This document shows positions 1-64,000 of a stretch of DNA of 64,000 nt, piece by piece. The notes beneath the pieces were generated by a model, which worked only from the letters and a program-made list of their open reading frames with translations, was not told where the DNA came from and made no database searches. The DNA comes from Lunularia cruciata (Eukaryota > Streptophyta > Marchantiopsida > Lunulariales > Lunulariaceae): positions 13,330,001 through 13,394,000 of the forward strand of contig OX419760.1 of assembly GCA_948567375.1 (NCBI GenBank). Reading direction: 5' to 3'. Within the stretch, counting starts at the first letter, position 1. Every line of letters begins with the position of its first letter. Made by a program: the position numbers and the translations under genes.

Positions 1-894
1 CATGTAAATATTGCTCACAAAGAAGTATGAGAAGAGGTAAACATTCCGCTTCCCACCAAGGAGTGGATAGAGAAGGAGTGGGAGAAAAGCCAACCTCAAG
101 AAGAAGAATATGTAAGCAAACTTGACTAAAAATGAAGACATCCTTCTTGTAGGAAGTGATCTATACAATAGGTCTAGCTCTTCAAGAGCTTAAAATGATT
201 CTTCCCTACTACCAAAAATTGAACAAGACAATCACCAACCATGTGAAGTTGGTTGCTCATCTTAATTGGGTTACTCAAGCAGCTAATGCAAAGAAGGCAA
301 GAGCTCATTAGGAGCTCAAGGAGATCAAGGAGCAGCTCCAAAACAAAGACAAAAGTTGTCATGAATAAGAGCAAACAATAGACAAGTAGAGGAAGTGGAG
401 CAGTCAAGATTGAAGAAGAATGATGGAGATATAGAAAGAATATAGGTGATGGTATGGGTACTCAATCTTGGAATCACATAGCAAAGAGTAGAACATGACA
501 AACAACTTCTTGTTGAGATGAGGAAGTGATCGCATTGAAGATTGAGTTGGAGCGTGCATGAATCAAGATCATCATTGATGAGATCATGTATGGTGATTAT
601 AAGGAACTTGTAAAAATTCACATCAAGGTATTGACCAATCTACTTGATAAACAAGAGCAGCAAGAAGAATTAATCTGTGTTCAAGTATGGTTTGAGATAG
701 AAGGAGAAATAAGGGCCATTTGTATGAACTTGGAGGAAGAGTATGCTCAAGTGTTCATAACAATGGAAGCTATGGTAAACCAGATGATCAAGCATGTAGA
801 GAAACTAGCAAAGACCTTCCCTCATCAAGTTAGATTGCACAACCTAAAGACCAAAATTCACACATTGGGCAAAAAGGTCTACAACAACAAATAA
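1..894 (+). pseudogene. Degenerate charged coiled-coil ORF, family D repeat
   Basis: The + strand reads as broken blocks rich in Lys, Glu and Gln, with many stops and frame changes. The longest open block is 586-894, about 102 residues, Glu/Lys/Leu-rich with heptad-like spacing and ending in a Lys-rich tail. No catalytic motif is visible. A comparable ORF lies at 37680-38575, and both are followed by the same conserved noncoding region, so I infer an internal ORF of one repeat family rather than a host gene. I do not recognise the family. It could be a Gag-like or structural protein of a non-autonomous element. Confidence 0.45.
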
Positions 895-910
895 CTTGTA
901 CACTTGTTCA

Positions 911-948
911 CTTGAAAGAGTCATGGATCAATCCATGACTCTTTCAAG
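911..948. repeat. Near-perfect palindrome, 18-bp arms
   Basis: CTTGAAAGAGTCATGGAT at 911-928 is followed by a 2-base spacer and its exact reverse complement at 931-948. It sits between the coiled-coil relic and the family D conserved region. No flanking target duplication is evident. Confidence 0.9.
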
Positions 949-964
949 ATTGCATCTTCTAGAA

Positions 965-1490
965 AGTACACTTGTTTATGGTTGTAGTCATTAGAGTGAT
1001 TGGACCTTTGTGGTGAAACTATTAGAGAAGTAGGGACTGCCATTAGCATGTACATAGCAATTGTGGTGCTAATGCCATTCAACATGTTAATTACAATTGT
1101 GATGCTAACAAAGTTGGAAGCATTAGCAAAGATCAAATGCTTACAATCATGGCCAATTTCACCTTTAGTGAGAAGTGAAACAGAAAGTGAAGTGACTTTT
1201 GTGAGAAATGAACCATCACATTGAGGAATAATTTGGAAAAGATCTATAGTGTAAGTAATTTGTTTCTCCTTTTTTTAATGGATCATAGGGAATGACACTA
1301 CTACTATCTTCTAGGAATAACTCTACCCAAGAGATTAAATAGGAAACAATATAGAATTGACCATCGTGACACTTTTTTTAAACTTCTAGTCATTTCAAAC
1401 TTATATGTCGATGGGAACAACCAGTTCTTATATTTTTACTACATTGTGGTCAACATTGAGTCATTATAGGTCTTCAGCCAATGAGAAGTA
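965..1490 (+). repeat. Family D terminal region, copy 1
   Basis: This noncoding stretch aligns by eye with 39300-39770 (+) and with the reverse complement of 45290-45770. Shared landmarks in the same order are a GTTGTAGTCAT block, an ATTGTGGTGCTAATG block, GAAATGAACCATCA, a CTACCCAAGAG..TTAAATA block near 1325, and an AACCAGTTCTTA block near 1420. The order conserved over about 500 bases suggests an LTR or another terminal region of a retroelement. Its ends were not defined. Confidence 0.55.
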
Positions 1491-1499
1491 ACTATTATT

Positions 1500-4400
1500 C
1501 AAATGTTAGTTCTTTTTAATTATAGCTTTATATTTTTTTGTTTGTGGTCTATGGTTTTTCTTCAAGGTATGTTTTGCAAATAGATTATTATTGAAAAATT
1601 TATCATGAAAACAGTTTATTTCTTCTTTATTTCAAAGTATACCCATGCTAAAATTACCCATCCAAATTTTCATCCAAATTATGGAGAAAATTACATACTT
1701 CAATCTTTCTTAAATTTGCATACATCCAAGGACAAAAATGTAAGTATATGTATATACCATGGTGTATTGGTTACGGTTTCTATTATGCATTGATGTTATG
1801 GATGGTGCTAATCATATAGAACCTACAATGACAAGGAGTTAGATTATTCACAAGTCATTTTAGGCAACTCATAGGTTAATCATATTAGTCAATCACTAAA
1901 TAAAGTTTGAGGCATTCAAGTATAAGTTGGTTTATGTTGGTTGGTCTATCAATTTTTCCCAAAGGTTTTAAGAAGTGAAATGAAGTTTTAAGTGTTTGAA
2001 ATGCTCTAGTGCTCCAAATCTAAGGAGGATTACCTACATTGATCTTAAGTATGTTTTGCTAGAAACCCTATAATGATCAATTTTTACTTTCACCAACCCA
2101 TTCTCCTTATTTTGGAATAATAAGGAGAATGAGTTGTTAGATTGCTGTTTTTCTAAATTCATATTTTCTCCTCTTCCTTGGAAAAGAAGACCTTGTACCT
2201 ATCAAGTGAGCTTCTCAAGCTAATGGTGGTGGTAGAGATTTCATACCTATCAATTGAGCTCTTCAAGCTAATACCAATGGTAAAGGGTGCAAAAGTTGAA
2301 ACAGAACTTCAATTTTTTGAGCAATTCCTGTTTTGGCACCTAAACATTTTTAACAAGACTTAAAGGAAGCAAACCTATTGCAAAAATTTATTTTGTAATT
2401 TGCCATGGACCTATAGGATGAAAACCCATGTGAAAGGATTATGGTCTCTAAATTGGTAGCTTTGAGCTTGTAAGCTATAAGAAAAAAACCTTTACAACAT
2501 ATACTTCATTATAGAGGTTTATAGTATATAAGTGCGGGGTGAAATATACTATAGAGCTATGGGTTATAAAATGGGTTCAAAGCATCTTGCTCCATAGCTC
2601 ATGAAATCGACCTCAATGAACTCCAACCAAGAACCAAGAAAATAATTTGAAACAAAAATTTGAATCTTTAAAGAATTTTTTAAGTCTTATAAGGTCTCTA
2701 TCCAATGCACTCATTCCTTATTTGAGCACATCCTTCAAGAATAATACATAGAGCTTCTTTAGTTGGAGTAGTAATCTGAACATATGGCTTTTATGTTAAG
2801 AATAAGCAATCTGCTACAATGCTATTGCTCAAGAGATGATAGATTTGAGCTTGGTGCTCTTAGAATTCAATAGCTATGTAGTCTACTTGAATGAAAAATC
2901 TCCCACAAACTTGTACATAGTATAAGCAACTTGGGAGATCTCAAACTTTATCTAAGCATCTTTGTCTTTCATATCCTTGCAAATCCTAGACATATAAACT
3001 TCCTTGTGTATTGTATAACCTTCCTAAATCTTATGCAAGAAAGAACTTGGTTAAACAGAAGGTATGTGAAGCATGTTGGGTAGATGAGTTTTAGAAAACA
3101 CCTAGCATGGCTCTTTTTGAGTCTAGTAGAAAGAAATGGTATTGATACATACAACCTTTGGTAAATAATCTCTCCTCCTTTGAGATGAAGAGGGTTGGGC
3201 ATGAATCTAGTGTTTTTGGGTATCTACCATCAATACTTCTACGTTTTTTAACTTCAGCCATGGCTTTGGATTGGGGCTTTGAAGAAAATTTCTTTTGCAA
3301 TATCCATGGGTTGAATGATGACTTGCACACACATTGTAATCTACAACTCTCACCTAAGCTCATGGTCTATTGGAAAATTGTGGAAGAGAAGATTGATAAA
3401 TAAGGCTAAAGTCTTGGAAATTTTGTGCTTTGATCTCCTTGTCTAGTTTTTTAACTCTATGGAAGGAAGAACATCCTTCATGCTTCACCTTCTAAAATTT
3501 GTTGGCCATGCTTTTTGTGTGGGTCTAAATGGATCTACTTTAAAAATCTTAGTTATTATCAAATTTGTTATTTGAATCTTGTCAATTATCCCATTCTTGT
3601 TAAGCATGTGGCATCTTTTGACTTAAATAATATCTTCACAACCACCCAATCATGTTTGTTCCTAGTCCATGTAGTCTCATTCAATGAAATGTGGATTCAA
3701 TTGCACTTGAAGTTTAGGTTCAAGTAAACAATTTGGATATCTACATAATCAAGATATTTAAATTGATCATCATTTTCATAGGAACTCAAAATGACTAATC
3801 AACAAGAAAAATATGGCAGTTTAATTGTCCGATTAGTAATGTCAACCAAAATATAGGTATTTAGGGTCCACTTTGAATTTAAGATCTTTGTGTTCATCTT
3901 TTCTTTGTTGCATGTGCATCTCCCTTATTGGCCAATTGTTTCACAGCACTAGCAATACTTTTGCTTTATCTTCTTCCATACACTCTTAACTTTGGATCTA
4001 AGAAGTCTCCCTTTGAGTCTACCAATCCTAATTTGATCTCTTTCTAATTCAAATCTATATTCTATTTCTAATATACTCACTGCTTATACTTTTCTATTAT
4101 TATGAACTCAAATACATATTGAAATGGAATATTTAAAACTTCTAAGTATTCAATGATGAAAAATAGTTTTATTAAAATGTTGCTAGAAGTCTTCCCTATT
4201 TTTTCTCTTTGATTTCTTCTCCTTGCAAATATGTTAATACCAAACTAAATATTTTTTTATCAACTCATGCTTGAGTCCAATAATTTTCTCCACCATTCAT
4301 TTCACTCCAAAAGAACATGTTTCTACTTCCTCCTCCTCCACCAAGAGCAATTGTGGTTTTCACTCTTCTCTCTTCTTTTTAGCCTTACAAAAAAAACTAA

Positions 4401-6059
4401 CAAAATTCAAATCTTATTATTTATCCACTACAAAATCTATTCATCCATAGGAGCTAAGAAAAATTAGAATAAACTTAAGTTCACTTTCTCTCTTTCTTTC
4501 AGCACCGCTCTTTCTTCAAGTGCATCCTACCATAGTTTTGATCCGAAGGATGTAGAATTATCCCTTGCACATTTCACATGAATTGCACAATCCTCTCAAT
4601 AAGAGAAAGAAGTCTTTCCATCATTGTAAAATATTGTAGAAATGTTTAATAACCACATTGGAGCAAGCTTTCTTCATAAAAAAACATAAAATAAGATGCA
4701 CATGGTTAGGTATTTGGAAAAGTCTATTTTAATCAAAAGAGATTATCTAAAGATAACTTGATTAATTTTATAAGATAGTTTTATTGTTTGACAGGTTGCA
4801 TGATTACTCTTTATATCCAAGGTATATTATGCATTGAGAGAAGTTTTCTTTTCTTCTTGTGGAATGAGCATGAATTTTTTCTTTCACTTTGCTCCAATGT
4901 GAATAAGTCCTACAAGCATTAACAATTTGGAAGTAGTAAACTAGTTTTCCATTTGTATTTGATTTTTTTGTTGAAGACAAGAAAATGTGTAGGATCCTTA
5001 AAGGCCCCTACCAAATATGCATGCACTGGTGATATCCATTGTCCGGGTATACATGGAAAATTTTTCTTTAGTAAGGAGTGGCTAAATTCTTTTTTCTTAA
5101 CTTATTGTAAACTTAAGTTGGATACTAAGATTTACAATCTTCCTAATATTTTCACCAAATGAGTCTACAATTAACAAGATAAACCTAACATCATGAAACT
5201 AAGAGGGAACAAAACAATTATCCTTATCAACCTCAACCAACATATCTTGTAATTAGTATCTCCAAGAATAATTATTTTATCTTGGATTTACAACACATAT
5301 TATATTATGGTTGACATATGAAAAGATTTATTAAATTTTTGCTTTTGTAGTAAAGAATAATTTACTATGTTTCTAGGTATATATTTTTTAGTAATTATTG
5401 CAAAACTTATATCCATCAAATTTTGAAGATTATGTAGAATATATAGCTATAAATTTAAAAAAAAATTATGATTGTAACTATAGAGCAGATTTATTTCACC
5501 TCAATTCTTTATGTTGAAAGAAGAAGTCAAATGGTTATAAAGTACTCCAAAGTTGGATAACTATGGGTAGAAAACCCTCAACATATTGCTTCCCATGACT
5601 AGATGATCAAATTTTAATATTTTAATCTTACAACTACAATAGTCTTCTATAGTCATCCAAATTTAGAATTTTAATTGCAATAATCCTGTTTTATTTTTCA
5701 GTTTGTTATGGTGCTCTAACTTCATAGGACATAAAAAGCAAGTAACATGAAAGACTAGCAAACCCAAGGGAATAATTTATAAAAAATAGAAATTATCTTA
5801 ATATCTCAATTCATTAATCGATTAGAAAAGAATTACACTCTTACAACTTTATAAGGAAAAAAATTTAATGGAGAACTAGCGGTTGGTGTGCTCTTTGATC
5901 ACGCAATGTATGTTAATGCAATACAATTTATTAGAGTTTCATATGTTAAATTGTTTCAACAAAAATGCCAAGCATTCAGATTCACAATTATAGACTAATG
6001 CAGGGGGAAGTTGTAATGCATGAACCCCAAACATGAAAAGCTTTAAATTTGGCTTTAGT
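1500..6059. other. AT-rich stretch with no supported gene
   Basis: Only short stop-limited ORFs occur and none carries a recognisable motif. Small structures are a hairpin at 2094-2136 and a 48-bp tandem duplication at about 2197-2290. Homopolymer A/T runs are frequent. I see no splice-compatible gene, RNA gene or intact element. Confidence 0.5.
2094..2136. repeat. Hairpin, 18-bp arms with 7-base loop
   Basis: Arms at 2094-2111 and 2119-2136 are inverted complements with one mismatch, around the core ATTCTCCTTATT / AATAAGGAGAAT. The loop is TTGGAAT. It lies in AT-rich noncoding DNA and could be a miniature inverted-repeat remnant. Confidence 0.75.
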
Positions 6060-7724
6060 CTACAATAGCTCTCTAAATAAAACATTATATGTTATAATGA
6101 CATTAGCAGACGTCCCATTAGCAACCTTGATCTTTTCTGGATAACAACCTTGCAAAAGTGCCACATAGAGTTGACCATGTGTAAATGCCCTATGGTTAAG
6201 GAATATACCAACAGAATCAAATGACTGACCTTGCAATTTGTTGACCATTGTTGCAAATGCACTTGTGATTGGAAACAATCACCTATTTAAGGTGAAAGGA
6301 TATCAAGGATTGGTGCTAGGGTGTTGGTTTTGCAGGGTCAACCACTCTCTCCTTATATACTACCCTTCAACAATCTTGCATGATAGAACTGAGCTCGTAA
6401 TTGTGGTTAGTTGTAGATGAGTGCCGTTGCACAATCCCATGGAGGGATTCAGATTCCTCAACAACATGATGAATTGGCAAACTTTGAGCTCAAGCTTGTG
6501 TGGAGGAAAGCTATTGAATTGAAGCAAGTTGAGAAACTCCATTGGGTAGTTGTTTGTGTTGATGCCATCATCATTGTTTATGGAATTTGTGCTAAGGTAG
6601 ACATGTACATCTCTTGGCATTTTCTTTGTCACTCGGTGGTTGATCATCTAAGCATCTTCATTGCAAATGGTGAGAATGACTCAATTCAAGAATTCTGAAG
6701 GATCATCAAAGATGTCAGCAATAATGCCGTCAAGAGAATTACCGATCATGATCATTGATCTTGGGACATCAAACTGCCATGCAATTCTGCCTTTACCAAC
6801 ATCAAGCAAGAAGGACTGGAACTCATGATGGATTTGAAGGTGCATGTTGGTCATTAATTTAAACATTGTCATCAAAGGCCATAGATGTGACTTCTTTAGA
6901 CAATCATTGACAGTTGCATTTCAACCACCTTTGAACACCATCAAAAGAATTTGTCAAAAGTCACCACCAAATAGAACCACTTTTCCTCCAAAGGGTGCAT
7001 CAACCCCAAGCAAGTCCCTAAGTGTGCAATTGATGGCCTTGATAACATAGTGTTGTTCCATTGGTGCCTCATCCCATAAGATCAAATCCATCTCTCTAAT
7101 ATTGACCTCCAAGTTTGATCATGCATTAACATTGCACGTTGATTGCTCATGCAGCTGCAATGGTATCACCAAAGAAGAATGTGTTTTTCATCCCTGCTTA
7201 AGCAAGCAAGCGGCAATGCCACTTGTTGCCATGGCCATGCACTTATATCCAAAAGGTGGAAGTGATCCGAGAATGGCATTGTAGATAAACGTTTTATTTG
7301 TATTGCCGGGACCGTCAAGAAAGAAGAGCCTCTCTTGATAGTTGGGATTCCGTGTAGCAGCAATGATGCATTCAAATGCAACTTGCTTGTCAATATTGAG
7401 CAAATCCAATATCAAGTGGTCAAATTCAGCAACATTAATGTTGTTGTCATCATTGTCTTGAACATAAGAGTCAACATTGTTGCCAACACAGCCATTATAC
7501 TCTGAAAGAAATTTGTCAATATTCACAAATGACAACAATTGTTTGTTATGCTGATCCAGGCAGCACTTGAGAGAGTCAACCAAGCATTTTTGGCATTCTC
7601 CATTGCCTGAGGAGTGGAAATCTTCAGGCATTGCCTTATAGTGCGGTTGAAGCATGCTTAACAGATCAGCCGGATCAATGAATATCAATAGTGTAACAAA
7701 TAGCCACTCAATTTGAGATGGCAT
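6060..7724 (-). pseudogene. Helitron PIF1-like helicase fragment
   Basis: The block at 7188-7724 includes LFFLDGPGNTNKTFIYNAIL; the Walker A loop at 7290-7313 reads GPGNTNKT where the family has Gly-rich GPGGTGKT, so it is degraded. It is followed by ATSGIAACLL, the next conserved helicase motif. The last block, 6060-6278, holds VNKLQGQSFDSVGIFL and HGQLYVALLQG, the C-terminal PIF1/Helitron motif. Between them (6280-7187) the frame is lost in many places. The two altered Walker glycines mean no ATPase activity even if frames were repaired. Confidence 0.8.
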
Positions 7725-8289
7725 GCAAATGGTAGTTGCCTCTTACATGTATAAATCCCATTCAAAATTATCAGCAAAAAGATCTCAAGCAATTGCGGTA
7801 GCCTTAAATGTGGGATGCGCAATACTATTGAATGTTCAAACATCTTCATACAATTTTGGGGTGATAACGTGATGTAAGAGTAGATGAAGGTAGAAGATGT
7901 CCATTCCTATAGGGACCATGTTGGTCTGAGCAATGACCTATCAAGCATTTTGATGCCGACTCTATTCCTTATTGCGCTTATCCCATGAATAATGAACTAG
8001 AAAGTCTATATAAGTTAGCAATAGATCAAGAGCATCATCAGGATCAGCCTCATCTTGCAATTGGGCAAAAATACAATGATTAGCCTCAAAGAAATTTGTT
8101 AGCAAAGTTTTTCTATTTGCCTTGACGATCAAGGGGAGTAACAAAAAAATCAGATTGAGTGTGATGTATTGCTTGTTAGGCAACTGGATTGGAAGGTGCA
8201 CCACATTATGGCTCATGTGGTTGGCTTTGAAGCCAAATATACACCAACATGTCTCCTAGGCTGTGATATATCACCCTTCAAGGTATTGA

Positions 8290-9419
8290 TCAATTTGATC
8301 GATGATTTGATCCTCGGTTGGGACCTTTAAAAACATACTTATGCAAATATTTAATAGAGCTCAAAGAGTTGTAGTGCTCAACATTAATATAGAGGTTGTA
8401 CTTACACAACAAATTATTGGTTATAGGGACTACCAACAGATGGTCTAAATTGAAAAAGCATCCCTTAGTACACTTACTTACCATATGTCATTGGTCTTGG
8501 TGATGATAAATCATGCGGTCGTGGTGATCAACATCAATAGTAAGGCGGAGCTGCTTGGAGAAATCCTTACTACAAGCACCATCATGCATATAGGGACAAT
8601 TTGGGTCTGCATTGCTATAAGGACCATGCAGCATATGGGTCTTGACGGCTTCAAATAATTGTGGCTCAATGTTTGGAATCTCAATTGCAATGAACTTGTC
8701 CATGACATCATCCTCATTGAGCTTTTGTTCTAACCAAAATAATAAGTGCACATGAGGCAGTCCTTGCTTTTGGAATTCTATAGTATAGCAATAGGCCTGG
8801 ACCTTACCAAGAATGCTCTATTTAACAATCTCATCTAGCATTGCATGCATTTTCATATGGAAGATGTGTGTACAATATCCAAACGGTCTTAAGGTTTTTG
8901 GTGCGGTAAGAGCTAGGACTTAATTTCTGGCAATTCAAGATTGCAAGTCATGGTTATGAAGAGTGCCAATTTCCTGAAGCTCCTTACCAGTGCCATGCTA
9001 TCTTGGAGCCACTACTACATGTAGCATGGAGATCCAATGGTGGTAGTTGTAGGTAAAATGATTTGCTGCCTAATTTTCTCCCGACTATCTCCATGCATTA
9101 TGTCAACTAGGCCCTGATAACATTTTGCTCATAGTTGGTGCTAGTTGTGCCTGATGAAGGTCATGTTTGCACACCCAACTCTCAAATACTGATCAACAAC
9201 AAACTGCTGAAAGAGTTTACCACCCATGTATAAGATGTTTGACACGACGCACTTTTGTAGGCAATAATGGACATAAGACTTTAAAGTGCTATCGATAGCA
9301 TTCTTGAGCTCTATTAACCATTTGTGTCCACCTTCCGGGACAAATATTAGGTATGAGAGAGCGTCATATGTTGGGTGACATACATTGATGTGTTTTAGAC
9401 CTCCACCATGTTTGTGCAA
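8290..9419 (-). pseudogene. Helitron Rep (HUH nuclease) fragment
   Basis: Rep nicks and ligates single strands during rolling-circle transposition. The HUH motif is visible as HVH at 8746-8754, within GLPHVHLLFW read on the minus strand. Downstream, 8488-8751 carries the IPN..P.LFEAVK and MLHGPYSNADPNCPYM stretches typical of plant Helitrons. The block at 8290-8484 holds YLHKYVFKG, keeping both tyrosines of the Y-x3-Y catalytic pair. The block at 9141-9419 carries HPTYDALSYLIFVPEGG and GGKLFQQFVVDQY, also family hallmarks. Reading-frame breaks separate these blocks. Confidence 0.8.
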
Positions 9420-9671
9420 AACAATATCACATAGAGCTAGTTGACCGTTGTCTATGACAACTACCGCGACTTCAAGTGTTGTTGTGCGGTTGAATTGATG
9501 GGAGTGCTCTCCAGCAAGAGCATGACCGCTAATAGCCTGCTTGATATTGGCAAAGATTGTAGAGATACCCCTAGCATGTTCAAATTGCTACACAAGTTGG
9601 TTGACAGATTGCATAGCGGAATGCAGAGAGTCCATTGTAGAGGAATCAAGATCAGCAAATACCTCCATACG

Positions 9672-10139
9672 TCAGTCCATTTGCATGTCAGGATTGAGAA
9701 AATACATTTGGCAATATATTGTCAACTCATCATTGGCTGGTTTGATGCCATCTCCAATCCAATGATAGAGCTCACCATTGACACAAAAAGAATAGATGTC
9801 ATCACGCTCGCTTGCAAGGTTCGTGTCAATATTACTTTTCATGCTTGTGAATGCAAAGGCCTGATTGTACTTGCGGATATTAGCAAGAACGGACTTCAAA
9901 CTGGGTGATGAGCACTAAAATAGATTTATAAGCAACGGATGTGGCTCAAGAGAGCCAATCATAGAATCGCTGGTGACTTTACCATTGTGGCAACAGATGG
10001 AACCCTTTTTAGACTTCCACCTGCATGCACAACATGTGGTGCAAACCACTGTCATGCTACTACATGTTTGGCATCCGACCTTGCTAAAGTCATTGATTGA
10101 ACATTGTGCTTTCAGCATGCTAAGAGAGCACGGAATCAA
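9672..10139 (-). pseudogene. Helitron N-terminal domain fragment
   Basis: The block at 9915-10139 has clustered cysteines ending in a CCHNGK stretch, matching the zinc-binding start of Helitron proteins. The block at 9672-9899 contains NIRKYNQAFAFTSM followed by an ISG-like VNGELYHWIGD, typical of the Helitron-like N domain that precedes the Rep nuclease. The two blocks are separated by a stop or frame change. They lead directly into the Rep segment at 9419 and below on the same strand, which supports a single ancestral gene. Confidence 0.7.
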
Positions 10140-13100
10140 CCGACGATGATAACGATGAAATGATAAATCACAATCGTGGTCAGTACTGACTATTTCATTA
10201 CAATCTTCCCCAAAATATCAAAAAATCCCACCAAACTCTGACTGTGGACTTAACAAACCCCGCCAAACTCTAGTTGTGGACTTACAAAGCCCGCCAAATC
10301 AAAAGTAGCATAAAGTTGTCAGTGGTGGGGGCTCATCAATGGTGGAGGCATGGAAAACCTCATAGGCCCCAATGCAAAACGTTTTTAGTTGTATGATGTG
10401 AAAAATAATTGTTCATAATAATGAAGAACTACATGATTATTTTGATTTTGAAATACAATCCTTCAAGTTGTAATTCATATCATCACAACTATTATCAAAA
10501 TTACCTTTGAGCAAAGTCATATTTTTATATTTACCTAAAAGAGATAATCAAATTTTAAAACCTTAAAAAAATTTGTTTACCTCAACATAAAGCTATTGAT
10601 AAAATAAAAATTTCATGAGAAATATATAAGTATTACATGGATGTTTTTTAATATTCAATTTCATAAAAATGTTGCCAAAAACAAAGAAATGTTTGGAAAA
10701 CTCAATTTAAGGACTTCTTATTCTCAAGCTTGTGAAATAAATAAATTTCTTTATAAGGGATGATGTACCATCAAGAATACCATATTTGAAAAAATGCCTT
10801 GAAACCTCAAATATGAAAGTTTTGAATTTTCAAGATTTTAAAAGAAAGTTCTATGTGAAGAGTGATATGCATTGTTCTTCTTCATCAATGATAGGCTTCC
10901 ATATATAAAACATTTTTGAATTATTTAAGGCATTTAACTAGGTCCATGCAAATGTAAGCACCTTTTTTTCATGGTAAAGCTAGAATGCACCTATGTAAGG
11001 TGAAACTAGGCATACATCTATGTAAGAGAAACTCAAGCACACTTCTGAACAGAGTACTTAGGTATCTATATGGCAAACCTATGCAAAACATAGTTATGCT
11101 TCTTTCAAAAGCTATAGATATAAAAGGAGGAAAAGAGGATGTATGTTTTTTAGCACCTTTGCTCCTTCTATTCAGTGTAAGAGATAAAATTAATTTTTTC
11201 CTCAAATTACTGCAAAATGATAAAAATATTTTTGTATATTAGTACAGAGACCACTTTGTAAAAGAAATTGTGAAATTTAAATATTCATAGCATGAACATT
11301 TGTATACCAACATAATATTTTAGATTCTCAACCACAAATAGATGAGATTCAATAGTTTCCTACATAGCAAGCACATATATTTACTGGGGAACATTATCCA
11401 GAAAATCAAGAAAATGTTAGAGGAATACATGCATATTATGTATGAATGAGATTCACAATACTAAACTATTGTATTTTGATTTTACTTTGATTAAGTGATT
11501 TTCCTTAGGAAATAATAATGAGTCAAATATGAGCATAAATATTTTATAACAAAAGCAGCTACAAATATTACATATTGAAGGTAGTACTTACAAGAACAAG
11601 TTCCTCAAGAAGTGGAACAGTATGTTAAGAAAAATGGTAAAATCTAGGTTTGATTGTATAATAATGCAACAAATTAAAGGTAGAACCTTAAAAGATAGGT
11701 TCCTCAAAAAGTAGAAGATTATGCAAAGGAAATGGTAAATTCTGGTTTGATAGTATAGATGGAAATTTAGCATAGATTTGTTGTAAGATCTCAATTTTAT
11801 TTAAGAGTAGATTTGTATGACCTATGGGATGTATAATGCAACTAAGAGTATTTATGAAATTTTTTCATTATTATGTCAAAATTTCACTTATTTAGAGTTT
11901 GAAACAAGAAGCTTGAGGAAGAAGTCCTACTAGAAGTAGAAGAGGAAATTCATAGACATAATCAAACCTCAATTTTATGTTATAAAAGAAAATTTAGTAG
12001 AGGTTTTAGTTGAAGTGTTGTCTGATGTGAGTGTATGGTTCCAAACCTTAGCAAGCTCAGTTGATACTATATGGAATTTCTTATAAATGTTACCATTTTG
12101 TTAGAGATTTAGTTGTAAATTGCTTTCTTATCTACAAAGAGCCATGAATTACCTAGGAGGAAAACCTTTGAAAGCTTTATTGCAAGAAAGCTTAAAGCTA
12201 AAGCTAAAATTATTGCAAGAAATAAATGAGTTTCTCTAATATTTTTTGATTCAAATAATTTCATAAATTTTTTTTGGTTTTTCCTTAAATTAAGTGTAAA
12301 ATGAAAATTAATGTATGATTCAAAAGCTTGTCAAATTAATCATCTTATGATTTTACTTAAAAAGTGGTACAATAATTTAAATTTTGAAGCTGAAGTTATT
12401 CTAAAAGTATTCTTATTCGGGATGTTCACTAGGAAAGAGTACAATTGTTATGCTTGTACATAATAAAATGCACTTTCAGATATTGAATAACCAAAATGAT
12501 TAAAATTTTGCAAAAACTAGGAAATTTTTGTTGGTGCTAGTTTTTTCTAGTTATTGCAATTAGTTATTACTAATAGTTGAGATGGATTTGTAATTGATCT
12601 TCAATGGCAACATGAAATCAATACTCTATTTTAGGAACCAATTAACCTTAAATCTGATTCAAATACAACTATGATTGTCTCAAATTTCTTCTTGATTGAA
12701 TAAACTAGCACATTTATTGTAATTTTAAATAGGTATGTAATTAGTAAAAGCAGAAATTAGAAATTCATTCTCATACTTCTTTGTTTTTCCTTTAAAAAGA
12801 TATTTTAGAAAGATAAAACTTGCATTCTAATGGTTAGCCATACTTATGAGTATATTGGTTAAATATATTGTCCATCTCAATGGATCCACAATCTTTATTA
12901 TACTCATTTTTATAGTTACATTTTCTATAAATAGTTGAAGGATTTATAGGATTATGAATATTATTTAGACCAAACATCCAATCTAGTTCATCCATTAGAT
13001 CAAATTTCCTTATTTAGCTTTGAAGCAATAAGTTCATGCATCCAATTTAAATTTTAGAGCAAGCAATATCAATACTTATAGAGAAGAGTAGAGCTTGAAT

Positions 13101-14202
13101 TTCCAACAATTACCTTTGAAATGGATGAGAGATAATAAGTGGTTGGAAATGAATTGGCAAGAAGAGGAGTTGAATCAAAGGTTAATCCTAACTAAGTACA
13201 CAAAGACATTAATTTAGAAACAGATTGCTACCATAATCTAGTTCCTAAACATCTTTTATTACAAAAGAATAATTCTCATCTAACATAGTTTTCTAGTCTA
13301 GATTAATTGAAACAAATTTCATTACAATAGACTGGTTCTCATCTAACTTAGCCTTCTTAAGTGTAGATAAAGACTACACATATCACTTGAGAAACCATGG
13401 AGCTTGTAAGATCTTCAACAATGTTTACATTTGAACAAGAAAAAGTAATGATTGCCATGGAAGACTTGAATTTATTTCTTTGGACATTGATCTATGTATG
13501 CATGGTCCCAAAAATAAGGATGAATTATAGTGGATAGATGATCATAAGTAGTCAAGAAATGCAACTTGATATTTTGTAACAATACTTGACACCAATGATC
13601 CAACTTCTAGGTCATGTTGGACATGCAAGTTCTTACAATGCTAGTCTTGAAATAAAAAGAGAGAAAGTTTTAATTTTTGGTTTTAATGAAGCAAGCATAT
13701 GCATTCATGGGAAAGTATTTATTGTAAAAAAAGCTTTATTATATGCTCATATGTTTTAAATCACAAGTAGCATGGATTCTCATAATAATGTTTGACTAAA
13801 TGTTTGATGATGTATTTACCAACATAGTTTTGAAATCAAATATGATGCAAATCCAAGAATAGTTTCTTGTATGAAGTAGTGATAAAATAGTGATAGCAAA
13901 TGACAAAGAACAAACAAAAATAGGAATGAAATTTTTCCCAAAGACTCAGATGGAGATTCTAAGAGAGATAAAGAACTCTAAATTTTTTGGAGTGGATGAT
14001 AATCAATTAATATTTTAAAAGGTACTTTGCTTATGACTATGAATGACAATGACATATGATACACATTCATCAATTGCAATTTTTGATAATAATAATGTAA
14101 TTTGAGATCTAATATTAACTTTTAAAGTAAGATGATTTAGTTTACTTTCTCAGAATCTTTTAAGCATATGATGCAATAAAAGGCAATGTTTATGTGATGT
14201 CC
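10140..14202. other. AT-rich stretch with no supported gene
   Basis: No ORF with a recognisable motif. The region from 10900 to 11250 is slightly less AT-rich, but its two overlapping short ORFs have no motif. A roughly 110-bp tandem duplication lies at about 11590-11770. The rest is A/T-rich with dense stops on all frames. Confidence 0.5.
11590..11775. repeat. Diverged tandem duplication of about 105-110 bp
   Basis: Two adjacent units share GTTCCTCAA(G/A)AAGT followed by a matching AATGGTAAA(A)TCT(A)GGTTTGAT..TATA block. The first starts near 11596 and the second near 11698. The units have diverged by several substitutions. Confidence 0.6.
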
Positions 14203-14894
14203 TGTGAGCCGGCCTGTCTCTCACTCAGGATGAACCTCTGATGGCTATTATGGTAGCGCATCATGGACTAAGAAGACAAGGAACCCGAACTCCATCATAC
14301 TCCTCCAAGGCTAACACTCCAAGAATTAAGACATTGCTCACTAGAGAACTCAATGAGAGAGAGATAGTTGCAAAATGAAAGGATGTTGAGTACCTCCTCA
14401 CCCCTTGTTTATATACTTGTGAAATAGTTGCATACCAAAGTTACTAATTACCATAGTAACTCAAGTTACTAGACTAAAAGTCAAGTAAAGTCAAAAAGTA
14501 GAAAGGAATATCCATTCACATGGGCATATTCCCTAAGCATGTGGTCTTATCTTGACCCAACCACTAAGTCAAGGATTCCTTCACATGGGCTATCCTTGGA
14601 CTAAAGAAGAATCCAAAACAAAAAGGCTTGCGGGCCCAAGAGTTCTCAACTCTTTCCTCAAAGCCAAACACCTAGATTTAATACCAAGTCAACACACTAA
14701 AATCCAAAATAGTGGTGCTCATCTTTTCTACTTCCTCTAAAGTAAGGTTGTCTCTATCTTAGCTATGACTAACTTTAGCTAACCATGACTAATATAGAAC
14801 CATCCTTTATCTCTATATAAATAATATCTCTTAAGTACTTGTAATACCAAGCTAAATATCACAATACCACACACATGCACATATGGGTGTTACA
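14203..14894 (-). repeat. Solo LTR, family C (692 bp)
   Basis: It starts TGTGAGCCGG and ends GGGTGTTACA on the + strand; in element orientation (-) this is TGTAACACCC...CCGGCTCACA. The 4 bases before it (GTCC, 14199-14202) recur just after it (14895-14898) as a target duplication. Copies of nearly identical length and sequence lie at 32395-33086 and 60724-61416; the latter is joined to a pol gene, which fixes the orientation. A TATATAA-type TATA box is present on the minus strand. No internal region adjoins, so this is a solo LTR left by LTR-LTR recombination. Confidence 0.9.
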
Positions 14895-15895
14895 GTCCAC
14901 CCTTGTTGCAAAAGTTACCTTTTATTGTTTTCCATCTTTTTCATAAGGATATAGTAGAATAATTGCTTGTTCCTAAAAGGAAACCTCTTAGGTGAGTTCT
15001 TTTTGGAGTTATGTTTATACATGCAAAGGTACAAAGATGAGTGAACTTCAAGGAATGATCCCAAAGAGGTCAAGTCCAAAGAATGCACAAATATAAAGAA
15101 CTCAAATACAAAGGTCCTTTGGACTCAGAAATAGTTCCCAATTTGAATGCACCACCATCTAGATAAAGAATTGCCACCAAGGACTATTGGTGTACATCAA
15201 ATGGGTTGCATGTGTGGAGAAGGATTTCACACTTATAGAAGGTCAATAACTAAAAGAGATTGGCTATAAAATCAAATGCTCATTGAGAAATTTTATTTTT
15301 TGCCAAGAGTTTTAAGCCTTAAACCCAAAGAATGATTTGTAACCTTCCTTAGATCTTTTTTGTTCATTTTAGTCCTTTGTAGCCTTCATAGTTGTTAAAT
15401 TTTTTTTTGTGCTCATAGCAGTCCAATAGGAAACATGTTATTCACATGTTAGAAGAAAAATCCCTCAAGTAATTCTCCATGCTCCATCATGAACAAGTGT
15501 GAAATATATTGCAGGAGTAAGCTAGATCAAAGTAAGGGATCTTTGGGAGATAGAAGAACATTGGAAGAATGTTTGGTTTGGATATGGCTCGAGTTAGAGG
15601 TACGATCCTTGACACCAAATTAAAGAATGCAAATAAGGAGGTGAACAAGAAAATTGTAGTCATTTAACAAGATGTGGTCCACCAACAATGGGTGGAGGGT
15701 AGGTAGTAAGAAGGACCCACCCTCTCCCTCAACCCCTGCTCCAAAGGGTAGTTTTGGAACCAATCATGAAATTGCTCAGGCCAAAGAGTACAACCTACAT
15801 CAATAACAGCCCGGTCATCTTCTTTACGTATATTTACCAAAGAGAGATGGTGAATTGAGCAAATGTGTTCTTCTTGCAAGCAAGAAGCATGATCA
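14895..15895. other. No gene seen
   Basis: Noncoding, AT-rich. A minus-strand ORF at 15664-16038 overlaps the start of the charged-protein relic on the other strand and has no motif, so I do not call it. Confidence 0.4.
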
Positions 15896-17400
15896 TTGAG
15901 TTCAAAGAAGATACATAGCAACCTACCAAGCCCCCTTTTCCATCCACTTCTACATGGGATTGAATTTGTTGAGCAAGGAGGAAAGAAGGAAGTTCTTGAG
16001 CCATTATCACCGGTTAGATACTTCACCATGCAACCCAAAGAAAGGTCAATAATTCAAAAGTATCAAGCTATAAATGAAGAGTGTACAAAATACAATAAGT
16101 TCATACTGGTGGACAAAGAAGAATCACCATAGTCAAGAAGAAGAGTTTGGCACCATCAAGATCTCAAAGACCAGCAAAGGAATCAAGGACAGATTGCTTA
16201 GTGATAGATTTGTCTTTGGAGGAAGAAGTAGAAGAATTGGATAAGGAAGAAGAGGGAGATAAGGACAACACCTTGCAAGACTCAACATCCAAATTGGAGG
16301 GCTCAAATCAATATGAAGATACTCATTCTACACCAAATCTATAGGAATAAGGTACAAATGAAGAAGGCCATGCCAAAGACAAACAAGAAGAGGCACAACT
16401 TTGGACTAAAGAACCCTTCAGTCCCAATCAAGAAGCAAAAGCTCCCAAAGAATAAGAGGAGGCCAAGTAGAAACACAAAGAAGAAACCAAAAGGAAAATG
16501 GATGTTTTATTTAAAGGAGAAAACTCTCTAAGTGCAGACCAAAGTAAGAGAAGAAGTCACCCAAGAACAAAGAACATAAGAACCCAAAGGAGCCATTTTT
16601 GTTATTTATTCAATAGGTCCTATCTTGCATTTCATAGAAATAACCCCACCATAATATTAGCAAAATTACCCATATGAGGTAAAATATACCTCACTTTCAA
16701 GTGGCTTCACAAGACTATGTTCACCATAAAAGCAAAGCAAGATAAGTGGAAAGAAGACATAGAGAAAATCACAACCTGTATAGAGATGAGTGCAAGAAGG
16801 TGAATGTGTTGGTGTTGGAGAACTTCAAAGTAAAGAGGCAAAACACCTCCCTAGTAGTAGTGCAGAAGAAGCAAGAGGAATAATCCAAGGGGTTCAATCC
16901 AAATTGAGAGCCCTTTGGATTAAAAAGAAGAATATGCAACACTGGTATAAAGAATAGATGAAGGCCAAGGACAAAGAGTGGTTAGCATTTGACAAGAACT
17001 CAAAGCAAGAAAGGTAAAACTTGTTACTCTAGAGTTGCAAATGTTTGAATATAGGAAGGAAGAGGCTATATAACTTGAAAGAAGGGCCAAGAATTGACGA
17101 AGGAGAAGGAAGAGAGGGCAAAAGACAAATCCCAAATGAAGTAGAAGGTAACAAAAAAAGTTAGAGCCTCAAACAACAATGCAAAAGAGGAGAAGATGAA
17201 GATCCTTAAGCAAATGGAAGAAGTTTGGGACCAACTCATGGAGATAGCAAAGGAAGCAACAATGGAGTAGGTGACCAAGCCCAAGTTACATGATCTGAAG
17301 TTGCAAATCCAAAGTTTGGATGGTTAGGAATACAAAGTGGAGAAGATGGACTGGTTAGCAGTTAGACTTTAGGAGCCCCATACAAGAAGAAAATTCAAAA
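15896..17400 (+). pseudogene. Relic of a highly charged, coiled-coil-like ORF
   Basis: Broken + strand frames encode an acidic segment (16147-16344, with EEEVEELDKEEEGDKDN) followed by Lys/Glu-rich sequence on to about 17300. Frames shift at roughly 16130 and 16340 and stops are frequent. No enzymatic motif is present. The composition resembles the family D relics at 1-894 and 37680-38575 and the relic at 34000-35340, so it probably derives from a retroelement structural gene. I cannot exclude a decayed host gene. The family A LTR starts immediately downstream at 17447, so this is the DNA into which that element inserted. Confidence 0.4.
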
Positions 17401-17446
17401 AATCATGTGACACCTTACTCTTGGAAATTATAGATTACAAGGAGAG

Positions 17447-17894
17447 TGTCATGCCATTTGTAGTGCCGCATCTAGATGCTCGGACACTGGAGTTCCAGTG
17501 ATAGTAGTTAGAGTTATTTCAGCAGTTTCTCAAAGACTGCTTTCTGACGGTTAGATTTTGTGTTTGGGGTATTGACTTCACGGTGGGGCCCACCGTCACT
17601 TTGCACCATTTGCATTGTCGAGTGTGCCGTTAGCGGGACCGTTAGGGTTTCAGAGCTAGCTTGAGTCCAAGGGGTATAGTTTCAAAGTGAGCTCCAGAGA
17701 GCTCACTTCTCTGATGTTGAGCCTTCGAGTTCCTAACTATGGTGGAGAGAGGCCGGTGAGCGTCACTTGGATTCTCCATGCTTGAGTGGGTGTGGCTTGA
17801 CTATAATCAGTGCCCAGTTGTTTGCAGTTTATAGAGTGATAGATCAAGTACTGATCTGAGTTGAGTTGAGTTGAGAGTGGTAAGCAATCTGATT
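17447..17894 (+). repeat. 5' LTR of family A element
   Basis: It begins TGTCATGCCATTTG and is collinear without gaps over 448 bases with 26785-27232. By hand I count about 30 differences (about 6.7 percent), about 27 of them transitions. Unlike the 3' copy, it is not followed by the 103-bp terminal block. The sequence after 17894 diverges at once, and no clear primer binding site was recognised. Confidence 0.9.
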
Positions 17895-19162
17895 ACATCA
17901 AAGAAGTGAAGTCAGGGGGAAATCGGGTGCAAGAACTTTGAGTGTTGGTGGTATCTCCAAGCTCGGTGGATTGTTGGTAGCTCAATTCAAGTTCAGTGTT
18001 TCCCTAGTGTGTAGAAGCTCATTTGATTGATGCAGATTTGGCAGTTAGGCGGACAGTGTGCGAAAGCGCTGGCTAAATTTCGAGCAAAGAAGGAGCAAAT
18101 TTCAACCAATGGTTGTGATTTTGAGCTCAAGAGGTGAAGGCAAGACCAATTTGCTGCGAGTTGGGTTCAGAAAGTCAAATTGAAGGTGGAGTTGTGAAGC
18201 TCTTCTCATGAATTTGTGATTTGGAGAAACCCGTGTTGTCAATTTGGCTTGAGTGGAAAGTTAGTGGGGGATTTGGCAGACAACCAACTTTAGGGTTTAT
18301 GTCAAATTTTGGTTGGGATTTACATCAGATTTTGGCCAGATTTGGAGGAGTTTTGCTAGTTTGGAGGACTTTCACAGATTTGGAGAAGTTTTGCCAATTT
18401 TGGAGGAGTTTTGAAGTGGCAACAAGAAAGGCCTCATTTGGCTGAATTTTGGCGTTTAGAGGCTTCAAGGCATAAGGCTGTGGGCTATGAGAGGCTACAA
18501 AGGGCCAGAAGGGCCAGCAAGCCAACTTGCTAGCGTGAGGCTAGCTAGTTTAGAGTAGATCTTGGTCATTGGTTGGAAAAATCTGCCTTTTCTGCTAGAT
18601 TGTGTGCAATAGGGTTTGACTCCTAGATCTCTTGTTCCTAGACTGGTGCCCTAGCCAACTGGTCGACCCTCACTTGTTGTCATAATGACTGTGCCATTGT
18701 TATCTATACACATGTAGCTTTGGCTAGGAGAGGCAATTTGATCCCATTCTTGGTGATCTTGGTAGCTTAGGACTTAGATACGAATTCCTCTTATGTCAAA
18801 TGCCAAATGGTAGCAGAGTCAGTCCCGTGTTGTGTTATGAGATGGAAGGTTTTCATTTAGATTTCTTGTGATTGGACCCCCTCCATTCTCTACTTCCTGT
18901 TTGTGCACCACATTTGTATGAGATGCCTTGACTTTTGAGCATTGGTGCTCTGGTGTGCTCTCGGTGGTGAGGCTGGAGTGACGACCAATTAGACTACCTT
19001 TGTTTCTCTCCGGTGAGGCAGGAAGTGATGACTTAAAGATCGTGAGAGTGCGTGTTATGATGGCAGGTTACAAGTTGCCCTTTATCCTAGTGTAGTTATC
19101 TCAATTAGAGTTACATTAGTGGGTGGTGCTTAGTTGGTGTTGGCACGTGGTGGTGTTGGCAC
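17895..19162 (+). other. Untranslated leader of family A element
   Basis: About 1.27 kb between the 5' LTR and the first Gag-like reading frame. Short Gly/Phe-type repeats of a GATTTGGAGGAGTTTTGC-like unit recur at about 18335-18420. Small ORFs here have no motifs. The − copy aligns only to its last part, near 57460. Confidence 0.6.
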
Positions 19163-20620
19163 TTGGTGGGGCACTTGCGGTTGCAATTGGTGGATCGGGT
19201 TTGCTATTGTGGTTACTTTGTCACGACGGAGTTCTTTGGAGATTCTAGAGGAGTTAGCCTTGCAGTATGCAGTGGGTTTACTTGGAGTGGTGCTCAGTAT
19301 CAGCCCGTATCTCAAGTCCCAGTGAGAGAGGAGATTGACTCTGAGTTGGGGTTTGACACCGGAGCTGATTCAATTGAGAGTGCACTCGGTGTGTCCGCAC
19401 CGTTGTTGTGGGACATAGACGAGATTTATGGGGCCTCCAAAGGCCCTAAACGTTACTCTAGTACAATGGGTATCATTGAGTTGGATGACTTCATCCAGGA
19501 GTTTGACAGTTGGTGTGATCTATAGTAGATGTGGAACCCGACTTTGTTCACACCCTTCATGGCATGGAAGGGGTTGTTTCAGCATCTAGAGGGTCCGCCG
19601 ATGGATGACTACCATGAGTTCAGGAGAGCTCATTTGGAGGAGATTGAGTTATGGAGACAGTATTGGTCTCCACATTATGTCTCCATCACTTCAGGCTCGG
19701 TGGCCAAGAGTAGATCGGCTGTACCTACAAGTTCTAGCTCGAGTAGTGTGGGTGGAGCTAGTGGAGGTGCACTAGCTGGAGATAGTGCTACTACGATTGG
19801 GGGTACCGTTGTAGGAGGTGGTGTGGTACTGAGGTTTAACCCTATGGTGGAGTTCTTCCTATGTTTGAGGTAGAACTAATAGGGAGTGCGGATTGACAAG
19901 CTGAGGAGCTTGCAAGAGTTCCAACGGAAGGCTGGAGAGAGCCTACGTGAGGCATACGCTTGCATGAGGCGGCTGATTAGTTTCACTCAGGGAGTTACTG
20001 AGGCCCAGGCAGTCCAATTTTGGTATGGGATACTGGACAGGGAGTTGTGACGTAGAGTTTGTGATGCTACGTTGTTGCAGGCTACTTTGCCCACTTTGGC
20101 AGTAGTCTTTGGTTTGGCTGAGCGTATTGAGCTCAATATGGTGGAGGAGAGAGTGGTGACATCTGGATTTGGTAGGGAGACCTCATCCACGGCTATGACT
20201 TCTTCTAGAGTGTAGCAAAGTGCACCACGCCCAGTTGGTTTCCGAGGATAGGGTGGACAGCCTAGATCCTATAGAGCGAGTGGAAGGCCTAGTGGAGCTA
20301 GACCCTTACCCTCATTTTTGAGTCAACAGCAGCCAGTGAGTGGTGGTGTTGCTTGTTGGACTTGTGGTGGACCTCACCATAGGAGAGAGTGTACTCAGGG
20401 CAGCGGACCTGATACCTCTGGTGCATCACAACCAGCACAAAGGCAGTGTGAGCACTGCCACAGATTTGGTCACACTAGTGACCGGTGTTTTGACCTACAC
20501 TTGAAGTTACGGAGTGGTAGGGCTACTATGGCAGGTAGTAGAGGAGCTCTAGTTCATGGAGGATGAGGTGGTGGTAGAGGATCTACACCTAGTAGGGGTG
20601 CAGTACCTGCTCTTACTTTT
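19163..20620 (+). pseudogene. Family A gag with two CCHC zinc knuckles
   Basis: Gag forms the particle and packages element RNA. Frame 2 is readable from 19163 and includes a helical segment at 19887-20180 of retrotransposon-Gag type (LRSLQEFQRKAGESLREAY, then AERIELNMVEE). Two zinc knuckles follow: CWTCGGPHHRREC at 20354-20392 and CEHCHRFGHTSDRC at 20447-20488 (CX2CX4HX4C). In-frame TAG or TGA codons occur at 19523-19528, in the CLR-N stretch near 19871, at 20048, and several further on. The exact ancestral start is uncertain: 19163 is the first Met of the open stretch, but homology with the − copy extends slightly upstream. Confidence 0.8.
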
Positions 20621-20923
20621 GACACAATTATGGCTACTCGGATTGAGCAGTTGGAGCAGAGATTGGCTAGTATGGCTATTGCCCAAAGGAGACCAGATTT
20701 GGGTGCTGAGGCTTCTACCTCATATGCTGGTGATAGAGATGCTTTGGACTTCATGTGCGGAGAAGCACAGGTGGATGCATCTGCAGCAGTGACTAGTAGT
20801 GCAGTACGTGCCCTAGAGCCTAGAGGAGCATCAGTGGAGTTGGATCCATAGAGAGGAGAGGTTGGGAGACAGGTCAAACTTCCCCCATCTTTCACGCTAT
20901 TTGAGGCATTGTAGACAATATCC

Positions 20924-21730
20924 ATGGTTCCTAGACGTCCTAGTGCAGGTGTGGTAGGTGGTGATGGAGTACATGATGGACTACCTGCTAGTCAGCCACC
21001 TGCTACTACACAGATTGAGTCTAGCATGATGTTGGGGGTGGCTCAGCTGATTATGCGGCATCCTTTGTTTTCAGCCAATGACATGTTTACATTGGAAGTT
21101 GATCCAGCCCCAATATTCCGATTGGCTGGCACATTGTGTGAGAGTAGGGATGGTGCAGTTCCTACTACTAGAGCAGAGGTGGCTGGTAGTGGAGCTGACT
21201 TGGTTGAGGAGCATGGGATCCGTTCAGCGACCATTGGTTTATGGCAAGTAGCAGTGGCTGGACTGGAGGAGTTGCCAGCTAGACCGGCCTTTGAGAGAGC
21301 GCGGTTTACACCTAGTGTTGTCCTATTGGATAACCAGAGGGGGATTTTTCATTTGGTGGGACCTTTAGGGAAGATCTATACACCACAAAGAGTCTTGTTA
21401 GACTCTAGTGCGCAGCCCTTTATGTTGGGGAAGGATGCAGTTGTCTGGTCTGGAGTTACGGAAGACCAATGTGGAAAGGTGTCCATTTCAGATCCAGACA
21501 TCTCTAGGTGGTGGTTCGACACAGTACATCACACGTGGAGAGCTTGTTGTCCAGGTTCAGCCTGGTCATCTGATTGATAGCTTGGTGGTGAGAGCTCATG
21601 CTATTGCAACAATAGTTGAGTCATATGATGTGCTAGTTGGAGGAGCAGTGTTATACCCCATGGGTTTCAGCATTGACTATTGGGAGGAGACAACCTCTTA
21701 TAGACCTGGTTGGCAGTCTGGTGAGGGACG
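20924..21730 (+). pseudogene. Family A aspartic protease region
   Basis: Matures the polyprotein. Frame 2 continues from gag through an unassigned linker and reaches LLDSSAQPFMLGK at about 21398-21436. This is the retropepsin active-site motif, where the usual D-S/T-G-A reads DSSA, so the glycine is lost. The remainder is in frame 3 after a shift between about 21440 and 21560: VESYDVLVGGAVLYPMGFSI matches the C-terminal flap and YDVLLG-type end of Ty3 proteases. The lost glycine and the frameshift make it inactive. The methyltransferase segment starts directly downstream. Confidence 0.7.
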
Positions 21731-23080
21731 GGTATGTCGTCTACCAGTACGCTTTAGTAGTGGCAGTCTTGGCTCACTACAGTCCAAGACCATGGCAACA
21801 TCAATTTTAGCTTTTAGTGGTGCAGTTACTTGGCTTGGTGACTTGTTGGAGGGGAACGCCCATGCAGAGGATACTCCAATACCAGAGGAGATCACTTGGC
21901 TTTGGAGTACAAGTGAGATTGTTCCATCCACCTTGGATGTTCCATTGTGGAGTTCAGAGGAGGCATTGCAGCAGCATGCAGATCAGTTGGTGCAGTAGGC
22001 TTGGAGTGGAGCCTTCGTACCATCAGGAGATGAGTATGAGGATGAGCCTCTAGAGGCAATTTCTTTGATACCTGTGGATACCACACTCATTGCTTGGCAG
22101 TATCCAGTAGAGGGGATATGCATATTGGAGTTGTTTGGTGGGATCAGCACCGGACTAGCTGCGGTGTTACAGGCGGGTATCCGAGTACAGAGGTACTTGT
22201 ATGTAGAAAGAGATGAGAGTGCTAGGCAAGTCTCTCTACATCATGTGGCACACTTGGCCTATCGGTATCCGTAGTTATTACCGATGTCAGCAATCAGAGG
22301 TTACCAAAAGGCCCTACCGGGAGACATTTCCTTACTGGGGGCGCATGACCTAGAGAGACATGGGCCTATTCACTTGGTGATTTCTAGATGGCCATGTTAG
22401 GGACATACACGTGCTATAGAGGATTGGGTTTTCAAGATCCTTGTTCTAGTGTGTTTTGGGAGATGTTACAGATACTACGACATCTCCAGGTTCATCAGTC
22501 TGTTTCTCCAGCTTACCTTTTGGAGAACGTTCCTTTGATGGGTGATTCTCGCACTAGAGTGGTGGCGAGTACACATCAGGTCCATTCTTGGATGGGACCT
22601 GTTGTATTGTTAGATGCAGCCAGAGTGGGATCACGGGCTCATAGTCTTTGTCTTTGGTGGACAAACCTCTTACTCAGAGAGGTTTTACAACACGCTTATG
22701 ATGGAATTCAACGACTTGACCACATCCTTGTTGATGATATCTTGGATGTTGGGCGTCAGTCTCAGACAATGGTAGTGGCTGATAGGTCACTTTTGGCAGT
22801 GGTGAACCTAGTTGGACAGCCTAGAGCCGCATTTCCCACACTCATGAGTTTCCCAAGCTCTCATGCTTTTTGAGAGGAGGACCTGGACTTGTTTGAGACT
22901 CACAGTTACAATAGTTGGTGGAGCCCAACGCTGATGAGAGAGAGCAGGCAATGGGTTTTCGCACCGGTATTACCGCTATTCCAGTAGTGTCAGAGGCATC
23001 CAGGCGTCATGTGTTAGGTCAGGCTATGGACCTGAACTATTTGACATGGATTGTGAGCCTTGGCTTGGCAGAGCAGCGTA
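21731..23080 (+). pseudogene. C5-cytosine DNA methyltransferase domain (DNMT3-like) in the polyprotein
   Basis: Transfers methyl from S-adenosylmethionine to cytosine C5. Motif I, ILELFGGISTG, is at 22122-22154, followed by the SAM-ribose acidic region RYLYVERDESA. Motif IV is at about 22371-22418 and reads VISRWPC then TAG then GHTRA, so the catalytic Cys (22395-22397) survives and the next residue is now a stop. Motif VI, ENV, is at 22523-22531. Motif VIII, LDAARVGSRAH followed by LWWTNL, is at 22601-22669. The C-terminal motifs IX-X region, EREQAMGFRTG..RRHVLGQAMDLNYL, is at about 22936-23055. Two frameshifts (about 22420-22435 and 22875) and several stops kill it. Motif spacing resembles DNMT3/DRM rather than CMT/MET1. 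The domain sits between protease and RT. Confidence 0.87.
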
Positions 23081-23640
23081 GGATGCGCTTGATAGGCATC
23101 ACCACTCGAACACTTGTGAGCCATGTGCCTATCAAGACGATTCAGGCACATGCTGGGGGCAATGGACCGAGTGGACATGGTATTCTTGGGACACATCCAG
23201 TAGCTACTAGGGAGAGTGGTCTACTTGGAATCCATCCAAGTGAGCATGGGCTACTTGGATTACACCCTTGGTCCACATGGGATGCAGCTAGAGGACATGT
23301 GGAGCTTACAGCCAGAGTGGAGGGAGTTTTTCACACAGAGGTTGGGACCTCTAGTGGTCGGGAGCATGACACTATTGCCCCCAAGGGCCCAGTGTAGCAG
23401 TCAGTCAGTACGTCTTCCACTCCTACTACAGGTACACAAGATACTTGGGAGCCAGATCTTGGACCCAAGCTTATTGGAGAGGAGAGACAGAGGGTTTTGA
23501 GGTTCTTGAGGAGTCACACAAGTTGTTTTGCCTTCAGTGTGAAGGATTTGGGTGCTTTGAAGGGACCTGGTATAAAGATTGAGTTGACTAATGACACACC
23601 AGTTTTCCGATATCCTTATCGATATAGTGATATGGAGAGG
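23081..23640 (+). pseudogene. Methyltransferase-RT linker with short peptide repeats
   Basis: Frame 1 is open except for stops. Residues at 23170-23268 form three imperfect repeats ending in LG(T/I/L)HP (HGILGTHP, SGLLGIHP, HGLLGLHP). They are followed by a stop at about 23395 and then sequence leading into RT. The same region is recognisable in the − copy near 54640-54880. No catalytic motif. It may be a flexible spacer. Confidence 0.55.
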
Positions 23641-24507
23641 ACATTGATTTAGAGCCAGAGTAGTGACCTTTTTGAGGCTGGTTTGGTGGAGATTTCACAT
23701 GGAGAGTATGCATCAGCAATAGTGATGCCAACCAAGAAGGATATGCATGGCAACTATATAGATAGGCAGATGTGCGGAGATTACCGTCCTATCAACCGAC
23801 AGACCAGGGCTGATTGGTATGCCATGCCTACACCGGAGGAGATTTTTGATGCGATTGGGCATGCAAAGATCTTCAGTACTTTGGATCTTTGAGCAGGATA
23901 TCATCAATTGCCGATCAGGGAGGAGGATAGGTCCAAGACAACATTTTGGGCTATTGATCCTCACGGCAAGGATGTGTTATATCAGTGGAGGTTCTTACCA
24001 TTTGGGTTAAAGAATGCTCATGTTGAGTTCCAGAGGGTCATGGATAGGATCCTAGCTGGATTGGATTTTGCTTGGTGCTATATTGATGACATTTTGGTTT
24101 ATAGCACTATTGTGGAGGAGCATGAGAGACAGTTGTTGGAGGTGTTTGAGAGGTTGAGATCTCATGGACTCAAATTACATCTTGGGAAGTGTAGGTTCTT
24201 CCACGAGCAGGTTGAGTATTTGGGTCACACTATCTACCCCGGAGGACTTGGTGTTCAGTAGACCAAGGTGGAGGCTATTGCACGTATTCCTTGGCCTACG
24301 GATGTGAGTAGAGTGCGAGCATTCCTTGGGTTGGTGAACTTCTATCGCCGCTATATTAGAGGATTTAGTGCCATTGCTAAGGCCTTGATGAAGCTGACCA
24401 AGCTTACACAGGAGTGGTGTTGGGGAGATGAGCAGGAGAGAGCTTTTGTAGAGCTCAAGGAGAGGTTGACATCTGCTCCTATTTTGAGGAGACCGATTAG
24501 AGGATGA
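23641..24507 (+). pseudogene. Family A reverse transcriptase
   Basis: Copies element RNA into DNA. Frame 1 carries the RT fingers (CGDYRPINRQTRADWYAMP), then FSTLDL, a TGA and AGYHQLPI, then RFLPFGLKNA and the catalytic YIDDILVYS with YIDD at 24079-24090. The thumb segment LGKCRFFHEQVEYLGH and the connection domain FLGLVNFYRRYI follow. Stops are TGA at 23890-23892, TAG near 24259 and TGA near 24505. Frame is otherwise maintained and catalytic aspartates are present. YIDD instead of YVDD or FADD is usual for Ty3 elements. Confidence 0.92.
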
Positions 24508-24885
24508 CCATTTCAGGTTCACATTGATTGGAGTATGTTGGGGCTTGGAGCGGTGCTCACCCAGCATGATGATGAGGAGAAGGAGTTTGTGGTGGCCTAC
24601 GCTAGTCGCTCCAACAATTCAGCGGAGGCGAAGTATAGTTCATATGAGGGAGAGTGCTTGGCAGCAGTTTGGGCAGTAGCACATTTCCGATGTTACCTAT
24701 TTGGTAACCCCTTCACTCTCATCATTGATCATCAGCCGCTGAAGTGGTTGATGGAGTCCGATAAGCTTTCAGGGAAGCTTGCACAATGGGCTCTGATTTT
24801 ACAAGAGTATGATTTCACCGTTGTTCATAGACCTGGAGTGGTGAACCGTGATGCAAATAGGTTGAGTAGAAACCCATGTCCCAGC
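24508..24885 (+). pseudogene. Family A RNase H
   Basis: Removes RNA from the RNA-DNA hybrid. The first Asp is in HIDWS (about 24523-24537), the Glu in YEGECLAAVW (about 24643), and the later Asp in IIDHQPLKWLM near 24727. The domain ends with VVNRDANRLSRNP, the classic C-terminal Ty3 RNase H stretch. Apart from the TGA just upstream it is uninterrupted, so this is one of the better-preserved parts of the element. Confidence 0.9.
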
Positions 24886-25059
24886 CAGCAGGATCAGACC
24901 AAAACACGCTGGCATGGTGAGACAGATGAGGAGATGGTGCCAGGTTGGCATGCATCGGCCTTTCTATGTATATTTGCAAAGGCTTTGGTGGTATCTCTCT
25001 CAGTGCATACAAGAGGAGTTATTGAAGTCACAGTTCCAGAGAGTGAAGATATTAGTACA

Positions 25060-26340
25060 GTTCAGCAAGACATTCACGATGATGTCTTAGTGATGGACTA
25101 TCTTTGCACTGGTGATGTGGGTGGCACAGTTGGGGCCAAGGAGAGAGACCGTGTTCTTCAGCAAGCCAGACGGTTCAGATTGGAGGGTAGACACCTTTTG
25201 CGTGTATGGAGGGATAGTAGAGTGCAAGTAGTACCACTACCAGCATAGAGACCACAATTGGTCCATCATGCTCATGAGGAGCTAGGACATTTTGGAGTAA
25301 AGCATACATATAGCTTACTCCAGAGTCATTATTGGTGGTATGGTATGCAGACCAAGGTACAGCAATTTGTTGCCAGATGTTTGGTTTGTGACCAAGTTAG
25401 AGCATCATTCAATGCTCCTATGCCACAGTTACACCCATTACCTATCATGGGATTGGGTTATCGTTGGAGTTTGGACTTCATTGGACCTTTACCGCTGACT
25501 GTGAGACATCATCGGTATGTTTTGGTGATGGTGGAGCACTTCTCCAAGTGGATTGAGTTGGTGGCACTTCCTAAAAAGTCTAGTGAAGGGACAACTTACT
25601 CGTTCCTGGATCAAGTTCTTAGTCATTTTGGTGCACCAACTGAGGTTTTGACTGATCAAGGTACAGAGTTCTTGGGGGAGTTTCAAGTCTTGTGTGACAA
25701 GGCTTTGATTGATCATCGTACTACATCCCGAGATCACCCTGAGGCAGATGGCTTAGCAGAGAGAGTGGTTCAGACGGTGAAGAGAGGATTGCAAAAGTAT
25801 GGTTTGCAGAGAGGCCACTTGGGAGATTGGGATCTCCAATTACCTTGGTTGGCCATGGGCTATTGGTTCAGCTAGCAAGCCTCCTTAGCATCCTTCTCTC
25901 CATACTTTCTACTCTATGGACAAGATCCAGATTTACCTGTAGCCATTTGTCGAGATGCTACTGTAGTTTTGGACTTGGACCCCGATGTATGGATGAGTGC
26001 ATGTTCTCAACGTGCAGAGATCTTTCAGAGAGTGATGTCAATGGCCTTTGAGAACTTAGCGATTGCTCAACATAGAGATACTTTACGCTATGCTACCATT
26101 TGAGGAGGAGGTTATAGACCCTCAATCTATCTACTTCATATAGGCGACTATATATATCTACAGCAAACAGCACCGACGACACTTGATTTTTCTACAGGCT
26201 GCACTATCTTGAGAGTGCGTGAGGTTTTGCCATTTGGAGTCCTTGTGTTAGAAGGACGTGATGGTGTTGTTTGGAAGGATCATGTGCGCAATTGTGCGCC
26301 ATGCCACCTCCCAAACATTGATGGTACTATGGACCCAAGC
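25060..26340 (+). pseudogene. Family A integrase
   Basis: Inserts the cDNA. The zinc-binding N domain has HHAHEELGH and CLVCDQ (25261-25395). The DDE core has WSLDFIGPL, VLTDQGTEF and HPEADGLAER at about 25471, 25651 and 25735, so all three acidic residues are kept. The C-terminal region continues in frame 1 to IYLLHIGDYIYLQQ and VVWKDHVRNCAPCHLPN near 26310. Stops are TAG at about 25246 and 25873 and TGA at about 26101. It runs without a break in frame into the PHD finger. Confidence 0.92.
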
Positions 26341-26367
26341 TTGGCACTTGTACGTGCAGGCTTGAGG

Positions 26368-26508
26368 TGTATGTTATGTGGCTCTTCTGGTGGAGCTGCT
26401 ACTATGTTAGTGTGTGATAGTTGTTTGAGAGGATGGCATATGGCATGTATGACTCCTCCCCTCACGGTGGTTCCTCAAGGATAGTGGTTATGTCCTAGAT
26501 GTACTTGA
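26368..26508 (+). pseudogene. PHD finger at the C-terminus of the integrase
   Basis: PHD fingers bind two zinc ions and usually read histone H3 tails. All eight ligands (Cys4-His-Cys3) are present: CMLC at 26368-26379, CDSC at 26413-26424, the His and Cys of GWHMAC (26434-26448), and CPRC at 26491-26502 after WL. The tryptophan two residues before the last Cys pair, typical of PHD fingers, is kept. A TAG at 26482-26484 precedes that tryptophan; the − copy has the same TAG. The likely natural end is TGA at 26506-26508, also shared. It occupies the place taken by a chromodomain in chromoviruses. A zinc finger of another class is less likely given the spacing. Confidence 0.85.
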
Positions 26509-26675
26509 CCTAGAACTAGTTCATTCTTTATATGGTATAGATTGCAGACAAGCGACTAATGATGGGGCTCCATAGCACCCGGCCTCCTGATCTTTGCCCA
26601 TTAGAGGGTATACCATATACTTAGAGTAGATGGCTATTTGGAGTTAGAGGGACCTAACCGCCAGCTAGGAGGGCA

Positions 26676-26778
26676 ATTGTGGCACTTTAGAGTCTATGTA
26701 GGACTTATGTGTGAGTTGTGTTTCTATAGTGTATGATGTTGACAGCGATGTATGTTGTGTAGCGATGTATATACGCAC
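26676..26778 (+). repeat. 103-bp block upstream of 3' LTR (T1)
   Basis: Nearly identical to 27230-27332 at the end of the 3' LTR; both start ATTGTGGCACTTTAGAG and end ATATACGCAC. The block is absent after the 5' LTR. The same arrangement occurs in the − copy at 47603-47710 and 47077-47169. Confidence 0.9.
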
Positions 26779-26784
26779 AAAAGC

Positions 26785-27336
26785 TGTCATGCCATTTGTA
26801 GTGCCGCATCTAGATGCTTGGACACTGGAGTTCCAGTGATAGTAGTTAGATTTATTTCAGCAGTTTCTTAGAGACTACTTTCCGACGGTTAGATTTTGTG
26901 TTTGGGGTATTGACTTCATGGTGGGGCCCACCGTCACTTTGCACCATTTGCACCATCAAGTGTGTCGTCAGCGGGACCGTTAGGGTTTCAGAGCTAGCTC
27001 AAGTCTAGGGGGTATAGTTTCAAAGTGAGCTCCAGAGAGCTCACTTCTCTGATGTTGAGCCTTCGAGTTCTTGGCTATGGTGGACAGAGGCCGGCGAGCG
27101 TCACCTGGATTCTCTATGCTTGAGTGAGTGTGGCTTGATTGTAATCAGTGCCCAGTTGTTGGCAGTTTATAGAATGACAGATCAAGTACTGATCTGAGTT
27201 GAGTTGAGTTGAGAGTGGTAAGCAATCTGATTGTGGCACTTTAGAGTCTATGTAGGACTTATGTGTGAGTTGTGTTTCTATAGTGTATGATGTTGACAGC
27301 GATGTATGTTGTGTAGCAATGTATATACGCACGACA
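26785..27336 (+). repeat. 3' LTR of family A element with terminal block T2
   Basis: Positions 26785-27232 match the 5' LTR. The 103-bp block T2 (27230-27332) follows and ends CGCACGACA, giving terminal inverted TGTC...GACA. If the LTR is TG...CA over 552 bases, the next bases AGAG (27337-27340) repeat those before the 5' LTR. The 5' LTR is therefore about 104 bases shorter than the 3' one. Confidence 0.8.
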
Positions 27337-27340
27337 AGAG

Positions 27341-28660
27341 GATGGAACTCCTCATTGAGACTTATAAAGGTAAAGATAAATCTTTTTAATAATGGCTTAG
27401 ACTGAAGACCGTTTCTTAACTTCTTTGTTATTGTAGATATTCTTCTTAGTTAAGGACCTTCATGGATATAACCTATGGAGTAGTAAGTCCAAAGAAGAAT
27501 AAATTGCAAATTGTTTTTGGGGAAGAATTAATACCTTCTTTGACACATATAAGGTGCCTAATTAACCTACATATGAGTGGGAAAGGATAAGACAAGAAGA
27601 TAGGGCTATCAATGAACGATGCGGGTGAGCCAAGAAGATCTTTGGATTTCTTTAGCTTTGAGCACAAAGGAACTATTTAAGATAAGACAAGAAGATAAGA
27701 CTATCAATGAATAGTGAAAATGAGCCAAAAGTGTGTTTGGATTTCCTCAACCATTAGATTTCTTTTGCTTTGATTAGGAAGGAACTATTTAAGAATCTAA
27801 TCAATTGCAAATATCTTCATTTAGTGATTTTCCTTGAATACAAATAAAGCAAAGAATAAAGCTCTTTGTTACTTTTGCTTAATTTTGAGTATTGATGCAT
27901 GCTTTCATTGAGTGATAGTGAGGAAACTTTGTAGTAGTGACTGAGTGGGGGAGATCACTTGTACTTTTGACTAGGTTATGGAATTCTTGAGAGTTTTGAA
28001 GGAGCAAAAAAATGCATTGATGGATCAGAAATGAATTGTAGTGTTGAATAGTATCACAAGAGCAAAGAAAAACAATTACACCAACTCAAAGAGCCTTTGA
28101 AGTTGTGCCTTCTGGGAAGGGTAGTGCATGTTCTTTAGAGTTAAGGTTTGTTTAGAAAAGTAGCCATTTTTGGGTTGATTGAATCATCATCTTCAAGAAT
28201 AGTCAGAACACATTCTTAGTGAAAGTGATCTTCTTAGTTTCCTATTTTCCACAGTGTAGACACTACATTCTTCTAGGAGTAATTTGTACCCAAGAGGTTA
28301 AATAGGTAACAATAATGAACTACAAGTTGTGACAATTCTCTTCAAATCTAGTCATCTCTTATCCATATTATTGAGAGATAGACTTATTTCTTGTTTTTAT
28401 ATCACTTTTTGGTCAATACTAGATTACCACAGTTAATATGATACAAATTTTCAAATCTTCTCCATCTTGCTAGGATGCTTCATTGGTGTTCTTTTCTGGG
28501 TCCTTTTCTTTAGAATCTTTTTTAGCCAAGAAAATTTATTAGATTTTTATATTTAAAGGATGTTAACCATTGTTATACTATAGAGAATAGGTTCTTGAGG
28601 ATTTTGATTTATCTTAATATCCAAAAGTATGGCAAACAAAATGTAACCCTAAATGGTGAA
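27341..28660. other. No gene; contains a family D fragment near 28240-28440
   Basis: AT-rich noncoding DNA. A partial tandem block (GACAAGAAGAT..CTATCAATGAA) occurs near 27590 and 27685. At about 28240-28420 a TTCTAGGAGTAATTTGTACC..GGTTAAATAGGTAACAATA stretch matches the family D terminal region of 1310-1350, followed by a TCTAGTCATCTCTTATCC block that also matches. Confidence 0.5.
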
Positions 28661-28669
28661 TTAGTTCAT

Positions 28670-29390
28670 GGTTGCTTCGAGCGGCAGTTTTGCAAGTCGA
28701 AAACCTGGCTAACTCGAACTTTATAGTGGTGCTTGCATCTCTGGGAAAACTACAGTGACCAGATGATATCAGAAATGCGCGCTACATCCATGTCCTCTAC
28801 TTTCTCTTGCTTGCGGCTCCGCCTGATTCTTGCAAACGAAAAATCCATGTTCTATCATGCTTTCCAAAGCAGGAGACACTAGCATTGCTGTTAAGCGCAT
28901 CTTGTATCAAACGTTTTGACACACGCAAAGTAGCGACATGCCCTGAAGTATGAACCTGCGGTGAAACCAACGGAAATTAGGGTATGGAAGTGTGGAAACC
29001 GCCAGACGTATATAGCACCTGGGCATCAAGATCCACTCTTGGAATCTTAATAAGGGTTAGAACTGCCCACGGAAACCACCTTTCACAGTACGGTTTTTCT
29101 GCCGGTAAGATCAACATCACGATCCATAGAAAATGTTAGCAGTGTTTTCCTTCATTTAGGAGATATAACCACCCGCATAAACCCCAAACCCTAAAGGCGT
29201 TTGAGACGAAGAAGCAATGGCGAATTCTTAAGATAATCTTGAGAAAATCTTGGACGTGGAAGAAGGGTCGGACGCACTGGGTATTCTTTATGGTCTAAAG
29301 AGAGGACGGATGAACCATATAACTATACAACTGAAACAAGGATGGTGGTCAAAATTAGTCACATTTATTAATTGTTCTTTTTATATGTGA
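28670..29390 (+). pseudogene. CpG-retaining promoter and first-exon-like relic
   Basis: CpG is much more frequent here than around it. A TATA-like GTATATAGC lies at about 29008-29016. The telobox AAACCCTAAA is at 29186-29195, an element common upstream of plant growth and translation genes. An ATG in good plant context (GCAATGGCG) is at 29217-29219. The frame then gives only four codons before TAA (29229-29231) but continues readable for about 50 codons (DNLEKILDVEEGSDALGILY...) to about 29390. I do not recognise the product. It may be a broken or retrotransposed first exon of a host gene. Confidence is limited because no second exon was found. Confidence 0.4.
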
Positions 29391-32300
29391 AAATATTAGA
29401 CCCTACTATCTAGGAAAAAGTTAAACAAGTTATTTCCTCCACGGAAAGAAGGTCTAATCCACCACAAGAAATCGACTGGAAGATATGCAAGGCCATGCAT
29501 ACACGGGTATGCCCACTTATGAGTTTCTCAGGTTATTATACTCAAAGGAGATTTAGCTTTGAAATTTGATATGCTGATTCAGAAAACACCAAGTAAAATT
29601 TTGTAGTTAAATGATCAAAAGTAGTGCTAATCTAGTCATTTTGTCCTCCAATATACATTACATCAATTATTAATTCACAAGGGAAACACACAACAATAGA
29701 GAAGGACTCTAAGGTGAACTATGGCTTAGGAGAATTTTCTTTATGGGTCTCATTATTGTGTTCATGTAGTTGATTTAAAACATTATCTTCCTCCATAATA
29801 AAACCATACGTGGAAAATAAAGGAGAAGAAGTTAGAACACCACTCTAAGGGTGGTGTTCTTTGTAAAGATCCATTTATCCTGATAGAAATGGATGGACTT
29901 GAACCAACATTGAGAGAATTCTCAACATCCACTTGCACTAAATTGATTTAAAATATATTTCTAAAGTGCCCCAATACAAACAGAAACTCCATAACAAGTT
30001 CTTTATGTATAGGCTATTTCTTGATAGGGCTCTAATCACAATTGATCCACTACATAAAAATCTAAGCATTCTAAAGAAAGATCCACTTGTTGAAAAATTT
30101 AATGAACATATATATCTAAGGTACTCTACTACTATTTAAGATTCTAAACAAAGTTTCTTAGTATGATTTCTTAGCTTGAAGATTATCTAATTGCATCTAG
30201 TCTTGTGCCTAATTAAAACTCCTTCACAACCTCTTGGTGTATTAACTTAGCTTGATGGTGCTCTCATTCTAACTTGTTCAATAAATTCAAAGTGCAATCA
30301 AGATAGATATCTAAGATACTCTAATAATCATTTAAATGTCTCACAACCTCTTCATATTGTCTTCATATAGAAGATAATTTATAGTTAAATGGACTTGAGA
30401 ATTAGGTGTATGGTCTAGTAGATATCTAAGATGCTCAAACTACAATTGATCTAATACCCCCAATGTGCAAGCATTCTCAACTTCCACTTGGAGGAAAATA
30501 CAATTAGGAAATATATATCAAAGGTAATCTATAATAACTTAAACACTCTCATGCACTCCTTATTTGTTACTTAGCACATCAATACTCTAACCATAATTGA
30601 TCTAATGTACAACTAAGATGTTCTATTAACAATTGGTCTAATGTACACCAAGTACATAAGACCAAGGTGGACACCTAAAGTACTTCACTAATAGCTAAAA
30701 CTCTCTTACAGCTTCTTGATGTAGTGGGTTTGGAAAATCACTCACAATGTTTTTATTTACTGAGTTTACAAGATGTATTTTTGAAATTTATTAACCTACT
30801 AAATTATTTAGTAAAGTGTGTATTAAAAATCCTTTGCAACAACTTGGTTTATTCACGCTTGCTTGCAAGTAGGTGGATAAGAGAGATTTTGTGACTTATT
30901 TATTGATTTGGGTTCAAAAGGTTAAGCTTGATGTGGATAGAAGTGTTCTTGGAAATAAGAGATAATTATTGCCAACAACATTTCACAACCTCATGATTTA
31001 TTGATTATAATAGATTTGGGAAGTCATTTTTGTTTCACTAATATTGGTTTAATGTGGATTGAGGTGTTGTTGGAAATAAGAGCCATTTCACAACCTCTTG
31101 ATTTACTAATAATTGTGGATTTGGAAACTATCTCCTAAGCCTTTAGGTCTAGTGACTCTAGCTTGATATGGATAAAGATTTTATAACATATGCTTCTTGA
31201 TCTAATACCTAACATTGATTTAATAATTTTGTCATAACCTCTTGGTCTATTTACTCTAGCTTGATGCAAATAAAGGTGTCATTGGCAATGAAAGGATTAT
31301 AAAACCTCTGATCTACTTCCTCTAGCTTGATAGGGATAGGCTGATGCTTGTAACACAAGAAATGCTAAAGGATAGTATTGTAGGAATTTTAGCTTGACAT
31401 GGATACAATTGTTCTTGGAAGTAAGGAAGATGCTAAAGGACTATTGTATGGAATAAATACTAAACTAAATCTCAGATCATAATGATCTAAATTTTTATAT
31501 TTACATCTTCACTACAATAATTCTGTTATCACTAACATTTAAGGTACTAAATGAGGGAATCTCTTCCTTTGCTATTAATGTAACCAAACATTATAGCTTT
31601 GTAGAATCACTAAAAGGAATATTCTTTGGAAACCAACATATCACTAGGTCTTTACCAGAGGTCTATTGTCTCCTAACATTTTACCTATTGAATGAGAGAT
31701 TTATCCTTGAAATACAAGTCAAAACCATTTAAAAGAGATTCTTAAAACCATTGGAAGGGCATACTCTTGAAATCAATTAAAGGGGCTCAAAGTTCACCAT
31801 AGATTAATCTCCAAGGAAAGATATAGGATAACATACAAGGCAACGGAAAAGAGAGACGTATCTAAAATGCATTTATTGGTTTCACTTATACTCTAATTTT
31901 TTGAGTGTATTTTCTTTTTTGGTGTTGGATGTAATATGAGCAAAGGAAATAACTATTAATAGTTAGTCTCCTCCACTAGCTACTCTCAAAGGATGCAAGG
32001 TGCATGCTGCTTTACTATATTCTCAAGCTTGGCCTAGAACCTTCTACTAATGAAAACTATAAACTATGAAGCATTAAAACTGAACACACAATATTCTCTA
32101 GCTTGGTTTAAAGTTTTCTACTATGGCAAAAACACCAAAAGATGAAGTGTCAAGTAATAATCCTTGTCACATTCCTATGTATTGTACCTTGCATTTACTC
32201 TTTATGTAAAGTAGGCTAATCATTGACTCAATATCTCCAAAGTTACAAACTATTATCTATCAACTCTAAATACCTCCATTGACCACTCCTACCTTTCAAC

Positions 32301-32394
32301 TCTTAATGCCTTTGTTCAGTCATCTAACACAAGAGGAAAGTTATCTCCAAAGCTATCAACTATTACTTATCTATCTTTGATATATATAATGACC
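29391..32394. other. No gene; includes degenerate tandem repeats
   Basis: Noncoding and AT-rich with dense stops. The only structure I see is the repeat array described separately at 30228-31450. No promoter, RNA gene or element end was recognised in the rest. Confidence 0.45.
30228..31450. repeat. Degenerate tandem repeats, unit about 110-140 bp
   Basis: A theme recurs in one orientation: CACAACCTCTTGATTTACTA-like sequence, then CTAGCTTGATGTGGATA-like sequence, then GGTGTTCTTGGAAATAAGAG-like sequence. Instances begin near 30228, 30345, 30975, 31085, 31230 and 31305. Units vary in length and are strongly diverged. Confidence 0.55.
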
Positions 32395-33086
32395 TGTGAG
32401 CCGGCCTGTCTCTCACTCAGGATGAACCTCTGATGGCTATTATGGTAGCGCACCATGGACTAAGAAGGCAAGGAACCCCAACTCCATCATACTCCTCCAA
32501 GGCTAACACTCCAAGACTCAAGACATTGCTCACTAGAGAACTCAATGAGAGAGAGATAGTTGCAAATGAAAGGATGATGAGTACCTCCTCACTCCTTGTT
32601 TATATACTTGTGAAATAGTTACGTACCAAAGTTACTAATTACCGTAGTAACTCAAGTTACTAGACTAAAAGTCAAGTAAAGTCAAAAAGTAGAAAGGAAT
32701 ATCCATTCACATGGGCATATTCCCCTAAGCATGTGGTCTTATCTTGACCCAACCACTAAAGCAAGGATTCCTTCACATGGGCTATCCTTGGACTAAAGAA
32801 GAATCCAAAACAAAAAGGCTTGCGGGCCCAAGAGTTCTCAACTCTTTCCCCAAAGCCAAACACCTAGGAATAATACCAAGTCAACACACTAAAATCCAAA
32901 ATAGTGGTGCTCATCTTTTCTACTTCCTCTAAAGTAAGGTCCCATCTATCTTAGCTATGACTAACTTTAGCTAACCATGACTAATATAGAACCATCCTTT
33001 ATCTCTATATAGATAATATCTCTTAAGTACTTGTAATACCAAGCTAAATATCACAATACCACACACATGCACAAATGGGTGTTACA
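32395..33086 (-). repeat. Solo LTR, family C (692 bp)
   Basis: Same length and termini as 14203-14894. GACC at 32391-32394 recurs at 33087-33090 as a 4-bp target duplication. The minus-strand TATA box is kept. ORFs of about 60 residues inside are also present in the other LTR copies at the same place and are chance readings of the LTR. Confidence 0.92.
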
Positions 33087-33935
33087 GACCACCTCTACAT
33101 ATAAGCTCTCAATGTTTGCTCATATGCTATAGTTTTGTGCTATAGTAACCCACCTTGACTCAGAGCAATATTTCCTTTTTTATTAGTTTAGTAATTTCAT
33201 TTTCAAGGCAGAAGGTTGTGATTCAAGCCAAAATTGGCATTAGAATGTAGATGAGCACCTCAAAAAGTAAATAATTCCCTCATAAAATGACTATGAGCTA
33301 GTTCCATGGCTTAGAGGTCCAATGTTCATATCATAATAGGGCTTTCTTGAGGGCCTGTTTTCCTTACAAAGATCAGCACTATGACTGACCTTAAGAATAC
33401 AAAGAATCATTTTGTTGTGAAGACTTGTCATTACAAATCATGTTGTTATGACTTTTCTTTGGCATGAGGTTGTTTCAATATGAATATAGTGGAAAGAATT
33501 TCTATCAATATGAAATTCTGCTGTCAAAGAAAGCACCTTCAAATTGCAGCTCAACAAAAATCATACCCCTCACACAAATGCACCATCAAAGTGCTTACTC
33601 TTGACCATTTGGTGCTAAGTGACATACATTTAGGACATGATTGTGACCTTTTATCAGCCACCATGACAAATGAAGGACAGATCGGTTTTGATATGAATAC
33701 AAAATAAGTATCCCGTGCCATGAAGAGAAGTTTTTTTACTTCTTATTCCTTTATGTGGTCAAATTCTTTTGTTGTGTAATTTAGGAATTCACCTTTTTCA
33801 AGAATTTAGCTATTCATAAGAATCACCTTTTTTAAATGCAAAGTGTGAAATCTTAAGAGATTTTGTAAGCAAGTATTGGCAATAGAGTAGATTCACAAAT
33901 CCAACTAATTAAGCAATGGTACAAAAATTGCAAAG
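33087..33935. other. No gene seen
   Basis: One ORF of 75 codons (33480-33707) has no motif or composition that supports coding. Nothing else is apparent. Confidence 0.35.
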
Positions 33936-35350
33936 GAGGGAAGGCAAGGCAAGTCTATAAAAATTGTAAGGAAACCTTGAGAGATTTCCAAATGAGGTTT
34001 GTACTATAGGTTAGATTACCTCAAGAGCTAGAAGGTAGAGTTCTTGCTTTGGGATTGGAGTTTGTTGGATGTCTCCCTACTAGAGAAATTTTTCAATAAC
34101 CTCAACATCATTGTCAATATATTGAGAGCAAGTCTGACAATGTGGATAGAGGACCATTGGCAATGAGTGAAAGGACAAGAGTGCTCTCCTTTTGGCCAAA
34201 TCCACATGGAAAATGTCTATGGCTGTTTGAGTAAAGACTTTAAGGATAGGATTGAAGACTCATTTGTAGGTGGGAAGTGAACAAATGAGTACAAGATAGA
34301 GGATCTTTTGGATCATTATGAAGTTATTCAGGTAAAAAGGAATGTGAAAGTGAATGAGGTGATCTCCTTCCAACTTGTGCACAAATAACATATAAGTTGG
34401 GCAAGGATGTTTTGAGAATGGGTCATTGAGCTATTAGATGACATGGATGAAAGCACACCTACAATCATACCCCCCCCCTTTATTCTACATTTCTACATAA
34501 AGATGAATCTTCTAAGCAATGAGAAGGAGAAATATCCCACTCACTTCTTTCATCTAGTGTACTTCATTGGACACACTGACTTGCCTAAAGAAATCATGAA
34601 ATCACAAGGTAGACAAGAAGTTTTCTTGCATGAAGAAGTTCATGTCCCTCCCCAAAACATACAATACAATTATCATCCATAAGAAGATGACCAAGGCAAG
34701 GACTAAGGTTCAAGCTTCCAAGAAGCACAAATGTGCGGTTAAGATGATTGAAATATCATCTAGCAAAAGTAAAAGTAGAGAAGCACTATGAAACAAAGGG
34801 GAACTTGAAGTAAAGGGAGAGGTTGGCCAATCCACCTCACAAACTAGTAAGAGTGCAACCTCATTAGGAAATGTGGAGGTTGGAAGTGATGAATCCTTCA
34901 CTTTGATATTGTTAACTATGCAAAATGACAAGGTGGATATGGGAGACAAGAACAACAAAGCATAGTCATTACCATCAACAATTCATGATTCAACTATAGG
35001 GATATGTGTGTTCAAAGCAAAAATACTAGAGAAGGAAGATGAGTGGATCCCTTTCTCCAAACTAAGAAGAACTCCGTGAAGAATATTAGCTTTCATTGAC
35101 TTTGTTTTAGGAAAACAAAACAAAGAGGTAGGGTCATCTAGAACAAAAAATGAAAATGACACAGGCAAACAAAGCTAGAACCAATGAACCCAAAAATTTA
35201 TCCAAGTCTAGAGCTAATACCAAGAGACAACTTAGTCAACTTAGTGGAGGAAGAGTCCATGAGTGGACAACAACAGGCAGACATGGCTGGTAACAAGGTC
35301 CTAACCAATAAGGGAGGAGAGGAAAAAATCAGAATCAAATCATGTAGGCC
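33936..35350 (+). pseudogene. Degenerate coding relic, unclassified
   Basis: Plus-strand blocks with coding-like composition are broken by many TAG/TGA codons and frame changes. The longest open block is 34443-34682. Later blocks near 34830-35350 are rich in Glu, Ser and Lys. No zinc knuckle, RT or protease motif was found. The decay state and composition resemble the charged relic at 15896-17400. It ends where an old family C LTR begins at 35356, so it could be part of the host repeat into which that LTR inserted. I do not assign a function. Confidence 0.3.
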
Positions 35351-35355
35351 CAACT

Positions 35356-36153
35356 TGTAACACCCATTGGTGCATGTAAACTCTATAGGAGTATTAAGTT
35401 TCATTGGTGCATGTAAAATCTATAGGAGTATTAAGTATTACTCTATAGTTTGGTATTGCAAGTAGTGGAGAAATATTATCCCTATAACTTGTAACACCCA
35501 TTGGTGCATGTAAATTCTATATGGATTTTAGCTAAGCTTCTATATTAGTCATGATTAGCTAGAGTTATTCTTCAATAAGATAAAGGTGACCCTATTCTAG
35601 AGGAAAGGAAAAGAGTGAACACTATTATTTTGTCTTCTTGTGTATTGACTTGGTATTATTCCTAGTTATTTGACTTTGAAGAAAGAGTTGAGAACTCTTG
35701 GGTCCACAAGCCTTGTTGGTGCAGACTTTCCTATAGTCCAAGGATAGCCCATGTGAAGGAATCCTTGACTTAGTTGGTATGTGAGGATAAGACCATTTAC
35801 TTATGTAATTATTTCTATGTACTTAAATATTCCTTCAGATTTTCAAATTTTATTTGAATTTTAGCCTAAAATCTTGAGTTACTTTGGTTATTAGTAGCTT
35901 TGTTGTGTTAATTTTTCACAAGTATATAAGCTAGGAGTGAGGAAGTACTTATCATCCTTTCATTTGTAATTATCTCTCTTTCATTGAATTCTCTACTAAG
36001 CAATGTCTTGAGTCTTGGAGGTGCCTTGGAGTTCTAGCTTTGGAGGAGTGTGATGGAGTTGGGGTTTCTTGTCTTCTTAGTCTATGGTGCATTACCTTAA
36101 TAGCAACTAGAGGTTCATCTTATCATCTTGAGTGAGAGATAGGCTGGCTAACA
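35356..36153 (+). repeat. Old family C LTR in the opposite orientation
   Basis: It starts TGTAACACCC and ends in a GAGAGATAGGCTGGCTAACA stretch, the reverse of the other C copies and clearly more diverged. The first about 134 bases are partly duplicated: TGTAACACCCATTGGTGCATG occurs at 35356 and again at 35490, with a shorter repeat near 35400. A TATA box TATATAA is at 35924-35930. No target duplication is visible. Confidence 0.75.
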
Positions 36154-37496
36154 TTTTTGGTTACATTGTTATGACTTTTGTAGAAGGCAAGATAATGTTC
36201 CATGTTCAATTGTATATTATATTAGACAGAAAGACGCATGAGAGCTCACTTGGACAGAACATTAGGAGAGATGAGAGCTAAACTTATGTTAGAGAACTTG
36301 GATTCAATTTAACATCCTATATTTTCTTTATGATGCTTTTGAGGTAATCTTATATATCCTATAACAAAAGAGTTTTTGGAGAGATTATGTGAGTTGGATT
36401 GAAGATTTTGGGGATCATGGTGATTTTGGGCAAAACCTCAAATTTGAGATCTATATTTGAAATTTTCAAAGATTGTAGCTTGGATTATCTTTCACATGAG
36501 ACACTTAAAATTATTGCAAAGGCTACTACAAGTGCCGAGCTAGAATTTTTGGAAGGTGATAGGGTGAACTGTTCTCGCTAACTATATGCTCTCTAGAATT
36601 TTGTATAGAGTTTGCAGAATTTTTTCATTTTTCATTAGATTTTTCTGAAAGTTTTTGAGAACATTAAGTGCAAGCTATTCTACCTTTTTCTTAAGGATTG
36701 GGGAGAGATTGTCCTTGCATAGACAGTTATGAATTTTTGAAGTGAAGGAGGTGGTTTTAGACTAAATCTGGAATGATGTGTAACAAATAGAGAAAATTTT
36801 GTGACCAATGGCTGGACAAAAAGGTCAGAAATTTTGCAAGGGAGAACTCTCTAGATTGGATTTCATGTGTGAAAAATTGTAGAGGATTTGGAGTTATTAG
36901 TTGGGAAGATAGACTGAAATTGTAAAGAAGGGTCAATTCAAGGGAGTTGAGTTCTCATGCATGAGGAGTGTGAGAATGACCATAAGCATGTTTAAGTGTT
37001 AAGAATCATCTTGGGATCATGGAGGGCCATCAAGAGTGGAATTTGAGGTATGAAAGGTTTCCCAAGGGTTTGAGGTGATTATAGGAGTGGATTTAAAACA
37101 AAAGAATTTAGAATAGAATTTGAAAGAGTGTTGAGAGGATCCAAAAACCTAAACCATTGGGAGGAAAGAGTGATTCTAAATGTTTTATATGGAGAGAAGG
37201 GACATCAGGCAAGTTCATATCCATTGACCTTTGAGAGCAAGAGATTGAGTGAAAACAGAGACTTACTTGACTTGGGGTTACATGTTGGATCTTCTTCACA
37301 AAGATTGGGAGGGAGAAGATCTAAAACCAAGGATTTTTGTGAGGTTTGTGGAGTAGGACTTCCAAAAGGCATGAGTGCAGTGGAGTAATAGCACTTTTGG
37401 AGACTTTGGTGAAGATCTTGGGGAGAGTCTTGGCATGGCTAAAAAAACTACTTTCATCATATAGTTCTCAAGATTAGTGATGGAGATAACTTTTCA
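36154..37496 (+). other. Possible leader or internal relic between two family C LTR pieces
   Basis: No ORF with a motif. G/T-rich, stop-rich sequence resembling an untranslated element leader. It is bounded upstream by the C LTR at 35356-36153 and downstream by a C LTR fragment at about 37497-37582 in the same orientation, so it may be the rump of a deleted or non-autonomous family C element. Confidence 0.35.
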
Positions 37497-37582
37497 TGGA
37501 GTTTCTTGCCTTCTTAGTCCATGTTGTGCTACCTTAATAACCATCAAAGGTTCACATTGATTAAGAGAAAAGCCAGCTTCCA
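37497..37582 (+). repeat. Family C LTR 3'-end fragment
   Basis: TTTCTTGCCTTCTTAGTCCA, a GCTACCTTAATAACCATCAAAG block and AGAGAAAAGCCAGCTT match the last about 90 bases of the C LTR at 36065-36150 (TTTCTTGTCTTCTTAGTCTA and onward). Confidence 0.7.
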
Positions 37583-37679
37583 GGCCAAACAACATAGAAC
37601 AACACACAAATAGGAGTGCAACCAAGCCATCCTAAGTTGCATGAAATGCACAAATTACTCACTCCTATGACTGATTGCA

Positions 37680-38575
37680 ATGTACATCGCGAACATTGTT
37701 ACACCAAAATTGGAAGCATTAGAGGAATTCCTACCATTCTACAAGGAACTTGACCCCATAATCAACAACACAACAATGTTAGTACAATTTTTTCATAATT
37801 TGGCACAATCAATGATTAAGGAGAAGACTCTTCTACTTAATGAATTGATCAAGGTCAAGGAGCAACTCAAGGAGACAAACACAAGTTTGGAAAACTTCCT
37901 AATGGACTATCTCCCATGACAAGAACAATACAATGCACTCATCCTAAAGCTAAAGGAAAAATTCAACAACCACAATGGCAAAGCCTTCCAGCAACAAGAG
38001 TAGCATAAAGACAAACTACAAGTCCAAGTTAACAAACTATGGACTCTATGAGCTGAGTTAGAGGATGCTAGAACCAAGACAACAATGGCCCAAATGAAAT
38101 ACATCAATCTAAAGAAGATGACTGATCTTTGTATCCTAGACCTCAATATGAGCTTTAAATGCCAATGGGAGGAGGAAGAAGAGCAACACACAAAGATAAA
38201 AGATGAGCTATTGAACAAACTTTAGAGTGAAAGAAGCAACTTGGAGAATGAACAAACAGGGCTCCTCGCCACAATCTTGCATACAATCACTCAACTCTTG
38301 GACTACTTGTAATGCATTGATGATGAGAACACCTAGCATGAAAATTTGTAGACTTGAGGACATAGATTGATTTACTATACAAACAAACAACTCAAGGTGT
38401 TGTTTGTTGAAATACAATGGCATACCAACTTCAAGTTCAAGGAGACCTATACTTTTTTTGTATGAATTGGTGATGGTTATAAGAAGGATCTTGTAGAGCT
38501 CATTCAGATATACAAAGGAGCAAGTAGTTTGTCACAAGTATTGCCTATTCATATTGATGATGATTAACAACTATG
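37680..38575 (+). pseudogene. Coiled-coil ORF relic, family D copy 2
   Basis: From 37680 the frame encodes a Leu/Lys/Glu-rich segment (MIKEKTLLLNELIKVKEQL) with a regular heptad pattern. After a stop at 37917 it continues in blocks through QEEEEEQHTKIKDELLNKL-like sequence near 38165-38220, interrupted by stops at about 38007, 38049 and 38222. The predicted protein is a long alpha-helical coiled coil without catalytic motifs. It lies just upstream of the family D terminal region, as does the ORF at 586-894. I infer a structural protein of a poorly known retroelement. Confidence 0.45.
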
Positions 38576-38649
38576 ACAACTTAATACACAACAACCAACA
38601 ACAAACTTCATAAAAAATGACTAAGTGTCACCTTGTAGATATGATAGAG

Positions 38650-39770
38650 TAGTTTTGTAGTTGTAGTCCAAGACAATTCATATTTGTACAAAGTTAGGTT
38701 ACAATACAAAGATCTTGTGCACTACTTGACACTTAACATTACTAGTTGTAGATAATAGGTTAAGAGGCTAGGGTGGCCATATCATGTGGCCCACACTAAG
38801 TTAAGATTAGGTTAGGTCATGATAAGTAGATAAGATGTGATTATCACTAAGTGCCTTAGATGTAAATAGGAGATTTCTACATTCATTATAGCCATTGGAT
38901 TTCTTTGTGGCTAAGTAGGAAATTTATTACAAGCTTAAGCTTGATTTCCACCATGTCCATTTTATGCTTCTTACTTTTGTAGTAAATGAAGTTTATACCA
39001 TCAAGACTCCTGAGTTGGTGTATGTGTATTAGTTTGCACTTTGTATGGGTAATTACATGCTTAATTGAGGAGGAGTGAGAAATCTTGATGTATGAGCAAA
39101 AACACTTGAGAGAGAGGAATCATTTGTGTGGAACTGGAGTGTGCAACCTTGGAGGGTCTAAAGAGGTTATGAATGGTATAGAGATATGCTACCAAACGCC
39201 TAAAATATCATAAAGTACAACTACCTTGTAGTATCCATAGTGTAGGCATTCAAGACCCCCATGATGTAGTACCTTTTAGGAAGAGTGGAATGCAATGTCA
39301 TAGTTATGGTTATCAAAGTGATTGGACCCTTGGAAGATCTTACTCCTTCTTAGTTTGCATGTTCTAGGGCACTATCCTTAAGATATCTCAATACTACCAA
39401 TCTTGTACGACCTGAACTTTGCAAGGAGAGTTTGGTTTGTAGACTTATGAATGTCTCAACACTCTTGGTCAGAAATGTGGTCAGACAAAAAAGGAGATGA
39501 AGAAATTTAGAGGCAAAGTAACCATTGTTACAAATGAACTACCACCTTTAGGAATCCTTTGGATTAAATCTATAGTGAATGTGAATTTTGGGTTGTTTAT
39601 CTTTTTATAGTGTGCAAGAGTATTTATTTTATTCTCTTATGGGAGTGACTCTACCCAAGAGTTTAAATATAAAACAATAGATTGTCATCATAGTGACACT
39701 TTTATCTCACTTTTAGTCATCTTCAACTCCTATCCTTGTGGGACCAACCAGTTCTTAACACAATATTATG
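38650..39770 (+). repeat. Family D terminal region, copy 2
   Basis: Shares with the reverse complement of 45290-46300 a GATAAG-rich block (38820-38850), GGAGATTTCTAC..CCATTGGATTTCTTTG (38869-38915), TAGTTATGGTTATCAAAGTGATTGGACCC (39300) and CTACCCAAGAGTTTAAATA (about 39653). The last part also matches copy 1 at 965-1490. Probably an LTR of about 1 kb; exact ends unknown. Confidence 0.55.
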
Positions 39771-39827
39771 AATTGGGACAACACTATGTCACTACATGCA
39801 CATGCACATATGCAATTATAGTTGATA

Positions 39828-39870
39828 TTATATATTATATATAGATTATATATATATATATATATTATTA
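39828..39870. repeat. (TA)n-rich simple repeat
   Basis: Interrupted TA dinucleotide tract, the longest pure part being at about 39847-39865. Confidence 0.9.
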
Positions 39871-40217
39871 AAAATAGACCTCGTGCTCTTAAGTTACATA
39901 TACCTTGATTCCACAATCAATTATACTTGTGTACACATGGTTGATTACACAAAGGCTTGATTTATGGAACTTGATAGGCTTATGGACCACCAAATCCACT
40001 TCCACCAAATCATTGGGATTTTTGCATCCAAATACTACCCAAGCATTGTTTCACACAGTTCATCACCTCGCACTTTGGACAAGATATTCTGCATATGATC
40101 ACCATATTTGAGGAACCCTTGGTGCTTCCGGTTGTAACTTATGGAGAATGGTGGACATGTTGTTTCTATGTGTTAATAAATTAGATAGCTTGGGAGTGGT
40201 GTGATAGAGGAGCAACC

Positions 40218-41120
40218 ATGGCGGTAATACCTGATGTTATCCTTGCTATGTAACAACAAATCGAGCACCTTACTCGATTATTGGATGAACGAGATCTTTG
40301 ACGACAAGAGCAGGTGGAGAGAGTACCAATTCGAGAAGGAGAAGATTGGATCAGATTCCCTAAACCCAAGGTATTTGAAGGCAAGAATCTCCCGAGTGCA
40401 GTGGAGAATTTTGTGTTTGATTGTGAACGTTATTTTGAAGCTACCAATCTACAAGATGAGCGAAAACAAATTCTCTTGGCTTCTAGCCAATTAAATGGAG
40501 TAGCAAAGCTATGGTGGAGATTTTGAGTAGAGCGAGCCAAATGACAAATGGTTGCACCGATCTTGACATGGGCAGAATTCAAGAGCGCAATAATCAGTCA
40601 GTTCCAAGTTATAAATGCCACACAAGCTGCACGGGATAAGTTGGCAGAGTTGAAACAGATTGGCTCTGTAAGAAGTTACATCATGCAGTTCCAAAACACC
40701 ATCATGCAAATTCCAAATATTTTGGAAGGTGAGCTCTGGATCAATTTTTGAGGGGCTTGAAGGCAAGAACTAAATTAGAGGTAACCATGCAAGAGCCACA
40801 ACACTTGGAGGAAGCCATGCGGTTGGCCGAACGTTTTGATTCTTTGGTGGCAACAACTTGGTCTCGACTTCCACAAAGCCTACCAATACACTACACACAA
40901 GTGGAGGAGCCAGCACCAATGGAGATTGATGCAATTCAATGAAGACCACTGGGCATGGCAGACAAGGAGAAACTGCAACAAAATGGTGGTTGTTTTTATT
41001 GTCGCCAGTTGGGGCATCGCATTGCTGAATGTCCACTTAAGAATGGACGACCTCGACAAGTTGCCCAAGTGGAGGTTGTGGAGCGGAATGATCAAGGAAA
41101 TGAGGAATCCCAATAGGAGA
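40218..41120 (+). pseudogene. Chromovirus gag with CCHC knuckle
   Basis: The start ATG at 40218 is in ideal context (ACCATGGCG). Gag continues in frame 3 as FPKPKVFEGKN, FDCERYFEATNL, LNGVAKLWWR and LTWAEFKSAI, the typical retrotransposon-Gag helices. It moves to frame 2 near 40745 for LEEAMRLAERFDSLV and the zinc knuckle CFYCRQLGHRIAEC (CX2CX4HX4C) at 40991-41032. Stops include TAA at about 40251, TGA at about 40299 and TGA at about 40524. A further frame change lies between the knuckle and the protease at 41143. Confidence 0.85.
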
Positions 41121-41142
41121 TTTTGAGCCGCCTACTGGGAGC

Positions 41143-41580
41143 TTGATTAGTTCCAATGGGATTGAAGGCTTGACCTATGCAAGTCTGCTTCACTTGCAAG
41201 GTATGATATCTAATAGGGGTTGTAGGATTTTGGTTGATTTTGGAAGTTCAAAGAATTGCATGTCTATGCAAGTAGCAAAGGAATTGGGTATTCCTATCAA
41301 GCCAGTGATTGGAAGTAGTTTGATGATGGCGGATGGTAGAAAGGGTTCTACATTCCACACCTCGCATCTTGTTACCTTCAAGATTGGGAAGGAGTATTTG
41401 GAGTGTATGAGGTTTGTAGTGGCACCTCTACACTATGATATCATTCTGGGTCTACCTTGGCTTGAATGTCACAAGGTTCAATTCGATTGGACCCAACGCC
41501 AAATTCAAGTACAACACCAAGGTAGGAATTTCCGATTAGGTTGTCTGGCACCTCTGAGTAAGACACCTAAGAATAGTCAG
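41143..41580 (+). pseudogene. Chromovirus aspartic protease
   Basis: Frame 1. The active-site loop reads ILVDFGSSKNCM (about 41230) where D-S/T-G is expected, so the residue after the catalytic Asp has become Phe (TCT to TTT would do it). The second half, HYDIILGLPWLECHKVQFDW at about 41430-41490, is the classical ILG-W end of Ty3 proteases. It is followed by the repeat-containing linker and then RT in the same frame. Confidence 0.8.
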
Positions 41581-41760
41581 TCCCAAGATGGGAAGTTTGT
41601 CGAGAAGGTAGCCATAGAGCAAATCTGGAAGGGAGATGAGTCCCAGGATGGGAAGTTTGCCAAGAAGGCAACCATGGAGCAAGCTTGGAAGAGAGATGAG
41701 TTCCTAGAAGGGAAGTTTGTTAAAGAAGCAGCCATAGAGCAAGCTTTGCAGGAAGATAAG
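41581..41760 (+). repeat. Three 60-bp tandem repeats in the protease-RT linker
   Basis: Units 41581-41640, 41641-41700 and 41701-41760 are each exactly 60 bases and in frame. Each encodes a (SQD/LE)GKF(V/A)-K-A-EQ-(W/L)-DE/DK type 20-residue motif. Units 1 and 2 are the closest. They form a charged, probably helical linker. Confidence 0.95.
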
Positions 41761-41817
41761 TCTGTATTCATGGTGTGGATCAAGTCAATTGCACAAGAAC
41801 AATCTGACAAGTGCTAA

Positions 41818-42810
41818 GTGCCGCATCAAGCTATGGTTGATCGGATAGTTCAGGAGTTTGCAGATGTGTTTCCAGATGATCTGCCAAAGGGATTACCCTC
41901 CAATCGAGGTATGCCCTTCAAGATTGAGTTATTGCCAGGGAGTACTCCAATGAGTAGACCAATCTATCGGCTCTCACCAAAGGAGTTGGAAGAGTTGCGA
42001 ACAACACTTACAGAGTTGTTGGAGAAGGATTTCATACAACATAGTACTTCTCCTTGGGGAGCACCAGTACTATTTGTTCCAAAGAAGGATGGAGGACTTT
42101 GTTTTTGTATTGATTACCGTGGGCTCAATAAGCAAACCGTGAAGAATGCATATCCCTTGCCTTGGATTGATGACTTACTTGATCAACTAAGTGGAGCACG
42201 TTACTTTTCCAAGTTGGATCTTTGTAGCGGCTATTGGCAAATTCAGATTGATAGAGAAGATGTGCAAAAGACTGCCTTTCGCACAAGGTATGGACATTTT
42301 GAGTGGAGAGTTCTACCTTTTGGACTTACTAATGCTCCAGCAGTCTTCATGGATTAGATGCATCGGGTGTTGGATGGACTATTGGATCAGTCAGTGGTGG
42401 TGTTCTTGGATGATATCTTAATCTATAGCAAGACAGAGGCAAAACATGTGAATCATGTGCAAAAAGTCCTAATATGACTACGACAATGGAAATTTTATTG
42501 CAAGAAGTCGAAGTGTGCTTTTTGGCAAAAGGAGGTTACCTTCTTGGGTCATAATATCTCATCAGAGGGGATCAAGATGGAGGAAGAGAAGATCAAGGCC
42601 ATTACTGATTGGCCTACCCCAAAGGATGCTACAGAAGTACAGGCATTCAATGGATTGACCAGTTTTTACCGGCGGTTCATCTACTATTATGCTCATGTGG
42701 CTGCACCATTGACTGACCTCTTGGGAAAGAACTCAAGCTTCCAATGGAACACCAAACATGAAGAAGCATTCCAGAAGTTGAAACATATGTTGTCTTCAAG
42801 ACCCATTCTT
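41818..42810 (+). pseudogene. Chromovirus reverse transcriptase
   Basis: Frame 1 from 41818. Motifs are [57 protein letters not shown] and VVFLDDILIYS (LDD at about 42406-42414), then CKKSKCAFW..VTFLGH and the connection segment FNGLTSFYRRFI. A TAG at 42355-42357 and a TGA near 42476 interrupt it. Catalytic aspartates remain. Confidence 0.92.
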
Positions 42811-43196
42811 CAACCATATGATCCTCAACTACCTTGTGTGGTTGATTTTGATGCTTCTAACTTTGCAATTGGAGCTGTGTTGCAACAATAATTTTTGGAT
42901 GGACTACATCCCATTGCCTTTATGTCTCGCCAACTAAATATAGCTGAAAGAAATTACTCTGCTTGAGATCGGGAACAACTTGCAATGGTATATGCCACCA
43001 AGGTATGGAGGCATTATCTCTTGGGGAAACAAGTGATCATGCAAACTGATCACAAGCCATTGTTGCACACCTTACACCTGGAGCACATGAAGAGTCAACA
43101 TCATCGATGGGAAGAGCAACTTCAATTGTTTGACATCAAACTTGAGTACAAACCAAGTCGGTTCCATGTCATCCCTGATGCTCTATCACGATGACC
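42811..43196 (+). pseudogene. Chromovirus RNase H
   Basis: VVDFDASNFAIGAVLQQ at 42841-42891 holds the first Asp. RNYSA then TGA then DREQLAMVYA carries the Glu, and QTDHKPLLHTL near 43045 the later Asp. It ends HVIPDALSR at about 43192 followed by TGA. TAA at about 42889 and TGA at about 42964 are further breaks. Confidence 0.9.
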
Positions 43197-43200
43197 TGAT

Positions 43201-44485
43201 TTGAAGTCCTTTCCTCTCATTACGGCAGCAATTACAACTGTGTCAATTGACCCCAAGATCCATAACGAGTTTCGGTTAACTCTACAACAAGATCCCTTCT
43301 TCCAAATGGTACATGGTCGTCTAACAACAGGTGACAAGGAGTATAACACCTTCTCCTTCAAGGAAAGCCTTCTATTCCATGCGGACCGGATCTATGTTCC
43401 AGCCAAAGGTGATCTTCGACTTGTGTGCCTTCAAGAAGCCCATGATTTATACATCGTTGGTCACATGGGTGTAGACAAGACCTTGGGTACCCTCCAACGT
43501 CAAGGGTGGTGGACCAACATGACACAAGATGTTTGAGAATTTGTCAAATTGTGTGAGAGATGCCAATGTAACAAGGCCAGTAACCAGAAGCCAAGTGGAC
43601 TCCTTCAACTACTCGCCATTCCATCCGCTTGCTGGGAGCATGTGAGCTTGGATCTCATCACATCCTTGCCAAAGACAAAACAAGGACACACCACAATCGT
43701 GGTGTTTGTGGATAAGCTTAGTAAGCAAATCCACTTGGCACCAACCTATGATACCGTGGATGCTCCAACCTTAGCGCAAATCTACTTCGACAATGTCTTC
43801 AAGCATCATGGGATGCCATGTGTACTCATCTCTGACCGTGATCCTTGATTTACCAAGAAGTTTTAGCAAGCACTCTTCCAGATACTCGGCACCAAGCTTG
43901 CTTTGTCCACGGCCTATCATCCTCAAACTGATGGACAAACCAAACGTGCCAATCGTACATTGGAGGATATGTTGCGGGCCTTTGTCAATGTCCACCATAC
44001 CAATTGGGATGAATGTCTTGCAGCTGCAAAATTTGCCTACAACAATTCCAAACAGGCAAGCACCGGATTTTCTCCCTTCTTTCTCAATTTTGGCCAAGAT
44101 CCGCTTGTTCCAAATTCTCTTCTTGCTCCCCCTCCATCTTAGGTTCCTCATACTTCCACATTCTTGACCACTATATCCCAATCGCTCCAACAAGCCAAGT
44201 CTCACCTCCTTGTTGCTCAGAATCACCAAAAACAATATGCGGACCACCATCGTTGTGATCTCACCTTTGAAGTTGGTGATAAAGTCATGCTATCTTCCAG
44301 TAACCTCCCTCTCTCACTTGATACCCAAGTTTGTAAACTTGCCTCTAACTGGATAGGACCCTTTGATATCACCCAAATTGTCTCTCTTGTTGCTTATCGA
44401 CTTGCCTTACCTTGTCACATGCGTATCCATCATGTCTTTCATGTTTCCAAGTTGAAACCCTTTGTTCCTTTTCTTCTCGAGTCCA
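43201..44485 (+). pseudogene. Chromovirus integrase
   Basis: The zinc domain is seen as HDLYIVGHMG and CERCQCN (43441-43570). The core has VSLDLITSLPK (43650), VLISDRDP then TGA then FTKKF (about 43831) and HPQTDGQTKRANRTLEDML (43918). The last position is normally Glu (GQTE); here it is Lys, so the DDE triad is broken as well as interrupted. The C-terminal region has GDKVMLSSSNL, KLASNWIGPF and HVFHVSKLKPF. A frame change near 44480-44520 leads into the chromodomain. Confidence 0.9.
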
Positions 44486-44525
44486 ACCTCCCCCTCTTCT
44501 CATCCCTATCAATGATCATAAGGAG

Positions 44526-44662
44526 TATGAAGTTGATCGTATCCTTGCGCGTCGCCATATCCAATGAGGCCGTCGCCAACATACAGAGTACACGGTCCTT
44601 TGGAAAGGGTATCCCCTTCATGATGCCACCTGGGAGCCTCTTTCTCACCTCTAGAATACAAA
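44526..44662 (+). pseudogene. Chromodomain at the integrase C-terminus
   Basis: Frame 3 reads YEVDRILARRHIQ, a TGA, GRRQHTEYTVLWKGYP, then DATWEP with WEP at 44631-44639. The aromatic positions (Y at 44526, W of WKGYP, W of TWEP) that cage methyl-lysine are all kept. Chromodomains of this type steer integration towards marked chromatin. Confidence 0.9.
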
Positions 44663-44715
44663 GATGGCCATCCAAGAATTTGAAGCTTCACTGGCAACGA
44701 GGATGTCACTAACTA

Positions 44716-44729
44716 GCGGCGGGGGAATA
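44716..44729 (+). other. Polypurine tract of the chromovirus
   Basis: GCGGCGGGGGAATA lies immediately before the LTR start TGTAACAATATGG, the position and composition expected for plus-strand priming. Confidence 0.8.
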
Positions 44730-44820
44730 TGTAACAATATGGAGTTTAGCGACGAAGTTAGTCGGGCTTACAAAGTAGCACATAAGACAAAGTAGCCTAG
44801 AATATTCCAAAAGTATCTAG

Positions 44821-45009
44821 GAAGCTTCTTGGGAAGCTTCCCGGTTAACTTAGCTTGCACCTTAAGTAAGTAGCTTCTAGAAGCTTCCAACTAGCTTAGC
44901 TTGCACGCCAAGTAGGCGGCTTCTAGAAGGAAGCTTCTTGAGAAGCTTCCTAGTTAACTTGGCTTGCACTCTAAGAAAGCGACTTGAGGAAGCTTCTTGA
45001 GAAGCTTCT
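44821..45009 (+). promoter_or_regulatory. Cluster of heat-shock-element-like palindromes
   Basis: GAAGCTTC and related nGAAnnTTCn units recur at least six times. TTCTAGAAGCTTC at 44875-44887 is a perfect three-unit TTCnnGAAnnTTC element. Others lie at 44821-44840, about 44930-44960 and 44990-45009. They are upstream of the TATA box at 45030. Heat activation is inferred from the consensus, not shown. Confidence 0.6.
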
Positions 45010-45029
45010 CAAGGGCCTTGTATGCTACC

Positions 45030-45037
45030 TATAAATA
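45030..45037 (+). promoter_or_regulatory. TATA box of the chromovirus LTR
   Basis: TATAAATA in CCTATAAATACC, about 300 bases into the LTR, followed about 30 bases later by a CATTCGGAG-type start region. Confidence 0.7.
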
Positions 45038-45279
45038 CCAAAGCCAAAGCTCATGCTAGGCATTCGGAGTTTTCCCTCATTCAAGCATCCCAATGTGAGT
45101 TTCCATTCTCCTATTTCTCTCCTCGGATTTGGTCTTTTACATTATGGGTAATTATTATGGATAACAATGTCTTATGACCAACCAAAAAAAAATACTTTTT
45201 ATTAAGTAAACCATCTATGTTTTATAAGCTATTAGTATTCCCTTAGTAAATTGAAAACAAACCAACAAGAAAATTGTAA

Positions 45280-46300
45280 TGACTCAATGTAGATCAAAAT
45301 TTAGTAAAATAGTAAGAACCCCATGGGGATACAAGTTAGAGATGACTAGAAGATGAATTGAAGTATCACAATAGTCAATTCTCTATTGTCTCTTATTTAA
45401 CCTTTTGGGCAGAATTATTCCCAAAAGAAGGTAGTGTAATCCTTGTGGTAAACTACAAAAAGAGAAAACAAAATCACTTTTATTATGGATCTTTTCCAAT
45501 TTATTCCTAGAGATGATGGTTCATTTGTCACAAAGCTTATTTTGCTTTGTAGATCAGTACCCATTGAAGGACTGACAAGGCTGATGGTTTTTATCTTTTG
45601 ATGTTTTTTAACACCTCAAACTTTGTTTGTGTCACAATTTTTTTGAATGCTCTAAATATCATTAGCACCACAATTAGTGTACATGCCAAAGTCAGTTACC
45701 ACTTTGCAAGTATTTTCCACACAAGGGTCCTATCACTTTGATGACTACAACCACAAAGAATGCATATTCCCAAGATGCACAATTCTAAAGGAGTTGTAGA
45801 TTGATCATATCACCTAGCTTTTTATTACCATGGTACTTCACAATGCTCTTGGTTTTTGTTAGCCATTCACCACATTGCCTTTATTATTCAAACCATGGAG
45901 ATCCAACACTCCAAATAGGTTCAAATGATTGTCTTAACTCAAGCACTCATGTTACTACTTCAAGATTCCTCAGCACGACTTAACCAAGCAAAGAATCCAT
46001 TGTGTAGAATTCATACAACATACAAAAATCATAAAGGTCTTTGAGTAAAATGCTTCATTTTCCAAAATTGGCTGAATGAATGAACTTGGTTTACAATGGC
46101 TCAAATGCTGACCAAAGCAGTTTATACTAGTCTTCCTCTCTTGCTAAGGAAATCCAATGGCTATGATTTAGTAGAAATCTCCTAATCATATGTATATCAC
46201 CATTGCTAATCCTATTTGATTACCTTATCTTATCTTATCTTAGTCTAACTTAACTAAGATTTGCCCAGATCAGCTCCTCAAATTTATCTTTTTCTTCTAA
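45280..46300 (-). repeat. Family D terminal region, copy 3
   Basis: The reverse complement aligns with 965-1490 and 38820-39770. Landmarks in order on the minus strand are a GATAAG-rich block (46222-46240), a GGAGATTTCTAC..GCCATTGGATTTCC block near 46150, GTTGTAGTCATCAAAGTG near 45740, ATTGTGGTGCTAATGATA near 45670, and GAACCATCATCTCTAGGAA near 45515. The opposite orientation argues against a segmental duplication of copy 2. Confidence 0.6.
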
Positions 46301-47076
46301 TTTTCCTTTGGCAGATTATTATGAAGGTCTTCAGCCAAAAACTGATTGCTCATAAAAAGTATCATGAGTTGGTAACATACAATAACAAAGATCCAAATCA
46401 TGGAGATCAAGAGAGTCACAAAGATCACAACCACAAAGGTCTTTATCCTTGTGATCCTTGGACATGGAAGGACTCTGGTGTATTTTTTTGTGTCATCTTT
46501 TCATCCTCATGCAAAGTTACTTTCTATGCCAATGATAATTAGTACAATCTCATGTTTTAGCTTTAGCAATTTTTCTAACCTTCCATGAATCTACAAAATT
46601 TAAAACAAAAAAATAAAAATAAACTGACATCACAAAGGTGAGTTACCACATACAATCCTCCTCAAATGTGAGTATCCTTGTGAGTATCTTGCTCTTTTTT
46701 TCTTTCTTGTGCATAAACTCCCAATGAGTTCTCATCTTGGATCAAGGAAGAAAGTTGATATAAGGTTAGTATAAGTTGGTACAAGGGAGAACATGCAAAT
46801 GCATGTTCCTCCTTGGTGAGTACCCAAGAAATCTCCTCATTAATCAAGTTCTTCAAGTATTGCTTCTCCTTGCTTGAGTAGGGGACAAAAATAGAGTCAA
46901 GTTGAGGGGAAAACAACTAACCAATAATAATCTTCACTTTTCTACAAAGCCAACTGCCAAAGGGCTAGTTTGGTGTTTATCAAATTATTTTTCCTCTCAA
47001 GATGGAAGTGTTATTCTTGAGCTTTTCTTTCTTATGCTATTGTAATGTTCTAAAGACAAGAGAAACCCCAAGAGAA
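46301..47076 (-). other. Family D internal remnant
   Basis: A minus-strand block at 46662-46916 is Leu/Gln/Glu-rich and helix-like and lies upstream (in minus orientation) of the family D terminal region, as the coiled-coil relics do elsewhere. Otherwise no gene is seen. Confidence 0.35.
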
Positions 47077-47600
47077 TGTCATGCACATATGCATCATTAT
47101 TAACGTCTTATACTATAGAAGCACAACTCACACATAAGTCATACATGAACTCTAAAGTGCCATAATAATCAGTTCATTCTTCTATTCAAATGATATTCAA
47201 CTTGATCCTTCACTCAAAAATCTACGAACAATAGGGCATTGATTATAGTCAAGCCACATCCACTCTAGCTAAAAGATTCCAAGCTTTGCTCACCAGCCTT
47301 TGTCCACCATAGCTACAAACTTGAAGGCTCAACATTAAAAAAGTGAACTCTCTAGAGCTACACTTCAAAGGTATATCCCTTTGCTTGACCTAGGTCTCCA
47401 ACCCTAATAGTGACGTTGACAACACATCTGACATTGCAAATGGTGCAAGTGATAATGGGTCCCACTATGTGATCAATAGCTCTAATATTAAATTAGACCA
47501 TCAACAAGTAGTCCATGAGTTACTACCAAAATACCTATGATTACCAACTACCACTCCAACATCTGATCAACTTAGCTTTGGCAATACAAATGTTGTGATA
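47077..47600 (-). repeat. 3' LTR of the − family A copy
   Basis: The minus-strand end is GTGCATGACA at 47077. Positions 47077-47169 match the 103-bp block T2 and 47170-47600 match the LTR body (TTGAGCCTTCAAGTTTGTAG and other blocks). Block T1 occurs again at 47603-47710 immediately upstream of the LTR start. Confidence 0.75.
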
Positions 47601-47894
47601 GTTGTCATGCATACATACATTGCTATACAACATACATCATTGTCAATATCATATACTATAGAAGCAAAACTCACACATAAGACATACATGAATTCTAAAA
47701 TTCCACAATTGCTCTCCTAGCTAGCAGTTAGGTCCTTCTAACTCCATATTGCCATCTACTCCAAGTATGTGGTATACCCTATGGTGGGTAAATTTCAAGA
47801 GGCAGTGTGCTATCAAGTCCCATCGTTAGTCACCTCTTTGCAATCTACACAACATAAAGGATGAACTAGCTATAGGTCAAGTACATCCAGGACA

Positions 47895-48240
47895 TAACCA
47901 CTATCTTTGAGGAACCATCATGAGGGGAGGAGTCAAACATACCATATGCCATTCTCTTGAACAACTATCACACACCAACATAGTTGCAACTCCACTAAAA
48001 GAGCCATATAACATACATTGCAAGCTTGCACGTACAAGTGCCTAGCTTGGGTCCATAGTGCCATCAATGTTTGGGAGGTGGCATGGCGCACAATTGCACA
48101 AATGATCTTTCCAAACAATATCTTCACATGCTTCCAACATAAGGACTTTAGAAGGCAAAACCTTACACTCTCAAGATAGTGCAACTTGTCGTAACATCAA
48201 GTGTTGTTGGTGTTGTCCACTATAGATATACATAGTCACT
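47895..48240 (-). pseudogene. PHD finger and integrase end of the − family A copy
   Basis: On the minus strand, ATGTTAGTGTGTGATAGTTG-equivalent and GGCATATG-type blocks correspond to the CDSC and WHMAC part of the PHD finger. GATAGTGGTTATGTCC near 47888-47905 corresponds to its last Cys pair, with the same TAG as in the + copy. CCAAACATTGATGGCACTATGG-type sequence at about 48050-48070 matches the integrase-PHD linker. One of the first ligands appears changed (TATGG for TGTGG near 48005), so the finger is damaged here. Confidence 0.65.
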
Positions 48241-48887
48241 TACATGAAATCAACAGATTGAGTGTTTATAACCTCTTCCTTGAACAAACACAAAGGTATC
48301 CTTATGCTAAGCAATTGCTAAGTTCTCAAAGGCCATTAGGTCACTCTCTAAAGATCTCTACCCATTGAGAATATGCGCTCACCCATACACTTGGATCATT
48401 GAAGTCCAAAGCTATAGTAACATCTTGATAAATGGCTAAAGGTAAATCTGGATCTTGTCCATAGAGTAGAAAGTAAGGAGAGAAGGATGATAAGGAGGCT
48501 TGCCGGCTGATTCAATAGCCCATGGCCAACCAAGGTAACCTAAAAGTCCCCCAGGAACTTTGTACCTTGATCAATCAAAACCTCAATTGGTACACCAAAA
48601 TCACTAAGAACCCAATCTAGGAATGAGTAAGCAATCCCTTCCCTAGACTTGTCAAGGAGTGCCACCAACTCAATCCACTTAGAGAAGTGCTTCACCATAA
48701 CCAAAACATACCAATGATGTCTCACAATCAGTGGTAAAGGTCTAACAAAGTCCAAACTCCAACAATAACCCAATCCCATCATAGGTAATGGGTGTAACTG
48801 TAGCATATGAACATTTAATGATGCTCTAACTTAGTCACAAACCACACATATGGCAACAAGCTATTCTACATTGGTTTGCATACTACA
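48241..48887 (-). pseudogene. Integrase, 3' part, of the − family A copy
   Basis: The minus-strand block 48540-48806 reads LQLHPLPMMGLGYCWSLDFV, then LVMVKHFSKWIELVAL and VLIDQGTKFLGDF, the DDE core region of the + element with substitutions. Its continuation upstream stops at 48887, where the family B derivative inserted with a CTACA duplication. Confidence 0.85.
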
Positions 48888-50465
48888 TGTAATACTCTGA
48901 GGACAAGAGAAGAGAGAAAACACAGATTACACACTCAACATTCAATGCCCCAAAGGAGCACCTTCTCTTTTTTATATAGACAAGGAGGATCTCCTCCAAG
49001 GAAGCTCCACCATATGATTAGGAACACATATAGGTGACATGTCAGTAAGATCCACCCTTGGATTACTTACTTGGATGGGTGACATGTCTGGTCTAGGTCC
49101 TATCTGGTTGGTCAAACAAGCTTTGACCAGAGGGAATCTTTTAGGGAATCTTCTTGTAGGAATCTCAAGATCACATGAGTAAGGTACCATTGGAAAGCTC
49201 TCGATGAGACAAAGCAAGGGGGAGGGATGGCCAACCTCTTCTCCATTGGGAGGGGGGATCTGCACATTTTCAAGGCCTAATTCATCCATTTAGGCCTCCA
49301 AAATTGCCTTCAAAGATTTCAAGCATATTTTGGTTCTACTCTATTAGTATAAGTCCCCTTTTGGTGATACCTCTTTCTGATCTGTTCAGTCATCATGTAT
49401 AACATCCTTCCCAATATTACCAAACCAATTCTCCCTTTAAATCATATGTCTAGCTATTGGTTCTAAGGTTCTCAAGTCTATTTTAGTTTCTGCTCTATTA
49501 GTAGAATTACTCTTTTGGTGATACTTCTATCTTATTTATTTTGACCATCATGTATAACATCATTCTAGATGTTACCAAACCAAATTTCACATCTAGATCA
49601 TATGGCTAGCTCTTGGTATTACAAACCTCACTCCTTTTAAGACGCAATGTCCTCATTGTGCAATTGTTGCTCAAATGCTTGCACCAACACCGGTGCATGT
49701 ACCAAATTGGCAGCGGGCTCCCAGGTTGCTTCATAGAGGGGGTAACCTTTCCATTGTACTAGATAGTCCACCCGTGGATGGCGAGTATAACATATGCATT
49801 TTTGGAGAATCCGCTCCACTTCATATTCCTCTATGCCATCAATGAGTGTCAGACAAGGTCAAATGTCTAGTGTGGAATGACCTTGGCCTGATCGGGGAGC
49901 ATATCTGTGTAGTAGGGAGACATGGAACACTGGATGGATCTTCATGTGTGGTGGTAGCTCAAGGTGATAGGCCACAGCGCCGATGCAACAAAGAATCAAG
50001 AAAGGCCTTATAAAACAAGGTCTAAGCTTACAAGGTCCAAAAAATGTGAGGTTGGTTGTCGATAGCCACACCTAATCCCCAACATTGAACTCCATGCATC
50101 AACACATTTTTGAGGCTTGATTCATCCATTTTGGCCACCAAAATTGCCTTCAAAGATTTCAGGCATATTTTGGTTCCTACTCTATTAGTAGAAGTCCCCT
50201 TTTGGTGACACCTCTTTCTGATCTGTTTAGTCCATCATGTGTAACATCCTTCCAGATGTTACCAAACCAATTCTCACCTTTAAATCATATGTCTAGCTAT
50301 TGGTTCTAAGGTTCTCAAGTTTATTTTGGTTTCTGCCCTATTATAAAAGTAATCTTTTGGTGATACTTCTATCTTATCTATTTTGACCATCATGTATAAC
50401 ATCATTCTAGATGTTACCAAACCAAATTTCACATCTAGATCATATCGCTAGCTCTTGGTATTACA
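48888..50465 (-). mobile_element. Deletion derivative of a family B chromovirus
   Basis: A 736-bp 3' LTR (48888-49623, TGTAATACTC...GGTATTACA) is followed in minus orientation by the end of pol (chromodomain 49637-49819, integrase C-terminus 49859-50071). It then joins at about 50105 to the last about 360 bases of the 5' LTR, ending at 50465. CTACA at 48883-48887 and 50466-50470 is a perfect 5-bp target duplication, so the deletion happened inside the inserted element or its cDNA. The chromodomain keeps YLVQWKGYP and ATWEP. Confidence 0.9.
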
Positions 50466-50506
50466 CTACACCACCAATAATGACTCTAGAGTAAGCTGTA
50501 TGTATG

Positions 50507-52734
50507 TTGTCATATTTTGCTTTTCTCTCTTGTGGAACACATAGAGTGCCTAGCTATGGAGCTTATAGATCAAAGGTTAGAGGTATCCCTATTAGTTTGA
50601 GCATGCAAAGATCCCAACAAGTAGAACCTTTCACTCTAGGTTTTGGTATTCTTGCTATTGAGTAGAGTAATAGTAACGGGTGAAACTTATCATCATAACA
50701 TGCACTCCTGGTCTATTGGTCATCACTTCCAATATTACCAAGGAGAAATAGGAGAATCTAAGTATAATTTTTGACACACCAATCCAAACCAATTAGGCAT
50801 ACAAACAAGCATGCAAGCACGAAGAGGATCCAATCACAAGAATCCAATCACAAGAATCCAATCATAAGAATCCAACAACAACTCTTTGTACCTTTTGTCA
50901 AAATTGAGCTTAAGAGCACTCTTGCTTTGTCAACAAGCCAATTTCAACCTTTACTCCAAGATTCCTCCAATATTACTTCAGTCTTCACCCAATTTATACT
51001 CCAAGTAGAGTGATCTTGTGTCCTATTGACAAAGAAAATCCTATGTAACTTAGATGGACATAACTTTCTCTTTATAATCTTTATTATGATTTTCTAGGAT
51101 TCAATGGAAAACCTATGAGATAAGCTTTCCAAAAATAAAAAATAAGCCATAATCTAATTGCTATAGCTCCCCTAACAAACTCTCAAACTTAGCTAGCTTT
51201 TTGTAATTTTTATCTTAGTTTTGAAATCCCTAATTTAGAGTTTGCTCCTAGTTCTGGGTAGTTTTCCCTAGATTTTTGGATCATAGGTGCACATAATCCT
51301 CACAAACACTCCAAGAACTTAAAAACCTCAGTCATAGATACAAAAATAGGAGAATGTATACTCAATAATGATAAAATATAGAAATGCTCTCTCGAGCTTA
51401 CAATGATATTTTTAGTAGAGTTTGTTGCATTAGCTCTCTTTTTCCATGGACCCAGACAAAGTCAACCAAAATTTTCACATTAGTTTTTTTATTTTATTTT
51501 CTAAACCTTTGTAATTTTAGTACCCTAATCCAACCCCAAATGCTAGATATGGATCAATTCTTGAGCTGGACTAACTTGTGAGCTCTATAGACCCAAGTAT
51601 GCTTGATCCAAGACCCTAAATTTTCTATTTGAGAAATTCACATGAAACCTTTGCACAAAATTTCAAACTCTAGCCACCAAAAGTACTAGAAATTTTGACA
51701 AGGTGATTTGGACCTGAACTTTAGGAGTGACCAAATCTTCAAACCTGATCAGAATGTAATCTCCAACTCCTTACTTTCCAAAGCTCCAACTTCAATTGGC
51801 CAGATCTAATTTGATATTGATCAAAATCTAAAATTTCTTGAGCTCCACATTACAAGCACTCTGTCAAATCATCAACCCAATTGAAAAATCATGAAGATAT
51901 TTCATGAATCTCTCCAAATAACCTATTTTGTGCTCCTAGGTATGAATTTTACCCTTCTTGACTCAATCAATTATATCTTGCAGAGAATTGACTCAAATCA
52001 CTCAATTTTAATCTCCAAATTATTGCTTGTCATCTCCTCTCTCCAACAGTGGTCCTTACTCATAGAATAACTTCTCCAAACTCCCTCAATGGTAAAAAAA
52101 ACTCACAACTTTTTCTTGGAATCCAATCTCTTGCAATTTTATCATTTAGCCTCTTCACTTTTTGACAAGTGGACCACACAACTCCATCTTGAAGCTCATG
52201 AGCAAAATTGAATCATTCTCCTACTACAAGAGCACATAGATTGACAAGTCTCATACTTGATTTTAAGTAAGCACCGGAAGGACAATAAGATATGGGTTTT
52301 CTATCATCGACATTATAAATATCGCCCCAAAATGTGCCACCATCCAATCCCATGAGTCATCATGGTGTAGAATCTGAAGCCTGAAGAATGAGGAATTGGG
52401 AGTGGCAGATTGGGAGCATGGGACATCTCCTAATCAATTACTCTCTCTGACGCCCGGCCTCCATGCTATGCTCTCACTCTCAACGTCCTCCTCTCACTTG
52501 AGACTCCTCCAACTAAAACAAACCTTCCACCCTATTCTCCACCATCTATATACATAAGAACCCTCAAAGAAGACAAGACCATAATCCATGTGGCCAATTG
52601 TATACATGTACATAGATTGCACATATGGTAATAACTCAACTATGGGGTCCATCATACAACCTACTCCATCTTTATCGAGATAAACCACATTAGTTTACTT
52701 TTTCAAGGGCTATGCAAACCACAACACAATAACA
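50507..52734. mobile_element. 2.2-kb insertion of unknown type in the − family A integrase
   Basis: Family A integrase homology runs up to 50506 (GTAAGCTGTATGTATG) and resumes exactly at 52735 (CTTTACTCCAAAATGTCC). The intervening DNA has no ORF with motifs. Its ends read TGTTGTC... and ...ACAATAACA, a short TGTT/AACA inverted pair, and a TATA-like ATGTATATAGATGG lies on the minus strand near 52540. A solo LTR is plausible, but no target duplication is visible. Confidence 0.55.
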
Positions 52735-54430
52735 CTTTACTCCAAAATGTCCTAGCTCCTTGTGAGCATGATGGACTAATTGTGATCTTTGAGATGGAAG
52801 TAGTACTACTCATACTCTACCATCCTCCCATACATGAAAAAGGTATCTACCTTCCAATCTAAACCACCTGGCTTGTTGAAGCTCATAGTCTCACAACACC
52901 AATTGTGCCACCCACAACACCAATGCAAAGATAATTTATTATTAAGACATCACCATGAATGTCTCACTGAATTGTAGCAATATCTCCACTTTTTGGATCT
53001 ATGATCTCAATAACTCCTCTTTTATGTGTTGAGAGAGATACCACCAAAGCCTCAAAAAATATATATAGAAAGGTAGATGCATGCCAACTTGGCACCATCT
53101 TCTAATTTGTTTCACCATGCCAATGTGCTTTGATCTGACCCTATTGGCTAGGACATGGGTTTCTACTCAACCCATCTGCATCATAGTTCACCACTCTAGG
53201 TTTGTGAATAATTGTGAAATCATACTCTTGTAAAATTAGAGCCCATTGTGCAAGTTTCCTTGAGAGATTGTCAAACTCTATCAACCACTTCAATGATTGA
53301 TGATGAATGATGAGAGAGAAGGGACTAGACAACAAAAATATTCTACTACCCATATTGATCCCAAACACTCTCTCTCATATGAATTATATTTTGCCTCTAT
53401 TGAATTGTTAGAGCAACTAGCATAAGCCACCATGAACTCCTTCCCTTTATCATCATGTTAAATGAGCACTACTCCGAGCTCCAACAAACTCCAATTAGTG
53501 TGAAATTGGAATGGTAGTCCTCTAATTTGTCTCTTAAGAATAGGAGCAGATGTCAACCTCTTCTTGAGCTCTATAAAAGATCTCTCTTACTCATCTCTCC
53601 AACACTACTCATGTGTGAGCTTGATCAGCTTCATCAAGGCCTTGGCAATGACACTAAATTCTCTGAAATATTGGTAATAGAAGTTCACCAACCCAAGGAA
53701 TGCTTGCACTTTGCTCACATTCATAGGCCAAGGAATACATGCAATAGCCTCCACCTTGGTATGCTAAACACCAAGTCCTCCAAGGTAGATAGTGTGATCC
53801 AAATATTCAACTTGCTCATAGAAGAATCTACACTTCCCATGATCTAATTTGAGTCCATGAGATCTCTACCTCTCAAACACCTCCAACAAATATCTCTCAT
53901 GCTACTCCATAATAGTGCTATTGACCAAAATTTCATCAATATAGCATTGAGGAAAATCTAATCTTGCTAGGATCCTATTCATGACCCTATGGAACTTGCC
54001 AAGAGCATTCTTTAACCTAAATGGTAAGAACCTCCACTAATATAATACATCCTTGCCATGAAGATCAATAGCCCAAAATGTTATCTTGGACTTATCCTCC
54101 TTCCTAATCGGCAACCGATGATATCTTGCTCAAAGATCAAAAGTACTAAAGATCTTTGGATGCCCAATTGCATCAAAGATCTCCTCCGGTGTAGGCATGG
54201 CATACCAATCAGCCATAATCTATCAATTGATAGGATGGTAATTTGCACACATCCACCTATTTTTGCAGTTGCTATGCATATCTTTCTTGGTTGGTATCAC
54301 TATAGTTGAAGCATACTCTTTATGTGGAATCTCCACCAAACCAGCCTCAAAAAGGTCTCTACTCTAGCTCTAAATCAATACTCTCTCCATGTCACTATAT
54401 TTGTAGGGATGTCAAAAACTAGTGTATCAC
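52735..54430 (-). pseudogene. Integrase start, RNase H and RT of the − family A copy
   Basis: RNase H at 53141-53368 reads IIHHQSLKWLIEFDN and VVNYDADGLSRNPCPSQ, matching the + copy. RT runs on to about 54430 with the catalytic motif YIDE at 53932-53943 instead of YIDD, so a catalytic Asp is lost. The stop TGA in FDL-stop-ARYH near 54128 is at the same codon as in the + copy. Numerous other stops and small indels are present. Plus-strand ORFs here are antisense shadows. Confidence 0.8.
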
Positions 54431-54589
54431 TAGTTAACTCAATCTGAATACAAGGTCCTTTCAAAGCACCCAAATCCTTCATACTAAAGGCAAACAAACT
54501 TGTGTAGCTCCTCAAGAACCTCCAAACTCTTTGTCATTCTCCTCTTGTAAGCTTGGGTCCAATATTTGGCTCCCAAGTATCCTTTTTAA

Positions 54590-55222
54590 TTGATGTAGGA
54601 GTGGAAGACATACTAATTGGCTACTACACTAGGCCCTTGGGAGTATAGTAGTAATGTCATGCCCCCAACTACTAGAGTTCCCAACCTCAATGTGGAAAAC
54701 TCCTTGTGCTTTAGCTTCAAGCTCCTTAAGTCCTCTAGCTCCATCCCAAGTAGACCAAGGGTGTAATCCAAGTAGAATACACTCACATGGATGGGCCTCA
54801 AGTAGACCACTCTCACCCGTAGCTATTGGTTGTGTCCCAAGAATACCCTATCCACTTGCTCCACCACCCCTAGCATGTGCTTGAATCGTCTTGATAGGCA
54901 TAGAGCTCACAATTTTCCAAGTACTGATGCCTATCAAGTGCATCCTTTGTTGCTTTGCCATGCCAAGGCTCACAATTCAGGTCAAATATTTCAGGTCTAT
55001 AGCCTGACCTAACACTTGATGCCTAAAAGCCTCTCATACTACTATTACAACAATAATATCGATACAAATACCCATCACCTGCTCCTTGTTATTAGCATTG
55101 AGCCCCACCAACTATTGTAATTGTGAGTCCCAAAAAAGTCCAAGACCTCCTCTTGACAAGCATGGGAACCTAAGAAACCTAAGAAACTTATAAGTGTGGT
55201 AAAGCGGCTCTAGGCTATCCAA
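54590..55222 (-). pseudogene. Linker and C-terminal methyltransferase tail of the − family A copy
   Basis: The minus strand matches + copy positions 22811-23400: a TTGGATAGCCTAGAGCCGC start at about 55222, then GGAGCAGGTGATGGGTATTT, CATCAAGTGTTAGGTCAGGC and GAATTGTGAGCCTTGGCATG. This is the motif IX-X end of the methyltransferase plus the HP-repeat linker (54640-54880). The part carrying motifs I-VIII is absent, and protease sequence follows directly beyond 55223. Confidence 0.8.
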
Positions 55223-57460
55223 CATGATCCCTTACTTGACTACCAAACTGGTCTATATGAGGTTATCTCCTCCCCACAATCAATATTGAAACCCATGGAG
55301 TACAAAATTGCTCTACCAACTAGCACATCATATGACTCTATTATTATTGCAATGGTTTAAGCTCTCACCACAAAGCTATCAATCAGATGACCAGGTTGAA
55401 TCTAGACAATGAGCTCTCCACATGTGATGTATTGTGTAAAACCACCCCTTAGAGATGTATGGATCTGAAATGGACACCTCACCATATAAATAGGACAACT
55501 CTATGTGAACCAAGCTTGCTCAAAGGCAAGTCTAGCTAGTAACTCCTCCAAGCTAGTTGCAACAACCTACCATAAACCACTAGTTGTTGAACGGATCTCA
55601 TGCTCTTCAACCAAGTTAGCTCCACTATCAACCACCTCTACTCTAGAAGCAAGAACCACATCATCCCTACTCTTAGAAAGTGTGGTAGTTAATTAACATA
55701 CTAGAGCTAGGTCAACTCCTAAGGTAAATATGTGATTGGTAAAGAAAAAAGGAAGTGCATAATCAAATAAGTCACCTTTAACATCGTGCTAGATTTGTGT
55801 ATGTGTAGTAGTAGGTAGTTGGCTAGCATCTAGTCTATCATGCATTCCATCACCACCTACCACACATGCACCAGGACATCTAAGAGCCATGGATGTTGTT
55901 TGTAATGCCTCAAAGACTATGAAAGACTAGGGGAGTCTGACCTATCTACTAGCCTCCCCTCTCTATGGATCCAACTCCACTAATGCACCTCTAGGCTTTG
56001 GAGCATGTACTACACTCCTAATCATTGTGGCAAATGCATCTACTTGTACTATTCCACACATAAAGTCCAAGACATCTCTATCACAAGCATAAAGATGTAG
56101 AAGCCTCAACACCCAAATCTGATCTCCTTTGAGCTATGGCCATGATAGCCAATCTTTGCTTTGACTATTGAACTCAAGTAGCCATAGTTTTATAAAAAAT
56201 AAGGGCAAGTACTACACCCCTACTAGGTGTGGATCCTCTACTACCACCTCTACCACTTGCCATAGCAGCCCTACCACTTTGTAACTCCAAGTAAAGGTCA
56301 AAGCATCGATCACTAGTGTGACCAAATCTGTGGCAATGGTCACCTTGTCTTGGTGCTGGCTGAGATGCATGAAAGGTATCATATCAATTTCCCTTAGTGC
56401 ACTCTCTCTTGTAATAAGATCCACCACAAGTCCAACAACACCACTCACTAGTGATTTCTTACCTAAAAATGAAGGTAAGGATCTAGCTACAATAGGCCCT
56501 CCACTAGCTCTATAGGATCTGTGTTGTCCACTCTATCCTGAAAAGCCAACATAGCGTGGTGCACTTTGTTGCACTTTAAAAAAAGTAACAATTGTGGATG
56601 AGATCTCCTTACTAAATCCATATGTCACCATTCTCTCCTCTACCATGTTGAGCTCAATATGCTCAACCAAACTAAAGACCATTGCCAAAGTTGGTGAAGT
56701 AGCATGTAATAACATAGCATCACATACTCTACATTGCAACTCCTTGTCCAAGATCCCATCCCAAACTGATCTGCATAAGGCTCAATAACTCCATGAGTGA
56801 AACTGATCAACAATCCCATGAATTTTATACCTTGTATAGGCTCTCTCTTACCTTCTGTTGGAACTCCTACAAGCTCCTCAGCTTATCAATCCGCACTCCT
56901 TGGTAGTTTTACCTCAAGCATTGGAGGAACTCCACCATGGGGTTAAATCTTGATATTGTACCACCTCATGTAGTGATACCTCCACTTGTAGTAGTACCAT
57001 CTCCAACTAGTGCACCTCCACTAGAACCACCAATGCTACTAAAGCTAGAACTCGTGGGACAATCCATGCCATAAGGGTGTGACAAAAGTTGGGTTTTGTA
57101 TCTATTGTAGATCACACCAACTATTAAACTCTTAGATGAAATCATTCAACTCAATTGTACCTTCTGTACCAAAGTAGCACTTAAGGTCTTTGGAAATCCC
57201 ATAAATCTTATTCATGTCCCATAACAACAGTGCAGACACACCAAGTACACTCTCAATTGAATCAGCTCATGTTTCAAACTCCAAGTCAAAATCAGTCTCT
57301 TCTCTCACTAGGACCTAAGAAATAGGCTGATATTGAGTCACACTCTATGTAAACCCATTATGTATTGCAATGATATCTCCTCTAGAATCCCCAAAGAACT
57401 TTGTCATGACAATGTAACTCAAATTGTAATCATAACCATCATAAGTACCCCATCAAGGAT
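55223..57460 (-). pseudogene. Protease and gag of the − family A copy
   Basis: Protease C-terminal sequence lies at about 55250-55480 and gag follows to 57400. The second zinc knuckle is recognisable on the minus strand (HCHRFGHTSDRCFD, near 56290-56340) and the first near 56410-56440. A gag helix at 56640-56750 reads AMVFSLVEHIELNMVEERMV. Frames are broken in many places. At two codons where the + copy has TGA this copy has CAA (56734-56736 and 55153-55155). Homology to the leader fades near 57460. Confidence 0.75.
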
Positions 57461-57489
57461 CTTGTTGACATTTCAAAGTTGGGAACTAA

Positions 57490-57918
57490 CTTTGGCATGC
57501 ATAGATTGGTGACATATTGATCCTTGTCTTATTTGGTTTGTCAAACAAGTATGATCAAAGGGAATATTTGGGGAATCTTTTTATAAGAAGCTCAAAACAA
57601 CAAGGGTGAGGTACTATGGGAAAGATCTTGATGAGACAAAAAAGAGGGGGGAAGGGGGGAGAGAGAGAGAGGGGAGGAGAAACAAACACTTTTTTCCTTG
57701 AAGGGAGGACCACTCAATCTTTCAAGGCCTAATTCATTTGTTTAGGCCTCCTAAATTGGCTCAAGTTTTCAAGATGTTTTGGCCTCTACCCTACTAGTAG
57801 AAGTACTCTTTTAGTGACACCTTTATTTGATCTACTTGGACCCATTGTATATAAAATCCCTTAAAAATATTACCAAGCCAATTCCACCTCTAGTTAATTT
57901 GTCTAGCTAATGATATTA
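57490..57918 (-). repeat. Old family B LTR fragment
   Basis: Matches the second half of the family B LTR (GGTTTGTCAAACAAG, TTTCAAGGCCTAATTCATTTG, CTACTAGTAGAAGTACTC) with strong divergence. It runs to GATATTA, where a younger family B LTR begins at 57919. It contains a 45-base uninterrupted polypurine tract at 57638-57682. Confidence 0.7.
57638..57682 (+). repeat. 45-base polypurine tract
   Basis: Only A and G from 57638 to 57682, including six-G runs and a (GA)6 stretch, inside the old family B LTR. Other family B LTRs have only a short purine run at the same place, so it expanded locally. Confidence 0.9.
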
Positions 57919-58654
57919 TGTAATACTCCAAGGACAAGAGAAGAGAGAAAACACAGATTACACACTCAACATTCGGTGCCCCAAGGAGTACCTTCTCTTT
58001 ATTATATAGACAAAGAGGATCTCCTCCAAGGAAGCTCCACCATAGGATTAAGCACACAGATAGGTGACATGTCAGCAAGCTCCACCCTTGGATTACTTAC
58101 TTGGATGGGTGACATATTGGTCTAGGCCATATCTGGTTGGTCAAACAAGCTTTAACTAGAGTGAATCTTTTAAGGAATCTTCATGTAGGAGTCTCAAAAT
58201 CATGTAAGGTACCATTGGAAAGCTCTCGATGAGACAAAGTAGAGGGGAGGGAAGGCCACCCTTTCCTTTGTTTGTGGGGGGATGGAATTGCACTTTTTCA
58301 AGGCCTAATTCATTCGTTTAGGCCTCCAAAATTGCCTTCAAAGATTTCAAGCATATTTTGGTTCCTACTCTATTAATAGAAGTCCACTTTTGGTGATACT
58401 TCTTTCTGATCTGTTTAGTCCATCATGTGTAACATCCTTTCAGATATTACCAAACCAATTCTCACCTTTAAATCATATGTCTAGCTATTGGTTCTAAGGT
58501 TCTCAAGTCTATTTTAGTTTCTGCTCTATTAGTAGAATTACTCTTTTGGTGATACTTCTATCTTATCTATTTTGACCATCATGTATAACATCATTCTAGA
58601 TGTTACCAAACCAAATTTCAAATCTAGATCATATGGCTAGCTCTTGGTTTTACA
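57919..58654 (-). repeat. 3' LTR of the family B chromovirus (736 bp)
   Basis: TGTAATACTC...GGTTTTACA, exactly the length of the LTR at 48888-49623 and highly similar. In minus orientation it follows a purine-rich AAAAGGAGTGAG tract and pol, so it is the 3' LTR. The preceding bases TATTA are the end of the older LTR fragment. Confidence 0.9.
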
Positions 58655-58667
58655 AAACTCACTCCTT

Positions 58668-59126
58668 TTAAGACGTAACGTCCTCATTGTGCAATTGTTG
58701 CTCAAATGCTTGCACCAACACCGGTGCATGTGTCAAATTGGCAGTGGGCTCCCATGTTGCTCCATAGAGGGGGTAACCTTTCCATTGTACTAGATAGTCC
58801 ACCCGCGGATGGCGAGTATCACACATGCATTTTTGGAGAATACGCTCCACTTCATATTCCTCTATGCCATCAATGAGTGTCAGACAAAGTCGAATGTCTT
58901 GTGTAAAATGACACTAGCCTGATCAGGGAGCATATCTGCATAGTAGGGAAACATGGAACACTAGATGGATCTTCATGTGTGGTGGTAGCTCAAGGTGATA
59001 GACCACAACGCCGATGCAACAAAAAATCAAGAAAGGCCTAATAAAACGAGGTCTAAGCTTACGAGGTCCAACTAATGTGAGGTTGGTTGTTGATAGCCAC
59101 ACTTGATCCCAAGCATTGAACTCCAT
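58668..59126 (-). pseudogene. Family B chromodomain and integrase C-terminus
   Basis: 58668-58850 encodes MERILQKCMCDTRHPRVDYL, then VQWKGYPLYGATWEP, a complete chromodomain with the aromatic cage residues visible. 58923-59126 encodes the integrase C-terminal GPF-type segment (WDQVWLSTTNLTL, GPRKLRPRFIRPF, HPVFHVSLL-like). A frame change separates the two. The same pair occurs at 49637-50071 in the deletion derivative. Confidence 0.88.
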
Positions 59127-60000
59127 GTGCCTACGGTGTGCATCAACATACTGCTTCTATCGATTTTGTGCAATCTGTAATATGTGCTTGGCACTCTCCA
59201 CACCGTGTTGGATTCTAGAATCAAATGTGTTGACTACATCGACCTTGGTATCCACTAGACTGATCTTCATCAAGCTAGAAAGTGTGAAGGGATGCTCACT
59301 ATACATGAGGAAGAATGGAGTGACCTAGGTGGATGCATTCATTGAATTGTTGTAAGAAAATTCCACCAACGGGAGTAGGGTGTCTCACCTCTCTTGCTCT
59401 TCTAAGTGAAGCCACGTAACATGTCTTCAATCATGCAATTAGCCCGCTGTGTTTGGCCATCTATTTGTAGGTGGTAAGCTGTGGACATGGCCAACTTGGT
59501 TTTGAAGAAACCAAAGAGTGTTTGCCAAAACAAACTAGTGAATTGAGTGCCTCTATCGATGATAAGTACTGTAGACAAGCCATGGTGAGAGAAGACTACA
59601 TCTAAGTATAATTGAGCTAGTTGTGGAGTGGTCACATACTTGGTGGTAGGGCGTACATGAATCATTTTGCTAAGCCGGTCCACAAAGACCACGATGGAGT
59701 CAAACCCTGAGGTGGTCTTGGGTAATTCACAGACAAGATCCATACTCACTTGTTCCCAACGTTGGGTAGGCGTGGGGAGAGGTTGAAGGATCCATGTAAG
59801 AGCTTGATTAGAAGCTTTGTTTTGTTGACAAAAGAGGCATCACTGCATGTAGTCCATCACATTGTTGCTCATCTTGGGCCAATAGTAATGGTGCTAGACT
59901 ACATCCAAGGTCTTGTCGACTCTGACATGACCTACAATGGCCAAATCATGACATTCCGCTAGAATGGTGGTGCATAATTCTGGGACATTTGGGATCGATA
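59127..60000 (-). pseudogene. Family B integrase core
   Basis: 59402-59749 encodes MDLVCELPKT, IVVFVDRLSKMIHVRPTTK, VLIIDRGTQFTS and AYHLQIDGQTQRANCMIEDM. The two Asp positions are visible; the Glu of the DDE triad (normally GQTE) reads Gln. The zinc domain lies at about 59820-59900 on the same strand, with stops. Confidence 0.85.
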
Positions 60001-60719
60001 ATCTACCATCACAAAAGGTGAGTCCTTGGGTGCTAGTGATTGTGCTTCTTTACAATCTACGGATCAATTTTTGTAGCAGCTAGAATCTTTGGCCAAAATT
60101 CAAGGTTAATCTTAACCTTTGCCACCAAGTTGTTTGCCATTGGCATGCCGGTGAATTCATTTGCAAGTTGCTTCTTACCTTCCACATAGGTGATTGATAT
60201 GTTGAAGTGTTGTTGCCACTCTGCCTACCAAATCTGGCGACGAGATAGATCCTTTTGCATCTTGAGGTAGACTAGAGGTTTGTGGTCTGTCTCTACTACA
60301 AATGCCTTCTTGCCAAGATAGTGCTTCTAATGCTTGGTTGCCAAAACAATGGCCAGCTCTTCTCCTTTTGTAGTGTGGTAGTTGCGCTCTATTGGTAACA
60401 ACTTTTGGGAGAAATATGAAATGGGATGCCATCCGTCATGCCACTCTTGTTGTAGGACTGCTCCTATTGTTACGCCTGATGCATTTGTAGCTAAACTTGA
60501 TTGGTTGTTTTGGGTCATACCACTTCAAGATTGGTGCATGTAGCAAGGCGGCTTTCAATTCTTGAAAGGCCAACTCTTGTGCGGTTCTCCATGTCCACTT
60601 CTTCCCCTTGCAAAGTAGTGATGTTAAACCTTAGAGAGAAGGCTATGCAACCTTGGAGAAGTCCTTGAAAAATCCACAATAGAATCCTGTCAACCCCAAG
60701 AAGCTTTTGAGTTGAGTCT
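60001..60719 (-). pseudogene. Family B RNase H and end of RT
   Basis: 60327-60518 encodes [19 protein letters not shown] and [27 protein letters not shown], the RNase H start with the catalytic Glu region; the first Asp of the D-A-S motif is replaced by Asn. The next part, including FVVETDHKPLVYLK-like sequence, is in another frame near 60250-60310. Upstream, 60520-60719 matches the RT connection domain until the family C LTR interrupts it. Confidence 0.8.
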
Positions 60720-60723
60720 GATC

Positions 60724-61416
60724 TGTGAGCCGGCCTGTCTCTCACTCAGGATGAACCTCTGATGGCTATTATGGTAGCGCACCATGAACTAAGACGGCAA
60801 GGAATCCCAACTCCATCATACTCCTCCAAGGCTAACACTCCAAGACTCAAGACATTGCTCACTAGAGAACTCAATGAGAGAGAGATAGTTGTAAATGAAA
60901 GGATGATGAGTACCTCCTCACCCCTTGTTTATATACTTGTGAAATAGTTACGTACCAAAGTTACTAATTACTGTAGTAACTCAAGTTACTAGACTAAAAG
61001 TCAAATAAAGTCAAAAAGTAGAAAGGAATATCCATTCACATGGGCATATTCCCCTAAGCATGTGGTCTTATCTTGATCCAACCACTAAGTCAAGGATTCC
61101 TTCACATGGGCTATCCTTGGACTAAAGAAGAATCCAAAACAAAAAGGCTTGCGGGCCCAAGAGTTCTCAACTCTTTCCTCAAAAGCCAAACACCTAGGAA
61201 TAATGCCAAGTCAACACACTAAAATCCAAAATAGTGGTGCTCACCTTTTCTACTTCCTCTAAAGTAAGGTCCCCTTTATCTTAGCTATGACTAACTTTAT
61301 CTAACCATGACTAATATAGAACCATCCTTTATCTCTATATAAATAATATCTCTTAAGTACTTGTAATACCAAGCTAAATATCACAATACCACACACATGC
61401 ACAAATGGGTGTTACA
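60724..61416 (-). repeat. 3' LTR of a family C Ty3 element (693 bp)
   Basis: Same sequence as the solo LTRs at 14203 and 32395. In minus orientation it follows the end of pol and a GGGGGTAAA purine tract. GATC at 60720-60723 is the left target site; its partner should lie beyond the window. Confidence 0.92.
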
Positions 61417-61731
61417 TTTACCCCCGGACTAAGTTTTCACTTTGTCCTCAAAGTGAAGGCCTCTCTACCTTCTATGGTACATCTTCAACTTATTATGGTT
61501 AATCCTATCAAAGTGTCTTCCTCCCAACTCCTTGAGATCATAGGTGTAATTGCCCCACACCTTCTTTACTATGAAAGGTCCAAAGTACTTAGGCAAAAAC
61601 TTCTTTTGCACTCTCTTGAATCAAATAGAATCAAACAACATTACCCAATCACCTTCTTTGAAAGGCTCCACCTTCTTCTTGCCTTGCCTCTTGTCATAGC
61701 TCTCCTTTTGTTTCCTTTGGGCTTGCTCCAC

Positions 61732-62496
61732 TCAAACCATAGCAACTGCTCTTGCCTCTTCCAACTCCATGAGTTGATCCTTCCTTGACTTCTCATCACC
61801 TCCTTGTGCTTTCTTCAATCTCCTATGAATGCTTTGGAAGGTAGGAAGATCAAAGTGAATAGGTAAGGTAGACTCAATACCATACACCAATTGAAATGGA
61901 TAAAATCCGGTGGAAGTCTTCATGGTTGTCCTGTACTCCCACAAAACTGCATGAATCCTCTTGTCCCAATGATGTTTAGCCCCCTCCATTTTTGCATCTT
62001 TGGCCAACATCATGCACAAGGTCTGATTGGTTCTCTCTGCCAAGCCATTGGAATTTGGCTTATAGGATGTAGTTACTCTATGTGTGATAGAGAAATGTCG
62101 TAGCATGGTTGTAGTAATGCTTCTTGTAAACTCTACTTCTTTATCAGAAACTAACTCCAAAGGGCATCCAAACCTAGTGCTAATGCATTCATAAAGAAAT
62201 CTACCCACTTCATCTTCATTCTTGTCCCTCAATGGTCTAGCCTCAACCCACTTGGTAAGGTAATCAATAACTACCACAATGTACCGATTGTTCCTTGGGG
62301 TTCTATTGAGAGGACCTACAAAATCAATTCCCCACTTCTCAAAAGGTCCTTGCAATGGAATTGATCTAAGTGGTGGAGTGGATGTAGACTTTCTAGCAAA
62401 AGCTTGACAAACATGACAAGTTTTGCAATAATCAAGACAATCCTTGAAAATCCCTCTCCAATGGTAACTTGCATCTAGAATCTTGAAAGCAGTCAC
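61732..62496 (-). CDS. Integrase of the family C element (partial ORF)
   Basis: 254 codons open. The zinc domain ends in CKTCHVCQAF. The DDE core is WGIDFVGPL, ELVSDKEVEF and YKPNSNGLAERTN, with all three acidic residues present, although the position after the second Asp differs from the usual Q-G. The C-terminal ALWEYRTTMKTSTGFYPFQLV stretch is normal for Ty3. It is separated from RNase H by one break near 62500-62523 and continues at its 3' side in another frame to about 61430. Confidence 0.9.
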   Translation of the reverse strand: MTAFKILDASYHWRGIFKDCLDYCKTCHVCQAFARKSTSTPPLRSIPLQGPFEKWGIDFVGPLNRTPRNNRYIVVVIDYLTKWVEARPLRDKNEDEVGRFLYECISTRFGCPLELVSDKEVEFTRSITTTMLRHFSITHRVTTSYKPNSNGLAERTNQTLCMMLAKDAKMEGAKHHWDKRIHAVLWEYRTTMKTSTGFYPFQLVYGIESTLPIHFDLPTFQSIHRRLKKAQGGDEKSRKDQLMELEEARAVAMV

Positions 62497-62522
62497 CTTT
62501 CCTGAAAAGTGTCTTCCACATA

Positions 62523-63542
62523 CTAAACTTCATGAAACTCCTTTATGAGTAGGATAGACTCTTCCTTACCCACTGCTCTTTGAAGTAGACCATCTGCTCC
62601 TTGGTGAAAAAGAATATCCTCCACCATTGTGTAAGGTCGAGATCTTGCTGCAAGTGCCTTCCTCTCCCTAGCATGCATCCCTGTTGGATAGTTACCTCTT
62701 GTCACAAAGTCCACAATCTCCTTGTACTCCATTGGAACCTCTTGAGTGACTGAGATTGTCTTGAGCTCTTCATCCGGGAAGGAATCATCCACTGGCTCAT
62801 CTCCATCATGATCATAGGCTCTAGATAATAGATCAACATTTGCATGTTTCTTTTGTGGCCTATCCTCAATGGTGTAGTCATACTCAGACAAGAGTATCAT
62901 CCATCTTGCTAGTCTCCCTTCAACATTAGGCTTGTTGAAGATGTACTTCAAAGCCTTGTGATCCGTGACAATGGTGGCTTTCCCTCCAATCAAGTAGTGT
63001 CTAAACTTCTTGAGACCAAAGATCACTGCCAACCCTTCTCTCTCTGTGACAGAGTAGTTCTTCTTTGCTGAAACCATCTGCCTACTAGGATAAGATATTG
63101 GATGATCATGCCCATCTTGGTCTAATTGACTAAGAGTGCATCCTATAGCTACATTAGAAGCATCAGTGTAGAGGATGAAAGGCTTACTCCAATCAGGTTT
63201 AGCAAGAATTGGAGCTACAACAAGGGATTGCTTGAGCTCCTCAAAAGCTTTGAGAGCCTCCTTGTCTTCTAAAATCACCATGTAATCTACACCCTTCTTC
63301 ATGTAGATGGTCAATGCATAAGCCTTGTTGGAAAATGAGAAGATGAACCTTCTATAGTACCCAACCATCCCCAAGAATTGGCATAACTTTGTCAAGCTTG
63401 AAGGGAATAGAAGGTTTGAGATTTTCCTCACCTTCTCAGGATCAATTGCTATTCCATCCTTGGAGATGATGTGCCCCAAAAGTAGACCTTCTTCACATCC
63501 AAAAAATGCACTTCTCTGGGTTGAGTGATGCATTTGCCTCAT
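62523..63542 (-). CDS. RT connection and RNase H of the family C element
   Basis: 339 codons open. It starts within the RT thumb (EEGLLLGHIISKDGI), then FLGMVGYYRRFI, RNase H with FILYTDASNVAIG, VTEREGLAVIF, IVTDHKALKYIF and HANVDLLSRAYDHD, then the HHCC-region linker. All RNase H acidic residues are visible. A frame change of a few bases at about 63493-63542 separates it from the RT palm. Confidence 0.92.
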   Translation of the reverse strand: MRQMHHSTQRSAFFGCEEGLLLGHIISKDGIAIDPEKVRKISNLLFPSSLTKLCQFLGMVGYYRRFIFSFSNKAYALTIYMKKGVDYMVILEDKEALKAFEELKQSLVVAPILAKPDWSKPFILYTDASNVAIGCTLSQLDQDGHDHPISYPSRQMVSAKKNYSVTEREGLAVIFGLKKFRHYLIGGKATIVTDHKALKYIFNKPNVEGRLARWMILLSEYDYTIEDRPQKKHANVDLLSRAYDHDGDEPVDDSFPDEELKTISVTQEVPMEYKEIVDFVTRGNYPTGMHARERKALAARSRPYTMVEDILFHQGADGLLQRAVGKEESILLIKEFHEV

Positions 63543-64000
63543 CCAAGCATTGCAAGACTTTGATTAGGTGCCCAAAGTGCTCCTCCTTGCTCCCATAGAC
63601 ACAAAAGTCATCAATGGAGTCTCTCACAAATTTCCCAATGAAAGGTTCAAATACCTTGTTCATGAACCGTTGGAATGTGGCTGGAGCATTGCAAAGCCCA
63701 AAAGGCATGACCTTGAAAGCGTAAGTTCCCCAATGTGTGGTGCATGTGGTGAGTTGTTGATGCTCTGGTGCAATCTTGATTTGGTTATATCCACTATAAC
63801 CATCTCCAAAATTGTATCTCTCATGACCTGCAACCTCCTCCAAGATCTCATCAATGAATGGCAATGGATCGTAGTCCTTCTTGGTAACAACATTGAGCTT
63901 CTTGTAATCCACACATACCCAAAGCTTGCCATTCTTGTTCTTCACAATGACAATTGGAGACACCCATTCTGAATTCTCCACCTCAAAGATAAATCCAGCC
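63493..64000 (-). CDS. RT palm of the family C element (runs off the window)
   Basis: Contains WVSPIVIVKNKNGKLWVCVD, YKKLNVVTKKDYDPLPF, GYSGYNQIKIAPEH, KVMPFGLCNAPATFQRFMNK and the catalytic region SIDDFCVYG (IDD kept). The upstream part of the ORF continues beyond position 64000. Small antisense ORFs here are shadows. Confidence 0.9.
   Translation of the reverse strand, partial: AGFIFEVENSEWVSPIVIVKNKNGKLWVCVDYKKLNVVTKKDYDPLPFIDEILEEVAGHERYNFGDGYSGYNQIKIAPEHQQLTTCTTHWGTYAFKVMPFGLCNAPATFQRFMNKVFEPFIGKFVRDSIDDFCVYGSKEEHFGHLIKVLQCLDEANASLNPEKCIFWM

What the first reader, a model, noticed from the sequence alone, without database searches (positions are those of the whole stretch)
21731..23080. 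DNMT3-like cytosine DNA methyltransferase inside a plant Ty3/gypsy polyprotein
Seen: motif I (LELFGGISTG), motif IV with the PC catalytic cysteine, ENV, a motif VIII-like LDAARVGSRAH..WWTNL, and an MGF..RRHVLGQ motif IX-X tail, in the right order and spacing, between a retropepsin and an RT in one collinear reading frame. Known: retrotransposons carrying cytosine methyltransferases have been reported, as far as I recall, in dinoflagellates and a charophyte alga; I know of no seed-plant case. Inference: such an element could methylate its own or other DNA, for example to avoid or exploit host silencing.
Basis: partly seen in the sequence, partly recalled or inferred. Interest (0 to 1): 0.96.

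Follow-up and report, generated by a model that had tools for sequence, protein, structure and literature searches.

The report
Bryophyte gypsy retrotransposon carrying DNMT3 methyltransferase
This is a decayed copy of a plant jumping gene that carries its own DNMT3-like DNA-methylating enzyme, and relatives of it occur in liverworts, peat moss and a green alga, so it belongs to an old and little-noticed kind that could be studied in the model liverwort Marchantia.

Summary
The DNMT3-type methyltransferase is real. It lies at about 22074-23121, between gag/protease and RT-RNaseH-integrase, in a decayed Ty3/gypsy element (17447-27336) with a PHD finger behind the integrase. This copy is dead: in-frame stops and about three frameshifts, not one open frame. 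The domain is a family trait: 52 fragments and 21 longer proteins match it, from Marchantia, Sphagnum, Calypogeia and Klebsormidium nitens, at the same place in longer relatives. The family profile and a predicted fold match DNMT3A/B best. The catalytic cysteine stands in 38 of 42 covered rows. A second copy lacks most of the domain by deletion but keeps its C-terminal end. The ends are split direct repeats (A1...B1-A2-B2), TGTC...GACA, with a 4-bp target duplication. A DIRS-like layout is published for the K. nitens Gypsy-Dnmt3 element (PMC5890265). So this is a new member of that lineage, probably in a liverwort, not a seed plant. New here are the bryophyte range and the PHD finger. The function (methylating new cDNA or insertion sites) is inferred; the K. 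nitens enzyme showed no activity in yeast, called inconclusive by its authors.

The parts
17447..27336 (+). whole element 1, Ty3/gypsy with DNMT3-type methyltransferase, decayed
   Evidence: terminal repeats, ends TGTC...GACA and 4-bp duplication, collinear protein matches
17443..17446 (.). target-site duplication AGAG, left copy (right copy at 27337-27340)
   Evidence: a 4-bp match has about 1/256 chance
17447..17894 (+). A1, left half of the split direct repeats (begins TGTC)
   Evidence: 93.3% identical to 26785-27232, 448 nt, no gaps
26676..26778 (+). B1, internal copy of the B repeat
   Evidence: 102 of 103 bases identical to B2
26785..27232 (+). A2, internal copy of the A repeat
27230..27336 (+). 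B2, right terminal repeat, ends GACA
19415..21457 (+). gag through protease start
   Evidence: tblastn of Marchantia P0056 residues 1-656, 50% identity, frame 2
21389..21755 (+). retropepsin-like region (VLLDSSAQPFMLG; frame change inside)
   Evidence: no Pfam hit; aligned to P0056, P0064 and P0073; motif assignment recalled
22074..23121 (+). DNMT3-type C5 methyltransferase domain, in three frames
   Evidence: tblastn of P0055 301-650; family profile best to DNMT3A, E 1.4e-9
23446..24507 (+). reverse transcriptase
   Evidence: RVT_1 4e-24 on piece 23893-24258; P0064 alignment
24508..25245 (+). RNase H and connection
   Evidence: RT_RNaseH 3.3e-34
25249..26100 (+). DDE integrase (H2C2 zinc finger, rve core, C-terminal part)
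   Evidence: Integrase_H2C2 2.7e-16, rve 3e-14; C-terminal piece 53% to K. nitens P0073
26368..26502 (+). PHD finger behind the integrase (one in-frame stop before the last Cys pair)
   Evidence: PHD 3.5e-7; KMT2D PHD 6.6e-8; WLCPRC after the stop
47089..57418 (-). copy 2 of the same family, interrupted by an insertion (about 48884-52734, with a 37-nt element remnant at 50470-50506); has B1-A2-B2 at its 3' end; 5' end not found
   Evidence: blastn blocks 72-95% identity; B repeats at 47712-47608 and 47166-47089
54905..55150 (-). remnant of the methyltransferase C-terminal end in copy 2; the part matching 21729-22810 is missing
   Evidence: 46% identity, E 1.8e-15

Best explanation
A dead copy of a Ty3/gypsy retrotransposon lineage that carries a DNMT3-type cytosine methyltransferase in its polyprotein (gag-PR-MT-RT-RH-IN-PHD) and has split-direct-repeat ends, apparently integrated by a DDE integrase. 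It is most likely the same lineage as the K. nitens Gypsy-Dnmt3 element, here in what is probably a liverwort. Likely mode of action (inferred): the methyltransferase is made and packaged with RT and integrase and methylates CG sites of the newly made element DNA, or of chromatin at an insertion site chosen with the help of the PHD finger. New copies would then arrive already marked and less visible or harmful to the host. Shown: architecture, family, DNMT3 type, catalytic residues kept in most relatives, termini. Inferred: activity, substrate, timing, benefit.
Against: The KnitGypsy-Dnmt3 domain, the nearest tested relative, gave no methylation in yeast; the authors call this inconclusive because human DNMT3B also failed (PMC5890265 section 10). 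K. nitens P0073 has His where ENV has Asn. Both window copies are broken. Between them the MT remnant differs by 23% (codon positions 14/24/31% over 166 bases), more than RT (13%) and IN (12%), near gag (20%), below A2 (28%): no clear constraint on the methyltransferase. Motif-VIII Arg positions vary (47 of 69 and 52 of 69 rows), so many fragments may be decayed too. No DNA of relatives was seen, so no Ka/Ks, and intact models could hide predicted introns. The PHD finger was seen only in this window; P0073 and P0071 end before it. Host identity rests on nearest named relatives. The model is weak (mean pLDDT 45.5), with TM-scores to DNMT3 of about 0.5 and rmsd of 7 or more in most rows.
Confidence: 0.7

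Rival explanations
1. A host DNMT3 gene or pseudogene inserted once into this gypsy copy (secondary insertion), with no role in the element.
For: The copy is decayed, and copy 2 lacks most of the domain.
Against: Copy 2 keeps the C-terminal part of the domain, so its gap is a deletion. The same domain sits at the same place in M. polymorpha, Sphagnum and K. nitens polyproteins.
Confidence: 0.01
2. Separate captures: bryophyte elements and the K. nitens element took up DNMT3 independently into related gypsy elements at the same place.
For: PMC5890265 words the K. nitens case as an independent acquisition; identity to K. nitens is only 34-45%.
Against: P0055 and P0073 methyltransferases match each other with 200 bits by BLASTP against 44 bits by phmmer for P0055 to DNMT3A; the two programs' scores are only roughly comparable, and plant host DNMT3 genes were not on hand. 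Order and flanks are shared. A DIRS-like repeat layout is described for K. nitens too.
Confidence: 0.15
3. The methyltransferase is kept for a non-catalytic use, or acts on RNA.
For: The K. nitens domain was inactive on DNA in yeast and P0073 lacks the ENV Asn; residues near motif VIII vary in some rows; PMC5890265 raises RNA methylation for the LINE-type element.
Against: The catalytic Cys is kept in 38 of 42 covered rows, and the closest fold and profile are DNMT3, not Dnmt2.
Confidence: 0.2
4. The B1-A2-B2 arrangement is a chance rearrangement of ordinary LTRs in this copy.
For: A1/A2 (6.7%) and B1/B2 (1%) differ in divergence (Fisher p 0.017), as a later local duplication would give. The 5' end of copy 2 was not found.
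Against: Copy 2, at another site, has the same B1-A2-B2 order, and the K. nitens element is described with DIRS-like repeats.
Confidence: 0.12

Closest known systems
KnitGypsy-Dnmt3 of Klebsormidium nitens (de Mendoza et al. 2018, PMC5890265; abstract, sections 9, 10, 11 and found passages read, figures and supplements not seen); P0073 (KFL_009030040) is taken here as a member, which the main text does not name
   Same: Ty3/gypsy domains, intron-less DNMT3 in the Pol ORF, DIRS-like repeat layout (from the paper); MT between PR and RT, DDE integrase (from P0073)
   Different: host is a bryophyte, not an alga; 34-45% identity in the MT; PHD finger here, while 'PHD' has 0 occurrences in the paper's main text and P0073 ends before that place, so its absence there is not shown
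SymbioDIRS-Dnmt3 and SymbioLINE-Dnmt of Symbiodinium (same paper)
   Same: a retroelement with a cytosine methyltransferase; the DIRS enzymes methylate CG in yeast
   Different: DIRS and LINE classes, not gypsy; the paper states no relationship to the Gypsy case
Plant DNMT3 genes such as PpDNMT3a/b (Yaari et al. 2019, PMC6453930; passages read)
   Same: DNMT3-type domain, unlike the rearranged DRM
   Different: host genes with a DUF3444 domain, not embedded in a retroelement; not compared by sequence here
PAT/DIRS split-direct-repeat retrotransposons (layout recalled; papers seen only as a listing)
   Same: A1...B1-A2-B2 terminal layout
   Different: those use a tyrosine recombinase; here a DDE integrase, TG...CA-type ends and a 4-bp target duplication

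Membership tests
Ty3/gypsy retrotransposons | RT-RNase H-integrase order in pol | tested here: met
   Pfam on pieces in this order
Ty3/gypsy retrotransposons | direct LTRs at both ends, TG...CA, short target duplication | tested here: inconclusive
   TGTC...GACA ends and AGAG duplication found, but repeats are split (A1 alone at the left, B1-A2-B2 at the right)
KnitGypsy-Dnmt3 lineage | DNMT3 domain between protease and RT in one polyprotein | tested here: met
   tblastn collinearity with P0073, P0064 and P0071; frames broken in this copy
KnitGypsy-Dnmt3 lineage | DIRS-like repeat structure with gypsy domains | tested here: met
   for this element; the K. nitens feature is taken from the Fig. 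4 legend, not re-tested
[quoted passage not shown]
   only two decayed copies with DNA; the MT remnant differs more than RT and IN, and codon positions are not clear
DNMT3 methyltransferases | closest by sequence and fold to DNMT3, linear motif order | tested here: met
   plant host DNMT3 genes not available for a tree
DNMT3 methyltransferases | DNA cytosine methylation activity | not testable with these tools
   needs an assay; the K. nitens relative was negative but inconclusive in yeast
DRM methyltransferases | circularly permuted motif order | tested here: not met
   motif I lies upstream of IV, VI, VIII and the C-terminal motifs; DRM structures align only over a part

The most novel reading that the evidence does not exclude
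One gypsy lineage captured DNMT3 before land plants and K. nitens parted. It has kept it ever since beside split-repeat ends worked by a DDE integrase, and in bryophytes it added a PHD finger to the integrase: a mobile writer-reader pair that chooses and marks its own insertion sites.
Probability: 0.3. Interest if true: 0.85.

Novelty: new member of a known kind. Interest (0 to 1): 0.62.

Why it matters
Host cells silence transposons by methylating cytosines, so a transposon that carries the methylating enzyme looks paradoxical. The published gypsy case is in an alga, and its enzyme could not be shown to work in yeast. Here Marchantia polymorpha, a genetic model, turns out to have protein models of the same kind, two of which span the whole methyltransferase domain. 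That makes the question of why an element methylates DNA directly testable. The spread from K. nitens to liverworts and Sphagnum suggests long maintenance rather than a curiosity of one alga. The PHD finger behind the integrase points to a chromatin-reading counterpart.

Tried and rejected
No C5-methylase Pfam hit on the window's own pieces and no PDB hit for piece 22388-22870: decay and splitting; solved by family members. Viral contigs and bacterial/archaeal contigs: 4, 40 and 126 pattern matches but no confirmed relative, so no DNA of relatives could be read and no Ka/Ks, PHD or repeat check outside the window was possible. DRM, Dnmt2 and bacterial-type methylase origins were weighed and set aside. 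The NCBIfam 'dcm' superfamily is hit only far below its cut-off. CpG o/e is 0.36 in element 1 against 0.08-0.26 in the other stretches measured, not informative on self-methylation. A1/A2 differences: 27 of 30 are transitions, 5 in CG, 5 in CHG, 17 in CHH. Tree of piece 22388-22870: 32 of the 73 fetched family proteins (those aligned over at least 130 residues) plus the window; the window falls near M. paleacea and mostly unnamed rows with weak support (88/90 and 89/81). No tRNA primer site was recognised after A1 by eye. An earlier count gave a wrong right-hand target-duplication coordinate; one search gives 27337-27340. Literature: searches listed, by title and start of abstract, no paper on such an element in a land plant. 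One search returned none at all; one search found neither 'PHD' nor 'methyltransferase' in a plant LTR-element survey (PMC6317226). The library lacks most subscription journals and bioRxiv. I also corrected the PF00145 count to 17 of 21 and withdrew a claim that three other elements of the window serve as controls (only one can).

Full report
Observation. The stretch was read in three frames. Motif I (ILELFGGISTG) is in one frame. A Pro-Cys motif IV is followed at once by a stop. ENV and the SRAH..WWTNL block are in a second frame, and MGF..RRHVLGQAMDLN is in a third. A relative's domain aligns by tblastn to 22074-22415, 22418-22870 and 22852-23121. The claim of one open frame is wrong. From 22915 to 26481 one frame is continuous except for 8 stops, against 61 and 84 in the other two frames. 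Against the Marchantia protein model P0056 (1278 aa), frame changes fall near 21417-21457, 22415-22421 and 22849-22870.

Element. Pieces give RVT_1, RT_RNaseH, Integrase_H2C2, rve and a PHD finger in that order. The PHD finger has the C4HC3 ligands by eye, the last pair lying behind one in-frame stop. Upstream, gag begins by homology at 19415 and the protease lies near 21389-21755; Pfam does not see the protease in these pieces. The ends are unusual. A1 (17447-17894) equals A2 (26785-27232) at 93.3%. B1 (26676-26778) equals B2 (27230-27332) at 99%. A low-stringency search found no B copy behind A1. The outer ends read TGTC...GACA, flanked by AGAG on both sides. In both copies of the family in the window a 2-base spacer separates B1 from A2 (by eye). 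This is the split-direct-repeat plan known (recalled) from PAT-like DIRS elements, but with a DDE integrase. PMC5890265 says of the K. nitens Gypsy-Dnmt3 element that its repeats have DIRS structure while its domains are gypsy (Fig. 4 legend).

Second copy. On the minus strand at 57418-47089 lies a copy 72-95% identical in blocks. It lacks what corresponds to 21729-22810, most of the methyltransferase, but retains the C-terminal part (54905-55150). The retained end shows that this is a deletion from an element that had the domain. Its 5' end was not found. Three other places in the window align to the RT/IN part of relatives (about 41.9-44.1, 59.4-60.7 and 61.9-64.0 kb). None has a methyltransferase match with E below 0.1. 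Only the first is a fair control, because there the stretch in front of RT (41104-41817, protease-like by eye) lies in the window. For the last it lies beyond the window's end, and the second is a fragment.

Family. One protein search with 161 residues found 52 relatives among 127 candidates, all at E <= 2.2e-21. Three bear organism names: Sphagnum troendelagicum, Marchantia paleacea and Calypogeia fissa. A second search found 21 longer proteins among 1930 candidates: 14 M. polymorpha, 2 Sphagnum, 1 Calypogeia, 1 Klebsormidium nitens and 3 unnamed. Precomputed Pfam gives PF00145 for 17 of these 21. My own scans find PF00145 above its cut-off in 13 of 16 of them and in 5 of 10 shorter fragments. 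RT and RNase H follow it in P0064 and P0073. In K. nitens P0073 the order is MT, RT, RNase H, IN, with protease homology in front of the MT. Catalytic residues: Cys in 38 of 42 rows covering motif IV (2 gaps, 1 Tyr, 1 Ser), Asn of ENV in 66 of 67, the exception being K. nitens P0073 with His. The two Arg of the AHRPRLWW block stand in 47 and 52 of 69 rows. Among the 14 M. polymorpha rows, 12 have the Cys and 2 (P0054, P0056) cover all 350 reference columns. These are protein models; predicted introns may hide stops.

Relation to K. nitens. The methyltransferases of P0055 and P0073 share 45% identity over 260 residues, 200 bits by BLASTP, against 44 bits by phmmer for P0055 versus DNMT3A. With the shared place, flanks and repeat plan, one capture in a common ancestor (or passage between lineages) is more likely than two captures. 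I could not include host plant DNMT3 genes, so this stays an inference.

Host. The 346-residue ORF of another element in the window has M. paleacea as its best match (80% over 64% of the query). The 6 rows with an organism name among the 120 listed of 170 are all liverworts. In the methyltransferase tree the window falls among the bryophyte and unnamed rows, with K. nitens outside (midpoint root). A liverwort host is likely; a seed plant is not indicated. The window's own assembly could not be searched.

How it may work. Shown in print: two DIRS-Dnmt3 domains of Symbiodinium methylate CG in yeast, and KnitGypsy-Dnmt3 domains evolve with Ka/Ks < 0.2. The KnitGypsy-Dnmt3 and SymbioLINE domains gave no methylation in yeast, judged inconclusive because human DNMT3B failed too (PMC5890265, abstract and sections 9-11). 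Inferred here: the domain is released or kept next to RT in the particle and methylates new element DNA. The PHD finger may tether the integrase to a histone H3 state, as chromodomains do in chromoviruses (recalled). Evidence for use of the domain from this window alone is absent: the remnant differs by 23% between the copies, more than RT or IN. For the ends, the internal B1-A2 block would be the template that restores the terminal sequences missing from the transcript. That would let A1/A2 and B1/B2 be inherited partly apart and could explain why they differ unequally (30/448 against 1/103, Fisher p 0.017); gene conversion of the neighbouring B copies is the alternative.

Verdict. Real and interesting, but most likely a member of a published lineage. 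New here, as far as the searches named in Tried and rejected show, are its wide presence in bryophytes, including the model M. polymorpha, and the PHD finger. [quoted passage not shown]

Noticed in passing
14191-14901, 32383-33093, 60723-61416: Three near-identical repeats (95.7-97.3%); the first two flank element 1. They are more alike (96.1%) than A1/A2 of the element between them (93.3%), odd for simple nesting.
   Followed up: partly
17447-17894 / 26785-27232 versus 26676-26778 / 27230-27332: A copies differ by 6.7%, B copies by 1%, although both should have the same age under ordinary LTR replication.
   Followed up: partly
48887-50096 and 57918-59127: A 1.2-kb direct repeat (91%) with internal units of about 157 bases; one copy lies inside copy 2, the other just beyond its 5' side.
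   Followed up: no
7188-7742, minus strand: 184-residue ORF that looks like a PIF1-type helicase, perhaps from a Helitron (by eye, not searched).
   Followed up: no
41104-44712 and 61732-63563: Other Ty3/gypsy elements. The first shows no methyltransferase; for the second the place in front of RT lies outside the window. Named relatives of the second are in liverworts.
   Followed up: partly
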